This document shows, one piece after another, positions 1-52,561 of a stretch of DNA of 52,561 nucleotides. Position 1 is the stretch's first letter, and every line of letters starts with the position of its first letter. The translations under genes and the position numbers were made by a program. This stretch comes from an uncultured Dokdonia sp. GTDB lineage: Bacteria > Bacteroidota > Bacteroidia > Flavobacteriales > Flavobacteriaceae. The stretch is from positions 1 through 52,561 of the forward strand of contig NZ_CANLNH010000022.1 in NCBI RefSeq assembly GCF_947492535.1. Reading direction: 5' to 3'. The notes below the pieces were generated by a model. It saw only the letters and a list, made by a program, of their open reading frames with translations, was not told the DNA's origin and did no database searches.

Positions 1-146
1 CATAGGGAGAGCAAAGCGATAAATCGAGCTTGCGAGATTCACGACCATAGGGAGAGCAAAGCGATAAATCGAGCTTGTGAGACCTGCCTGCCAGCAGGCA
101 GGTTCACGACTGCAAGGAGAGTGAAACGGTAAAGCGTATAAAGTAC
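1..146. repeat. Tandem and composite repeat cluster
   Basis: A 45-bp unit (catagggagagcaaagcgat... ending ttcacgac) begins at 1 and again at 46. A diverged third unit starts near 111 (tgcaaggagagtgaaacggt). Between the second and third lies a GC-rich near-palindrome, cctgcctgccagcaggcagg, at 83-102. The cluster ends in AAAGCGTATAAAG at 131-143, the same right flank carried by many copies of the dispersed CGCTTTCGCGAAAGCG palindrome. A shorter relative lies at 38545-38606. The rest of the gene-free stretch 147-353 holds no gene I can support, only the hairpin at 283-314 and the leader of the toxin gene. Confidence 0.75.
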
Positions 147-282
147 CATAAAAACAGTCCTTTCAGCAGAAAACACAAACCACTGAAACTACGGATCATA
201 CCCTTCTTAAAACTTTAAATTTAGCATATAAGACCCCATATTTGTAGCGAAGTATATGTAAATATTGGGGTTGTTTACATGC

Positions 283-318
283 AAAATAGGCGCTTTCTAA
301 AAAGCGTCTATTTTCATC
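283..318 (+). terminator. Rho-independent-type hairpin upstream of the toxin gene
   Basis: Arms aaaataggcgcttt (283-296) and aaagcgtctatttt (301-314) pair over 14 bp with one G-U, around a ctaa loop. The right arm ends in a T run. It most likely ends a transcript entering from left of the window, so the toxin gene at 354 would need its own promoter in the roughly 40 bases after it, or readthrough. Confidence 0.7.
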
Positions 319-353
319 TAATGATCCTTTAAAGTGTAATAAAAAGATCATCT

Positions 354-3300
354 ATGTACGAATTTAAGCCAAGACCTAAAGTAGTACCGCAAGCAAAAGC
401 TGTAAAACCAACATCTAAACTAAAACCAGATCCTGAAGTAGAAAAGGAAAAAAAGGAAAGTACCGTACAATCTGATATTCAAACACCAGAAAAAACAGAC
501 GGGATTACTAATGTTGGAAATTCAGAGACTACAAATACAGGAACAGGGCTTCAAGACAATACAACTACAACGAGTTCAGAAACTGGCGGAGATGCGTTTC
601 AACAACTCATTGCAAAAGATCCTATTACACAACTCTTAGAAAATGATCCTATTACACAACTTCTGGATAATGATCCGTTTATCCAATTGGTAAATAAAAC
701 CAATACTCCTACACGTAAAATAGCCGAAGAAACTAAAGACAAGAGTGAAGCTACTACTGTAGAAGAAGATGCGTCTGATAAAGCAGCTATCAAAGCTATA
801 AAGGAGAGAGAAGTTGTTCAAGACAAACCAAAACTAAAGATTGAGAATTCGTCTCCAGAAGCAGCCATAGGAAGTGTAACAAAGCTTCCTCCTTTACAGC
901 TATTTGATTCTATGAATGAAGCAAGTACCGCAGCTACACAAGCACAACAAAATCAGCTAAATAAGGCACAAGAAGGAATGGAAGAAATCACCATTCCAAC
1001 AGGGATAGATGCCGCATCTGAAGCCAAACAACCAACACCAAAAGTAGTTGCCAAAGGAAAAACACCAACCATTAAAACCCCAACAACAGCAAAGAAAGTT
1101 GCGACTGATAAAGCAACAAAAAGCCTTGATAAGGAAACCAAAAAAGTACCTATTGGAAAAGTAACCACAAAAAGAGGTGCGTTTATAAAAGATATTCAAA
1201 AGTCTCGAGAAAACCTTGGTAACGTTCAGACAGCTGCACAATCAGATCTTGGTGCACAACCTGCTGCAAATTTTGATGAAGCGTCAAACCCAGCACAAAT
1301 CCAAGCAAATAATGCTAAAGCACAACAAAGTGTAGGCAATGAATTAGGAAACGCGCAAAAAGCCACAACACAAGACTTTGGAGAAAGTGGTATGTTTCCT
1401 AAAAAAGCTAGTAAGAAAGCGAAGATTACCATTAAAACAGCGCTTACAGAGCAACGTCAAAGCTTACTTTCAGAGCATACAGAGATGCCAAGTTTTGATG
1501 ATGCAGAAACAGCAAATATCAATCAAGAATTACAAGCACGTTATCAAGGTGAGATTGCTGCTGCTGAACAAGATATGCAAATGGCTGGCACTGAAAAAGA
1601 CCAAAACATTACTACAGAAAAGAATAAGCATCATCAAGATATGATGGCTGCTACCGAAGAAGCCAAAGCAACACAACGTTTAGAACGTACTAAAGGCCAA
1701 AAAGAAGTTGTCAACCAAAAAGAAAACTGGCAAGCCGAAAATCAGAAGATCAAAGAAGATGCTTCGATACAACTAGCTAAAGAGCAAACTAAGAATGAGG
1801 CAAGTATTACTAAAAAACAAGCAGAAGGAAATAGACAAATAGCAGACACGTATGCAAAAGCCGATAAAGATATTGCAGCTAAAACCAAAAAAGCTGATGA
1901 AGATGTGGCTAAGCAAGAGAAAGAAGGGGTAGAAAAAGAAGAAAAAGGATGGTTTGATAGCGCAATTGATTGGATAGGTGATCAATTTGATAAAATCAAA
2001 AAAGCTGTCAACTTCATTTTTGATAAGTTACGAGCTGCTGTAAAGAGCCTTGTCAACTGGGCAAAAGAAAAAGCCTCTGGTATTATCAATGCCGTAAGAG
2101 ACTTTGCGATCAAAGCTGTAAAAGCGTTTGGAGAAATTGCAAAATCTGTGGTAAGTGCAGCTCTCTTTATGTTCCCAGAAACAGCCAAAAAATTCAATGC
2201 CTTTATTGATAAAAAAGTAGCCCAAACCATTGAAGTCATCAATAAAGTAGCAGATGCCCTTGAGAAAACGGTACATGCATTATTAGATGCGGTAGGAAGA
2301 GTAATAGACGCTGTACTCGCAGTATATCAAAAGGTAATGAATGCTGTATTAGATGTACTAGAAGCCATTACGGTTGGTGCTCTAAAACTTATTCAGAAAA
2401 TAGGTTGGTTAGGAAGTGCTGCCAAAGAATCACCAGATCATTTCTTCCCACAAATGGCAAGTGAATTATTAGGACAAGATGTAGAAGAGCCATTAGAAAA
2501 TGAAATTCCAAAAGTCTTTGGATTAACAATGGATGATGTGAAGAAGAATGATCTTCTTGCTGCACAAGGTGGTGGTATAGAAACCACTATTCCAACAACC
2601 AATGATATAGATGATAGCATCTTTGATAAAGAAAGTTATGTAGCATCAGATTTTGATGTACCTGTACAAGACGATTTACAGTTAAATGATGCTTTATTAG
2701 CTGAGATTGCAGCTATGCCAGATGGTGTACCTGTAGAAATTGGATCTACCACAGCAGATACCAATGGTATAGCTGCGGTAAAAGCAGGCAATACACCTGA
2801 TTCTGAAACGATAGATGATGCAACTGCTACACAAACACCATTCATTACTACAGAGTACATTAACTCCTTAACACCAAAAGATAAAGAAGAAAGCGGATGG
2901 GTAGGCCCTTATAAATCTGTAAAAGCAAGAGCTTCTGGCGCTGCTGGTGCGATGCTAGATGCTGTTAAACTATGGTGGGCTGAAAATAAAATAGGGATTA
3001 TTGCTGCTTTAGTATTAGGTGTTGCTGGTTTAATAGCAGCAAATATCTTGACAGGTGGAGCCATTCTTGCAGCCTTACCACTATTACTGAATATTCTATC
3101 TGTATTCTTTGCTGCCGATGCGTTATTCCAATTAGGAAAACACTTTAAAAACTATTTAAGCAAAGCATGGGATAATGATATTAAAGGTGGTGCTAAGAGT
3201 ATGGCACGTGGACTTGCGATATTAATTATTGAATTGGTATTTGCGCTTATGTTCGGAGCCAAAGGCGTGTTTAAGGCTGCAAAAGCAGGATTAAAAACGG

Positions 3301-4439
3301 CAAAAGGAGGGCTTAAAACAACACAAAAAGCCATTGTAAAAGGAACTAAAGGATTTGTAAAAGGGCAAGTTAAAAATGGAAAACGTTTATTGGCTGTCAC
3401 TAGAAACGGATCTAGACGTGCTGTTAAAAATGGTAAGATTGTATTACAAGGCGTAAAACGCGGCAGTGTAAAAGGTGCTAAGAGTTTAAAATCTGCTGGA
3501 AGAGTCTTATTAAAAAGATTAGGCTTTGATCGTTTTAGAATTACACGTTCTGGTAAACGCTTTAAACTAGAAGGACATATTAATCCATGGGTGTTATTGG
3601 CAAGTGGTACAGTAAAACATGTAGATCCAAAAGATGTAAAAAAGAAAAAGGTAGGACAGAAAGTCAATATAGATGGAGAAGAAGGAATACTGATAGGTAA
3701 AAAAGATATTCCTGTTGGAAATAAAACAGAAGGTTTTGATGGTACAGATTTAACAGGAAGTAGCTTTGTTAAGAAGCTAGACCCAAATGATGCAACAAAA
3801 AACATTGACGAGTTTAAAAAATTAGATAAAAAAACATTTGAGCAACGAAGAAATAGAATCTTTGGAGGAACACCAAGACCTGATTATAGGAATGCCTTCT
3901 TTAAACTATTAGAAAATGATGGATTTAAAGTAAGTGAATTAGCAAAAAGGTTTATTAGAGTACATCATGTAATTCCGTCAAGTTCAGGAAATCTAGGGAA
4001 ATTTGATGTTTTCTTTAAAAAATTAGGTTTTAACGTACATGATATGGGTCGAAACGGTATTGGATTACCAGGTCTAGATTTAAATAATTTACTTAAAAAC
4101 TTAGATGTAGAAAACTTTGATTTAAATGACATTAGAAAAAAATTCCATTTAGGAGATGCATCTACATCAGAAATTAAAAAAGCTATTGAAGAACTAGAAT
4201 CTTTAAAGAAATATTCTGTACATTCGGATAATCATAAACTTTATTCTCGACTAAGAGAAATGGATATATTTGATATGCAGAAAAGATTTAATCTAAGTGT
4301 AAAACAACTTTCCGAAAAAACAGGTAGAAGTATTATAGAAGCTGAAGAGTTAATGGCTAAAAAATTTAACTCTGAAATAAATATTTATATCAGTAAACTT
4401 ATGAAAGATCTAAGTGATGGTATAAAAATAACTAACTAA
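354..4439 (+). CDS. Large polymorphic toxin with C-terminal AHH-type HNH nuclease
   Basis: 1361 residues with no signal peptide. The order is: a Pro/Lys/Thr/Gln-rich, probably disordered N-terminus (1-380) with three 9-residue DPITQLLEN-like repeats near residues 89-115; a charged coiled coil (about 395-530); a long run of amphipathic helices (540-690); an acidic segment; a hydrophobic block likely to insert in membranes (880-925 and 953-973); a Lys/Arg-rich stretch (975-1080); a short VGQKVNIDGEEGILIG junction (about 1099-1114); and a toxin tip. The tip has HHVIPS (about 1203-1208), NGIGLPG and a later VHSDNHKLY, matching the AHH branch of the HNH/Endo VII nucleases (A/RHH, NGIxLP, HxxHxxY). 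Toxicity is therefore probably DNA or RNA cleavage, neutralised by the imm11-like gene 5 bp downstream. Delivery by a contractile injection system or similar is inference; no secretion structural gene is in the window. Confidence 0.8.
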   Translation: MYEFKPRPKVVPQAKAVKPTSKLKPDPEVEKEKKESTVQSDIQTPEKTDGITNVGNSETTNTGTGLQDNTTTTSSETGGDAFQQLIAKDPITQLLENDPITQLLDNDPFIQLVNKTNTPTRKIAEETKDKSEATTVEEDASDKAAIKAIKEREVVQDKPKLKIENSSPEAAIGSVTKLPPLQLFDSMNEASTAATQAQQNQLNKAQEGMEEITIPTGIDAASEAKQPTPKVVAKGKTPTIKTPTTAKKVATDKATKSLDKETKKVPIGKVTTKRGAFIKDIQKSRENLGNVQTAAQSDLGAQPAANFDEASNPAQIQANNAKAQQSVGNELGNAQKATTQDFGESGMFPKKASKKAKITIKTALTEQRQSLLSEHTEMPSFDDAETANINQELQARYQGEIAAAEQDMQMAGTEKDQNITTEKNKHHQDMMAATEEAKATQRLERTKGQKEVVNQKENWQAENQKIKEDASIQLAKEQTKNEASITKKQAEGNRQIADTYAKADKDIAAKTKKADEDVAKQEKEGVEKEEKGWFDSAIDWIGDQFDKIKKAVNFIFDKLRAAVKSLVNWAKEKASGIINAVRDFAIKAVKAFGEIAKSVVSAALFMFPETAKKFNAFIDKKVAQTIEVINKVADALEKTVHALLDAVGRVIDAVLAVYQKVMNAVLDVLEAITVGALKLIQKIGWLGSAAKESPDHFFPQMASELLGQDVEEPLENEIPKVFGLTMDDVKKNDLLAAQGGGIETTIPTTNDIDDSIFDKESYVASDFDVPVQDDLQLNDALLAEIAAMPDGVPVEIGSTTADTNGIAAVKAGNTPDSETIDDATATQTPFITTEYINSLTPKDKEESGWVGPYKSVKARASGAAGAMLDAVKLWWAENKIGIIAALVLGVAGLIAANILTGGAILAALPLLLNILSVFFAADALFQLGKHFKNYLSKAWDNDIKGGAKSMARGLAILIIELVFALMFGAKGVFKAAKAGLKTAKGGLKTTQKAIVKGTKGFVKGQVKNGKRLLAVTRNGSRRAVKNGKIVLQGVKRGSVKGAKSLKSAGRVLLKRLGFDRFRITRSGKRFKLEGHINPWVLLASGTVKHVDPKDVKKKKVGQKVNIDGEEGILIGKKDIPVGNKTEGFDGTDLTGSSFVKKLDPNDATKNIDEFKKLDKKTFEQRRNRIFGGTPRPDYRNAFFKLLENDGFKVSELAKRFIRVHHVIPSSSGNLGKFDVFFKKLGFNVHDMGRNGIGLPGLDLNNLLKNLDVENFDLNDIRKKFHLGDASTSEIKKAIEELESLKKYSVHSDNHKLYSRLREMDIFDMQKRFNLSVKQLSEKTGRSIIEAEELMAKKFNSEINIYISKLMKDLSDGIKITN
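618..698 (+). repeat. 27-bp in-frame tandem repeat in the toxin gene
   Basis: Three units start with GATCC at 618, 645 and 672 and encode DPITQLLEN, DPITQLLDN and DPFIQLVNK. The first two differ at only a few bases, which suggests recent duplication. A weaker preceding unit (FQQLIAK) may be the origin. Confidence 0.85.
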
Positions 4440-4444
4440 TAATA

Positions 4445-4990
4445 ATGAGTTATTATATTTTAAATATAGATTTAGAAATTGATACTATTTATATAGATTC
4501 ATATAAATCAAATATTGATGAATTAGCCAATGTTCTTACAGAATGTAAAAGCCTTAATAGTGAAATTCAATATATTAAATCGTATAGTAAAACCAAAGGA
4601 GTTCTAACTGATCTAATAGATACTATGGTTTTTACTGTTTCTGAAAAATTAAAAAATAAACTTTTTGAATTAGATTCAAATTTAGAAGCTTTTCCTATTG
4701 ATTTAATAAGTAACGGAAAAAAAATAGGAGGTTATTACGCTATAAATATCTTAAATAAAGTCGATGCCATGGACCATACTTTATCTGATTTTACCGTATT
4801 CGAAGAATGGGATATTATAGATAAAATAAAGAAAATAGTTTTAGATCCTAAAAAAATTAATAACCATTGTATTTTTAGAGAAAAAGAAATTAGTTCTAGA
4901 ATAATTGTAAATGAGGAAGTAAAAATTGTTTTAGAGGATTATAATGGTCTTTCATTCCAACCATTAGAAGATTATAAAACTCCATATTAA
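4445..4990 (+). CDS. Imm11-like immunity protein, probable partner of the large toxin
   Basis: 181 residues, soluble, very AT-rich. The pattern fits the imm11 (DUF1629) family: a central SEKLKNKLFEL helix, YYAINILNKVDAMDHTLSDF (the family's yy-lNvl-vda-D---S block), an IFREKE strand, and a C-terminal IIVNEEVKIVLEDYNGLSFQ ending. It begins 5 bp after the toxin stop codon, the usual place for the cognate immunity gene. Its job is presumably to bind and block the AHH nuclease in the producer cell. Three further genes here share the layout (5783, 6918, 7589). Family membership is from motif recall; the pairing with the toxin is from position. Confidence 0.72.
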   Translation: MSYYILNIDLEIDTIYIDSYKSNIDELANVLTECKSLNSEIQYIKSYSKTKGVLTDLIDTMVFTVSEKLKNKLFELDSNLEAFPIDLISNGKKIGGYYAINILNKVDAMDHTLSDFTVFEEWDIIDKIKKIVLDPKKINNHCIFREKEISSRIIVNEEVKIVLEDYNGLSFQPLEDYKTPY

Positions 4991-5024
4991 ATTTATACAA
5001 GCAGATGATTTTTGGTTTAAAAAA

Positions 5025-5771
5025 TTGCTTTCTGAAAAAGCAAAAAATAAAGGAGGTAAACAAGTAGGTGATAAAGGAAAGTTTGTTACTGAAAGTGGAG
5101 ATGAAATTGAGGGGATATTGATAGGTGGTGTAAACAAGAAAAGTGGTTTTGTAGATGATTTATTTGAAAGTTCAAAAAACACAGATGGTTTAGCAAAAAA
5201 TCAAGAAGAATTTGCAAAACTATTTGATGAAACGGATGATGCTGTTAGGAAAAAAATGATTCAAGGAGCAGAAGCTATTGATTATGAAAAATTAGCAAAA
5301 GAAATTGGAGAAGAAGCAGCAAAAGCTACTAAAAACAGGGGGCAATTAGCAAAATCTATAGGAAAAGCACCTAGTAAATTTCATCAAGCACATCACTTAT
5401 TGCCTGTTGAACTACTAAAAAGATCAAAAATATTACAAAAAGCAGTTGATGGTGGTTTTGATTTTAATGGATTAGTTAATGGTAAATGGGTAAAGCTATT
5501 TAGTGGTAAAATAGATGAATTAAAAGATGGTATTCATGCTAGTCATCCCAAATATACAGATAAAGTATTAACAAAAATGGAAGAGCAATTTAAGGTATAT
5601 AGAGAAAAGATATTAAGAAAGTCCAAATTTGAAGACGTAACTGAAATTGAAGCAAAAGTATTTATGAATAATTTTGCAAAAAATATAAATAAGGAAATTG
5701 ATAAACTGATTGAAATAAACAAATCATTACCTTTAGATCAGAAAATAAAATTAAATGATATTAATTTATAG
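5025..5771 (+). CDS. Orphan AHH nuclease toxin tail (silent C-terminal cassette)
   Basis: About 248 residues with no ATG start. The TTG at 5025 is only a formal start, because the frame stays open upstream through the end of the preceding gene (reading QADDFWFKKLL). Near its N-terminus it has VGDKGKFVTESGDEIEGILIG, the counterpart of the VGQKVNIDGEEGILIG junction in the large toxin. HQAHHLLPVELL (about 119-130) and HASHPKYTDKV follow, the AHH nuclease signatures. It lacks all the delivery and membrane regions of the full toxin. This is the organisation of an orphan toxin tip that can replace the tip of the full-length gene by recombination at the shared junction. It may not be translated on its own. 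The immunity gene for it overlaps or abuts its stop codon. Confidence 0.72.
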   Translation: MLSEKAKNKGGKQVGDKGKFVTESGDEIEGILIGGVNKKSGFVDDLFESSKNTDGLAKNQEEFAKLFDETDDAVRKKMIQGAEAIDYEKLAKEIGEEAAKATKNRGQLAKSIGKAPSKFHQAHHLLPVELLKRSKILQKAVDGGFDFNGLVNGKWVKLFSGKIDELKDGIHASHPKYTDKVLTKMEEQFKVYREKILRKSKFEDVTEIEAKVFMNNFAKNINKEIDKLIEINKSLPLDQKIKLNDINL

Positions 5772-5782
5772 TGTACAGAAAT

Positions 5783-6493
5783 ATGAATAAAATCAATTTT
5801 TACAAATTAAAATACTCAATTGATTTAAAGATTGTTGGCAATATATATAATACAGAGTTAAATTATCAAATAGAAGAATTTATTGATAATAAAAATAATG
5901 ATAAGGAAAGATTTGATTTATATAGAGGAGGTGATTCAGATCATATAAATAGTAATATAGATATGACTGTGTTCAAAGCTCACAATAATGCTATAATGAC
6001 TGATTTAATGAGTAGTTCTTTTTTTAGACAAAATGGATATTTTATAAGTAATCGTTTCGCCGAGTTATTAAAAGAATTCAATATTGAAGAAAGTAAACTT
6101 TTAGATTGCACAATTACAAATAAACAAAAGAAATATAGCTATAAGTTTTTAAGCATTATAGCTACATCGAAAAATATAAATATTGAAAATTCTACTTTTA
6201 GAGTTATTGAAGACACAGCCTATAACCCAGTTATAAAAGAAAACAATATCAAATTTAATTCTTTAGGAGATTTAGCAGATAAAACACGAGAAACCTACTT
6301 TGAGACTAATGGAGAATTTAAATTAGAGCCTATAAGAGTTATTCTAAATAGATCTACTGATTTGTTTCAATCTGAATTAGATTATACCACTTTAATATCT
6401 GAACGCCTAAAAAATAAAATAGAATATGAAGGATTAACTGGATTCGATTTTGAAAGGGCTAAATTAAAAACAGAATTTTATGAAGATTTTTAA
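5783..6493 (+). CDS. Imm11-like immunity protein for the orphan toxin tail
   Basis: I take ATG 5783 (MNKINFYKLKY) over a GTG at 5771 that overlaps the previous stop; the protein is then 236 residues. It is longer than its neighbours but shows the same order: a middle helix after a hydrophobic strand (FISNRFAELLKEFNIEESKLLDC), a YKFLSIIATSKNINIENSTFRVIE block where the other copies have the N-L-x-x-x-D block, and a closing ISERLKNKIEYEGLTGFDF. The ending parallels the seen-in-family (s/n)e-lk---e--gltG--F. No signal peptide or membrane segment. Its position directly after the AHH tail suggests it protects against that module. Family assignment is weaker than for the other copies. Confidence 0.6.
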   Translation: MNKINFYKLKYSIDLKIVGNIYNTELNYQIEEFIDNKNNDKERFDLYRGGDSDHINSNIDMTVFKAHNNAIMTDLMSSSFFRQNGYFISNRFAELLKEFNIEESKLLDCTITNKQKKYSYKFLSIIATSKNINIENSTFRVIEDTAYNPVIKENNIKFNSLGDLADKTRETYFETNGEFKLEPIRVILNRSTDLFQSELDYTTLISERLKNKIEYEGLTGFDFERAKLKTEFYEDF

Positions 6494-6524
6494 AACTATG
6501 CTAAAAGAGTAAGATATTAGAAGA

Positions 6525-6550
6525 GGCTGTCTAAAAAGACAGTCTTTTTT
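6525..6550 (+). terminator. Terminator after the toxin-tail/immunity pair
   Basis: Arms ggctgtct (6525-6532) and agacagtc (6537-6544), with one G-U pair and an aaaa loop, run into a T tract. It closes the transcript of the first toxin-immunity block. Confidence 0.8.
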
Positions 6551-6610
6551 ATGTAATTAATTCTTGTATTTCGTATCTAAATATGAAGCTCACCATGTAG
6601 TACCCCCGTT

Positions 6611-6630
6611 CCCGCCAGTTTACAACTGGT
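6611..6630. repeat. CCAGTT..AACTGG palindrome, copy 1
   Basis: Contains CCAGTT-tac-AACTGG (6615-6629) with a cccg extension on the left. Taken with its extension it is the inverted counterpart of the copy at 6788-6807. GC-rich against a background of very low GC. Confidence 0.75.
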
Positions 6631-6667
6631 AGTAAGAAGAGTATTTAAAATAAAAGTGACTATAAAT

Positions 6668-6702
6668 AAAAAGCTATGATTGAACATCATAGCTTTTTGT
6701 AT
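6668..6702. terminator. Strong bidirectional hairpin inside the immunity array
   Basis: Perfect 13-bp arms, aaaaagctatgat (6668-6680) and atcatagcttttt (6686-6698), with a 5-base loop, A-rich before and T-rich after. No gene precedes it after the terminator at 6525, so it may be left over from a lost gene. The gap 6494-6917 otherwise holds only the two palindromes and the leader of the next gene. Confidence 0.8.
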
Positions 6703-6787
6703 TTTAGACAAACTAGTAAAACTATATAATAGATCATATTATAATATCAATCTTTTATATAAATTAGTTTTCTTACTCAAGTCTCCA

Positions 6788-6807
6788 CCAGTTACAAACT
6801 GGCGGGA
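6788..6807. repeat. CCAGTT..AACTGG palindrome, copy 2
   Basis: CCAGTT-aca-AACTGG (6788-6802) with a cggga extension on the right, in opposite orientation to the copy at 6611-6630. The pair brackets the hairpin at 6668-6698. Confidence 0.75.
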
Positions 6808-6891
6808 GCAGCGTAAGTCTCAAAACTATAATTAATTCAATAGATAATTTAATTTTCTATTAAGCAGAAAATAAACAATATTACAATTTAG

Positions 6892-6899
6892 TAGATTTG
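6892..6899 (+). promoter_or_regulatory. Possible -7 box (TAnnTTTG) of the 6918 gene
   Basis: TAGATTTG sits 18 bases before the ATG. No clear TTG -33 element is found 17-23 bases upstream, so the call rests on one box. Confidence 0.35.
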
Positions 6900-6917
6900 T
6901 TATAAATAAAATTTGAA

Positions 6918-7454
6918 ATGAAACATTATAAGCTAGTTAAGTATAAAAATACTGGTGATGCAGGGATAAAAGATTTTATATGTTCTGAAGAATTAAAGCA
7001 GCGTTTTTATAGCGGAGTGAAATTAAGTCCTACTATAAATCCTAAAATAGTAATAGAGAATAAATCTGGCAAACCTCAAGATTTCATTATGGGAGGAACT
7101 GCTTTACCCATTATATCAAAAAAAGTTAAAGAATTACTTTTAACATTACCTGAATCTAATAAATTCGAATTTATTTCTACTAATGTAGAGAACTTAAATA
7201 GTAATACAGAATATTGGGTCCTTAATATTTTAGATATCTTAGATTGTGTAGATTTTGATAAATCTGAATACAGAACTTATAATAATAGCGAAAAAATTAA
7301 AAGAATTGATAAATTAGTTTTTAAAGAAGGTGCTATTAATAAAGATATTTTTTATTTAAAAGATTTTCCAGTTGATATATATGTGTCAGAAAAAATAGCA
7401 ACATTATTTAATGAAAATGATATAACTGGTTATAAACTTATAGATATAGAATAA
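6918..7454 (+). CDS. Imm11-like immunity protein, orphan copy
   Basis: 178 residues, cytosolic. The ordering matches the 4445 gene: PIISKKVKELLLTLPESNKFEFI, then YWVLNILDILDCVDFDKSEY, then IFYLKDF, and IYVSEKIATLFNENDITGYKL at the end. There is no toxin gene directly upstream, and the gene has its own terminator on each side. It may be an orphan immunity gene kept against toxins of other strains, or what remains after loss of a toxin tail. Start is the only ATG near the conserved N-terminus. Confidence 0.7.
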   Translation: MKHYKLVKYKNTGDAGIKDFICSEELKQRFYSGVKLSPTINPKIVIENKSGKPQDFIMGGTALPIISKKVKELLLTLPESNKFEFISTNVENLNSNTEYWVLNILDILDCVDFDKSEYRTYNNSEKIKRIDKLVFKEGAINKDIFYLKDFPVDIYVSEKIATLFNENDITGYKLIDIE

Positions 7455-7480
7455 ATAATTTCAATTTTTATTTTAATAAC

Positions 7481-7512
7481 AGCTCTATCATTTAATAATG
7501 GTAGAGCTTTGT
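7481..7512 (+). terminator. Terminator after the 6918 immunity gene
   Basis: Arms agctctatca (7481-7490) and tggtagagct (7499-7508), with one G-U pair, followed by a short T run. Confidence 0.65.
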
Positions 7513-7588
7513 GTTTAATAAATAGTATCATAAAAATTAGAAAAAGGCACACCTTTGGATAGTATATTTGATAACTAAATCATTAATA

Positions 7589-8173
7589 ATGAGTCAGAAA
7601 TTTTATACTATAAAAAGAAAATACGATCAAAAAGATTTAATCTTAATTGATCAAAAGGTTCCGAAACAAATAGATCCTGAAAAACCAGAAAGCGATTCAT
7701 TTAAAACTGGAACCAGTTTAAAATCAATAATTAAAAATCCTTCTGATTTAATATTTAAAACAAAATATAATAATCTTACAGATTATCCTGCTTCTGAATT
7801 TGGATTTAAAGTTATTTCCCAAAAAATGAAAAATGTTTTTGAGAAATTTATTGATAATGAAGTTGAGTTTTTTGAAGTTGAATTTGAAGGAAATAAAAAA
7901 ATAGATGAAAAATATTTTTTAATGAATTTCCTTAACTTACAATCTGCTATGGATTATGATAAATCAGATTTTTTACAGATATCAAATGGTGAAATAATAG
8001 AAATTGATAAGATGGTTGTAGATTATACTAAGTTAGAAAATCAAATTGCATTTAGACTAAAAGAAGTTGAACATGTATTAGTGATCAATGATGAATTAAG
8101 ACAAGCAATTGAAGAGGCTAATATAACTGGTATAAAATTTAAAGAACTAGAAAAATACAAATACCCCTTTTAA
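7589..8173 (+). CDS. Imm11-like immunity protein, orphan copy
   Basis: I start at ATG 7589 (MSQKFYTIKRKYDQ, 194 residues). A TTG seven codons upstream would add MITKSLI, which has no counterpart in the paralogues. Family landmarks: VISQKMKNVFEKFIDNEVEFFEVEF, YFLMNFLNLQSAMDYDKSDF, IAFRLKEVEHVLVINDELRQAIEEANITGIKF. The ending KYPF matches the DYKTPY end of the 4445 copy. It stands alone with no adjacent toxin tail and is followed at once by a scrap of a further copy. Confidence 0.72.
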   Translation: MSQKFYTIKRKYDQKDLILIDQKVPKQIDPEKPESDSFKTGTSLKSIIKNPSDLIFKTKYNNLTDYPASEFGFKVISQKMKNVFEKFIDNEVEFFEVEFEGNKKIDEKYFLMNFLNLQSAMDYDKSDFLQISNGEIIEIDKMVVDYTKLENQIAFRLKEVEHVLVINDELRQAIEEANITGIKFKELEKYKYPF

Positions 8174-8177
8174 AAAT

Positions 8178-8243
8178 TTAAAAGAAGCTGGAATTACTGG
8201 TGTAAAGTACAGTGACAATATGGATTTAACAGTTGGGTTTTAA
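8178..8243 (+). pseudogene. 3-prime remnant of a fifth imm11-like gene
   Basis: Right after the 7589 gene, in another frame, an uninterrupted stretch reads LKEAGITGVKYSDNMDLTVGF and stop. It aligns with the C-terminus of the upstream copy (IEEANITGIKFKELEKYKYPF). Only the last 21 codons survive, so this is the tail of a former gene joined to the present one by deletion or recombination between tandem copies. Confidence 0.65.
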
Positions 8244-8264
8244 TAAATAGAATACTATAAAACT

Positions 8265-8304
8265 AAACGAGTTTGACTTAATAGTTAGGCTCGTTTTATT
8301 TTTA
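8265..8304. terminator. Terminator between immunity array and envelope operon
   Basis: Arms aaacgag (8265-8271) and ctcgttt (8290-8296) followed by tatttttat. It lies between converging transcripts and could serve the immunity array; function for the leftward operon is less clear. Confidence 0.6.
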
Positions 8305-8339
8305 TAGATCTTTTTTCACCTAACTAATAATTAAATTAC

Positions 8340-9824
8340 TTACTTCTTTCTCAACACCCCATCTATCGCTCCCGTAACATCCTCAGAAACTTTCAAAAAG
8401 TAAATAGCCAACAGGTACCCAATACCTAATAGTACAGATTTGACAACAATGTTTACAAAAGGATAGAACGAAAAGTCCCAAAAGTAAAAACCACAAAAGA
8501 AAGCAATTAATAATAATAGTGTCTTAAAAGAGCCTTTCGTAAACGGTTGCATCTCAAACTTCTTATAAACGATAACTATCTTACATAGCGTATAGAGCAC
8601 CGAAGCTACAAACGTAGCAATCGCAGCACCATTAATACCGTATATGGGTATAAAAATGGTATTCAATACAATGGCGATCACCACTAACACCACCCCTAAT
8701 ACAAGAATAATTCTGTAATAATCACTATTGTATAATATCGCATTATTAATGCCCAGACAATTATCTAATAGCTTTGCAGCACCTATAAACAAGACCACAT
8801 AAAGTCCGCTTCTATAACTAGCCGTCACCATATCATATAAGCTAGCCAAATTACACGTAATCAATAGAAACAATAAGGAAGCTATAACAAACAAGGTAAG
8901 CGAACTCTTATGATAGAGTTTACGCATATCGTCGTAGCGTTTTTCATTAAGCATTTGAGCTACCATAGGATAGGTAATTTGGTGCATCGCTCTCGCGGGA
9001 ACAGCAATCACGGTAGCAATATAAATAGCCACTGAATAGAAAGCAACATTCTCTATATTTTCAAACAGGCCTAACATAAACTTATCTAAATCCAATAATA
9101 GACTTGCTACAGAACCTGCAATAATAATAAGCATGGTATACTTCACAATAGAAGTAAAGCCTTGAGGACGTTTGTTAGGATTACTAATACTTCGTAGCGT
9201 ATGCCGAATGTATTTTGGTCTTTTTAAAGAAAAGGAATATAAACACATAATCAGCATACGAGATACATATACGAACACAAGAAATATTAAAAATGTGTCT
9301 ATCGTTATACTATTAAAAGCCAATAGTACTAGGAGAACCGTAATTGCTAACCGATGGAATACTTCTTTCATAAAGTTCCCAAAAATGGTCTTAAACTGTA
9401 CTTTTGACCATGCAAAAAAGGCTTCAAAATAGGCAGAAGAAATCGATATAATTAATATATACCAAACGTATTCATAAACAATAGCATTTTTTGTAGCTAA
9501 AAATGACGCTATCTGCTCATAAAAAAAGAAGCAAATAAATGTTCCTGGAATTGCTACTACCAGCGGCAATAAAAGCATCCAATTTAAAAATACACTTTGT
9601 TCGCTATCACTATAAGACGAATAAAACTTCACCAAGGTATTTTGAACCCCAAATGCCATAAAAGGCATTAAAATCATAGCCGTAGATACGATAAAGCTTA
9701 CCAAACCATAATAGGTCTCAGACATAAAATTGATATACAGGTATAAGGTATTAAGCGCACCAATTGCAAACCCTAGATAGGTTGTAAGTAGATTATTAAA
9801 AGATTGCTTAATAACAATGCCCAT
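8340..9824 (-). CDS. Polysaccharide/lipid-linked oligosaccharide flippase (MATE/MOP superfamily)
   Basis: 494 residues, nearly all in 12-14 predicted membrane helices, beginning MGIVIKQSFNNLLTTYLGFAIGALNTLYLY, the opening typical of Wzx/MVF-type flippases of Bacteroidota. The family moves undecaprenyl-linked sugars across the inner membrane. The gene ends a leftward operon and starts 1 bp after the glycosyltransferase stop, so the two are likely co-translated and act on the same surface glycan. The substrate cannot be read from the sequence. Length is normal for the family. Confidence 0.8.
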   Translation of the reverse strand: MGIVIKQSFNNLLTTYLGFAIGALNTLYLYINFMSETYYGLVSFIVSTAMILMPFMAFGVQNTLVKFYSSYSDSEQSVFLNWMLLLPLVVAIPGTFICFFFYEQIASFLATKNAIVYEYVWYILIISISSAYFEAFFAWSKVQFKTIFGNFMKEVFHRLAITVLLVLLAFNSITIDTFLIFLVFVYVSRMLIMCLYSFSLKRPKYIRHTLRSISNPNKRPQGFTSIVKYTMLIIIAGSVASLLLDLDKFMLGLFENIENVAFYSVAIYIATVIAVPARAMHQITYPMVAQMLNEKRYDDMRKLYHKSSLTLFVIASLLFLLITCNLASLYDMVTASYRSGLYVVLFIGAAKLLDNCLGINNAILYNSDYYRIILVLGVVLVVIAIVLNTIFIPIYGINGAAIATFVASVLYTLCKIVIVYKKFEMQPFTKGSFKTLLLLIAFFCGFYFWDFSFYPFVNIVVKSVLLGIGYLLAIYFLKVSEDVTGAIDGVLRKK

Positions 9825-9825
9825 A

Positions 9826-11133
9826 TTATAAACTATGTATAAGTGTTGCTAACGTTTTGGTTAATTCTTTACGATGGTATTTTGAAATAATGTCTCTATT
9901 ATTCTGAGTATTATTAGAAACGCTATAGTTTTCAAATAACGCTATTAAAACCTTCTCTAATGTTTCTTCTTGATTGTAATTGAGGTAATACCCACTTTTA
10001 GTTGAAGTAATAATCTCACCTACATCTGCATCTTTAGGCCCCATTCCTAAAATAGGACGTTTGGCTGCTAAATATTCAAATATTTTCCCAGGAATAATTC
10101 CTTTGGTGATTTCGGCATCAATTTCAATAAGTAACAATACAGCCGCTTGTCGCTGTAATGTGATCGCTTCTTGATGCGAAACATATCCAACAAGTGTAAG
10201 GTATTTTTCTAGTCCGTGATTTGTAATAGCATCTATCACTTCTTGGCTTACTTTTCCAACAAGTTTTAATTCAAAGTGTTTCTCAAACTGATCATACTCT
10301 TCTACCAATTTTGCTAATACTTTCCAGAGCACTATAGGATTTCTATCTGATAATAAAGAGCCTATATGAGATATCGTAAAATTTGTATCTACGATAACCT
10401 CTTCAGTAGGTGTTGTATCAAAACCATTGGTAATTACTGTAATTGGTTTATGAGTAATCGCACTAAACTCTTTCTTTGTCGTCTGACTCGTCACAATCAC
10501 ATGATCGGCGGTTTCTAATACCGTTCGTTCTAGATTCTTATGCTTCTGCTTCGTTTTAGCAGTCATCTTCAGCTTATCATGATACCCTATCGTCGTCCAA
10601 GGATCTCTGAAATCGGTAATCCACTGTATTGTTTTAGAGCCTCCAGCGGTGATTTTCGCTTTAAGCAGTAAACCAATTAAATGCATACTGTGTGGCGGTC
10701 CTGTTGTAATCACAGTATCTATAGCATGCTTAGACATATACTCCGTTAGAAACGCAACAGAGGGCTGTACCCAACCTACACGCGCATCGGGCACAAAAAA
10801 ATTACCGCGTATATACAATAATAAGCGTTGTATAAAAGATTGCTTGGCTTTCTTAGGAACAATGCCAGCACTAATGGTTTTGGTTTGCTTACGCGAAAGT
10901 ATACTCGCAAAGCGATACGGTTCTTTGATAGGACGTTTAATAATCGTTACCGAATCAGGCACCTCATCAAGCATCGAAGCGTCTACAATAGGATAATTTG
11001 GGTTTTCTGGTGTATAAACAATAGGTTCAATATCAAAATGAGATAAGTACTTTACAAACTTAAGCCATCGTTGTACACCTGGTCCTCCAGCAGGAGGCCA
11101 GTAATAACAAATGATAAGTACTTTTTTTGACAT
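9826..11133 (-). CDS. Glycosyltransferase, GT4-like
   Basis: 435 residues with the two-Rossmann (GT-B) layout. The N-terminus has YYWPPAGGPGVQRWLKFVKYL, the WPP-GG-GVQR acceptor-side signature common in Bacteroidota envelope glycosyltransferases. WITDFRDPW falls mid-protein. The C-terminal domain has GIIPGKIFEYLAAKRPIL (about 338-358), the nucleotide-sugar contact region of GT4 enzymes. It probably adds a sugar to a lipid-linked or surface glycan on the cytosolic face of the membrane. It lies 6 bp after yfhO and 1 bp before the flippase in one operon. Donor and acceptor are unknown. Confidence 0.82.
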   Translation of the reverse strand: MSKKVLIICYYWPPAGGPGVQRWLKFVKYLSHFDIEPIVYTPENPNYPIVDASMLDEVPDSVTIIKRPIKEPYRFASILSRKQTKTISAGIVPKKAKQSFIQRLLLYIRGNFFVPDARVGWVQPSVAFLTEYMSKHAIDTVITTGPPHSMHLIGLLLKAKITAGGSKTIQWITDFRDPWTTIGYHDKLKMTAKTKQKHKNLERTVLETADHVIVTSQTTKKEFSAITHKPITVITNGFDTTPTEEVIVDTNFTISHIGSLLSDRNPIVLWKVLAKLVEEYDQFEKHFELKLVGKVSQEVIDAITNHGLEKYLTLVGYVSHQEAITLQRQAAVLLLIEIDAEITKGIIPGKIFEYLAAKRPILGMGPKDADVGEIITSTKSGYYLNYNQEETLEKVLIALFENYSVSNNTQNNRDIISKYHRKELTKTLATLIHSL

Positions 11134-11139
11134 GAATGT

Positions 11140-13575
11140 TTATGCTTCTTCTTCAGTCACATGTTGGTTTTTCTTTCTGAAACTCATATAGAGTCCTCCA
11201 AAAACAATCAGTAACAATATGATAGAACTAGAAAGGGTAATCATACTTCCTTTTTTAACGACAGGAGGATCAAATGTAAACTGAATATCATGCGATCCTT
11301 TAGGCACTTTAAGACCACGTAACATATAGTTGGTTTCAATAATAGGGGCTTCTTGCCCATCTATCGTAGCGATCCAACCATTTTTATAATAGGCTTCAGA
11401 AAAAACAGCAAATCCATCTTGCGAATTGGTTGCTTTATAGGTCATTTCATTAGGTGCTGCTTTTAGTAATTCGATACGAGAAAGGCTATCTTTTTTAAGT
11501 GTATAATTAGCTAATTCAGATTGATATGCTTCTCTAACAACAGCTGTTTTCTTAGTATCTATACTATCTAATGCATCGTATACTGCATTATAATCGGGTA
11601 CTGTCTGAATCTCATCTACAAACCATGCAGGACCATTAGCATATGGATTACGTTGTGCATACATATTGCCTTCATTATCTTGAATGACATACTTCACATT
11701 CAGCATATTTAGTACACCTATTTTACCTCTCAATACTTTATCGTACATATCTTCCATACGTTGTGGTCGCACCGCAGAATAGCCATTCAACGAATTAAAG
11801 AAATACGAAGTATGTGAATTATTAAAGCCTCTAAATTGATCTAATACTCTAAAATGTCCGTTGTCATTTAAGATAGATTCATCGACTTGTGTTGGCACAA
11901 AGTATTCTCTGTATTCTCTTTCAGAAATAAAGTTTTCTTCATTAACACTACGTCTATCTACAGCGACTAAATCTACTACCACAAAAAGTCCAATAAGAAC
12001 AATCGCTATATTTTCTGATACTTTCTTTTTAAAAGTGAGCCATAATATTCCCGCAACACCAATAATAAATAGAAAAGAGCGTAGACTATCGCTCTTTAAT
12101 ACATTGAGTCTATCTTCCTTAATTGCTTCTAAAATAGGTGCCTGCTCTCCTACGGCCATGCCTGCTTCTCTAGAAGATCGTAAGTCAAATAAACTCCCGC
12201 CAAACAAGTAAAACAATAAACACAAGCCTCCTAAAATTCCAGAAGCAATGTATAATTTTTTAAGACGTTCTTTTTGATCTTCTTTATCATTCAGGAATCG
12301 GTAGAGTCCAAAAACAGCTGCAATCGGGACAAGTAATTCTAAAATTGCCTGAATACTCGATACCGCTCTAAACTTATTATAAAACGGAACAAAATCGATA
12401 AAAAAGCGTGTAAGTCCTTCAAAGTTTTTTCCCCAACTTAGCATGAGAGAAAGGACCATTCCTCCTACCAACCACCATCGTAAACGGCCTTTAACTAACA
12501 ATAAACCAAGCAACGCCATAAAAACGACTGTAATCCCTAGATACGGAGGTGCCTCTACAAAAGGTTGTTCTCCCCAATACAACGGAACTCCTGAATAATA
12601 TTTTGCCTCTGAAGGAGAAGCTCCTAATTGCAAGTATTTATTATAAAGCTCGGATTCATTTCCTAAATCGGATGCTCTCCCTGCTCCAAATAATTTAGGA
12701 ATAAGCAAGTTTAACGATTCCATTTTCCCATAACTATACTCTGTGATATAGTCATAAGATAATCCGTCGCTTTTTTCACCACCAAGAGTATTTTTAGGTT
12801 GTAATAACTTCTCCCCTCGTATACTGGTTTTTGCATACTCGGCTGTAGAAAGTAAGGTCGTCGCATTGGTAGCCAGTCCTAATAACACCGCTGCGATTAA
12901 TACCCCTACTGATTTAAAAAAATGAGGTACTTCTTTTTTCTTATACGCATCTACCAGATACGCAATACCTAAAATCACCACAGCAAGTCCTAGGTAATAC
13001 GTCATTTGATAGTGATTTGCTTGCACTTCGAGCCCCATCGCCACAGCAGTGAGTATAAAACCCCAGAGATATCGCTTTTGAAAGGTGAGTATAATACCCG
13101 ACAATACTAAAGGAAAATAAGCAATCGCGTGCGCTTTGGAATTATGCCCCACGCCAATAATAATAATGAGATAGGTAGAAAGTCCAAAAGCCAATGCGCC
13201 AATAACAGCATACTTCCAAGGTACACGCATTACGAGCATCAATACATAAAAACTCAGTAAATATAAAAACAGATAATCGGCTGGACGCGGTAAAAACCGA
13301 ATCAGCTTATCCAATTTATCCATATAATCATGCGGAAACTTAGCCCCCATTTGATAGGTAGGCATACCCCCATACGCACCATTGGTCCAATAAGTTTCTT
13401 CTCCTGTTTCTGCTCTATGTTCGTTATGCTGTTTTGCCATACCCTCGTATAGCTTGATATCATTCTGATAAATCATTTTACCTGATAACACAGGATTGAA
13501 ATACAGTAATGAAATGACTATAAATCCAAAAACAACAAAAAGATGTGGTAAGAAACGTTTGAATTGAAAATTCAT
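11140..13575 (-). CDS. YfhO-family integral membrane protein
   Basis: 811 residues. About 12 membrane helices fill the first 550 residues; a soluble domain (about 560-765) and one last helix before a charged tail follow. This fits the YfhO/GT-C superfamily, in which some members add sugars to (lipo)teichoic acids in Gram-positives; in Bacteroidota the substrate is not known. The N-terminus keeps acidic residues in the first extracytoplasmic loop (around YQNDIKLYEGMAKQHNEHR), as GT-C enzymes do for catalysis. It heads the glycosyltransferase-flippase operon, which supports a role in envelope glycan assembly. Confidence 0.8.
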   Translation of the reverse strand: MNFQFKRFLPHLFVVFGFIVISLLYFNPVLSGKMIYQNDIKLYEGMAKQHNEHRAETGEETYWTNGAYGGMPTYQMGAKFPHDYMDKLDKLIRFLPRPADYLFLYLLSFYVLMLVMRVPWKYAVIGALAFGLSTYLIIIIGVGHNSKAHAIAYFPLVLSGIILTFQKRYLWGFILTAVAMGLEVQANHYQMTYYLGLAVVILGIAYLVDAYKKKEVPHFFKSVGVLIAAVLLGLATNATTLLSTAEYAKTSIRGEKLLQPKNTLGGEKSDGLSYDYITEYSYGKMESLNLLIPKLFGAGRASDLGNESELYNKYLQLGASPSEAKYYSGVPLYWGEQPFVEAPPYLGITVVFMALLGLLLVKGRLRWWLVGGMVLSLMLSWGKNFEGLTRFFIDFVPFYNKFRAVSSIQAILELLVPIAAVFGLYRFLNDKEDQKERLKKLYIASGILGGLCLLFYLFGGSLFDLRSSREAGMAVGEQAPILEAIKEDRLNVLKSDSLRSFLFIIGVAGILWLTFKKKVSENIAIVLIGLFVVVDLVAVDRRSVNEENFISEREYREYFVPTQVDESILNDNGHFRVLDQFRGFNNSHTSYFFNSLNGYSAVRPQRMEDMYDKVLRGKIGVLNMLNVKYVIQDNEGNMYAQRNPYANGPAWFVDEIQTVPDYNAVYDALDSIDTKKTAVVREAYQSELANYTLKKDSLSRIELLKAAPNEMTYKATNSQDGFAVFSEAYYKNGWIATIDGQEAPIIETNYMLRGLKVPKGSHDIQFTFDPPVVKKGSMITLSSSIILLLIVFGGLYMSFRKKNQHVTEEEA

Positions 13576-13689
13576 ATAAATGGCTTAAAGTATACAAACA
13601 AAAATAACAGAAAAAAGACGAAGATACACTACAGTATGCTACTACATCTTAAAGATTAGTGTTAATAAATAATGGTGAGTACTATGGGG

Positions 13690-13709
13690 TACGCTTTCGC
13701 GAAAGCGTA
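13690..13709. repeat. Dispersed palindrome, full intergenic copy
   Basis: tacgctttcgcgaaagcgta, a perfect 20-bp dyad followed by taaag, between the DUF4834 gene and yfhO. A hairpin here in the operon transcript could separate expression of the two genes, but no T run follows. Confidence 0.9.
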
Positions 13710-13716
13710 TAAAGAA

Positions 13717-13977
13717 TTAATCAATTTCTTCAAAATCAATATATTCTCCAACTACGTTTTTAGATTTTTTTTCAACTGGCTGTGGCTCTGGTGTGTTTTG
13801 GTCTTGAAATCCTCCAAATCCTTTGAAAGCAGTCTCCATTTTTTGTCCAGCTTTCATTGCTATATAACGCATAAGATACGGTAATAGCAATTTTGCTAAA
13901 AAACGTAGTGCTACATATACCAAGACGATGATTAAAACCGTTTTAAAAAAACCATCTAGTGCTGAAAGTAAAAGCAT
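13717..13977 (-). CDS. DUF4834-family small membrane protein
   Basis: 86 residues: one N-terminal membrane helix (FKTVLIIVLVYVALRFLAKLLLPYLMRYIAM), then an amphipathic AGQKMETAFKGFG and an acidic tail ending GEYIDFEEID. This is the DUF4834 pattern of Flavobacteriia. The function is unknown. It is the first gene of the leftward set with yfhO, the glycosyltransferase and the flippase, 142 bp ahead of yfhO with the palindrome in between. Confidence 0.75.
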   Translation of the reverse strand: MLLLSALDGFFKTVLIIVLVYVALRFLAKLLLPYLMRYIAMKAGQKMETAFKGFGGFQDQNTPEPQPVEKKSKNVVGEYIDFEEID

Positions 13978-14077
13978 TGTTTGAAATTTTAGTTAAAAAC
14001 TGCTTAAGGAAAGCCTATTAAGACATCTGTTAAGAAACTGATTTTTTAATTTTAGAGCAAACCTCAGAGCATTAAAT

Positions 14078-14127
14078 CTCGATTATCGAGTAAAATTAGG
14101 CATTATGATTAATAACAACTGCCTAAT
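14078..14127. other. Two small dyads in the divergent promoter region
   Basis: CTCGAT-t-ATCGAG (14078-14090) and an 8-bp inverted pair attaggca (14095-14102) / tgcctaat (14120-14127) lie between the divergent genes at 13977 and 14182. They could be operator sites; nothing in the sequence names a regulator. Confidence 0.35.
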
Positions 14128-14154
14128 AAAGCATAAAAAAATGATAAATTCTTA

Positions 14155-14162
14155 TATATTTG
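14155..14162 (+). promoter_or_regulatory. Possible -7 box (TAnnTTTG) of the 14182 gene
   Basis: TATATTTG ends 19 bases before the ATG, giving a short leader. No TTG -33 box is evident at the expected distance. Confidence 0.4.
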
Positions 14163-14181
14163 AACGCTAACTCCAATCAAC

Positions 14182-15204
14182 ATGTACAAACCGATTCATA
14201 GACTCTTCACATTTTTATGCCTTACGGCTAGTATTTCTGTGTATAGTCAATATACTGAGACCATTAACTCCAATCGTCCTGGAGAATCTCAAGGAGCATT
14301 TTCTGTAGGAACGCAAGTCATACAAGCAGAAACTGGTGTTGATTTAGGAAATGATACGCATAGTCTTTTAAATACCGATATTGATATCACTGGTTTTAAT
14401 CTTGATTTGAGGTATGGCTTTTGGAAAGAGGCATTAGAAATCAGTGCATTTTTCAGATACCAATCTAATAATATTGCTTTTAGCTCAGGGAGTTCTGATA
14501 CACGAAGAATCAGTGGTATTGAAAATTTACAGTTAGGCGCAAAGTATCTTATTTATGATCCATATAAAAAAGGAGAAGATGAACCTAACTTGTATTCCTA
14601 TCACGATAATTTTAAATTTAAATGGAAAACATTAATCCCTGCCATTTCAGTGTATGCAGGAGGTGTTTTTGATTTTACAAATGATTTAGATACGAGACGA
14701 GAAGATGGTATCAGTCCTAACATCGCTATTATTACACAAAATAATTGGGGCCGTTGGGTATGGGTGAATAATATTATTGCAGATCGAGTTACGAGTGAGT
14801 TTCCTGGATATTCATGGATTACGACTATGACACATTCATTCAATCCAAAAATTGCTGCTTTCTTAGAATATCAATTAATTACTGGCGATCTCTATGCAGA
14901 TAATATAATACGTGGTGGTGGAGCTTACCTAATTACTAAAAACCTACAAGTAGATGTAAGTGGTTTAATTAATTTTAAAGACACGCCTTCACGATGGAAT
15001 ATCGCTACGGGGCTTTCTTGGCGTTTAGACCTTCATAAGAAAGATGAAAAAATAGAAGATACTAGTGGAGATGAAGACGAAGATGGAAAGAAAAAGAAAA
15101 AATCGGCTTCTAAGCGACAAGCAGATAAGATCAACAAGAAGAATAAAAAGAAGAGAAGAGATAGCGTTGACCCTGATGGTGGAGACGATGGCGATAATTT
15201 ATAA
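14182..15204 (+). CDS. Outer-membrane beta-barrel-like transporter family protein
   Basis: 340 residues. Signal peptide (1-22, ending SVYS). The mature start YTETINSNRPGESQGAFSVGTQVIQAETGV is typical of the Bacteroidota proteins grouped with the phenol-degradation MetA-like (transporter) barrels. Alternating beta-strand patterns continue to about residue 285, closing with SGLINFKDTPSRWNIATGLSWRLD. The last 55 residues are an odd, highly charged tail (DEDEDGKKKKKSASKRQ ... DGGDDGDNL), probably disordered and perhaps periplasmic. No substrate can be inferred. A possible partner is the acetyltransferase-like gene 18 bp downstream. Confidence 0.6.
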   Translation: MYKPIHRLFTFLCLTASISVYSQYTETINSNRPGESQGAFSVGTQVIQAETGVDLGNDTHSLLNTDIDITGFNLDLRYGFWKEALEISAFFRYQSNNIAFSSGSSDTRRISGIENLQLGAKYLIYDPYKKGEDEPNLYSYHDNFKFKWKTLIPAISVYAGGVFDFTNDLDTRREDGISPNIAIITQNNWGRWVWVNNIIADRVTSEFPGYSWITTMTHSFNPKIAAFLEYQLITGDLYADNIIRGGGAYLITKNLQVDVSGLINFKDTPSRWNIATGLSWRLDLHKKDEKIEDTSGDEDEDGKKKKKSASKRQADKINKKNKKKRRDSVDPDGGDDGDNL

Positions 15205-15222
15205 ACAGACGTATTTGACTAC

Positions 15223-16347
15223 ATGATTACCCTTAAAGAAATGAAAACCTCTGCGGAACTTAAACAGTTTGTTAAGTACCCGTTTTTGTTATATAAGAAT
15301 GAACCAAATTGGGTCCCTCCTATCATTGCTGATGAACTAGACAGCATGGATCCAACTAAAAATCCTGTATTTAAAAATGCAGAAGCACAATACTTTCTAG
15401 CATATAAAGACGGTAAACCCGTTGGACGCATCTGTGCTATTATAAATCACATCGAGGTAAAAGAACAAGGAAAACCTAAAATGCGTTTTGGATGGTTTGA
15501 TGCCATAGACGATATAGAAGTCACTAAAGTGCTTCTTAATAAAGTCAACGAAATAGGAAAAGCACACAATCTTGAATATATGGAAGGCCCTGTTGGGTTT
15601 TCAAATATGGAAAAAGCGGGGCTCCTTGTTGAAGGATATGAATACTTAAATACCATGATTACTTGGTATAACTTCTCATATTATAAAGATCATTTTGAGC
15701 AATTAGGATTTGAAAAAGCAGCTGAATGGGTGGAATTCAAAATAAAAATTGATCCGCCAGACAAGCAAAATCCAAAGGTTAAAAAGTTTGCTGACATTAT
15801 TGCAAAACGTTATGAACTAACCCCTTTACAGTTTAAAACGTCAAATGAAATTAAACCGTATGTAGATGAGATGTTTGGTTTATTAAATAAAACCTATGAT
15901 AAGCTTTCTACATTTGTACCCATACAGCAATATCAAATAGATCATTACAAAGAAAAGTATTTAAAATATGTACATCCTGATTTTATAAAGTGTGTACAGG
16001 ATAAAGATGGAAACTTAGTTGCTTTTGCCATCACAATGCCTTCGTTTTCTAAAGCACTTAAAAAAGCGAATGGGAAGTTATTTCCGTTTGGTTTTTATCA
16101 TTTATTAAAAGCTAAGAATAAGACAAGTACGGCGGCATTTTATCTTATTGGTATAGATCCTGAGTATCAAAATAAAGGGGTGACTGCTGTGATCTTTCAA
16201 ATGATGCAAGATCTATTTAATAATAGAGGGATCACAGATGTAGAAACCAATCCTGAACTAGAAGAGAATAAAGCGATACAACAGCTTTGGAAAAACTACG
16301 AACATGAGCTCCATAAACGTAGGAGAACGTATAGAAAGGATCTATAA
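15223..16347 (+). CDS. GNAT-like N-acyltransferase family protein
   Basis: 374 residues, cytosolic. The first half has the Bacteroidota pattern FLLYKNEPNWVPPIIADE ... FLAYKDGKPVGRICAIIN, a GNAT core strand-turn, and the second half a GNAT-like YLIGIDPEYQNKGVTAVIFQMM, where the acetyl-CoA loop (Q/RxxGxG/A) would be read as QNKGVT. Many database entries label this family GTP cyclohydrolase, which the sequence does not support. Substrate unknown. It follows the barrel gene by 18 bp and ends 1 bp from the converging OmpA gene. Confidence 0.65.
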   Translation: MITLKEMKTSAELKQFVKYPFLLYKNEPNWVPPIIADELDSMDPTKNPVFKNAEAQYFLAYKDGKPVGRICAIINHIEVKEQGKPKMRFGWFDAIDDIEVTKVLLNKVNEIGKAHNLEYMEGPVGFSNMEKAGLLVEGYEYLNTMITWYNFSYYKDHFEQLGFEKAAEWVEFKIKIDPPDKQNPKVKKFADIIAKRYELTPLQFKTSNEIKPYVDEMFGLLNKTYDKLSTFVPIQQYQIDHYKEKYLKYVHPDFIKCVQDKDGNLVAFAITMPSFSKALKKANGKLFPFGFYHLLKAKNKTSTAAFYLIGIDPEYQNKGVTAVIFQMMQDLFNNRGITDVETNPELEENKAIQQLWKNYEHELHKRRRTYRKDL

Positions 16348-16348
16348 A

Positions 16349-17140
16349 CTATTCTATAATTTCTATCTCAACCCTACGATCGTATTTATCTCCTTTACCT
16401 AAAGGTTCTAAGTAGGCTTTACCTTCATAACTTAATCTAGAGACATCTATCCCTCTACGAAGTAAAAAGGTGAATATTGCTTTAGCTCTATCTACAGAAA
16501 GAGATTTATTCCCAGTTTTTAAATTAATCCCATCTATTTTTGGATCCATAGTACCATGACAACAAATATGTCCTATCAGATGAATACGTATCTCTTTATG
16601 TGTATTTAAATACGTAAATAATTCTTGTAAAGCTATCGTGCTTTCTGGTAAAATACGATCTGTACCGCCTACAAAAAGAATCCCTTTTAGCACTACTTTA
16701 TCACCTACTTCTAAATTAGACAGGTCGTTAATAGTGGTTTTTTTCTCTACCTCTTCAGTATTAGAAATATCTTCTTTTTCAAACACATAACTAGAAATCA
16801 AAATATCTACTCTTCTATTCTCTGCAGAAGTACTTTCTAACTCACCAAAACCCTGTGTATAAATCACATAATTTTGATCAAATAATGTAGCAACAGTCAT
16901 TGCTCGTTTTTTTGACAAGTACAAATTATACGTATCAGTACCATATGCGTTTGCATATCCATCTATCTGTATAACTAAAGAATCAGATGCGATAACTAGC
17001 TGCTTTATACTATCTATTTTTTTATACTGAGCTTCATGAAGCGTATGTATATCATTTTCATAATATAAACGTATTTTATGCTCTGTTTGCGCTAACACGA
17101 CAAAGGGAAACCACAAGAATATAAAATGAAGAAATCTCAT
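16349..17140 (-). CDS. Periplasmic protein with two OmpA-like domains
   Basis: 263 residues. Signal peptide (1-17, ending VLAQ). Two OmpA-like peptidoglycan-binding domains in tandem: the first at about 25-113 with ENRRVDI, the second at about 150-262 with LIGHICCHG and a closing DRRVEIEI. Both keep the RR-x-(D/E) end of the fold. There is no barrel or lipobox, so the protein is probably free in the periplasm or held by peptidoglycan. The second domain carries a CC pair. It stands alone between converging and diverging neighbours. Confidence 0.75.
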   Translation of the reverse strand: MRFLHFIFLWFPFVVLAQTEHKIRLYYENDIHTLHEAQYKKIDSIKQLVIASDSLVIQIDGYANAYGTDTYNLYLSKKRAMTVATLFDQNYVIYTQGFGELESTSAENRRVDILISSYVFEKEDISNTEEVEKKTTINDLSNLEVGDKVVLKGILFVGGTDRILPESTIALQELFTYLNTHKEIRIHLIGHICCHGTMDPKIDGINLKTGNKSLSVDRAKAIFTFLLRRGIDVSRLSYEGKAYLEPLGKGDKYDRRVEIEIIE

Positions 17141-17246
17141 AAAAATGATTTTTTAACAAACGAGATAATGACAGACATAGTATATGTAATAAGCCTTTAA
17201 AAAATAAGTAAAACCAAAACTCTTTTATATCTTAGCTAGATAACCC

Positions 17247-18047
17247 ATGTATATGAGAAATTACACTGTGTATAGCCTTATCATAGGTCTATTCATACTC
17301 ACCACTACGATAGCACAAGAAAAGTTTTCATCGTTTGATGGAACGACTATTGCCTACCTTGATGAAGGAGAAGGAACGCCTGTCATACTCATACACGGTT
17401 TTATAAATGACGCAAGTTCTTGGAATGGTACTATTATTAAAAAACAACTTCTAGATCAAGGATATCGAGTACTAACACCCGATTTACGTGGGAATGGGTT
17501 TTCAGAAAAACCTACAGAAGAAAAAGCATTTAAAAACGATGCAGAGGTCAAAGATCTTAAAGCTTTATTAGATCATCTAAACATAGACTCTATTATCGCT
17601 ATAGGGTATTCTAGAGGCGCTATTGTTCTTGCGAAATGGCTCACTGAAGATACGCGAATACATAAAGCTGTCATAGGCGGTATGGGATTAGATTTTTCAA
17701 ATCCAGATTGGGATCGACGTATCATTTTTGAGAGAGCTTTCTTAGGACTCGATCCACTCACCGACATGACAGAAGGTGCCGTAAACTATGCAAAATCAAG
17801 AAAAGCAAGCCTTAAGATATTAGGATGGTCACAACGTTATCAACCTGTTACTTCTAAAAAAGCGCTTTCAGAAATGAAAACAACAACACTTGTCATTGCT
17901 GGAGATCAAGATACCGATAATGGACATCCAAAAGGGTTAGCTGAAGTATTACCCAATGCAACACTCTCAATTGTTTCTGGAGATCATAATACGACCTATA
18001 GAAAAAAACCTTTCGCAACCGCTGTAATGGATTTTTTAAAGGACTAA
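17247..18047 (+). CDS. Secreted alpha/beta hydrolase
   Basis: 266 residues. Signal peptide to about residue 23 (ending TTIAQ). Alpha/beta-hydrolase landmarks: VILIHGFINDASSW (oxyanion HG, near 50), TPDLRGNGFS, nucleophile elbow GYSRG (Ser near 121), AGDQDTDNG (acid) and SGDHNTTY (His near 246). The triad therefore looks complete. Substrate unknown; probably a periplasmic or extracellular esterase-like enzyme. ATG 17247 is followed by a second in-frame ATG at 17253, so the start may be two codons later. Confidence 0.8.
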   Translation: MYMRNYTVYSLIIGLFILTTTIAQEKFSSFDGTTIAYLDEGEGTPVILIHGFINDASSWNGTIIKKQLLDQGYRVLTPDLRGNGFSEKPTEEKAFKNDAEVKDLKALLDHLNIDSIIAIGYSRGAIVLAKWLTEDTRIHKAVIGGMGLDFSNPDWDRRIIFERAFLGLDPLTDMTEGAVNYAKSRKASLKILGWSQRYQPVTSKKALSEMKTTTLVIAGDQDTDNGHPKGLAEVLPNATLSIVSGDHNTTYRKKPFATAVMDFLKD

Positions 18048-18069
18048 CCTATCATAAATACAACAAACC

Positions 18070-18804
18070 GTGAAGCACTGTATATTTTTCTTTTTAATTT
18101 TCCTCTGTCAAGTGACAGTAGGACAAGAAACCTATTATAAGTTTCAAGATGAGATCTATAGTGAAGTACGCTTTCGCGAAAAGCTAAAAACCATAGAAAC
18201 CCTTTACGGGGAACAAGGCAACTATAAGTATACAACAGCAAATTACAAGGTGCGTTCTACGCAAGTACGTCAAGACTCTATCATCCAAAACGTAGAAGTA
18301 GTACTTTCACAATCTAATACCGCACCCTTAGACATTAATACTGGGGTACAACGTTTTATTAATAACCCACTTCCCGATTTTAAATTACAAAACCTTGAGA
18401 GTCATCTCAAAACAAATACAGACTATACTGGAAAAGTAACATTGATTAATCTTTGGTTTACCTCCTGTCCGCCTTGCATCACCGAGATTCCATACCTTAA
18501 TTATCTTAAAGATACATATCAAGAGCAAGTGAATTTTGTCGCCATTACATTTGACACAAAAGATAAAGTCGATCGATTTTTAACACGTAAACCTTTTCAT
18601 TTTGAGCATTTAGTAGATGCGACAACTTATCTCCATAAAGACCTCAACAACAATGCATTTCCTAAACTTATTCTCATAGATAAAAAAGGAAATGTTCGTT
18701 TTGTAGAAAATGGCGTGATCTTAAGTGGAAATACTGCGTCACAACCTGAGGCTGCAGTGACTGGTCTGAAAGAACAATTAGATTTCTTATTGAAAGAATC
18801 ATAA
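18070..18804 (+). CDS. TlpA-like thioredoxin-fold protein, exported
   Basis: 244 residues starting at GTG 18070. Signal peptide to about residue 18. The thioredoxin fold follows a 110-residue N-terminal extension: LINLWFTSCPPCITEIPYLN with the CPPC redox pair (near 133-136), a TlpA-style FPKLILIDKKGNVRF cis-Pro region, and a C-terminal helix. Likely a periplasmic thiol reductase; its partner is unknown. The gene carries an imperfect copy of the dispersed palindrome at 18167-18184, translated as VRFREK. Its stop codon overlaps the next start by 1 base. Confidence 0.78.
   Translation: MKHCIFFFLIFLCQVTVGQETYYKFQDEIYSEVRFREKLKTIETLYGEQGNYKYTTANYKVRSTQVRQDSIIQNVEVVLSQSNTAPLDINTGVQRFINNPLPDFKLQNLESHLKTNTDYTGKVTLINLWFTSCPPCITEIPYLNYLKDTYQEQVNFVAITFDTKDKVDRFLTRKPFHFEHLVDATTYLHKDLNNNAFPKLILIDKKGNVRFVENGVILSGNTASQPEAAVTGLKEQLDFLLKES
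18167..18184. repeat. Dispersed palindrome, imperfect copy inside the TlpA-like gene
   Basis: tacgctttcgcgaaaagc; the right arm has one extra A relative to the intergenic consensus. It falls in the less conserved N-terminal extension of the host protein. Confidence 0.8.
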
Positions 18805-19442
18805 TGCCAAAAGACGTCGCAACATATAGCCCATTGGAAGAAAAGTGGAATATCTATACCCACGGTCTAGGCTTTGTTGCAAGCCTAATTGGGTTAGGCT
18901 TTTTATGCTTTCGCGAAAGCGTAACAAGAACCTATACCATTAGCGCTATTGTATTTGGTCTAAGCCTTTGTATTCTATACTTTGCCTCTACGATCTATCA
19001 CAATGCTACAAACCCAATACGAAGAGCTAGATTACAAATCTTTGATCATGCGGCTATTTATATTTTAATTGCGGGTACTTATACACCATTTACACTCGTA
19101 ACTTTAGAAGGGAACACAGGACTCATTATTTTTTGTATCACTTGGGGAATTGCCATCTTTGGCGTTATTTTAAAGCTATTTTTTACAGGACGTTTTGATA
19201 TTTTATCAACCATTTTATATGTAGCTATGGGATGGCTTATTGTATTTGCCTATACCCCATTAGTTGAAAAGTTACATCCTTTAGGAGTACAATGGCTCTT
19301 TGGAGGGGGTATTGCTTATACAGTAGGCGCTATACTATATAGCATTAAAAGAATACCATTTAACCATGCTATTTTTCATGTCTTTGTATTGATAGGAAGC
19401 TTTTGTCATTTTATGTCTGTATACTTTTATGTTGGGCACTAA
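18804..19442 (+). CDS. Hemolysin III/PAQR-family membrane protein
   Basis: 212 residues with seven membrane helices. Family residues are visible: EEKWNIYTHGLGF at the start, ASTIYHNA, FDHAAIYILIAGTYTPF, and NHAIFHVFVLIGSFCHFMSVY at the end. The conserved His/Asp set would bind a metal as in PAQR/YqfA proteins. The bacterial role is probably membrane-lipid homeostasis; direct haemolysis is doubtful. The start ATG overlaps the stop of the TlpA-like gene by 1 base. A palindrome copy sits in the first loop, encoding CFRESV. Confidence 0.85.
   Translation: MPKDVATYSPLEEKWNIYTHGLGFVASLIGLGFLCFRESVTRTYTISAIVFGLSLCILYFASTIYHNATNPIRRARLQIFDHAAIYILIAGTYTPFTLVTLEGNTGLIIFCITWGIAIFGVILKLFFTGRFDILSTILYVAMGWLIVFAYTPLVEKLHPLGVQWLFGGGIAYTVGAILYSIKRIPFNHAIFHVFVLIGSFCHFMSVYFYVGH
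18906..18922. repeat. Dispersed palindrome inside the hemolysin III gene
   Basis: tgctttcgcgaaagcgt keeps the frame and encodes CFRES, in the loop after the first membrane helix. Confidence 0.9.
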
Positions 19443-19482
19443 AGTACGCTAGAATCTATTATGGTAACTCTGTTATTCGCAC

Positions 19483-19490
19483 TACCTTTG
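19483..19490 (+). promoter_or_regulatory. Possible -7 box directly before the helicase ATG
   Basis: TACCTTTG ends 4 bases before the ATG. If it is used, the transcript would start at or next to the start codon, i.e. be leaderless or nearly so. Confidence 0.35.
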
Positions 19491-19494
19491 CGCT

Positions 19495-20805
19495 ATGATA
19501 AGCCATCAGAAAAATCAGCAGCAAATATTAGCCAAACTTGGTATAGATTCCCTTAATGAAATGCAGGAAGCTGCTCAATTAGCTATACACGCATCAAAAG
19601 AAGTGGTACTCCTCTCTCCTACTGGAACTGGAAAAACACTTGCTTTCTTATTACCTGTTATTGCAGAGCTAGATCCTAGTATCCAAGAAGTACAATTATT
19701 GATTGTAGTGCCTTCTCGCGAACTCGCAATACAAATAGAACAAGTCGCTCGTAATATGGGAACTGGTTATAAAATACATGCTGCGTATGGAGGGCAATCA
19801 TTTAATACTGATAGACAAGCTATCAAACATAGGCCTGCAATCCTTATTGGAACACCTGGTAGACTTGCAGATCACTTACGCAGAGATACTTTTTCTACAG
19901 CCCATCTTACAACCATTGTATTAGATGAATTTGATAAGTCGTTAGAAGTTGGTTTTGAGGGTGAGATGACAGAGATTATTAGTTATTTACCTCAACTTTC
20001 AAAAAAGGTGTTAACGTCTGCTACACAAGGGATTTCTATCCCTTCCTTTGTAGCATTAGAAAAACCTGTTACGGTAGACTACCTACATCAAGGGAGTTCT
20101 AAATTAGAAATCAAAGCCATGGTTTCTCCTGAAAAAGATAAACTCGCTACGCTAGAGAAAGCCTTACGTCATTTAGGAAATCAGCCTGGAATTATTTTCT
20201 GTAATTTTAAAGATACGATTGCACGTATCAGTGAATACCTAACAGAATATGGTATTGCACATGGTACATTTTATGGCGGTATGGAACAACGTGATCGGGA
20301 ATTATCTTTATTAAAATTTAGAAACGGTACACATCAATTATTACTAGCAACAGATCTAGCAGCGCGTGGTATTGACATTCCAGATATTAAATTTATTATT
20401 CATTATCACTTACCTATCCGAGAAGAAGAGTTTACGCATCGTAATGGTCGTACCGCTAGAATGCATAACGATGGTGTCGCGTATGTCTTACACTGGCGTA
20501 ATGAGCGTTTACCAGACTTTATGCCTACGATGGAAGAAGAATATCTTTTAGATCAAGATACACCGCTATCTTCTATCTGGGATACGTTACAAATTACGGG
20601 AGGACGCAAAGACAAAATTTCGAAAGGAGATATTGCAGGGTTATTCTTTAAACAAGGAGAGATTACCAAAGATCAATTAGGGGTTATAGAACTTAAACAA
20701 CACGACGCATTTATCGCTGTACATAAAACCGTAAGTGATCAACTGATTGAAAAATTAAATAATGTCCGACTTAAGAAGGCTAAGATTCGAATTAAGAGAA
20801 CTTAA
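19495..20805 (+). CDS. DEAD-box-family RNA helicase with DEFD
   Basis: 436 residues, the two RecA-like domains and a roughly 75-residue C-terminal tail. Motifs in order: Q-motif (NEMQEAAQ), SPTGTGKT, PSRELA, GTPGRL, motif II read as LDEFD instead of DEAD, TSATQG (SAT), IIFCNF, TDLAARGID, and HRNGRTAR instead of the usual HRIGRTGR. The ATP-binding and hydrolysis residues (GKT, DE, arginine finger) are kept. It probably acts in RNA remodelling such as ribosome assembly or cold growth. It is monocistronic and followed by a palindrome copy. Confidence 0.85.
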   Translation: MISHQKNQQQILAKLGIDSLNEMQEAAQLAIHASKEVVLLSPTGTGKTLAFLLPVIAELDPSIQEVQLLIVVPSRELAIQIEQVARNMGTGYKIHAAYGGQSFNTDRQAIKHRPAILIGTPGRLADHLRRDTFSTAHLTTIVLDEFDKSLEVGFEGEMTEIISYLPQLSKKVLTSATQGISIPSFVALEKPVTVDYLHQGSSKLEIKAMVSPEKDKLATLEKALRHLGNQPGIIFCNFKDTIARISEYLTEYGIAHGTFYGGMEQRDRELSLLKFRNGTHQLLLATDLAARGIDIPDIKFIIHYHLPIREEEFTHRNGRTARMHNDGVAYVLHWRNERLPDFMPTMEEEYLLDQDTPLSSIWDTLQITGGRKDKISKGDIAGLFFKQGEITKDQLGVIELKQHDAFIAVHKTVSDQLIEKLNNVRLKKAKIRIKRT

Positions 20806-20822
20806 ATATTAAAATGGCTTGG

Positions 20823-20842
20823 TACGCTTTCGCGAAAGCGTA
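20823..20842. repeat. Dispersed palindrome, full intergenic copy
   Basis: tacgctttcgcgaaagcgta followed by taaaag, between the converging helicase and 20870 genes. Confidence 0.9.
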
Positions 20843-20869
20843 TAAAAGCAAACATTAGTTAAGTTACTA

Positions 20870-21202
20870 TCAGTATTCTTTATCTTCTGGAACATTTTGA
20901 ATGAGCCATTCAATAGCAGGCTCATTGATTACAAGCCTGACTGATAGTTTCCATTTTTCTTCAAGTGATATGACAACTATAGGAGTTTGATTTGAATTTT
21001 GATCTTCTAATAATGCTCTAATTCCCATGGTAGGATCAGTAATAACAGACATTGCATCAAAAGAGGATACTAGTGTTGTAAAGTTTTTAGAAAGTTGTGT
21101 CGTATTTGGCACCCATGTACCTTCCAAATACCACATATCCAGAGTTGCACTCGTTAACTGACCAATTACTTCATTTTTCCATAAGACAGTATAGGTACTC
21201 AT
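20870..21202 (-). CDS. Hypothetical protein
   Basis: 110 residues, not recognised. It looks soluble, with a mixed alpha/beta profile, starting MSTYTVLWKNEVIGQLTSATLDMWYLEG. A Trp-rich first third and a central D/N-Q turn are the only features. It lies 5 bp after the DUF1456 gene on the same strand, so the two are probably translated from one message. Confidence 0.6.
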   Translation of the reverse strand: MSTYTVLWKNEVIGQLTSATLDMWYLEGTWVPNTTQLSKNFTTLVSSFDAMSVITDPTMGIRALLEDQNSNQTPIVVISLEEKWKLSVRLVINEPAIEWLIQNVPEDKEY

Positions 21203-21207
21203 TATAT

Positions 21208-21462
21208 TTATGAAGCAGTAGGCTTCTTCTTAGGCGGAGGCATAGGGCCACGTAAATGAATAATCAATCCATTTAAGAAATTACGTAAAAACTGATCGCC
21301 ACATTCCATATATTTTGGATGATCTTCTTTACGAAAAATAGCACCTAGCTCACTTTTTGAAACTTTAAAATCAACAAGTTCACAAATCTTTACGATATCA
21401 TCATCGCGTAGTTTATGTGCTACACGTAGTTTTTTAAAGATATCATTGTTGGTAAGTCCCAT
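21208..21462 (-). CDS. DUF1456-family protein, single-repeat form
   Basis: 84 residues. LTNNDIFKKLRVAHKLRDDDIVKICELVDFKVSKSELGAIFRKEDHPKYMECGDQFLRNFLNGLI matches one DUF1456 (YehS-like) repeat (NNDIlrrlRyal-l-Dd-miei---ag--vs---v---lkk-d---y--c-d--l--FLnGLi). Typical members carry two such repeats in about 150 residues; this has one, then a Pro/Lys tail PMPPPKKKPTAS. Function unknown. Cotranscribed with the following hypothetical gene. Confidence 0.72.
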   Translation of the reverse strand: MGLTNNDIFKKLRVAHKLRDDDIVKICELVDFKVSKSELGAIFRKEDHPKYMECGDQFLRNFLNGLIIHLRGPMPPPKKKPTAS

Positions 21463-21501
21463 AGTATAAAATTAGAATGGCAAAGTACGGGATTTTAATT
21501 T

Positions 21502-21515
21502 TTTCGCGAAAGCGA
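21502..21515. repeat. Dispersed palindrome, half copy
   Basis: tttcgcgaaagcga keeps the right arm and core; the left arm is lost. Upstream of the DUF1456 gene. Confidence 0.7.
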
Positions 21516-21707
21516 ACTCCTACTTATTTAAACCCACATTATGCTATAGAACTTCATGATGAGATTTGAAGAAGCAATAAAATATAGTTTTTTCTGAGTT
21601 TTAGCATAGCATCGTTATCGGTAAACTCAAAACCTGTACTCAGCTTGACTGGGTAACTAGTGCAATAGTATATTTTGAAGCTTCTTCTAAGTATAATAGA
21701 CTTTCTA

Positions 21708-21739
21708 TTGTATAATGCGGGTTAATTCTCTTAATTTTG
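21708..21739 (+). promoter_or_regulatory. Candidate promoter of rluF
   Basis: TTG at 21708-21710, 21-base spacer, TAATTTTG at 21732-21739. The ATG follows 6 bases later, so the message may be leaderless. Confidence 0.4.
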
Positions 21740-21745
21740 CCATCT

Positions 21746-22480
21746 ATGGAAGAACAGAAGACTACACGTATTAACAAGTATCTAAGTGAAGTGGGATACT
21801 GCTCAAGAAGAGCTGCCGATAAACTCATAGACCAAGGTCGTGTCACTATCAATGGGAAGATTCCAGAGATGGGGACTAAAATTATATCGGGTGATGAGGT
21901 ACGTGTAGACGGTGAACTTGTGTCTACACCTAAAGAAGATTTTGTCTATCTCGCATTCCATAAACCTGTTGGTATTGTGTGTACGACAGATACTCGTGTA
22001 GAAAAAGATAATATCATAGAATACATCAATTACCCTAAGCGTATTTTCCCAATCGGTCGATTAGACAAACCCAGTGAAGGGCTCATATTTATGACAAATG
22101 ATGGGGATATTGTCAACAAAATATTACGGGCTCGTAATAATCATGAGAAAGAATACGAAGTAACCGTAGATAAACCAATTACGCCTTCTTTTATTCAACA
22201 AATGAGTAATGGCGTGCCTATTCTTGATACCGTAACGCGTAAATGTAAAGTAGAACGTGTGAGCCGATTTAAGTTTAAAATTATTTTGACCCAAGGACTC
22301 AATCGTCAGATTAGACGTATGTGTGAATACTTAAATTATGATGTGGTACGCTTAAAGCGAAATCGTATTATGAATGTAACCCTAGATCTTCCGGTAGGTC
22401 AATGGAGAGATCTTACCGCTGAAGAACTTGCAGAAATTAATAGACTTGTAGAAAATTCTGAGAAAACACATAACTCGTAA
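21746..22480 (+). CDS. rluF: 23S rRNA pseudouridine synthase, RluF type
   Basis: ATG 21746 is chosen ([17 protein letters not shown], 244 residues); an in-frame TTG three codons earlier lies in the promoter box. An S4 RNA-binding domain (about 7-60, with [20 protein letters not shown]) is followed by the RsuA/RluB/E/F catalytic domain: [20 protein letters not shown] with the catalytic Asp, HEKEYEV, and [13 protein letters not shown]. The C-terminus keeps [12 protein letters not shown]. RluF modifies position 2604 of 23S rRNA in E. coli, and the S4 plus [10 protein letters not shown] form supports RluF over RluB/E. The membrane-protein gene starts 1 bp after the stop. Confidence 0.85.
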
Positions 22481-22481
22481 T

Positions 22482-23252
22482 ATGGATAGCATTTTAGTCA
22501 CTGAAAGCAAATCGAAAAACAAGGTATTTAAAGACAAAGCCTTGGGAGTTGGAACTTTTATCGGAGGGCCATTAGTTGCTGGATATTTTTTTGCTGAAAA
22601 TTTTAAAGCGATCAATGAACCTGAAAAAGTAACTAAAACATGGGTCATTACAATCCTTGCTACTATTGCTATTTTTTCAATAGCGTTTATGATTCCATTA
22701 GACTCTAAATTCCCTAATCAATTAATTCCCATTATATATACGGGTGTAGCCTATGCATTATTCAAAAACTTTCAAGAAAAAAAAATTCAAGAAAAGATTG
22801 AGTCCGGAGCAGAATATCACAGTTGGGGAAGAGTTATAGGGGTATCTATTCTAAGTTTATTAATTACAGTAGCTGTTATGGCTATTGGTATTTTTACGAT
22901 GATAGAAATAGAAGAAAGCCAACTAACTACAAAGCAATATGGATTAACTGTAAAGCATGAAATAGAATATAATTCATCAGATTTTACAGAAACTGAAATA
23001 AACCGTATTGCTGATGGCTTTATTGAACACGCATTCTTCGATCTGGATACAGCAAAATATGTATATGCCGAAAAAGAAAGTAATTCATATATCTTATATA
23101 TAGGTATTTCAGAACTATATGCAAATGATCCAGAGACCCTTGATGAGTTCAAATCCCTTAGAGATAAAATGAATAACTATATCACAGAAAAAACAGTCAT
23201 TATAAAACTAGTTGTAGATGCCTTAGATAATGTCGTAAAAATTATAGATTAA
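22482..23252 (+). CDS. Hypothetical membrane protein
   Basis: 256 residues, not recognised. Three or four membrane helices (about 24-40, 51-70, 78-93 and 117-140) precede a soluble C-terminal part (145-256) with regular charged strands and helices. It starts 1 bp after rluF, so it is probably co-transcribed, though no link to rRNA modification is evident. Confidence 0.65.
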   Translation: MDSILVTESKSKNKVFKDKALGVGTFIGGPLVAGYFFAENFKAINEPEKVTKTWVITILATIAIFSIAFMIPLDSKFPNQLIPIIYTGVAYALFKNFQEKKIQEKIESGAEYHSWGRVIGVSILSLLITVAVMAIGIFTMIEIEESQLTTKQYGLTVKHEIEYNSSDFTETEINRIADGFIEHAFFDLDTAKYVYAEKESNSYILYIGISELYANDPETLDEFKSLRDKMNNYITEKTVIIKLVVDALDNVVKIID

Positions 23253-23293
23253 TATATTTCGTATATATTTAGACCAACTATAACCATCAACAT

Positions 23294-23908
23294 ATGATCA
23301 TTTACGGAACAAAACCAGTACATCTAAAGACTGTTGAAAACCGCATTGTTAAATGTGGAAATTGTGACACACAAGGCCATATGGCTTTCTATTATTCCAG
23401 TAGTCACTTTCATGTTTTTTGGATTCCTATGTTTCCCTACAGACGTAAAGGAGGTTCTAGCTGTACAAATTGTGGAGAAGAACTCAAACCAAAACAAATG
23501 CCTGAGCATGTAAAAAGGGCATATAAGGAAACAAAAAAAGAGGTAAAACTTCCTATTTGGCAATTTTCTGGTTTGGCATTAATTGCACTACTCATTGCAT
23601 ATTCAATCTATGCTAGTGGAAAAACAAGTGATCAAAAAGATGCGTATATCGCAAGTCCAAGAACTGGTGATGTATATTCTTACGAAACCGAAAACGGGTA
23701 TTATTCTACACTTAAAATAGCCGAAATAACGAGTGATAGTTTATATGTTATTCCAAATGAATATGAAGTAGAACGTGCATATGGGATTTATAAAATAGAT
23801 AAGCCTGAAAACTATGCTAGTGATTATATATATGGCATTTCAAGAGATGAAATAGAACGTATGTATGTAGATAAGGAAATCTATTCTATAGAACGAGAGG
23901 ATGAGTAA
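23294..23908 (+). CDS. Zinc-ribbon membrane protein
   Basis: 204 residues. Two CxxC knuckles, VKCGNCDTQ (about 19-27) and SCTNCGEEL (about 55-63), fit a four-cysteine zinc ribbon of the kind found in zinc-ribbon-15-like proteins. A HFHVFWIPMFPYRRKG stretch between them suggests the ribbon lies near the membrane surface. One membrane helix (about 95-112) separates it from a C-terminal domain (about 115-204) that is likely extracytoplasmic. Function unknown. Confidence 0.65.
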   Translation: MIIYGTKPVHLKTVENRIVKCGNCDTQGHMAFYYSSSHFHVFWIPMFPYRRKGGSSCTNCGEELKPKQMPEHVKRAYKETKKEVKLPIWQFSGLALIALLIAYSIYASGKTSDQKDAYIASPRTGDVYSYETENGYYSTLKIAEITSDSLYVIPNEYEVERAYGIYKIDKPENYASDYIYGISRDEIERMYVDKEIYSIEREDE

Positions 23909-24008
23909 TCTAAATCAATTGATTTTTTGAAACCTTAGAAAAAAATTAGAAAACATCTTTCGATTTTTAGCTTTGAAGTGAAAAAACACATTAGAAAATG
24001 TCTTTTAC

Positions 24009-24024
24009 TTCCTGCATGCAGGAA
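24009..24024. repeat. TTCCTGCATGCAGGAA palindrome
   Basis: A 16-bp perfect dyad downstream of the converging genes at 23908 and 24054. It is followed by aaagttt ... aaacttt. Possibly a remnant repeat or terminator stem. Confidence 0.55.
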
Positions 24025-24053
24025 AGTTTAGTCTGAAGAAACTTTACACAAAT

Positions 24054-25184
24054 TTATTCCAGCCAATTATTTTCTTCAAATACCTTCACTGCTCTTAATG
24101 TAATATTTTTCATGTCTTTAGGTGCTTTATTAAAAAGTCCAACAAAAAGAATATCTTTTTCAGGAATCTCTACATAAAATGCTCTAAAACCACCTTGTGA
24201 ACCTGTATGATATACAAATTTAAGATCATTGAAATTACCTTTACTTCTAAATAAATCTTGCTCACCCGTAAACCAGCTATAACCTACAACTGGTTTTGTA
24301 GTATCTGTCCAGTTTTCTGGAGTGTATACAGTTCGAGATTCTTTAGTTAAACCTTGACTTAGAAAAATATTTTTTTGAATAGCGTTTTTATATTTTGCAA
24401 GATCTAATACAGAGCACCAAATCCCACCGTTTCCAGCTGCTGCAAATGTGGGAGTTTCGCCATAATCATACTCTTCGTATTTTCCATCCTTATCTTGATA
24501 ATAGGCATGCGCTACTCCAGATTCTGGATAAGAACCATTGGTTATTATACTATCTTTCATACCTGAAGGTTCGAATATATTTTCTTTAATAAAATCTTGC
24601 CAAGGTTGATTAGCTAGTTTTTCAATAATTAATGCTAACCCATTATAGGATGGGTTTGAATAATCAAATCTTTCACCTGGTTGAAAATTTAAATTATCAG
24701 CTTTTTTGAGAGGTTCAAAATTTTCTTTGTCTTTAGCGGTTAAGTAGAAATCATAATTTCCCCTAACATCTCTTAAATCAGGAAGTCCTGAAGTATGAGA
24801 TAACATATGCTTAATTTTAACTTTGTTTACAATTGCTGGATGTTCAAAATCATCAAAATACATAGACAAGCTATCTTCCAGTGATAGCAATCCTTTTTCC
24901 TTAAGGATTAATATTCCATTAGACACAAATGTTTTTGAAATAGACCCTGTATTAAAAATAGTATTTTCTGTGATTTTTTCTTTAGTACCTAAATCGGCAA
25001 CACCGTAGCTTTTTAAAAAAATAATATCATCTCCTTTTTTCACAAGGATAGATCCTCCTGGTTCTTCTGTAGAGGGAAATTCTTCTGTAAATATTTTATC
25101 TAATTCCGTTTCTATAATGGAAGTAGATTGCTTAGAAGAAGAAACTGTAACTAAACATATAATCAGTACTAAAATTTGTTTCAT
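24054..25184 (-). CDS. Secreted class C beta-lactamase-like serine hydrolase
   Basis: 376 residues. Signal peptide at the N-terminus (ending near residue 17). Penicillin-binding/beta-lactamase fold with all three motifs: S-x-x-K as SISK (about 80-83), Y-x-N as YSNP (about 174-176) and HTG near residue 335 in place of KTG. HTG is common in esterase-like members and unusual in true AmpC enzymes, so peptidase or esterase activity is as likely as drug resistance. Transcribed leftward, separate from its neighbours. Confidence 0.8.
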   Translation of the reverse strand: MKQILVLIICLVTVSSSKQSTSIIETELDKIFTEEFPSTEEPGGSILVKKGDDIIFLKSYGVADLGTKEKITENTIFNTGSISKTFVSNGILILKEKGLLSLEDSLSMYFDDFEHPAIVNKVKIKHMLSHTSGLPDLRDVRGNYDFYLTAKDKENFEPLKKADNLNFQPGERFDYSNPSYNGLALIIEKLANQPWQDFIKENIFEPSGMKDSIITNGSYPESGVAHAYYQDKDGKYEEYDYGETPTFAAAGNGGIWCSVLDLAKYKNAIQKNIFLSQGLTKESRTVYTPENWTDTTKPVVGYSWFTGEQDLFRSKGNFNDLKFVYHTGSQGGFRAFYVEIPEKDILFVGLFNKAPKDMKNITLRAVKVFEENNWLE

Positions 25185-25224
25185 ATTAAATTCTTCTTTA
25201 ATTTCTTACTATAAGAAAACAATA

Positions 25225-25908
25225 TTACTTCAGCTCAAAACTAGCCGAGATACTTACAACAATAGATAGTTCTCCTGGAGCAATAGTTTCACCTCCTCCA
25301 TCAGAAGAGGCTTCCATGGCAAAGCTAGCATTCCTTAATTGTGGCCTTGGCACATTTGCAGAAGCTTCGCTTATTTGTACCGCCTTCCCTATAGATTGTC
25401 CTATTGCCTTAGCATATGTTTCTGCTCGTTGTTTAGCATCAAGTATCGCTTTTACGCGAGCTTCAGATCGTAACGTCGCTGCTTTAGAAGATTTAAATTG
25501 TACACCATCTATTCGGTTAATTCCTGAATTTAATAATCCAGAGATAATAGCCTCGTATTGATTAATATCTTTTAGACGTACTGTAAGCGATTGATTTGCT
25601 TTATACGAATAGGTCTTGCTATTGTAATCGTAATTCTTATTCAGATTAATATACTCTGTTTGTACATCTGTATCTTTTAATCCTTGAGATCGTAAAAATT
25701 TGATAACAGTGTTGATAGATGCATCATTCTCATTTTTTACAGCGACAGCATCTTTCCCTTCACTTTCAACACGTACTTTTATATCAACCTGATCTGGTGT
25801 TACCTTAACGATTCCTTTTCCAGTTACATGAACAAGGGGTTCTATGGTTTGTGTTTGTGCTGTAAGACTCATAGTGCATAATAGTATAAAGAAGTATATC
25901 AATTTCAT
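25225..25908 (-). CDS. Secreted SIMPL-domain (DUF541) protein
   Basis: 227 residues. Signal peptide (1-18, ending TAQ). The rest is a SIMPL/DUF541 domain: VTGKGIVKVTPDQVDIKVRVESEGKDA, an LRSQGLKDTDVQTEYINL stretch, and AKQRAETYAKAIGQSIGKAVQISE. These are periplasmic oligomeric proteins of unclear role, possibly in membrane stress. It is 16 bp after the rhomboid gene on the same strand, likely in one transcript. Confidence 0.82.
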   Translation of the reverse strand: MKLIYFFILLCTMSLTAQTQTIEPLVHVTGKGIVKVTPDQVDIKVRVESEGKDAVAVKNENDASINTVIKFLRSQGLKDTDVQTEYINLNKNYDYNSKTYSYKANQSLTVRLKDINQYEAIISGLLNSGINRIDGVQFKSSKAATLRSEARVKAILDAKQRAETYAKAIGQSIGKAVQISEASANVPRPQLRNASFAMEASSDGGGETIAPGELSIVVSISASFELK

Positions 25909-25924
25909 AAGGAATCGATTAGAA

Positions 25925-26572
25925 TTAAATTTTACCTAATTTAATCATTACAAATAAGATAACAATAGGAATGGCTAGTAAAATCACCATGAGTGTATTG
26001 GTTTGTAATAAACTAGGTACCATTAATAATGTAATAAGATATCCGCCTACTGCTCCTCCAAAATGAGCATCATGACCAATATTATCATTCTGAGCTCTCA
26101 TTCCATAAATAGAATATAAAAGGTATCCAATACCAAAAACATAGGCAGGCATAGGAATCACAAAAAAGAGTCCTAACATCATATCTGGATTGAGCAAAAT
26201 AGCAGCATATAACACACCAGAAACAGCACCACTCGCACCTAAAGCCGAATAATGATACTCATCTTTATGAAAATAATAAGACAGCAAGTTTCCTATAAGT
26301 AAACTTCCTAGGTAAACAACCACAAATTGAAAAACACCTAACCTATATATAACAGGATTTGCAAAGAAATACAACGTAAGCATATTTACAAAAAGATGTG
26401 GAGGATTTGCATGTAAGAAAGCAGAACTTATCATACGTACTTGCTCACCTCTACGTATCGCACCTATTTGAAATAAATATTTATTTTTAAAACTATAATC
26501 ATTAAAACCCTTCATAGAGAAGAGTACATTCATAGCAATAATAGCTATAGTTACAGGATGTAAATCCGCCAT
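25925..26572 (-). CDS. Rhomboid-family intramembrane serine protease
   Basis: 215 residues with about six membrane helices. Rhomboid signatures: SSAFLHANPPHLFVNM (HAxxxHLxxN in helix 2), GASGAVSG with the catalytic Ser near 111, and HDAHFGGAVGGY with the catalytic His near 168. It cleaves substrates within or next to membrane helices; substrates are unknown. A cytosolic N-terminus of about 8 residues precedes helix 1. It shares a divergent promoter region with the acyltransferase at 26639. Confidence 0.85.
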   Translation of the reverse strand: MADLHPVTIAIIAMNVLFSMKGFNDYSFKNKYLFQIGAIRRGEQVRMISSAFLHANPPHLFVNMLTLYFFANPVIYRLGVFQFVVVYLGSLLIGNLLSYYFHKDEYHYSALGASGAVSGVLYAAILLNPDMMLGLFFVIPMPAYVFGIGYLLYSIYGMRAQNDNIGHDAHFGGAVGGYLITLLMVPSLLQTNTLMVILLAIPIVILFVMIKLGKI

Positions 26573-26602
26573 AATTAATTCTTATTACGTAGTAAAGATA
26601 CC

Positions 26603-26610
26603 TATATTTG
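26603..26610 (+). promoter_or_regulatory. Possible -7 box of the acyltransferase gene
   Basis: TATATTTG ends 28 bases before ATG 26639 in a divergent region; the -33 box is not evident. Confidence 0.4.
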
Positions 26611-26638
26611 CGGTATCATATTATAACATTTTTTCTAA

Positions 26639-27544
26639 ATGCAAGCGATCGCCTACTGGCTAATATACCCTTTACTTTGGATGTTATCAAAATTACCATT
26701 CAACGTATTATACGTTATTTCTGATATGGTGTATATTCTTATATACCGCATTATTGGGTATCGTAAAAAAACGGTTCGTTATAACCTTATAACGGCATTT
26801 CCAGAAAAATCATCTCAAGAATTAAAACAAATAGAAAAAAAGTTCTATCGTCATTTATGTGATTTGTTTATCGAAATGATTAAAACCCTTAGTATTTCTG
26901 AACAACAACTTAGAGCCAGAATGACGTATACAAACATAGAATTGGTACAAAACTATGAAGCAAGAGATCAAAGCGCTATTGTTATATTAGGCCATTTTGC
27001 TAGTTATGAATGGTCATTTGCAATACAGCTGCACGTAAAAAATACCGGACATGGAATCTATAAAAAGATTAAAAACCCATATTTTGATGGTTTAGCTAGA
27101 CGTATACGAGGGAGATGGAATACAGAACTTATAGCCAATAAGTTTGCGGCAAAACGTATGACAAAAAATCAAAAAGATGGCATTGTAAGCATGTATGGCT
27201 TTGTGGCAGATCAATCTCCAAGATTAGCAAAATCACATTATTGGACACATTTTTTAGGACATGATCTTCCTTTTTTTACAGGTGTTGAACGTATTTCAAA
27301 AGAACTAGATTTACCTATCGTTTACCTTAAAGTTAGAAAAACAAAGCGTGGCCATTATGAAGGCACTTTTATAGAACTAGCCAAAAATCCTAAAGAGATT
27401 CCTGATTATGAGATTACAGACGCTTTTGCAAAAACACTAGATTCTCAAATACGAGAAGCCCCTCAGTATTACTTATGGACACATAAACGTTTTAAACTTC
27501 TTGGTAGAAAACAACAATCTGCTGGTAAAGATAAAACTGATTAA
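26639..27544 (+). CDS. Lipid A biosynthesis (lauroyl/LpxL-like) acyltransferase
   Basis: 301 residues. An N-terminal membrane anchor (5-40) is followed by the acyltransferase core. The HxxxxE pair is visible in ILGHFASYEW (His near 119, Glu near 124). FVADQSPR and a WTHFLGHDLPFFTGVERISKELDLPIVYLKV block match LpxL/HtrB. It would add a secondary acyl chain to lipid A on the inner face of the inner membrane. The stop codon overlaps the stop codon of the converging 27541 gene by 4 bases. Confidence 0.85.
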   Translation: MQAIAYWLIYPLLWMLSKLPFNVLYVISDMVYILIYRIIGYRKKTVRYNLITAFPEKSSQELKQIEKKFYRHLCDLFIEMIKTLSISEQQLRARMTYTNIELVQNYEARDQSAIVILGHFASYEWSFAIQLHVKNTGHGIYKKIKNPYFDGLARRIRGRWNTELIANKFAAKRMTKNQKDGIVSMYGFVADQSPRLAKSHYWTHFLGHDLPFFTGVERISKELDLPIVYLKVRKTKRGHYEGTFIELAKNPKEIPDYEITDAFAKTLDSQIREAPQYYLWTHKRFKLLGRKQQSAGKDKTD

Positions 27545-27903
27545 GGTGTAGTTGTTAATCTAAAAAGAAGTGGTGGATTCCTTTTTGCTCCTTTCTCCTT
27601 AGAGGAAGCATCTTTAATATCAAATACTTGAATTTGTGTTCCTTTTTTAGAAGACTTCAATCGCGCTAAGGCTTCATCATTAAGTGTATTTCCTTTTACT
27701 AAAATCGTTGGATATCCTGGAAATTTTATTTTAAAATTTGTTGTGGCTTTATCTCCATCTTCATTAATAACAAAGTTAGCAAGTGCTTCTTTAGAAACTG
27801 TAATACTAGGATCACTAGATTTCTTTTTTGTCGATTGTGCATATGAACTTGTAACTGTAAAGCATATAACTAAGAGAAGTACTACTATTTTCTTAAGATT
27901 CAT
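27541..27903 (-). CDS. Secreted small protein resembling the GldM C-terminal domain
   Basis: 120 residues. Signal peptide (1-22, ending SYAQ). The mature part has a Lys-rich linker, then a roughly 75-residue beta domain with GYPTILVKGNTLNDEALARLKSSKKGTQIQVFDIKD. The G-n-l---al--lk---kGtqi-v-dIkd pattern matches the last domain of GldM, the type IX secretion/gliding shaft protein, which usually has four such periplasmic domains. Here the domain is alone. It may be a soluble relative or just a similar fold. Confidence 0.55.
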   Translation of the reverse strand: MNLKKIVVLLLVICFTVTSSYAQSTKKKSSDPSITVSKEALANFVINEDGDKATTNFKIKFPGYPTILVKGNTLNDEALARLKSSKKGTQIQVFDIKDASSKEKGAKRNPPLLFRLTTTP

Positions 27904-27996
27904 AATAAGATGGTTTTAGTGAAATTACATTGATTTATACAATAAAAACCTATAAATCAATAAAATATTGTCTATCCTATAACCAATACACAAAAG

Positions 27997-28030
27997 AAAA
28001 CCCTTCTTATCTCAATAAGAAGGGTTTTTG
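27997..28030. terminator. Bidirectional terminator downstream of glmM
   Basis: Perfect 14-bp arms aaaacccttcttat (27997-28010) and ataagaagggtttt (28015-28028) with a ctca loop. It ends the leftward glmM message. Confidence 0.85.
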
Positions 28031-28047
28031 TAAAAAATCAAGCTAGC

Positions 28048-29436
28048 TTATAAACCCGCTACTTCTTTAATTTCTTCAATCATCGCATCTGCTACGCGAG
28101 TAGCCTCTTCTTGAGTACCTGCTTCTGTATAGATACGTATGATAGGTTCTGTATTTGATTTACGAAGGTGTACCCAATGATGTTCAAAATCAATTTTTAC
28201 ACCATCTATCGTACTAATATCTTCATGAGCATATTTGGTAGCCATCGTTGCTAATAATCCATCAACATCTAATTCTGGCGTCAGTTGAATTTTTTGCTTA
28301 CTCATAAAATATGGAGGATAACTCGCTTTAAGTTCGCTTACTGTCATATTTCCTTTAGCAAGATGCGTTAAAAATAATGCAGTTCCTACCAGACTATCAC
28401 GTCCATAATGAGAAGCAGGATAGATAATACCACCGTTTCCTTCTCCTCCTATCACCGCATTAGTATCTTTCATAAGTTGTACAACATTCACCTCTCCTAC
28501 CGCACTAGCATGATACGTACCTCCATGCTTATGAGTAATGTCTCTAAGTGCACGAGAAGACGATAAATTAGATACCGTATTTCCTTTGGTCTCACTCAAT
28601 ACATAATCTGCACAAGCGACCAGTGTATATTCTTCTCCAAACATCTCTCCTGTTTCATCTATAAATGCAAGACGATCTACATCAGGATCTACTACAATTC
28701 CGAAGTCAGCTTTTTCCTTTACAACAAGGGTACAGATATCACCTAAGTGTTCTTTAAGCGGTTCTGGATTATGAGGGAAATGTCCATTAGGTTCACAGTA
28801 TAACTCTACAGGAATAACTCCTAATCGATCCAAAAGTCGAGGAATTGCAATCCCTCCCGTTGAATTCACACCATCTACGACTACTTTAAATTTAGCTGCT
28901 TTAATCGCATCTACATCTACCAATTCTAAATCAAGAATCTCATCGATATGTAAATCGATATAGGCATCGTTTATAGTAATTTTTCCAAGGTCATCAACTT
29001 CTGCGAAAGTAAAATCTTCATTCTCGGCATACCTTAAAATTTTCTCTCCTTCTATTCCATTCAAAAATTCTCCTTTGCTATTTAGGAGTTTTAGTGCATT
29101 CCATTGTTTTGGATTATGAGACGCTGTTAGAATAATTCCTCCATCGGCATGTTCCATAGGTACCGCTACTTCTACAGTAGGTGTTGTAGAAAGACCTAAG
29201 TCTATAACATGAATACCCATGCCTATCAAAGTATTCATTACCAATTCCTGAATCATAGCTCCAGAAATACGAGCATCACGACCTACCACAACACGATAGG
29301 TTTCTTTATTGCGATCATTTTTAAGCCAAGCGCCATAAGCAGCTGCAAACTTCACAGCGTCTATAGGTGTCAAGTTATCACCTGTAGTTCCGCCTATAGT
29401 CCCTCGTATACCAGAAATGGATTTTATTAATGTCAT
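28048..29436 (-). CDS. glmM: Phosphoglucosamine mutase
   Basis: 462 residues, usual length. Converts glucosamine-6-phosphate to glucosamine-1-phosphate for UDP-GlcNAc, hence peptidoglycan and lipid A. The phosphohexomutase landmarks are present: phosphoserine loop TASHNPKQWNALK (Ser near 103), Mg loop DPDVDRLAF (near 240), sugar loop GGEGNGG (near 326), and phosphate loop RKSNTEPIIR (near 427). The last reads SNT where most have SGT; this is the form I know from Flavobacteriia. Monocistronic, closed by the hairpin at 27997. Confidence 0.88.
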   Translation of the reverse strand: MTLIKSISGIRGTIGGTTGDNLTPIDAVKFAAAYGAWLKNDRNKETYRVVVGRDARISGAMIQELVMNTLIGMGIHVIDLGLSTTPTVEVAVPMEHADGGIILTASHNPKQWNALKLLNSKGEFLNGIEGEKILRYAENEDFTFAEVDDLGKITINDAYIDLHIDEILDLELVDVDAIKAAKFKVVVDGVNSTGGIAIPRLLDRLGVIPVELYCEPNGHFPHNPEPLKEHLGDICTLVVKEKADFGIVVDPDVDRLAFIDETGEMFGEEYTLVACADYVLSETKGNTVSNLSSSRALRDITHKHGGTYHASAVGEVNVVQLMKDTNAVIGGEGNGGIIYPASHYGRDSLVGTALFLTHLAKGNMTVSELKASYPPYFMSKQKIQLTPELDVDGLLATMATKYAHEDISTIDGVKIDFEHHWVHLRKSNTEPIIRIYTEAGTQEEATRVADAMIEEIKEVAGL

Positions 29437-29543
29437 AGATATGTTATTTGTTAAGTTGTATTATTTATTGGGGACTGCAAAAATAAGAAAAGACAACCGA
29501 CTTTTTAGACTGCCTAGTATTATGATATCATTTTGTAAAAAAT

Positions 29544-29573
29544 AAAAAGATCGTGGTATACACGATCTTTTTA
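29544..29573. terminator. Terminator downstream of the 29599 lipoprotein gene
   Basis: Arms aaaaagatcgtg (29544-29555) and cacgatcttttt (29561-29572), perfect over 12 bp with a gtata loop. Confidence 0.85.
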
Positions 29574-29598
29574 TAAATACTATTTAAATATAAGCTAT

Positions 29599-30084
29599 CT
29601 ACCTAGGAATTTCTCCAGTAGTTGTTCTGTGACACTCTTTGGCTAGCTCTGTACATTTTGTACAATATTCTCCTCTAGGGACACACCCTCCTCCAGAAGC
29701 ACAAGAGCTAGACGTACAAACAGTAGAACCTGTTGTTCTAAATCCTCTTTCAGAATCTATGATAAGCGCTATAGTAGATACAAAACTATCATTACTATAA
29801 ATACGTAAATATTCTTTTCCGTCAATAATCTCTATTTTGTACGATTCTGGCACAAGATCAAGCTCTTGCTTTTCTACAAATGTCTTTGCAGCTTTCATAA
29901 TAGAAGCATCAGATACTAATAATTGAAAAGAATCTCCATTTCCCTCACCAATAATACTATTCGTAAAATCATTCTCAAATTTGAATACTAAATCACTTGT
30001 TGAAGTTTCAAAAGTTTCATTCTCAGTTTCACATGATGTGAATAAAAAGGTTATAGCTATAACAGCTAATAATAGTTTTTTCAT
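29599..30084 (-). CDS. Hypothetical Cys-rich lipoprotein
   Basis: 161 residues. Lipoprotein signal: hydrophobic core then FTSCETENE, with Cys near residue 18 to be lipidated. The mature protein has an acidic start, a soluble middle, and a compact cysteine-rich tail (CTSSSCASGGGCVPRGEYC-TKC-ELAKEC) with six or so cysteines within 35 residues, likely disulfide- or metal-bound at the cell surface. No family recognised. Its terminator lies just beyond the 3-prime end. Confidence 0.65.
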   Translation of the reverse strand: MKKLLLAVIAITFLFTSCETENETFETSTSDLVFKFENDFTNSIIGEGNGDSFQLLVSDASIMKAAKTFVEKQELDLVPESYKIEIIDGKEYLRIYSNDSFVSTIALIIDSERGFRTTGSTVCTSSSCASGGGCVPRGEYCTKCTELAKECHRTTTGEIPR

Positions 30085-30303
30085 AAGTAATTAATTTAAG
30101 TTTTACACAAGAAATTTCTTGTATTTATACAGTAAAACTATCGTTACTTTTTAGCATACAGAATAGTAAATACAAACATGTAAAGAACGATTTCAAAAAC
30201 GTGAATATAGATTTCAAAAGCGCCACTTATTTATAATTCCATTATCTAGCTATAGTCTTTAATAAACTTTTTCATTTCATATTTAACCAGTAACTTCACA
30301 ACA

Positions 30304-30888
30304 ATGAATTTTTTAGCACATATTTACCTTTCTGGAGAGGATGATTTAGTTACTATTGGCAACTTTATGGCCGATGGTATTAAAGGGAAAAAATACTTAA
30401 AATATCCAGAAGGTATTCAGAAAGGAATTCTTATTCATAGATGGATAGATAGTTATACAGATAGCCATCATATCACAAAACAAAGTACAAAACGATTACA
30501 TGCTAAATATGGTCACTACAGTGGTGTGATTGTAGATATTTTATATGATCACTTTCTAGCAAAAAACTGGCATCAGTATCACAATCAACCGCTAGAGGAA
30601 TATGTAAATGACTTCTATACACTTCTCAAAGACAATCACGATCTCCTTACTACAAGGATTCAAAAAATGATGATTCCTATGATGGAGCAAAACTGGCTCC
30701 TAAGTTATGCTACATTAGAAGGAATTGAAACGGTACTCTACAATATGAATATTCGTATTAAAAAAAGAGTCCCTATGGATGAAGCTATTCAGGATTTAAA
30801 AGAACATTATGAAGCTTTTGAAAAAGAGTTCACTGCTTTCTTTGAAGAATTGCAAGCATTTATAGCTATCAAAATGAAAGAATTATAG
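30304..30888 (+). CDS. acpH: Acyl carrier protein phosphodiesterase-like (AcpH/DUF479)
   Basis: 194 residues. MNFLAHIYLSGEDDLVTIGNFMADGIKGK opens the family pattern (MNFLAHl-LS--d-----GN---D--KG), with IHRWIDSYTDSH and DILYDHFLAKNW. These His/Asp residues suit an HD-type metal phosphodiesterase. AcpH removes the phosphopantetheine group from acyl carrier protein. The next gene starts 1 bp after its stop; both lie rightward in a likely operon. Confidence 0.82.
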   Translation: MNFLAHIYLSGEDDLVTIGNFMADGIKGKKYLKYPEGIQKGILIHRWIDSYTDSHHITKQSTKRLHAKYGHYSGVIVDILYDHFLAKNWHQYHNQPLEEYVNDFYTLLKDNHDLLTTRIQKMMIPMMEQNWLLSYATLEGIETVLYNMNIRIKKRVPMDEAIQDLKEHYEAFEKEFTAFFEELQAFIAIKMKEL

Positions 30889-30889
30889 T

Positions 30890-31426
30890 ATGGCATCTGC
30901 ATTTGGTCACGCATTTGCTGCCATTGCATTAGGGACAAGTGTCCCTAAAACATACAGAAGTGTAAAATTCTGGATACTAGCAACAATATGTTCTATTCTT
31001 CCTGATGCAGATGTTATAGGATTTTCATTGGGAATTCCCTATGAATCTTTTTGGGGACATCGCGGTTTTAGTCATTCGCTACTTGCGGCACTTATTATTG
31101 GTGTACTAATCACACTCATTTTTTATAGCACTACCTTATTTTCTAGAAAAGGAATACTACTTATTCTCTTTTTCACACTCGCAACCGCCTCGCATGCAGT
31201 ATTAGATGCCATGACTACAGGAGGTTTAGGAGTCGCCTTCTTCTCTCCTTGGGAAGATACTCGTCATTTTTTCGATTGGAGACCTATCCAAGTTTCGCCT
31301 ATCGGTATTGAAAACTTTTTTAGTGCTTGGGGTTTACGAGTCATTCTCAGCGAACTCATCTACATTTTCATTCCTGGGACGATATATATACTTATATTAT
31401 ATATCATTCGTAGGCAAAAGAAATAG
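30890..31426 (+). CDS. Membrane metal-dependent hydrolase (YdjM/DUF457-like)
   Basis: 178 residues with about four membrane helices. HAFAAIALG, ILPDADVIGF (PDxD), WGHRGFSHSLLAAL (HRGxxHS) and SHAVLDAMT (SHxxxD) form the conserved His/Asp set of the YdjM/DUF457 membrane-bound hydrolases. In E. coli YdjM is LexA-regulated; no LexA box was seen here. Substrate unknown. It follows acpH by 1 bp. Confidence 0.8.
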   Translation: MASAFGHAFAAIALGTSVPKTYRSVKFWILATICSILPDADVIGFSLGIPYESFWGHRGFSHSLLAALIIGVLITLIFYSTTLFSRKGILLILFFTLATASHAVLDAMTTGGLGVAFFSPWEDTRHFFDWRPIQVSPIGIENFFSAWGLRVILSELIYIFIPGTIYILILYIIRRQKK

Positions 31427-31430
31427 CTTT

Positions 31431-31454
31431 TATACGCTTTCGCGAAAGCGTATA
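31431..31454. repeat. Dispersed palindrome, longest perfect copy
   Basis: The core dyad extends to 24 bp here, with TATA added on both sides and CAG following. It lies 4 bases after the 30890 gene and could serve as a stem downstream of it. The rest of the gene-free stretch 31427-31863 is AT-rich. I see no convincing gene there; a short TTG-started open frame at 31516-31800 is not credible. Confidence 0.9.
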
Positions 31455-31863
31455 CAGATTTTATAAAATTTACAACAATAAATTAACATATTAAGACACA
31501 ACCATTTTATAACTTTTGAGTCTTATTAATATAGCTACTTATATTATTGAAAGCAGTCTGAATAGTGTGGTGCTTATACAGACTGCTTTTATAATTATAC
31601 TTCCATTATATTCCTTCCATTTATTTTTTTGTCAGCTACATTACATTTCTGAACGAATGCCGTTTACAAAAGCGCATTCACAACACATTTATAAAATATT
31701 AACAATCAATACCTTAAACTCTCATTTTGAAAAAATTGTAAGTAACTCATTTACGCATCGACCATTTTTACAATTAAAATTGCTATTGATTATTTATTGA
31801 TTTTAGATAAAGATAACTTCCAAAAAAAGTTTTCCTTTTAACCCTCGAAAGACACCCCAAGTC

Positions 31864-32721
31864 ATGAGAAAAGTAAAGACATTGTTCGTAGGAGTATATA
31901 TACTTCTAACCTATACAATACAAGCCCAAGTTGGTATAAATACAACAACACCTGATCCAAGTTCTATTTTAGACATCGTTGATGATCATAAAGGAATTTT
32001 AATTCCTAGAGTCTCTTTACAAGGAAAAAATGATGTCACTACCATACGTTTACAACCCGATGAAACAAGACCTGCTACAGGATTATTAGTATACAATCTG
32101 TCGGACGCAGGAACAGGAGATGATAGAATTGCTACTGGGTTTTATTATTACAATAACGATACATGGGTACGACTTCATGATGAAGGTTTTAGTTTACAGT
32201 ATGATCAAACTGAAGAAATTCAAGCTTCTAGTAATGCAACTACATACATAGCCATTCCTGGCCTAGACACAGGCGTACTAAGACTACCCTATGCTGGTAT
32301 TTATAAAGTTTCGGGAACAGGTTTTTATTCTCCAGGTGCACATACAGCAGATAATAATGGTAATGGAAATGGAAACGGAAATAGTAATGGAGATGGTGTA
32401 GGTATTGCCTCATTAGCCTTAGAAATGGAAGTAAACGGTTCTTCTTCTATTGTAAAAGAACGTTTTGTATCTGCCCTATCATTGGACCTAGGAAATAATA
32501 ATCGATTTGATAGTGTGGGTCAACAAGTATCATATTCATTTTCATTTGAAGCTAGCCCCGATGAAGAGTATCGATTTATTGTAAAAGGCCGTGAGTGGAA
32601 TGCAGTCAATACCGAAGAAGAAGGCATCTTTGGTAAAGACACCGACGGATTCACCCGCTCAAATGGACAAAATGATGCCTATAGAGGTTCTCTAATCATC
32701 TCATTAACAAGACAATTTTAA
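31864..32721 (+). CDS. Secreted surface protein, VGINTT family, copy 1
   Basis: 285 residues. Signal peptide (1-21, ending QAQ). The mature N-terminus VGINTTTPDPSSILDIVDDHKGILIPRVSLQG is the common Bacteroidota opening VGI(G/N)TTxPdpSailDv---KGiLiPrvsL, followed by GLLVYN and YYNNDTWVRLH. The C-terminal beta domain is shared with the next two genes: IPGLDTGVLRLPYAGIYKV, FGKDTDGFT and a closing SLTRQF. An Asn-Gly repeat (GNGNGNGNSNGDG) splits the C-terminal domain. It may be a cell-surface adhesin or pilus-tip-like protein; function unknown. The three copies are in one array. Confidence 0.7.
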   Translation: MRKVKTLFVGVYILLTYTIQAQVGINTTTPDPSSILDIVDDHKGILIPRVSLQGKNDVTTIRLQPDETRPATGLLVYNLSDAGTGDDRIATGFYYYNNDTWVRLHDEGFSLQYDQTEEIQASSNATTYIAIPGLDTGVLRLPYAGIYKVSGTGFYSPGAHTADNNGNGNGNGNSNGDGVGIASLALEMEVNGSSSIVKERFVSALSLDLGNNNRFDSVGQQVSYSFSFEASPDEEYRFIVKGREWNAVNTEEEGIFGKDTDGFTRSNGQNDAYRGSLIISLTRQF

Positions 32722-32799
32722 ATCAAGCATAACATCCCTATTAATATATTATAATACAACATCTTATTTTTTAACAAGATCATTCTAAATCCCCAAATC

Positions 32800-33612
32800 A
32801 TGAATAAATTGTTACTATCCGTACTACTCCTATGCTCTTTTTTTCAAATAACATATAGCCAAGTAGGAATTAATACAGACCAAGTTGACCCAAGTGCTAT
32901 TTTTGAAGTAAAAGCAACAGACAAAGGAATTCTCACCCCTAGAGTAGCCCTAGAAGCTATAGACAATATAGACAGCCCTATTACAAATCCAGCACCAGGC
33001 TTATTTATTTTTAACACCGCAACTTCTGTGCCTGAAGCTGCGATTGCAACAGCTGTATCACCAGGTTTTTACTACTTTGACGGAACCATATGGCAACGTA
33101 TTTTTAATAACGGATTTGCATTAGAATTTAAGCAAACTGCAGAATTGATGGGTGTAGTTACCTCTGAAGGACTTCCTATACCAGGACTAGATACCGGTGA
33201 CTTTAGTGTCCCTTTTAAAGGTACCTATCAAATAAAAGTAACAAGTTATTATACAGCCGGTGATCCCATTAATGAAACAGATGCAGCATGTCAAGGAGAC
33301 TTTAGACTCTACCGTGTGGAAAATGATAACACAAACACCTTTTTAGAAATGGCATATGTCACCTCAGAGTCAAAATACCTGGAAAATGCTGTAGGAGAAT
33401 TTAATAATCTAGGAAATCAATACACACTAATTCACAATATAGATTTAGACGCAAATACAAATTATAGATTTTTGGTAGCAGGAAGTCAGTGGATTTGTCA
33501 TAATACCAACATAAGTTATTTTGGTAAAGAAACCGATGAATTTACGGGATCAAATGGTATCATAGAAGGACAATATGGCGAAATGACAATCACTTTAGTA
33601 GAACAAAAATAA
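32800..33612 (+). CDS. Secreted surface protein, VGINTT family, copy 2
   Basis: 270 residues. Signal peptide to about residue 20. VGINTDQVDPSAIFEVKATDKGILTPRVAL, then GFYYFDGTIWQRIF. The C-terminal domain parallels copy 1 (IPGLDTGDFSVPFKGTYQIKVTSYY ... FGKETDEFTGSNG) but has two cysteines (DAACQGD, SQWICHN) that the other copies lack, perhaps a disulfide. It follows copy 1 by 78 bp and precedes copy 3 by 21 bp. Confidence 0.7.
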   Translation: MNKLLLSVLLLCSFFQITYSQVGINTDQVDPSAIFEVKATDKGILTPRVALEAIDNIDSPITNPAPGLFIFNTATSVPEAAIATAVSPGFYYFDGTIWQRIFNNGFALEFKQTAELMGVVTSEGLPIPGLDTGDFSVPFKGTYQIKVTSYYTAGDPINETDAACQGDFRLYRVENDNTNTFLEMAYVTSESKYLENAVGEFNNLGNQYTLIHNIDLDANTNYRFLVAGSQWICHNTNISYFGKETDEFTGSNGIIEGQYGEMTITLVEQK

Positions 33613-33633
33613 GCATCCTAAACCCCATATAAG

Positions 33634-34473
33634 ATGACATACTTACAACAATCAATACTCTATATTTTACTATCCTTTTTAGCATTCCAGACTGCAACCA
33701 TACAAGCACAAGTAGCTATCGGAACAACACAACTAGACGCAGGAGCTATATTTCAAGTAGACAGCAATGATAAAGGTGTTTTAATCCCTAGAATTAGTTT
33801 GACCTCTAATACAGATGTTACTACTATTGAAAACCCAGCCGAAGGCCTCACCATATATAATATAGCGACAGTAAATAATTCGACAAATTCTATAACACCC
33901 GGACTCTATTATTGGAATGGTGTACAATGGAGTCGTTTATTATCAAGAGGATATAGTCGACAATTTATTCAAGAGTCGCAAAATTTAATCAACACTACAA
34001 GTGATGTACCTATCAACGGATTAAACCAAACGATAGAAGTTCCATTTTCGGGTATTTACAGAGTGATTGTTACTTCTTATTTTGGTCTAGCTCCAGTAGC
34101 AAATCCAAATATCTCTGATGACAATGTTGCATTAGCGTCTGTACGTCTTGAGGTAGATGGAGGTACGATAGACGAAAAATTAATCCCTGCATTTTCAAAA
34201 TTTGTAGATGATACTGCTACCGGTGGTGATGGCTCTATTAATTTCTTTGCCTTATCTAGACAAGTAGTTATCACAAAAGATATCGAATTAATCGCTGGTC
34301 AAAGTTATAATTTCAATGTCATTAGTCGTTTATGGGATTGGACAAATGTAACTCCTGCTATAGGCGCTTTTGCCTATTTTGGGTTAGATACCTCATTATA
34401 TGAAAGAAATCCTGGACTTACAGACGAAGCTTCTAGAACAAAAATGACAATTAATTTAGTGAGACAATATTAA
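33634..34473 (+). CDS. Secreted surface protein, VGINTT family, copy 3
   Basis: 279 residues. Signal peptide ends near residue 25 (ending QAQ). VAIGTTQLDAGAIFQVDSNDKGVLIPRISL, GLYYWNGVQWSRLL, then VPFSGIYRVIVTSYF and a final MTINLVRQY, parallel to copy 1. It is the most diverged of the three in the middle. A strong terminator follows at 34568, so the three genes share a transcript unit. Confidence 0.7.
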   Translation: MTYLQQSILYILLSFLAFQTATIQAQVAIGTTQLDAGAIFQVDSNDKGVLIPRISLTSNTDVTTIENPAEGLTIYNIATVNNSTNSITPGLYYWNGVQWSRLLSRGYSRQFIQESQNLINTTSDVPINGLNQTIEVPFSGIYRVIVTSYFGLAPVANPNISDDNVALASVRLEVDGGTIDEKLIPAFSKFVDDTATGGDGSINFFALSRQVVITKDIELIAGQSYNFNVISRLWDWTNVTPAIGAFAYFGLDTSLYERNPGLTDEASRTKMTINLVRQY

Positions 34474-34567
34474 GAGAAACTATTGTCATAGAAGATTTTA
34501 TTAATGGTGCTTAATAATTTTTAAAACATTCTTTATATACATTAATTGTTTATGAATGAAATAGTAT

Positions 34568-34603
34568 ACCCTCTAAAAACCATTTTTAGAGGGTTCTTTT
34601 TTT
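34568..34603 (+). terminator. Terminator of the VGINTT array
   Basis: Arms accctctaaaaa (34568-34579) and tttttagagggt (34583-34594) plus a T tract. Confidence 0.85.
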
Positions 34604-34674
34604 AATCCTCTTTTCTATCTTGGTAAGAATCCCTATTTTTAAAAAGTGAAGAAACTAAATCGCTCACTTTAATT

Positions 34675-36381
34675 ATGAAATACACCATCGCATCCCTTTA
34701 CACCCTTCTATTCCTTATTACAAGCTGTAAAACAGAAACCTCTCAAGAAAAAAGAGAGATCAAACGCGGACTCATTACTCAAAAAGCCATGGTGGTTTCG
34801 GCTCGTGAAGAAGCGTCTAAGATTGGATCTATGATTATGGAACAAGGCGGTAACGCTTTTGATGCTATGGTTGCTACCGAAATGGCACTTGCGGTTACGT
34901 ATCCATATGCTGGAAATCTTGGTGGAGGTGGTTTTATGGTATATCGCACCCATGATGGTACCGTAGGAGCCCTCGACTATCGTGAAAAAGCACCTGGTGC
35001 AGCCGATAAGGATATGTATCTGGATGAAGAAGGAAATGTCATACCAAACCTTAGCACTGAAGGTGCTATGGCTGTAGGCGTACCAGGAACTATTTCAGGC
35101 ATTTTTGCAGCCCATGAAAAGTTTGGTACCATGCCTATCTCAACACTACTACAACCTGTCGTAGATCTTGCAAGAAACGGATATGTTGTTACAGAAAAAC
35201 AAGCAGGACGTTTTGAAAAATATAGCGAAGTATTTAACCGTGTGAATGAAGATAGTACGATGCTGTATAGCACCGCTTTCGCGAAAGCGGAAACAGTAAA
35301 AAACCCTGCATTAGCAGCAACTTTAGAACGCATTATCGCCAACGGTAAAGCTGAGTTTTATGGCGGTGAAACGGGACAGAAAATGGTCGAATACCTACAA
35401 AGCAAAGGAGGTATTATGACCGTAGATGACCTAAAAGCATACGAAGCACAATGGCGTACACCCGTCACCTTTGCATATGACAACCTTAAGATTATTTCTA
35501 TGAGTCCGCCGTCTAGTGGAGGCGTTTGTCTTGCACAAATTATGGAAATGATAGAACCCTATGATGTATCCCAATACGGACATAATTCAGAAAAAGCCAT
35601 CCAAGTGATTACTGAAGCAGAACGTCGTGCCTATGCCGATCGAAGTTTTTATTTAGGTGATCCTGATTTTGTAGATATTCCCATTGAAACCTTAATTTCT
35701 GATGCATACAGTAAAAACAGAATGGATACCTTCTCTTGGGATAAAGCTACGCCTTCAAGTGAAGTAAATCATAGTGAATTACCTGGTTATGAAAGTATGG
35801 AAACCACCCACTACTCTATCGTAGATCAATTTGGGAATGCAATTGCAGTCACTACAACACTTAATGGCGCATTTGGCTCTAAATTATATGTAGATGAACT
35901 CGGTTTCTTTTTAAATAATGAAATGGATGACTTCTCTTCAAAACCTGGTGTACCCAATATGTTTGGCCTTTTGGGAGCCAAAGCCAATGAGATTGCCCCT
36001 GGAAAACGGATGTTGTCTAGTATGACACCAACGCTCGTAGAAAAAGATGGTGAGTTCTGGATGACTGTAGGGACTCCTGGAGGATCTACCATCATCACAT
36101 CGGTATTACAAACCATTTTAAACGTTCACGAATTTGAAATGGGAATGCAAGAAGCGGTAAATGCTCCACGCTTTCACCACCAATGGTTACCAGATGTGAT
36201 CATGTTTGAACCTAATAGCTTTGATAAAACACTTCTGGAGAATCTAAAAACCAAAGGGTATTTCCCAAATGAAGAAGTTTCTCCAGTAATTGGAAAGGTA
36301 GATGGTATTCTTGTCCTACCCGACGGCACATTAGAAGGAGGCGCCGATCGCCGAGGGGATGATACTGCTGTTGGGTTTTAA
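34675..36381 (+). CDS. ggt: Gamma-glutamyltransferase, lipoprotein type
   Basis: 568 residues. The N-terminus is a lipoprotein signal (YTLLFLITSCKTE, Cys near 18), so the enzyme is probably tethered at the envelope. GGT landmarks: AREEASKIGSMIMEQGGNAFDAMVA, NLGGGGFMVYR, DYREKAP, the autocleavage/catalytic Thr in TTHYSIVDQFGNAIAVTTTLN (near 378), NNEMDDFS and GTPGGSTI. It moves gamma-glutamyl from glutathione and its conjugates to water or amino acids. A full palindrome copy is built into the gene at 35273 (STAFAKAE) in the large subunit. Confidence 0.88.
   Translation: MKYTIASLYTLLFLITSCKTETSQEKREIKRGLITQKAMVVSAREEASKIGSMIMEQGGNAFDAMVATEMALAVTYPYAGNLGGGGFMVYRTHDGTVGALDYREKAPGAADKDMYLDEEGNVIPNLSTEGAMAVGVPGTISGIFAAHEKFGTMPISTLLQPVVDLARNGYVVTEKQAGRFEKYSEVFNRVNEDSTMLYSTAFAKAETVKNPALAATLERIIANGKAEFYGGETGQKMVEYLQSKGGIMTVDDLKAYEAQWRTPVTFAYDNLKIISMSPPSSGGVCLAQIMEMIEPYDVSQYGHNSEKAIQVITEAERRAYADRSFYLGDPDFVDIPIETLISDAYSKNRMDTFSWDKATPSSEVNHSELPGYESMETTHYSIVDQFGNAIAVTTTLNGAFGSKLYVDELGFFLNNEMDDFSSKPGVPNMFGLLGAKANEIAPGKRMLSSMTPTLVEKDGEFWMTVGTPGGSTIITSVLQTILNVHEFEMGMQEAVNAPRFHHQWLPDVIMFEPNSFDKTLLENLKTKGYFPNEEVSPVIGKVDGILVLPDGTLEGGADRRGDDTAVGF
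35273..35290. repeat. Dispersed palindrome inside ggt
   Basis: ccgctttcgcgaaagcgg, 18-bp perfect dyad kept in frame and read as TAFAKAE. Confidence 0.9.
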
Positions 36382-36383
36382 GT

Positions 36384-36800
36384 TTAGACCTCGGTTAGTA
36401 AACGTATATTTTCTACATATATATCAATGGTAGGTTTTACTTCAAAAACCTCTCCATCTTCCCATACGATATAATAAAGATTATATGTTTTTTTTAGTTT
36501 AGAAGAACGATATTCATAGGTATAAGTAACGTTATATTTTTGTCCTTTACGTTTTATTTTTTTGTGATTAGAAAGTTCTTTTTTCCCTTTTATGTTTTTT
36601 GACTTTACAGTTACATAAAATAAATAGTCATCAGTAGATGTAAGCATGGTAACACCATCTTTCAACAAAAATTCTGAAGTGTCTATTGGAACAGAGCATT
36701 TAGTAATTTTTACAGTCTGAGACTTATCCTTATCAGGTAGGCCAAACGACACAAATATAATTGCTAAAATTGGTACTAATATTTTAATTTTTATAAACAT
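36384..36800 (-). CDS. Hypothetical exported protein
   Basis: 138 residues with an N-terminal signal or anchor helix (4-20). The rest is a small, Lys-rich, beta-rich domain. No family recognised. It converges with ggt, 2 bp apart, and starts 50 bp before the repair gene on the other strand. Confidence 0.55.
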   Translation of the reverse strand: MFIKIKILVPILAIIFVSFGLPDKDKSQTVKITKCSVPIDTSEFLLKDGVTMLTSTDDYLFYVTVKSKNIKGKKELSNHKKIKRKGQKYNVTYTYEYRSSKLKKTYNLYYIVWEDGEVFEVKPTIDIYVENIRLLTEV

Positions 36801-36850
36801 TATTTTCTTTTATATATTTTTAATAAATATACATCTTAATTAAATACAGT

Positions 36851-37522
36851 ATGAATTTCGTTCCTGATCTCATAGGACAACTCAAAGTAATAGCAAATGC
36901 AACAGGTGCTCTAGAGATGAAGATTTATATGAGAAATCGGTATTCTTTTTTTGGTGTCAAAGCTCCTGAACGTAAAGCTATTCTAAAAGAAATCATTAAC
37001 ACGTACAAACCTCAATTAGATCGACTAATAGTTATTCAAATTGTAAAAGAATTATATAAGCAACCAGAGCGCGAACTCCATTACTGTGCTGTCGAACTCA
37101 CGACTCGATTTCTCAAAAAGAAATTCTACAAAGAAGACATCGCTTTTATCAAACACCTTATCATCACACATTCTTGGTGGGATACTGTAGACATGATTTC
37201 CAAACATCACTTAGGAAGTTATTTAAAATTATATCCAGAAGAAACGACAAACATTATTCAAAACTTTAGTAATGCTGATCACCTATGGTTAAATAGAAGT
37301 GCTATTCTCTTTCAATTAGAGTATAAAGAAGAAACAAACGCTAAACTCCTCTTTCAATTATGTATTAAGCATAAAGATACTGGTGAATTTTTCATCAATA
37401 AAGCCATTGGTTGGGCATTACGAGAATACGGAAAGACAAACCCTCAAGCAGTGATTGCATTTGTCTCTAAAAACTGTCTTGCACCTTTAAGTGAACAAGA
37501 GGCTATTAGAAAGCTTCAGTAA
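36851..37522 (+). CDS. DNA alkylation repair protein (AlkD-like)
   Basis: 223 residues, all-helical HEAT-like repeats. RYSFFGVKAPERKAILKEI, WWDTVDMISKHHLG, LWLNRSAILFQLEYK and FFINKAIGWALREYGKTNPQAV match the AlkC/AlkD fold, with the Trp and Asp of WWDTVD that help in base release. It probably excises 3- or 7-alkylpurines from DNA. Isolated gene; the following 219 bp are AT-rich with no gene seen. Confidence 0.8.
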   Translation: MNFVPDLIGQLKVIANATGALEMKIYMRNRYSFFGVKAPERKAILKEIINTYKPQLDRLIVIQIVKELYKQPERELHYCAVELTTRFLKKKFYKEDIAFIKHLIITHSWWDTVDMISKHHLGSYLKLYPEETTNIIQNFSNADHLWLNRSAILFQLEYKEETNAKLLFQLCIKHKDTGEFFINKAIGWALREYGKTNPQAVIAFVSKNCLAPLSEQEAIRKLQ

Positions 37523-37741
37523 AACATATAACATTATACAATTCAGCTTATTACAACAATTTACCTTACGAGGTATAAGTTTTTCTTGTCATTTCGCAAA
37601 TAAACCATAAGCAATTAACAATCAAAACGTTATATTAACATCAAATCATTTTATTTATAATTCAATCTTAGTATCTTAATTGGGTAATTAACTACATGTC
37701 AATTATTTAAAATTAAATTATTAATCATTAAATTTTATATT

Positions 37742-37921
37742 ATGCTAAAAAAAATTGGAAACCTCGGAAAATCATTATCTAAAGATCTACAAAGAGAAGT
37801 AAATGGAGGTATGTTAAGAGAAGCTACTTGCAATAATCCATATATTAATGAGGGTGGACCTTGTGATCAAGGATACTATCCACATCCTGTATATGGACAT
37901 TGTGTTTGCTGTGCTTACTAA
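37742..37921 (+). CDS. GG-leader Cys-rich secreted peptide 1
   Basis: 59 residues, starting MLKKIGNLGKSLSKDLQREVNGG. The leader ends in a GG cleavage site, as in bacteriocin-type and ComC-like precursors exported by ABC transporter-peptidases. The core of about 36 residues has five cysteines (AT-C, GP-C, GH-C-V-CC) and many Gly/Pro/Tyr. No modification enzyme or transporter is in the window. Role unknown; antimicrobial or signalling peptide is inference. An inverted-repeat terminator starts 10 bases after the stop. Confidence 0.7.
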   Translation: MLKKIGNLGKSLSKDLQREVNGGMLREATCNNPYINEGGPCDQGYYPHPVYGHCVCCAY

Positions 37922-37930
37922 TTTATAATA

Positions 37931-37974
37931 TAGTATCAAAGATGATTATTCATAATTATCTTTGATACTATTTA
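37931..37974 (+). terminator. Terminator after GG-leader peptide 1
   Basis: Long arms tagtatcaaagatgattat (37931-37949) and its near-exact complement at 37952-37970, one G-U, then an AT-rich tail. Confidence 0.75.
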
Positions 37975-38186
37975 TTTTAAAACTCCTCATTATCAAACTC
38001 AAAATCAGCACCTCTAGCTGTTTACTACGATTAAAACACAAACAATATCAAATTTGAAATATATAATTACACATTTACAATACCTATTGTAATTATGAAT
38101 ATATGTATGCATTTTTAGCATATCAGATACAAATTATAAACGTCTGATATCAATATAATAATTGTATAATATTAAATTTTTCAAGT

Positions 38187-38369
38187 ATGTTAAAAAACAT
38201 TTCAAATTTAGGGGTTACATTAAAGACTAGTGAGCAAAAATTAATTAGTGGAGGGTTAGCTAAAAGACCTCCTTTATGTCAAAATCAAAACTGTCCTCCT
38301 GGGTACTGTTGTGGTTCAAATCCATATTTTTGTGTATTAGCAGGTCCTGGAGGTCGCAATTGCAGATAA
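38187..38369 (+). CDS. GG-leader Cys-rich secreted peptide 2, knottin-like
   Basis: 60 residues, MLKNISNLGVTLKTSEQKLISGG leader like peptide 1 (same MLK-I-NLG start, SGG end). The core of 37 residues has six cysteines spaced C-X4-C-X4-CC-X6-C-X9-C with the PPGYCC run. This is the arrangement of cystine-knot and hevein-like small proteins of eukaryotes; the X6 gap is slightly long for a strict knottin. It would fold only after export to an oxidising place. Its own terminator follows at 38451. Function unknown. Confidence 0.7.
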   Translation: MLKNISNLGVTLKTSEQKLISGGLAKRPPLCQNQNCPPGYCCGSNPYFCVLAGPGGRNCR

Positions 38370-38450
38370 CTAATTAAACTATCAAGTCAACTACCTCGGG
38401 ACAAGTCTCGGAGTATTTAATCTTTTGGTTACACCAATAAGTAGATTAAT

Positions 38451-38482
38451 AGGTACACGTTTAAAAATGTGTGCCTTTTTTG
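38451..38482 (+). terminator. Terminator after GG-leader peptide 2
   Basis: Arms aggtacacgttt (from 38451) and aaatgtgtgcct (to 38476), paired with two G-U pairs, and a T run. The remaining gene-free stretch 38370-38985 also holds the composite repeat at 38545. A GC-rich cctcgggacaagtctcggag is at 38393-38412. Otherwise nothing is seen, and open frames there are not credible. Confidence 0.7.
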
Positions 38483-38544
38483 TCATCAAACAGTATCACT
38501 ACCAAACGAAACAATGTTATTTCTTAACATCTAAAATATGTTGT

Positions 38545-38606
38545 ATACGCTTTCGCATCTGTCTGTTTGTAGGCAGGTTCACGACCATCGAAAGAGTAAA
38601 GCGTTA
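38545..38606. repeat. Composite repeat, second copy, splitting a palindrome arm pair
   Basis: acgcttt (38547-38553) and aaagcgt (38598-38604) are inverted arms. Between them lies ctgtctgtttgtaggcagg and ttcacgaccatcgaaagagt, parallel to the 83-140 region. It looks like an element inserted in, or fused with, a CGCTTTCGC palindrome. Confidence 0.65.
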
Positions 38607-38985
38607 AGGACTATACGATGAAACATCCTCATATATATAACATACGTTTCATATCCATTCCACACTAAATGTATAATCTGCCATAAAACAATAATTAGGA
38701 TAAAAACAGGTCCATACATATTGATTATATAGATAACTACTGTTCTTATAATCTTATACAATTATCTCTAAACATATACCCCCTTTTTATACACATACTC
38801 CTTCCCTCATAAATAAATATCATTAACCATAGAAATTCTTCCATTCACTCATTTCTTTTTCTTTCAAAGTAGTTATCCATCATATTTGAATTGATTATCA
38901 CAAGTATACTATATAATCATAATGATGGCGGTATCTGAAAAGCCTTAAATAGAGTAAGATAAATTTTAATCTAAAACTAAAAGTC

Positions 38986-39975
38986 ATGAAAAAAGTATTC
39001 TTTTTTTTAACCATCATGGTTATTCAAAGTCCACTATTTGCTCAATTGAATAATAATGATATCATTTCATTACGTGCTGATACAGGAAAATGGATGGCTC
39101 GTTGTTATAATTGTCAAAAAGCAACAACATCAAATACAATTACAGCTCATATTTCTAATGATGCCAAAACACTTCCAACGTATGCTAAGTTTACCGTAAA
39201 GAAAATGCCAAATGGAAAAATCGCATTAAAAACTGACAATGGGAAGTACCTTGGTCGTTGTCGCAATTGTGTTACAGGTGCACCTTCAGATATTTTAACG
39301 GCACATGTAGGTAGTCCAAATCCTAGCTATGCACAATTTGAACCTATCCTTTTAGCCAACGGAAAATATGTTTTCAAATCTGATAATGGAAAATACCTTG
39401 CACGTTGTCGTAATTGTTCTCCAGGGTCATCTGTCCCAGACATTGTTGCTATACATGAAAACAATCCAAATGCAGCCTATGCACAATGGACAGTAACTAT
39501 AAAAAGAACACCTCAGTTCAGTTCAATAATCAACAATGTTCAAAGTAATATCCAAATTAAAAACCTGTGGAAAAAAGATGGAAAAACTGATTATAAAATC
39601 CATATTGAAAATAGCAAGGTAGATGCAGGAGGCGTACAACCTAACTGGTTATCGTCTAGATGGCATATTGAGGAAGTTCCAGGAACAAAATATATACGAA
39701 TTAGAAACCACTGGAAAAAAGATGGAAGAAATAATTTTTATCTTCAAACAGCTAATGGAATTCTAAAAGCGGGTCCTTTAAAATCAAGACAGCATTCTTC
39801 ATCTTCACAATGGTTACTTGAAAAAGTTTCTGGTACTACATATAGAATAAAAAATCGTGCTACATCAAATCAGTATTTACATATTGAAAATGCTACCTTA
39901 GAATTAGGCCCTATTCAACCTAATTGGAGATCTGCTTTATGGGAATTACAAGGATATAAATCAAGTTCTCGATAA
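38986..39975 (+). CDS. Secreted protein with two beta-trefoil-like domains
   Basis: 329 residues. Signal peptide (1-19, ending LFAQ). The first domain (about 22-175) has three repeats, each with an xDxGKxxxRCxNC motif (KWMARCYNC, KYLGRCRNC, KYLARCRNC) and TAHxSN/N-YAQ/K-F; it resembles a fascin-like trefoil. The second (about 180-325) has repeats of IQIKNLWKKDG-YKIHIENxxVDAGxxQPNWxSxxWHIEE, resembling ricin-type trefoils. Sugar binding is likely from the fold. The CxxC pairs in each first-domain repeat may form disulfides. The gene is alone. Function unknown. Confidence 0.6.
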   Translation: MKKVFFFLTIMVIQSPLFAQLNNNDIISLRADTGKWMARCYNCQKATTSNTITAHISNDAKTLPTYAKFTVKKMPNGKIALKTDNGKYLGRCRNCVTGAPSDILTAHVGSPNPSYAQFEPILLANGKYVFKSDNGKYLARCRNCSPGSSVPDIVAIHENNPNAAYAQWTVTIKRTPQFSSIINNVQSNIQIKNLWKKDGKTDYKIHIENSKVDAGGVQPNWLSSRWHIEEVPGTKYIRIRNHWKKDGRNNFYLQTANGILKAGPLKSRQHSSSSQWLLEKVSGTTYRIKNRATSNQYLHIENATLELGPIQPNWRSALWELQGYKSSSR

Positions 39976-40121
39976 CATAATTTTATACACAGAACTTACA
40001 CAACAGACGTTCTTATACACTCATAATTATTCTATCCCTCAATTTTTCAGTAATTTAACACATCTAATACTCGTATAGTACTATTCAACTAACAACCAAC
40101 TCTCACTAAAAATCAATTAAA

Positions 40122-40676
40122 ATGCAAATTATAACATCCAATAAAAATAATATTTCATTTAACGTGCAAGTTGCACGATTACATGAAGCTATTACAAAAG
40201 CAGATATTGGCTTAGGAACATCTTCCTATCCAATTGTCATAAATAATTTTGTAACCATAAACGATCCTGACTTATATAATTTTTGTCCAGGCGAAACCAT
40301 TTCCATAACACTCATCGATACTATTATAAATCCAGAAGCACCAAGATTAGACTTAGAAGTAGTCTCATGTAGACTCTTGAATATAGGTCAAGAATTTAAT
40401 AATTCGGAAAATACATTGGCAAATCCTTGGAGTGGCGTTTTTAATTTAAATACGAACAATATAGTCATAGCCTCAGATGGATCATTGAGCATTACCCCAG
40501 AAAATAATGCTTGTTCGATTACCGTCTCTGAAGATCCAAATGAATCTTCAAAAACAACATTTGTATCCTACAGTATTTTATTAAAATCGAAGGTATTGCT
40601 CTCTACAGATACTGTAAAAGTATTTTACTTTCTCATCGATCCTTTAATTAAAGTTACTTCTGGTGGTAGAGGATAA
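40122..40676 (+). CDS. Hypothetical protein
   Basis: 184 residues with no signal peptide, beta-rich by pattern. It starts MQIITSNKNNISFNVQVARLHEAI and ends KVFYFLIDPLIKVTSGGRG. The last strand recalls the end of small AidA/PixA-like inclusion-body proteins but the match is too weak to assign. It lies 42 bp ahead of the TPR histidine kinase gene on the same strand. Confidence 0.55.
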   Translation: MQIITSNKNNISFNVQVARLHEAITKADIGLGTSSYPIVINNFVTINDPDLYNFCPGETISITLIDTIINPEAPRLDLEVVSCRLLNIGQEFNNSENTLANPWSGVFNLNTNNIVIASDGSLSITPENNACSITVSEDPNESSKTTFVSYSILLKSKVLLSTDTVKVFYFLIDPLIKVTSGGRG

Positions 40677-40718
40677 ATACAGCTATTTCATAACAATACA
40701 ATTTTAAAATTAACGACT

Positions 40719-42503
40719 ATGCAAATACTTAAAATTGTATTGTTATTCTTTTTTCTTCAGTTCTTTGATGTAACTGGATATGCTCAAAATATTCAAAAGA
40801 CAGACAGTCTTCTTCATGTTCTAGAAAACAGTGATCTATCAGAAAAAGAGCATGTTCGTTTATTAATAAAAATTGCTTCTAATCATCCCCAACCATCTAA
40901 AGCCTCCTATTACGCTAAGTTATCATTACAGATGGCTGCGAGAATCAATGCAGCCATATTGCAAGCACAAGCTTGGGAAGAAATAGGGGCCATTGAGCAA
41001 CGATTAGGAAATAAAGGCACTGCGCTTAAAGCTATATTTAATGCATTACAACTATATGATTCGCTAGACTTAAAAGAAAACCAAGCGGCATCTTATATGC
41101 AAATTGCAGATCATTACATTACAGAAGGTGAGTATCCAACGGGGATTACCTATTTAAAAAAAGCACAGGATATTTATGATGAGGTAAACAATGAACTCTA
41201 TATCACCTTTACACATGTTAACTTAGGAGAAACTTATCGACTTTCTGGTAATTTTGAAGAATCAGAAAAATCGTTACACAAGGCATTAGAACTAAATAAG
41301 CATCTCAAAGATGAATCTATAGAAGGGTATTCGTTAGGAAATCTAGGAATGTTATATGCTAGACAAAATAAACCTGAAATAGCAAAAGAATATTTATACA
41401 ATGCAATTACAATGTTAACTGTATTAGGAGACCCTTATTCTTTGTCTGTATATACAGAAGCCTTAGGAAAAATATACATAAAAGAAGGACAATTCGTAAA
41501 TGCAGAAGCGTTGTTACTTAAAGCGATTTCAATCGCAAAAGAAGCCGGATTGAAAGAACAAGTCAGAGATTTTAGCGCTTCTATTACAGATCTATACCAA
41601 ACACAAAAACGCTTTGAAAAAGCGCTCGAATTTCAAAAATTATATCAACACTACCAAGATAGCCTAGTAAATAAGGCAAATATTCAAAAAGTAGAACAAA
41701 TTAAAGCTGGCTATGAAATAGAAAAACGAGAATCTGAAATAACGCTTCTAAATACGGTTAATACCAATCAGAAATATTGGGTGATTTTTCTAATCATTGG
41801 TGTTTTACTACTTCTTTTATTTTCCTACCTATTATATAAAGGAAATAAGAAAATAAAAAATACAAACCAAATACTACGCACTCAAAAAGAGCTTATCAGT
41901 AAAAGAGAAAAAGAAAAAGTATTACTACTACAAGAGCTAAATCATCGAGTAAAAAATAACCTACAAATGATCGCCAGTCTACTTAATCTACAAAGTAGAG
42001 AACTTACAGGACATCCTGCAAAAGAAGCTATACTTTCTGGCAAGCACAGAGTAGAAGCCCTATCACTAGTACATAGAAAATTATACCAAGAAGGAGTTGA
42101 TACAAAGATTGTATTAAAAGACTACATTGAAGAATTAGTATTAGGTCTATTCCAAGGCTATAATGCTACCTTTAAACCTACTTTTTCAATAACAGATATC
42201 AGTATCAGTATAGACATTGCTATACCACTGGCTTTGATTATCAACGAGCTTGTGATTAATGCTTTAAAATACGCATATGAAGGCATAGAAAACCCATTAC
42301 TCAATATTATTATGCTACAAGAAGATAAAGAGAGTATGCATCTACAAATTATCGATAATGGGGTAGGTTTTAAAACAGATAAAAACACAAAAGACAATTC
42401 TTTTGGAATCAAATTAATAACCTCTCTCATTGAACAATTAGAAGGTACTATCAAAAAACTAGACACCACTGGCACACACTGGGAAATGAATATAAAATTA
42501 TAA
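40719..42503 (+). CDS. TPR sensor histidine kinase (HisKA_2 type)
   Basis: 594 residues. Signal peptide or first anchor (1-22), about six TPR units outside the membrane (40-310), a coiled-coil linker, one membrane helix (about 353-373), a second coiled coil, then the kinase. The H-box LLQELNHRVKNNLQMIASLLNLQSREL (His near 410) is HisKA_2/HWE type. The ATPase domain has the N-box NELVINALKYAYEG and DNGVGFKT. It probably senses a periplasmic protein or peptide through the TPRs and signals to the LytTR regulator encoded 31 bp downstream. Confidence 0.82.
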   Translation: MQILKIVLLFFFLQFFDVTGYAQNIQKTDSLLHVLENSDLSEKEHVRLLIKIASNHPQPSKASYYAKLSLQMAARINAAILQAQAWEEIGAIEQRLGNKGTALKAIFNALQLYDSLDLKENQAASYMQIADHYITEGEYPTGITYLKKAQDIYDEVNNELYITFTHVNLGETYRLSGNFEESEKSLHKALELNKHLKDESIEGYSLGNLGMLYARQNKPEIAKEYLYNAITMLTVLGDPYSLSVYTEALGKIYIKEGQFVNAEALLLKAISIAKEAGLKEQVRDFSASITDLYQTQKRFEKALEFQKLYQHYQDSLVNKANIQKVEQIKAGYEIEKRESEITLLNTVNTNQKYWVIFLIIGVLLLLLFSYLLYKGNKKIKNTNQILRTQKELISKREKEKVLLLQELNHRVKNNLQMIASLLNLQSRELTGHPAKEAILSGKHRVEALSLVHRKLYQEGVDTKIVLKDYIEELVLGLFQGYNATFKPTFSITDISISIDIAIPLALIINELVINALKYAYEGIENPLLNIIMLQEDKESMHLQIIDNGVGFKTDKNTKDNSFGIKLITSLIEQLEGTIKKLDTTGTHWEMNIKL

Positions 42504-42534
42504 TACCCATTTCCTTTCAATAACAGAATGACCT

Positions 42535-43305
42535 ATGCATACTAACAATAACAAAGTACAAGTACTTATCGTAGAAGACGAAATTATAGTAGCACAAGAT
42601 ATAAGAGATCGACTTACTGATATGAATTATGAAGTAATCGCAACGGCTCCCTCTGTAGATAAAGCAGTGGCGGTTATAGAGACTCATCCTACTATAGATA
42701 TAATTATGATCGATATCATTTTAAAAGGAGACAGAGACGGGATTGCACTCGCCCGAATTATCAATGAGCGTTTTCAAATTCCATTTATATTTCTCACATC
42801 ACATGCAGACAGTTCACTTGTAGAACGAGCCAAAGAAGTAAATCCATATGCATACATATTGAAACCATTCAATGATAGGCAGGTAAATATAGCCATTGAG
42901 TTAGCATTGATGAATTTTTCAAATAAAACACCAGGAAAAGATGTATTTACCTCTGAAAAAGAATCTCAAAAAAAAGCAGAAGTCCTTCAAATCAAAGACA
43001 GTCTCTTCTTAAAAAAGAATCATCATTTTGAACGTGTTCCTTTAAAAGAAATTTTATTTATACAAGCAGATAACAACTACTGTACGATCTATACAAAATC
43101 AAAAAAGTTTTTATATGCAGTCGTTCTAAAAAAAATCGAATCCCAACTACCACCCGCTAATTTTATCCGGACACATAGAAGCTATGTGGTAAATATTAAT
43201 TTAGTAACAGGCTTTGAAGGAAACCTTCTGTTTATGGATGAACATAAAATCCCTGTAAGTAAATCCCAAAAAGAGCTCGTTTTCAAACTTTTTAAAACCA
43301 TATAA
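42535..43305 (+). CDS. LytTR-family response regulator
   Basis: 256 residues. An N-terminal receiver (8-125): VEDEIIVAQDIRDRL, phospho-acceptor Asp near 58 in IMIDIIL, LTSHAD, and LKPF. A LytTR DNA-binding domain (about 155-256) ends FIRTHRSYVVNINLVTGF ... VPVSKSQKELVFKLF. It is the partner of the preceding kinase and would bind promoter repeats as a dimer. Target genes are not visible in the sequence. Confidence 0.85.
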   Translation: MHTNNNKVQVLIVEDEIIVAQDIRDRLTDMNYEVIATAPSVDKAVAVIETHPTIDIIMIDIILKGDRDGIALARIINERFQIPFIFLTSHADSSLVERAKEVNPYAYILKPFNDRQVNIAIELALMNFSNKTPGKDVFTSEKESQKKAEVLQIKDSLFLKKNHHFERVPLKEILFIQADNNYCTIYTKSKKFLYAVVLKKIESQLPPANFIRTHRSYVVNINLVTGFEGNLLFMDEHKIPVSKSQKELVFKLFKTI

Positions 43306-43339
43306 ACCGTATATGGTACAATTTCTTTCTTTCTAAGTC

Positions 43340-43359
43340 CGCTTTCGCGAAAGCGTATA
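43340..43359. repeat. Dispersed palindrome, intergenic copy
   Basis: cgctttcgcgaaagcg (43340-43355) with the tata right flank, between the response regulator and marR. The upstream region 43306-43573 also has the palindrome at 43513 and no gene. Confidence 0.9.
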
Positions 43360-43512
43360 AAACAACACCTCTATTCTATATATTTTGTACTACCCTTACC
43401 TATTTCTTATCTTTAGAAAACTTTCTATACAAGAAATATAACGATTCTATCTTCAAAACTGCAACTTTACACTCCACTCAAAGTGAGCTTTTTATAAAAT
43501 TTATATCATTTT

Positions 43513-43530
43513 TACTATGCATGCATAGTA
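43513..43530. promoter_or_regulatory. 18-bp perfect palindrome upstream of marR (candidate operator)
   Basis: TACTATGCATGCATAGTA, exact dyad, 44 bases before the marR ATG and overlapping or near the likely promoter (tatttttatgtatatttac follows). Its size and AT-rich arms suit a MarR dimer, so autoregulation of the fad cluster is likely. It is an inference from position and symmetry. Confidence 0.6.
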
Positions 43531-43573
43531 TTTTTATGTATATTTACAACGATTTCGAACCTAATCATCCCTA

Positions 43574-44029
43574 ATGAGAGATAAAACTATAGATTTTTGT
43601 TTGCGATATACTTGGCAAGCCGTTATTAAAATGTATAATGAGCAGGCATCAAAATACGATGCTACCATGGCGCATGCATTTGCTTTATTAAGTATAGACC
43701 CTGAAGAAGGAACTCCTTCTACAGCCTTAGGTCCTCGTATGGGTATGGAAGCCACTTCCTTATCGCGTACACTTAAAACCATGGAAGACAAGAACCTTAT
43801 TGTACGTAAACCAAATCCTGCCGATGGTAGAAGTGTTTTAATACATCTTACAGACGATGGTAAACGCAAACGTCAATACTCTAAAGACCACGTACTTCAA
43901 TTTAATGATACGATACGTGAAAATGTTTCAGAAGAAGAAATCCTTGGTTTTTATAAAGTAATAGAAACCATAAATGACTTAGTACAGAATAAGAAAATAT
44001 TTAATCAAGAAGAAACGATTCATAAATAA
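43574..44029 (+). CDS. MarR-family transcriptional regulator
   Basis: 151 residues. Winged helix: LGPRMGMEATSLSRTLKTMEDKNLIVRKPNPADGRSVLIHLTDDG (recognition helix and wing with the DGRSV/L turn). The first helices (KMYNEQASKYDATMAHAFALL) make the dimer. It heads the beta-oxidation genes with a 1-base overlap with the HCDH-ECH gene. The ligand may be an acyl-CoA; the likely operator is the palindrome at 43513. Confidence 0.85.
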   Translation: MRDKTIDFCLRYTWQAVIKMYNEQASKYDATMAHAFALLSIDPEEGTPSTALGPRMGMEATSLSRTLKTMEDKNLIVRKPNPADGRSVLIHLTDDGKRKRQYSKDHVLQFNDTIRENVSEEEILGFYKVIETINDLVQNKKIFNQEETIHK

Positions 44030-46437
44030 TGGCAAAACGTATAATAAGAAAAGTCGCTGTGATTGGTAGTGGTATTATGGGAAGCGGGATCGCTTGTCAT
44101 TTTGCTAATATCGGTGTAGATGTACTCCTACTAGACATCGTACCACGCGAATTAAACGACAAAGAAAAAGCAAAAGGCCTTACATTAGAGCATAAAGTGG
44201 TGCGTAACCGTATGGTAAACGATGCCCTTAAAGCTGCGCTAAAAAGTAAGCCCTCTCCTATTTATAGTCAAGCCTTTGCTAGCCGTATCACTACTGGAAA
44301 CCTAGAAGATGATATTGCAAAAGTAAAAGATGTAGATTGGATTATTGAGGTTGTTGTAGAACGTCTAGATATCAAACAACAAGTATTTGAAAACCTAGAA
44401 AAACATAGAACTCCAGGAACCCTTATTACATCAAATACGTCAGGTATTCCTATTCAGTTTATGAGTGAAGGGCGTAGTGAAGATTTCCAAAAGCACTTCT
44501 GCGGAACACATTTCTTTAATCCTGCACGGTACTTAAAGTTATTTGAAATTATTCCAGGTCCCAAGACCGATCAGAACGTATTAGATTTCTTAAATAATTA
44601 CGGAGAGCAATACTTAGGAAAAACTTCTGTGATTGCTAAAGATACACCCGCCTTTATCGGAAACCGTATCGGGATTTTCTCTATCATGAGTCTATTCCAT
44701 ACTGTAAAAGAAATGGGACTCACCATAGAAGAAGTAGATAAACTCACAGGGCCTGTCATTGGACGCCCGAAGTCGGCTACTTTCCGTACCGTAGATGTGG
44801 TAGGTTTAGATACTTTAGTTCATGTAGCCAACGGAATCGCTCAAAACTGTAAAGACGATGAGCGTAAAGAGCTTTTTGCCTTACCAGATTTCATCAATAC
44901 CATGATGGAAAACAAATGGCTAGGATCAAAAACAGGACAAGGCTTCTATAAAAAGACAAAAAATGCCGAAGGGAAAACAGAAATCCTTTCGTTAGATTTA
45001 GATACATTAGAATATCGCGAGAAAAAACGTGCAAAATTTGCAACGCTGGAACTCACAAAAACCATCGATAATGTTGTTGATCGTTTTAAAGTATTGGCTG
45101 GTGGAAAAGACAAAGCGGGTGAATTTTACCGCAAGTCGTTTGCACACCTATTTGCATACGTACAAAACCGTATCCCAGAAATTACTGACGAGCTTTATAA
45201 GATAGATGATGCCATGAAAGCTGGTTTTGGATGGGAACACGGACCTTTCCAAATTTGGGATGCTATTGGTGTAGAAAAAGGAATCGAGCTCATGAAAGCA
45301 GAAGGTCTTGACGTTGCCGCTTGGGTAACCGATATGATCGCTTCTGGAAGCACCTCTTTCTATACAGTAGACAATGGAGCGACTCATTTTTATGACATTC
45401 CATCTAAAAAGCAAACAAAAATACCGGGACAAGATGCCTTTATTATCCTAGATAATATCAGAAAACAAACCGAGGTTTATAAAAACTCAGGTGTTTCTGT
45501 ACAAGATCTAGGCGATGGGATCTTAAATGTAGAATTCCGTAGTAAGATGAACACCATTGGTGGCGATGTACTTGCTGGATTAAATAAAGCCATTGATATT
45601 GCCGAGAAAGACTTCGCAGGACTCGTTGTCGGAAACCAAGGCGCTAATTTCTCTGTAGGAGCAAACATCGGTATGATCTTTATGATGGCCGTAGAGCAAG
45701 AGTATGATGAGTTGAATATGGCAATCAAGTATTTCCAAGATACCATGATGCGTATGCGTTACTCAGGCATTCCTACTATTGCTGCCCCACACGGTATGAC
45801 CTTGGGAGGTGGATGTGAATTATCACTTCACGCAGATAAAGTAGTTGCTGCTGCCGAATCCTATATCGGACTCGTAGAGTTTGGTGTCGGTGTGATTCCA
45901 GGCGGTGGAGGTTCTAAAGAGATGGCATTACGTGCATCAGACACCTTCAAAAAAGGAGATGTAGAGCTCAATGTATTACAAGAATACTTCCTGACTATTG
46001 GTATGGCAAAAGTATCAACGTCTGCCTATGAAGCCTTTGATACAGGTATCCTTCAAAAAGGAAAAGATATTGTTGTTGTTAATAAAGACCGTCAGATTGC
46101 AACCGCAAAAGCACATGCAAAATTAATGGCAGATGCAGGATACACACAACCTGTAAAACGTAACGACGTCTTAGTATTAGGAAAGCAAGCCTTAGGAATG
46201 TTCTTAGTAGGAACAGACAGTATGGAAGCAAGTCACTATATCTCAGAACACGATAAGAAAATAGCAAACAAACTAGCCTATGTCATGGCTGGAGGAGACC
46301 TTTCAGAACCTACCAAAGTATCAGAACAATACTTATTAGATCTGGAACGTGAAGCTTTCTTATCACTCACAACAGAGCGCAAAACGTTAGAACGTATTGA
46401 GCATATGTTGAAGAGAGGGAAACCGCTTCGTAATTAA
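44029..46437 (+). CDS. 3-hydroxyacyl-CoA dehydrogenase / enoyl-CoA hydratase fusion
   Basis: 802 residues. The N-terminal domain is an NAD-binding HCDH (VAVIGSGIMGSGIACHFANIGVDV, EVVVERLDIK, HFFNPARYLKLFEII). The C-terminal part is an enoyl-CoA hydratase (LVVGNQGANFSVGANIGM, GMTLGGGCELSLHADKV, GVIPGGGGSKEM). This order, HCDH first, is the reverse of E. coli FadB, where the hydratase is N-terminal. Steps two and three of fatty-acid beta-oxidation. Expected to work with the thiolase and dehydrogenase downstream. Confidence 0.88.
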   Translation: MAKRIIRKVAVIGSGIMGSGIACHFANIGVDVLLLDIVPRELNDKEKAKGLTLEHKVVRNRMVNDALKAALKSKPSPIYSQAFASRITTGNLEDDIAKVKDVDWIIEVVVERLDIKQQVFENLEKHRTPGTLITSNTSGIPIQFMSEGRSEDFQKHFCGTHFFNPARYLKLFEIIPGPKTDQNVLDFLNNYGEQYLGKTSVIAKDTPAFIGNRIGIFSIMSLFHTVKEMGLTIEEVDKLTGPVIGRPKSATFRTVDVVGLDTLVHVANGIAQNCKDDERKELFALPDFINTMMENKWLGSKTGQGFYKKTKNAEGKTEILSLDLDTLEYREKKRAKFATLELTKTIDNVVDRFKVLAGGKDKAGEFYRKSFAHLFAYVQNRIPEITDELYKIDDAMKAGFGWEHGPFQIWDAIGVEKGIELMKAEGLDVAAWVTDMIASGSTSFYTVDNGATHFYDIPSKKQTKIPGQDAFIILDNIRKQTEVYKNSGVSVQDLGDGILNVEFRSKMNTIGGDVLAGLNKAIDIAEKDFAGLVVGNQGANFSVGANIGMIFMMAVEQEYDELNMAIKYFQDTMMRMRYSGIPTIAAPHGMTLGGGCELSLHADKVVAAAESYIGLVEFGVGVIPGGGGSKEMALRASDTFKKGDVELNVLQEYFLTIGMAKVSTSAYEAFDTGILQKGKDIVVVNKDRQIATAKAHAKLMADAGYTQPVKRNDVLVLGKQALGMFLVGTDSMEASHYISEHDKKIANKLAYVMAGGDLSEPTKVSEQYLLDLEREAFLSLTTERKTLERIEHMLKRGKPLRN

Positions 46438-46444
46438 GGATGAA

Positions 46445-46474
46445 GGAATCAGGATTCAAAAGAGTCAAGAATCA
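46445..46474. repeat. Degenerate inverted repeat, left of the four-helix-bundle gene
   Basis: GGAATCA, GGATTCA and AGAGTCA blocks in order; the reverse complement of 46891-46920 has the same blocks in the same order. Together they flank the small gene at 46529. Confidence 0.6.
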
Positions 46475-46490
46475 AGACTAAATTGTTGAG

Positions 46491-46508
46491 ATTTCGCTTT
46501 CGCGAAAT
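46491..46508. repeat. Dispersed palindrome, ATTTCGCTTTCGCGAAAT form
   Basis: Outer arms have changed to ATTTCGC / GCGAAAT while the core TTTCGCGAAA stays. Intergenic, just before the four-helix-bundle gene. Confidence 0.8.
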
Positions 46509-46528
46509 ATGAAGCTAGACTAAAATAA

Positions 46529-46885
46529 ATGAAGAGACATAATTTTAAGAAACTACAAATTTGGTCAGATAGTATGGAACTTATAGATGCTACATACAAA
46601 ATGACAAAAACGTTTCCTGATTATGAAAAATTTGGATTAGTAAGTCAAATGAATAGATGTGCTGTTTCGATTGCAAGTAATATTGCTGAAGGAACTAGTA
46701 AAAGTACCGACAAGCATTTTTTAAAATATCTAGAAAATAGTTTAGGATCTGCTTTCGAATGGGAAACACAATTAATAGTCTGTAAAAGACAAAACTATAT
46801 TGAAAAAGAAATGTTCACAGATTTGGAAAAGCAAGTAACACGCTTACAAAGCAAAATTTCAAATTTTATGAACAGGTTTGAATAA
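46529..46885 (+). CDS. Four-helix-bundle (S23/IVP-like) protein
   Basis: 118 residues. FKKLQIWSDSMELIDATYKMTKTFPDYEKFGLVSQMNRCAVSIASNIAEGTSKSTDKHFLKYLENSLGSAFEWETQLIVC is the consensus of the four-helix-bundle family first seen in 23S rRNA intervening sequences. Role unknown, maybe nucleic-acid binding. It interrupts the fad genes and is bracketed by degenerate inverted repeats (46445 and 46891), so it is probably a small transposed module and not part of the pathway. Confidence 0.82.
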   Translation: MKRHNFKKLQIWSDSMELIDATYKMTKTFPDYEKFGLVSQMNRCAVSIASNIAEGTSKSTDKHFLKYLENSLGSAFEWETQLIVCKRQNYIEKEMFTDLEKQVTRLQSKISNFMNRFE

Positions 46886-46890
46886 CAAGC

Positions 46891-46920
46891 GTCCTGACTC
46901 TTGAATCCTTTGATTCCTGA
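46891..46920. repeat. Degenerate inverted repeat, right of the four-helix-bundle gene
   Basis: gtcctgactcttgaatccttt begins the reverse-oriented counterpart of 46445-46474. It starts 5 bases after the gene's stop codon. Confidence 0.6.
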
Positions 46921-46923
46921 ATC

Positions 46924-46940
46924 ATTGAACGCAGTTCAAT
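46924..46940. promoter_or_regulatory. ATTGAAC-gca-GTTCAAT dyad before the thiolase
   Basis: Perfect 7-bp arms, 12 bases ahead of the thiolase ATG. It could be a regulatory site, or the end of the small module next to it. Confidence 0.4.
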
Positions 46941-46952
46941 AAACATTAGATT

Positions 46953-48146
46953 ATGACAAAGACCGCATATATCGTAAAAGCCTACCGTACCGCAGTAGGA
47001 AAGGCACCAAAAGGAGTATTTCGCTTTAAGCGAGCAGATGAGTTGGCAGCAGAGACCATTCAATATATGATGAATGAGCTCCCTAACTTTGATAAAAAAC
47101 GCATTGATGACGTCATCGTTGGAAATGCCATGCCAGAAGGATCACAAGGACTTAATATGGCACGTCTCATCTCATTAATGGGATTAGACATTATTGATGT
47201 ACCAGGCGTAACTGTCAACCGTTTTTGTTCCTCAGGAATTGAAACCATCGGAATGGCCGTTGCCAAAATCCAAGCAGGAATGGCAGAATGTATCATCGCT
47301 GGGGGTGCCGAATCTATGAGTTCTGTACCAATGACAGGCTTCAAACCAGAATTAAATTACGACATCGTAAAATCTGGACATGAAGATTACTATTGGGGTA
47401 TGGGAAATACAGCCGAAGCTGTAGCCAATGAGTTTAATGTATCTCGTGAAGATCAAGATGAGTTTGCATACAACTCACATATGAAAGCCTTAAAAGCACA
47501 AGCAGAAGACCGTTTTCAAGACCAGATCGTACCAATAGATGTAGAGCAAGTATATGTAGATGAGAACGGAAAGAAAGCGACCAAAAAATATACCGTAACC
47601 AAAGACGAAGGACCTCGTGCAGGAACCAATACGGCAGTATTAAACAAACTACGCCCCGTATTTGCTGCTGGAGGAAGTGTAACCGCAGGTAACTCTTCAC
47701 AAATGAGTGATGGTGCTGCTTTTGTACTCGTAATGAGTGAAGAAATGGTGAAGGAATTAAACCTTGAGCCTATCGCACGTATGGTCAATTATGCTGCAGC
47801 AGGTGTACCACCACGTATTATGGGAATTGGTCCTGTCGCTGCGATTCCAAAAGCATTAAAGCAAGCAGGATTACAGCAAAAAGATATTGAATTGATTGAA
47901 CTAAATGAAGCTTTTGCTTCACAATCACTCGCCGTTATACGCGAATTGGATCTGAACCCTGATATCGTCAATGTAAATGGAGGAGCCATTGCCCTCGGAC
48001 ACCCATTAGGATGTACCGGCGGAAAACTATCTGTACAACTCTTTGATGAGATGCGTAAGCGTGATATGACTGGAAAGTACGGAATGGTGACCATGTGTGT
48101 CGGTACCGGACAAGGAGCCGCTGGAATATATGAGTTCTTGAAATAA
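46953..48146 (+). CDS. fadA: Acetyl-CoA acyltransferase (thiolase)
   Basis: 397 residues, normal length. TKTAYIVKAYRTAVGKAPKG starts it; catalytic Cys near 90 in NRFCSSGIETIGMA; GGAESMSSVPMTG; NEAFASQSLAV; GGAIALGHPLGCTGGKL with the His; CVGTGQGAAGIYE with the second Cys. It carries out the last step of beta-oxidation, releasing acetyl-CoA. Likely cotranscribed with the HCDH-ECH gene upstream, separated by the four-helix-bundle module. Confidence 0.88.
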   Translation: MTKTAYIVKAYRTAVGKAPKGVFRFKRADELAAETIQYMMNELPNFDKKRIDDVIVGNAMPEGSQGLNMARLISLMGLDIIDVPGVTVNRFCSSGIETIGMAVAKIQAGMAECIIAGGAESMSSVPMTGFKPELNYDIVKSGHEDYYWGMGNTAEAVANEFNVSREDQDEFAYNSHMKALKAQAEDRFQDQIVPIDVEQVYVDENGKKATKKYTVTKDEGPRAGTNTAVLNKLRPVFAAGGSVTAGNSSQMSDGAAFVLVMSEEMVKELNLEPIARMVNYAAAGVPPRIMGIGPVAAIPKALKQAGLQQKDIELIELNEAFASQSLAVIRELDLNPDIVNVNGGAIALGHPLGCTGGKLSVQLFDEMRKRDMTGKYGMVTMCVGTGQGAAGIYEFLK

Positions 48147-48164
48147 TTTCGCTTTCGCGAAATT
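48146..48164. repeat. Dispersed palindrome, AATTTCGC variant, 3-prime of the thiolase
   Basis: aatttcgctttcgcgaaatt overlaps the thiolase stop; core TTTCGCGAAA with changed outer arms. Confidence 0.8.
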
Positions 48165-48212
48165 GACCTAAGACGAAGAGTACTGGCGTACTCTTGATGT
48201 AAGACATAGGAC
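48165..48212. repeat. Degenerate inverted-repeat arm with internal hairpin
   Basis: GACcTAaGACG ... TAAGACaTAGGAC matches the reverse complement of 48404-48435 at both ends. An internal hairpin aagagtac-tggc-gtactctt (48176-48195) is perfect over 8 bp. The gap 48147-48445 has no gene; besides these arms it has two palindrome copies and AT-rich dyads (tctaaaattaga, agagtaatactct). Confidence 0.55.
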
Positions 48213-48231
48213 TTTTCGCTTTCGCGAAATT
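48213..48231. repeat. Dispersed palindrome, ttttcgctttcgcgaaat form
   Basis: Directly behind the inverted-repeat arm that ends at 48212. Confidence 0.75.
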
Positions 48232-48328
48232 GAATCAACGTGTGAATACTAGTGCATTCACATTCTAAAATTAGAATAACACTCTAATACACAACATAAA
48301 TAGAGTAATACTCTATAAACAAAGTAAA

Positions 48329-48342
48329 TTTTCGCGAAAGCG
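48329..48342. repeat. Dispersed palindrome, half copy
   Basis: ttttcgcgaaagcg keeps core and right arm only. Confidence 0.7.
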
Positions 48343-48403
48343 GACAACATATAAAGCAATACTAAATTAATAATCAGACAAAAGACCTAAGCTAGCGACA
48401 CAT

Positions 48404-48435
48404 GTCCTACGTCTTAAGTCTTAACGTCCTAAGTC
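48404..48435. repeat. Degenerate inverted-repeat arm, right
   Basis: Built of gtcctacgtcttaagtctta and gtcctaagtc blocks; the partner lies at 48165-48212. It ends 10 bases before the acyl-CoA dehydrogenase ATG. Confidence 0.55.
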
Positions 48436-48445
48436 AATAGAGAAG

Positions 48446-50260
48446 ATGAGCACAGAAGCAACAGAAAAAGAGATTCTACGCGGGGGACAATTCCTCGTAA
48501 AAGAAACAGCATGTGAAGATGTATTTACCCTAGAGGATTTAAGTGAAGAACAAAAAATGATGCGTGATAGTACCAAGGAGTTTTTAGATCGTGAGATTTG
48601 GGCACACTGGGAACGTTTTGAGCAAAAAGATTATGCCTTTACAGAAGCCTGTATGCGTAAAGCAGGTGATCTAGGATTACTAGGTGTTGCGGTACCAGAA
48701 GCATATGGAGGTCTTGGAATGGGCTTTGTCTCTACGATGGTAGTATGTGATTATATCTCTGGAGCTACAGGGTCTTTTAGTACCGCTTTTGGAGCACATA
48801 CTGGGATTGGTACCATGCCAATCACTTTATACGGTAACGAAGAGCAAAAGCAAAAATATGTACCAAAATTAGCTACTGGAGAATGGTTTGGTGCCTACTG
48901 TTTAACAGAACCTGGTGCTGGATCTGATGCCAATTCAGGAAAAACAAAAGCAGTATTATCTGAAGACGGAAAAACCTATAAGATTTCTGGACAGAAAATG
49001 TGGATTTCCAATGCAGGATTCTGTAATGTATTTATTGTGTTCGCTCGTATAGAAGACGATAAAAATATCACCGGATTTATTGTAGAAAATGATCCTAGTA
49101 ACGGAATTACGTTAGGTGATGAAGAAAAGAAATTAGGAATTCACTCCTCCTCTACTCGTCAGGTATTCTTTAGTGATACCGTAGTACCGGTAGAAAATAT
49201 GCTTTCTGATCGTGGTAACGGATTTAAAATTGCTATGAACGCCTTAAACGTAGGACGTATCAAGTTGGCTGCTGCATGTCTAGATGCACAACGTCGTGTA
49301 ATTGATGAGTCTATCAAATATGCCAAAGAACGTATTCAGTTTAAGACGCCTATTATTGATTTTGGCGCGATTAAAGCAAAACTAGCACTCATGGCAACCA
49401 ATGTGTATGTAGATGAGTCGGCTTGTTACCGTGCGGCAAAAAATATCGAAGACCGTATTGCTATGCGTGAAGCGGCAGGAAATACACATCAAGAAGCAGA
49501 GCTGAAAGGTGTTGAAGAATACGCTATTGAGTGTTCCATCTTAAAAGTAGCCGTTTCTGAAGATGTACAACAAACGACAGATGAAGGGATCCAGATTTTT
49601 GGAGGAATGGGCTTCTCTGCCGATACCCCAATGGAATCTGCTTGGCGTGATGCACGTATCTCTCGTATTTATGAAGGGACCAATGAGATTAACCGTATGC
49701 TTTCTGTAGGAATGCTGGTTAAGAAAGCCATGAAAGGGCATGTAGATTTCTTAGGTCCTGCAACCGCTGTAGGAGAAGAATTAGTAGGAATTCCTTCGTT
49801 TGAAACACCAGATTACTCTGAAACACTTTCGGAAGAAAAAGCCTTAGTGGCTAAGCTTAAAAAAGTATTCTTAATGGTATCTGGAGCTGCCGTACAGAAA
49901 TACGGACCACAACTAGAAGAACACCAACAGTTATTACTAAGTGCTGCCGATATCTTAATCGAGATCTATATGGCTGAAAGTGCCATCTTACGTACAGAGA
50001 AAAACGCAAAACGTTTTGGTGCAGATACACAAGCAATACAAATCGCAATGTCTCAGTTATACTTATTTAATGCGGTAGATATCATCCAAACCAAAGCCAA
50101 AGAAGCGATTGTTTCTTTCGCTGAAGGTGATGAGCAACGTATGATGTTAATGGGATTAAAGCGTTTTACCAAATACCAAAACCAACCGAATGTAATTGCA
50201 TTACGTAATCAAATTGCTGCCGATCTAGAAGAAAACGGACAGTATCGTTTTGATGGATAA
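48446..50260 (+). CDS. Acyl-CoA dehydrogenase
   Basis: 604 residues, the long two-part form (acyl-CoA dehydrogenase fold to about 400, then a C-terminal helical extension as in the ACADVL group). Landmarks: VAVPEAYGGLGMG, YCLTEPGAGSDANSGKTKA, MWISNAGFCNVFIVFARI, IQIFGGMGFS, and YEGTNEINRML with the catalytic Glu near 417. It would do the first FAD-dependent step of beta-oxidation on long chains. Terminator at 50298. Last gene of the fad cluster. Confidence 0.87.
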   Translation: MSTEATEKEILRGGQFLVKETACEDVFTLEDLSEEQKMMRDSTKEFLDREIWAHWERFEQKDYAFTEACMRKAGDLGLLGVAVPEAYGGLGMGFVSTMVVCDYISGATGSFSTAFGAHTGIGTMPITLYGNEEQKQKYVPKLATGEWFGAYCLTEPGAGSDANSGKTKAVLSEDGKTYKISGQKMWISNAGFCNVFIVFARIEDDKNITGFIVENDPSNGITLGDEEKKLGIHSSSTRQVFFSDTVVPVENMLSDRGNGFKIAMNALNVGRIKLAAACLDAQRRVIDESIKYAKERIQFKTPIIDFGAIKAKLALMATNVYVDESACYRAAKNIEDRIAMREAAGNTHQEAELKGVEEYAIECSILKVAVSEDVQQTTDEGIQIFGGMGFSADTPMESAWRDARISRIYEGTNEINRMLSVGMLVKKAMKGHVDFLGPATAVGEELVGIPSFETPDYSETLSEEKALVAKLKKVFLMVSGAAVQKYGPQLEEHQQLLLSAADILIEIYMAESAILRTEKNAKRFGADTQAIQIAMSQLYLFNAVDIIQTKAKEAIVSFAEGDEQRMMLMGLKRFTKYQNQPNVIALRNQIAADLEENGQYRFDG

Positions 50261-50297
50261 TACCCAACTTAATTTCTAAACAAACTATGAGATAGTT

Positions 50298-50331
50298 AAA
50301 AGCCACTTCTTAAGGAGTGGCTTTTTTATTG
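50298..50331 (+). terminator. Terminator after the acyl-CoA dehydrogenase
   Basis: aaaagccactt / gagtggctttt hairpin with one G-U pair and a T run. Confidence 0.8.
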
Positions 50332-50413
50332 GTTATAATTGCTATACATATTTATATTCATTTTGAATATGCCATGATTCGAGATTCCCTTGAGTCGTGA
50401 TTTTTTCCTTTTC

Positions 50414-50433
50414 CGCTTTCGCGAAAGCGTATA
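50414..50433. repeat. Dispersed palindrome, intergenic copy
   Basis: cgctttcgcgaaagcgtata between the fad terminator and the recombinase gene. Confidence 0.9.
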
Positions 50434-50450
50434 CAAGGTTAAAATTAAAA

Positions 50451-51257
50451 TCATATAATATCTTCTAAGGGGCTTTTTACATCTAGCATCGATCGTTTTG
50501 AAACCTGTGTATAGATAAGCGTTGTCTTTATGTTATTATGGCCTAATAACTTTTGAATCATTCGAATATCTGTACCACGATCAAAAAGATGTGTTGCATA
50601 GGCATGACGTAAGCTATGTATCGTATGATTATTAGGTATGTTTGCTTTTTTACATGCATTCTTAAAAACTAATAAAAGGCTGGTAGATGTATATTTTCCT
50701 CCTTTTTGCCCCTCAAAAAGAAATTCTTTAGGTTGATACTTTTTATAATAAGGCGTCCATATTGTTCTGAGTTTTTCTGGCAACGGTAGTACTCTATCTT
50801 TATTTCCTTTAGATGCTTTGATATGTATAAGTTGTTGGTCTTTATGAATATCTTCTAATCGTAGATTAATAAGTTCTCCACTACGTAAACCCAATGCATA
50901 TACAGTAGCAAGCATTGCCTTGTGTTTACTATTTTTGACTGCAAAGAGTATTTTTTTTACATCTAAAGTAGACAATATGATGGGTAGTTTCTGTGGTTTC
51001 CTAACAGGATAAACAGGTTTTAAATTAATATCACGATTATGAATTTCTACCAGATATAATTTGATAGTGCTTAGTAATTGTTTCTGAGAACCATAAGAGT
51101 ATCCTGTCTTCTCTACGAGTTTTACTATTTCATTATAGATTTCTCTATCTGAAAGAGATTCAACGTTACTTTCAAATCCTATATGTTTTTGAAAATTCTG
51201 AAGTAGACTTACATAAGTATTTACCGTATTTTCTGAATACCTCTTTATGCGTAACAA
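50451..51257 (-). CDS. Tyrosine recombinase/integrase
   Basis: 268 residues from a TTG start at 51257; no ATG is in frame, and the frame stays open upstream as WVIERFKGYQRLLRIKRYSENTV, so the true start is uncertain or lost. It has a SAM-like arm (RYSENTVNTYVSLLQNFQ) and the catalytic core: ALGLRSGELINL (Arg), KASKGNKDRVLPLP (Lys), HSLRHAYATHL (HxxR), LLGHNNIKTTLIYTQV (His, Tyr). The C-terminal YTQVSKRSMLDVKSPLEDI recalls the IYTHV---G-GVRSPLD ending of IntI integrases, but the extra IntI domain is missing, so it is Xer/phage-like. It may act on the IR-flanked gene at 51388. Confidence 0.8.
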   Translation of the reverse strand: MLRIKRYSENTVNTYVSLLQNFQKHIGFESNVESLSDREIYNEIVKLVEKTGYSYGSQKQLLSTIKLYLVEIHNRDINLKPVYPVRKPQKLPIILSTLDVKKILFAVKNSKHKAMLATVYALGLRSGELINLRLEDIHKDQQLIHIKASKGNKDRVLPLPEKLRTIWTPYYKKYQPKEFLFEGQKGGKYTSTSLLLVFKNACKKANIPNNHTIHSLRHAYATHLFDRGTDIRMIQKLLGHNNIKTTLIYTQVSKRSMLDVKSPLEDII

Positions 51258-51283
51258 TCGCTGATATCCTTTAAACCTTTCGA

Positions 51284-51354
51284 TAACCCACCTTTTTATA
51301 GTTATGCAATCAATATATAAAAACTTTTGATAACTTCATTAAATAGGTAGGTTA
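51284..51354. other. Inverted-repeat spacer between recombinase and nuclease gene (att-like)
   Basis: taacccaccttttt (51284-51297) and aaataggtaggtta (51341-51354) pair over 14 bp with two mismatches. Inside, gttat (51301-51305) and ataac (51330-51334) make a second inverted pair. A recombinase binding region between divergent genes would look like this; the function is inferred. Confidence 0.45.
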
Positions 51355-51387
51355 AAATATGAAATATTGTATATTAGCTTTATACTA

Positions 51388-52470
51388 ATGTTGCCCACAA
51401 TTAAAAAAAAACGCTTGGGAATATTCAAAACATTATTTGATTTAAGATTAAAAGCTCACAATCGACCATTTGAAGATTTCTTGACTGAAATAATCAATTT
51501 CGTTTTAAGTCGTGATTTAGACTTAATGAATGACTTTTTAAATCATTTCAAAATACACAATTCACGAGTCGAAAATTTTGATATAACAGCTCAATTAACT
51601 CTTAAAAAACTGAAAGACCATAATACTGATAGTCGACCAGATATGGCGATTTTTTTAGAAAAGAAAATAATTTTTTTCGAGAACAAAGTCAACTCAAAAG
51701 AAGGGTACAAACAGTTAAAAAGATATGCCGAGCATTTAGAGAATATAACTAATGAAAAGAAAACCTTAGTTTATATTACAAAACACTTTGACCTTAAAGA
51801 CTCAAAACAAATATTTAAAGATTGTACGAGTAAAATTGACTTTATACAAATTAGGTGGTTCAAAATTTATAGGTTTTTCAACAAATATAAATCAGACCCA
51901 ATTATTTTCGAGTTACTCGTTTTTATGAACCAAAATAAATTATCTATGAATAATCAATTCAATCCAGCGGACATAATTACTCTTACTAATTTTACAAACG
52001 TTAGAAGAATGATGGATGAATCTCTCTATGGTGCAGTATCTAAAAAATTCAAACTGATTAACAAAGGTGTTTCAAAAAAGTCAACTGCAATGACACAATT
52101 AAGAGAACACGACAGATATATCTATTATAAAAATCATAAAGAAAAACTTTGGATTGGTCTTGGTTACTGGATGAATTCATCAAATGATAAAGAATATCCT
52201 GACGTTGGTATTGTTATAGAAGTTGCACCACAATCAACTGCGAGAGACAAAATTAATCTTGCATTTAAAAATATAATAGCAAATAATCCGAATTGGACAG
52301 GTTACAATTTATCAAATCCAAAAGCTTGGTGCGGAGTTACATATAGTAAAAGCCTTCAAACGTTTTTAGCAGATGGAAGTCAGATTGAGAAAATCAAAAC
52401 ATTTTTCTTAGATGGTCTTGATGAACTTGAAAATATATTGAATAAGAATACAGATTTACCGCGAAATTAA
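51388..52470 (+). CDS. PD-(D/E)XK-like nuclease, probable defence or mobile cassette gene
   Basis: ATG 51388 is taken (MLPTIKKKRLGIFKTLF, 360 residues); a TTG seven codons upstream is less likely. Residues about 82-101 give the PD-(D/E)XK core: RPDMAIFLEKKIIFFENKV (Asp, then ENK), followed by YKQLKRYAEHLE, a helix usual after the core. The C-terminal part (about 190-350) has a second domain with WIGLGYWMNSS and a CGVTYS strand. Similar proteins appear in restriction or defence loci, but I see no partner gene. The ATG and first codons overlap the left inverted-repeat arm, and the right arm begins just after the stop. Confidence 0.72.
   Translation: MLPTIKKKRLGIFKTLFDLRLKAHNRPFEDFLTEIINFVLSRDLDLMNDFLNHFKIHNSRVENFDITAQLTLKKLKDHNTDSRPDMAIFLEKKIIFFENKVNSKEGYKQLKRYAEHLENITNEKKTLVYITKHFDLKDSKQIFKDCTSKIDFIQIRWFKIYRFFNKYKSDPIIFELLVFMNQNKLSMNNQFNPADIITLTNFTNVRRMMDESLYGAVSKKFKLINKGVSKKSTAMTQLREHDRYIYYKNHKEKLWIGLGYWMNSSNDKEYPDVGIVIEVAPQSTARDKINLAFKNIIANNPNWTGYNLSNPKAWCGVTYSKSLQTFLADGSQIEKIKTFFLDGLDELENILNKNTDLPRN
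51389..51399. repeat. Left 11-bp inverted repeat of the nuclease cassette
   Basis: TGTTGCCCACA covers bases 2-12 of the nuclease gene (codons 1-4, M-L-P-T). Its exact complement is at 52472. Confidence 0.85.
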
Positions 52471-52471
52471 C

Positions 52472-52500
52472 TGTGGGCAACAACGGTAATCGTTGCACAA
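52472..52500. repeat. Right 11-bp inverted repeat and asymmetric hairpin
   Basis: TGTGGGCAACA (52472-52482) complements the left arm exactly. It continues into an imperfect hairpin: TGTG-gg-CAA-caa-CG pairs with CGTTGCACA (52491-52499), leaving bulged bases on one side only, as in folded integron attC sites, though the whole is shorter than a usual attC. Confidence 0.6.
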
Positions 52501-52531
52501 GTCCATAATTCTGATAAAAACAACTCATTCT

Positions 52532-52558
52532 AAGCCTCTTTCCTGAGGCTTTTTTTAT
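52532..52558 (+). terminator. Terminator at the window end
   Basis: aagcctc (52532-52538) and gaggctt (52545-52551) with a T run. It ends the nuclease transcript. Confidence 0.85.
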
Positions 52559-52561
52559 AGT

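Follow-up and report, generated by a model that had tools for sequence, protein, structure and literature searches.

The closest characterised system to the peptides described here is, judged from its published description, that of the bacteroidetocins of Bacteroidota (Coyne et al. 2019, PMC6671954). In the available text, these have a double-glycine (GG) leader and a Cys-rich core of ~40 residues, and their migration is altered on reduction; the locus is a four-gene region that encodes one peptide, a C39-type ABC exporter, a thiol oxidoreductase and a transmembrane (TM) protein. In staphylococcal TMcin clusters, the accessible part of the source describes a dedicated DsbA-family enzyme, TmcD, for bacteriocin disulfide formation (PMC13252029). 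C39 domains read defined leader positions, which in ComA are Leu −12, Glu −8 and Leu −7 (PMC6363468, as far as available).

We analysed a stretch of 52,561 nucleotides from an uncultured Dokdonia sp. (contig NZ_CANLNH010000022.1, here C22; 'the window'), for which a preliminary description had proposed two adjacent GG-leader Cys-rich peptides. Both ORFs lie on the plus strand. The precursor of peptide 1 (P1; 37742-37921, 59 aa, MLKKIGNLGKSLSKDLQREVNGG) has a 23-aa leader with a GG end (37742..37810), delimited by our leader alignment A1 and genome searches, and a predicted core of 36 aa that contains the five cysteines (37811..37918). The precursor of peptide 2 (P2; 38187-38369, 60 aa, MLKNISNLGVTLKTSEQKLISGG) likewise has a 23-aa leader with a GG end (38187..38255) and a predicted core of 37 aa (38256..38366), in which six cysteines are arranged as C-x4-C-x4-CC-x6-C-x9-C. 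This spacing and the five cysteines of P1 agree with what had been read from the translations. The separate terminators proposed for the two genes correspond to terminator-like hairpins at 37930-37971 (plus strand; 19 pairs, three of them GC, followed by TTATTTT) and 38451-38476 (plus strand), with a weaker third hairpin at 38396-38411; three such hairpins in 37500-38600 compare with a mean of 0.4 in shuffles.

Neither peptide matched a family in Pfam (E≤1), NCBIfam (E≤10) or PHROGs (E≤1). A phage origin was rejected, as megablast of window positions 30000-45000 against a phage collection gave no match. The threshold of the bacteriocin-like family NF047798 (leader_Chryseo) is 23.5 bits, and P1 and P2 had no match to it at E≤10. 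Four of seven sister peptides that were scanned touched NF047798, NF047792 and/or TIGR01847, all below cut-off: NF047798 with 15.2-16.1 of 23.5 bits in three of the seven, the putative bacteriocin family NF047792 (CCPGW) with 19.8 of 80 and TIGR01847 (bacteriocin_sig) with 14.5 of 15.7.

Homologues with conserved cysteines, which the preliminary description had anticipated, were found for both peptides. P1 has syntenic orthologues in two other Dokdonia genomes, D. pacifica (L064:5124-5303) and G015 (L060:5425-5604), and a paralogue on contig C9 of its own genome (L044:5315-5500). Between P1 and the D. pacifica orthologue we counted 15 synonymous and five non-synonymous changes (dN/dS 0.06), of which 11 and two, respectively, fell in the core (dN/dS 0.026); the comparison with G015 gave a dN/dS of 0.225. 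We conclude that purifying selection acts on P1. In both genomes P1 is located downstream of a gamma-glutamyltransferase-like gene (assigned by eye) and upstream of MarR and fatty-acid genes, and in D. pacifica it is preceded by a DNA-alkylation gene, as in the window. The neighbour of P1 is not the same in G015: the peptide encoded at this site (L060:5148-5339) has a core similar to that of a contig C14 peptide of the Dokdonia sp. genome (L036:5282-5470). Leader-peptide genes therefore appear to be gained and lost from site to site. Elsewhere in the window, at 46529-46885, a protein of the 23S rRNA-intervening-sequence type (PF05635) is encoded after a 3HCDH/enoyl-CoA hydratase gene and before the next gene. 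Two other Dokdonia genomes have copies at the corresponding position that are 55-58% identical, while the neighbours are 94-99% identical.

Three relatives of P2 were found, and all three keep its six cysteines. In Aquimarina megaterium (L087:11965-12150) the core is 70% identical and the spacing of the cysteines is the same; a Dokdonia MAG (L093:1848-2033, equivalent to L047) has two additional cysteines, and in another genome of the family (L218:1501-1713) the loops are longer. Beside P2, window positions 38986-39975 encode a protein with a signal-like start, repeated RCxNC motifs and weak beta-trefoil matches below the Pfam cut-off; in D. pacifica and G015, the stretch from P1 to the MarR gene has no gene of this size.

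The two peptides share their leader with many others. Leader model A1 was built from 49 of 66 leaders that came from a pattern search keeping ORFs with ≥2 Cys, leaving out seven of LNK type (lanthipeptide-like) and ten others, mostly near-copies. Only leader residues entered the model, so that the number of core cysteines in the 76 loci from outside Dokdonia discussed below is an independent test, and that in the own genome partly so. P1 and P2 matched A1 with 40.5 bits (E 2.5e-9) and 42.3 bits (E 6.8e-10), respectively, and the control, reversed DNA of 80 loci (L081-L160), gave no match of ≥15 bits. K3, L12 and G22 are each present in ≥90% of the 49 leaders. The double-glycine pattern of Leu at −12, a hydrophobic residue at −4 and GG, GA or GS is seen in P1 as L12, V20 and GG and in P2 as L12, I20 and GG. 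Set against the ComA positions, Leu −12 is found in ≥90% of the leaders and Glu −8 and Ile −4 in the majority, whereas −7 is mostly Gln and not Leu; P1 itself has Leu at −8. In the own genome, the model matched 46 places on 17 contigs (E≤0.5), and from 45 of these (C2:416467 was left out) we recovered 42 ORFs that begin with ATG; each has two or more cysteines in its core (two in one ORF, three in one, four in three, five in ten, six in 19 and seven in eight). The scale of the preliminary description thus has to be revised: both of its peptides are real, and they belong to a dispersed repertoire of no fewer than 42 such ORFs, in a genome that also encodes an oxidase fusion.

The C39-type exporter expected for GG-leader peptides is present in the genome in two copies, both ABC exporters with intact catalytic motifs (KDCGPTCL and NHYVVLY). 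The locus of the first (L043, G000:C9:138000-156000) is of the class I lanthipeptide type, with Lant_dehydr_N/_C, the C39 ABC exporter, HlyD and several LNK-leader peptides nearby. The second exporter (L042, G000:C1:395000-411000) lies beside two proteins without a Pfam match, which resemble a grasp-with-SPASM pair, and this locus looks RiPP-like. Three further C39-profile matches in the genome were proteins of ~540 aa in which a C39-like domain is fused to VKOR and a DsbA-like thioredoxin domain; in the third (L005) the open frame extends upstream of its first ATG and encodes the C39-like part there. All three fusion genes directly adjoin genes for sister peptides that carry the P1/P2-type leader. 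Contig C22 itself contains no C39-profile match and no fusion, and exporter and fusion must therefore act in trans on P1 and P2.

Among 79 fusions compared, not one had a CGxxC or DCG motif in its first 60 residues. Six redox cysteines are conserved in the fusion. The structure model of the D. pacifica fusion strongly supports an assignment as PCAT peptidase-like, VKOR and DsbA domains. No C39-like/VKOR/DsbA fusion and no knottin of Bacteroidota was among the titles listed by our literature search, which mostly covered sources other than subscription journals, and VKOR is not mentioned in the available part of PMC10352776. Three loci (L076, L077 and L078) encode a divergent subgroup of fusions 28-29% identical to the query, and in L077 and L078 the divergent fusion adjoins a similar 444-aa protein.

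The distribution of the leader follows that of the fusion in most, though not all, genomes. The fusion was found in seven of 18 Dokdonia genomes, and all seven had at least two leader matches (E≤0.5); among the 11 fusion-less Dokdonia genomes, G010 had four leader matches, G008 had one weak match and nine had none. Of 299 genomes of the family, 40 had the fusion, 37 had the leader (E≤0.01) and 30 had both (p 4e-26), and for 395 genomes of the phylum the numbers were 41, 21 and 21 (p 7e-24); the two samples partly overlap and their genomes are related, so that these p-values are indicative. No leader was detected in the 354 fusion-less genomes of the phylum sample, and at the genus level of this sample the comparison was 6/13 versus 0/158. 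Conversely, the fusion occurred without this leader in 10/40 family genomes and 20/41 phylum genomes. A genome with the leader thus has the fusion in most cases, but having the fusion does not mean that this leader is present. Leader counts in some genomes are lower bounds. A strict dependence of the leader on the fusion was ruled out by G010 and seven genomes of the family sample, which have the leader and neither the fusion nor VKOR (E≤0.001). The core Cys counts of such fusion-less genomes were 0-1 in G020 and G179, four and four in G125, four in G055, five in G045 and four and five in G010; the leader stretches of G149 and G318 contained no ORF that passed our ORF rules.

Gene order was surveyed in the best 80 of 277 fusion relatives, which came from Flavobacteriaceae, Saprospiraceae, Bacteroidales and others. 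With matches below 12 bits dropped, 75 of the 80 loci had one or more leader ORFs (408 in total). At the cut-off of 18 bits, which was applied to position, cluster and even-Cys counts, 387 of 394 leader ORFs in 77 eligible loci were located downstream of the fusion, and in 64 of the 77 a leader ORF on the same strand started no more than 600 nt away. Matches to an ABC exporter over >300 aa were present in 47/80 loci (in 46 with the N-terminal peptidase part) and in 38 of the 58 near-full-length loci. In the L047/L093 locus, the fusion (140-1765) is followed by the P2 relative (1848-2033), the ABC exporter (2186-4315), a leader peptide, an HlyD-like gene and another leader peptide, the HlyD-like gene being assigned by its similarity to the HlyD gene of L043.

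The cores encoded at these loci are variable: they form 179 clusters, 121 of which are singletons. Their Cys content is 13.1%, compared with 0.64% in ORFs of ≥250 aa from the same loci. Outside Dokdonia, Cys counts were even in 341 of 365 non-redundant cores; among the 179 cluster representatives drawn from all cores, 167 had even counts. An even count as a general rule fails in Dokdonia, where the four loci of the parity set had three even and 15 odd cores, the own genome 23 even and 19 odd, and the Dokdonia loci taken together 56 even and 50 odd; odd counts occur in 50 of 107 cores from L036-L080, L161-L203, L081, L082, L084, L093 and the window. P1 with its five cysteines cannot alone form a three-disulfide knot; it may form a dimer, retain a thiol or carry another modification.

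These counts bear on two further readings of the cores. Small Cys-rich proteins often bind zinc, and Dokdonia cores frequently have an odd number of cysteines, as might be expected if the peptides were small intracellular zinc-binding proteins that merely resemble leader peptides; conservation of the GG leader while the cores vary, and the gene order with oxidase and exporter, argue against this reading, to which we give almost no weight. Alternatively, the cysteines could form thioether rings made by LanB-type enzymes on contig C9, which would turn the peptides into lanthipeptide-like RiPPs. The genome does have a LanB-type locus with a C39 exporter, and one peptide of the leader family is located in this region (L043:14806-15012), but peptides with another leader, of LNK type, are encoded in this region, the leader of P1 and P2 is associated with the VKOR-DsbA fusion, and the even Cys counts found outside Dokdonia point to disulfides. 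We regard thioether formation as very improbable. Disulfides introduced by the fusion remain the preferred reading.

On which side of the membrane would these disulfides form? The averaged profile over 79 fusions and the structure model both predict six TM segments; single sequences gave six in 12 of 18 fusions, and a stricter script gave exactly six in 20/80. On the redox side, flanks and loops had on average 2.44, 5.80, 2.03 and 7.15 K+R residues over the 79 fusions, compared with 0.37, 0.14 and 0.48 on the other side. From these charges we infer that the redox parts face the cytoplasm. Thioredoxin domains of VKOR-thioredoxin fusions are usually extracytoplasmic, and the aligned VKOR of known structure, SynVKOR, works on the extracytoplasmic side. 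As the even number of TM segments places the C39-like and thioredoxin domains on the same side, a conventionally oriented VKOR-DsbA protein could oxidise the peptides in the periplasm; the C39-like domain would then have another role, for example exporter docking, and export and leader would be unchanged. The K+R-rich flanks and loops on the redox side across 79 fusions argue against this orientation, and if cleavage of the leader takes place at the cytoplasmic face, a fold that binds it would have little purpose outside. Periplasmic oxidation is a possible but, in our estimate, rather unlikely alternative to oxidation in the cytoplasm.

The preliminary description also compared P2 with eukaryotic knottins and hevein-like peptides. 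P2 has six cysteines within the knottin range of C-C-CC-C-C spacing, and P1 with five has not. In 72 six-Cys cluster representatives, CC occurred in the middle gap 26 times, compared with 11.2 expected by shuffling and 5-7 for the other gaps. A structure model of P2, compared with PDB entries by VIA-align, gave a weak match to the tarantula knottins SHL-I (1qk7) and VSTx1 (2n1n), with 28 residues aligned at an rmsd of 1.9 and 1.7, respectively; the input to this model was 17 hand-chosen cores of 29 listed, matched on their cysteines, a choice that can favour a knot. By sequence, P2 matched SHL-I alone among solved structures, with an E of 0.24, which is not significant. A profile of the six-Cys cores gave four matches (best E 0.26, not significant either), with plant Ac-AMP2 at an E of only 5.9. 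The model gives weak support for a knottin-like fold of P2. The part of the comparison that invoked hevein was not supported, as neither peptide had a hevein/chitin-binding match in Pfam at E≤1.

Taken together, we consider it likely that P1 and P2 belong to a system of leader-guided oxidation followed by C39 export of bacteriocin-like, disulfide-stabilised mini-peptides. The observations on which this proposal builds are the genes, the selection on P1, the common leader, co-occurrence and gene order, the catalytic residues of the exporters, the redox cysteines of the fusion and the fold matches. P1 and P2 would be precursors of secreted mini-peptides with a common double-glycine leader and a varying core. 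The leader would most likely dock on the catalytically dead C39-like domain of the membrane oxidase encoded elsewhere in the genome, and the fusion would form disulfides in the core, probably while the precursor is still cytoplasmic. A C39 ABC exporter and its HlyD partner would then cut after GG and export the core. Counterpoints to this proposal are the location of the two exporters in other RiPP-type loci, the absence of exporter and fusion from contig C22, the odd Cys counts of Dokdonia cores including P1, the genomes in which leader or fusion occurs alone, the fusion loci in which no exporter match was found, and the Gln that mostly replaces Leu at leader position −7.

The product would most likely be used against neighbouring cells, as bacteroidetocins are, and signalling would be the next option; we put antagonism first because bacteroidetocins are the closest characterised system. 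If the peptides were intercellular signals, they could be exported and sensed like ComC-type pheromones. C39 exporters carry quorum-signalling peptides too, according to the available text of PMC6363468, and the window has a histidine kinase-like gene (40719-42503, assigned by eye) and a LytTR response regulator gene (42535-43305) 2-5 kb further downstream. In D. pacifica and G015, however, the interval from P1 to the MarR gene contains no gene of such a size, and a genome with dozens of cores that are mostly unrelated (42 here) fits a library of weapons better than a code. A signalling role appears unlikely to us, and antagonism remains the favoured function.

A broader interpretation is that Bacteroidota have undergone a venom-like diversification, in which one leader is combined with hypervariable cores, knottin-like or otherwise disulfide-rich, and a leader-reading oxidase facing the cytoplasm makes the disulfides before C39 export. 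We put this forward tentatively, with somewhat less than even confidence. If true, marine Bacteroidota would gain a large class of disulfide-rich peptides that is so far barely annotated, and leader and fusion would provide a genetic handle for locating such peptides elsewhere. With a leader-guided oxidase, disulfide formation would be specified in a new way, and action of this enzyme in the cytoplasm would challenge the rule that disulfides form outside. A bacterial knottin, if confirmed as such, would be of use in engineering and for understanding the repeated origin of this fold.

Parts of the putative system can be compared with known ones. P2 has the C-C-CC-C-C order of six cysteines in common with the knottins of animals and plants. 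The C39-like domain of the fusion can be likened to the C39 domains of the PCAT exporters PCAT1 and LahT and to the N-terminal domain of HlyB; unlike these, it lacks CGxxC/DCG and is joined to VKOR-DsbA and not to an ABC transporter. The VKOR part aligns with the VKOR-thioredoxin fusion SynVKOR (3kp9, 4nv2, 4nv6), to which the fusion adds the N-terminal C39-like domain and one TM helix (135-155), and the aligned loop carries the opposite charge pattern. TmcD, in contrast, is a stand-alone DsbA-family protein that forms one disulfide, and neither VKOR nor C39 occurs in the available text of PMC13252029. With the bacteroidetocins, as far as their description is available, the present system would share the GG leader, the Cys-rich core of ~40 residues and the pairing of an exporter with a thiol oxidoreductase. 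The bacteroidetocin leader is shorter (15-16 aa, compared with 23 aa in P1 and P2), and the first two described members have four cysteines (PMC6671954). An exporter of the bacteroidetocin type within the locus is absent from contig C22 and present beside the P2 relative in L047/L093. Where the published bacteroidetocin region encodes one peptide, the system described here comprises dozens of dispersed, variable cores, some of them with knottin-type spacing, together with one fusion protein that includes a C39-like domain.
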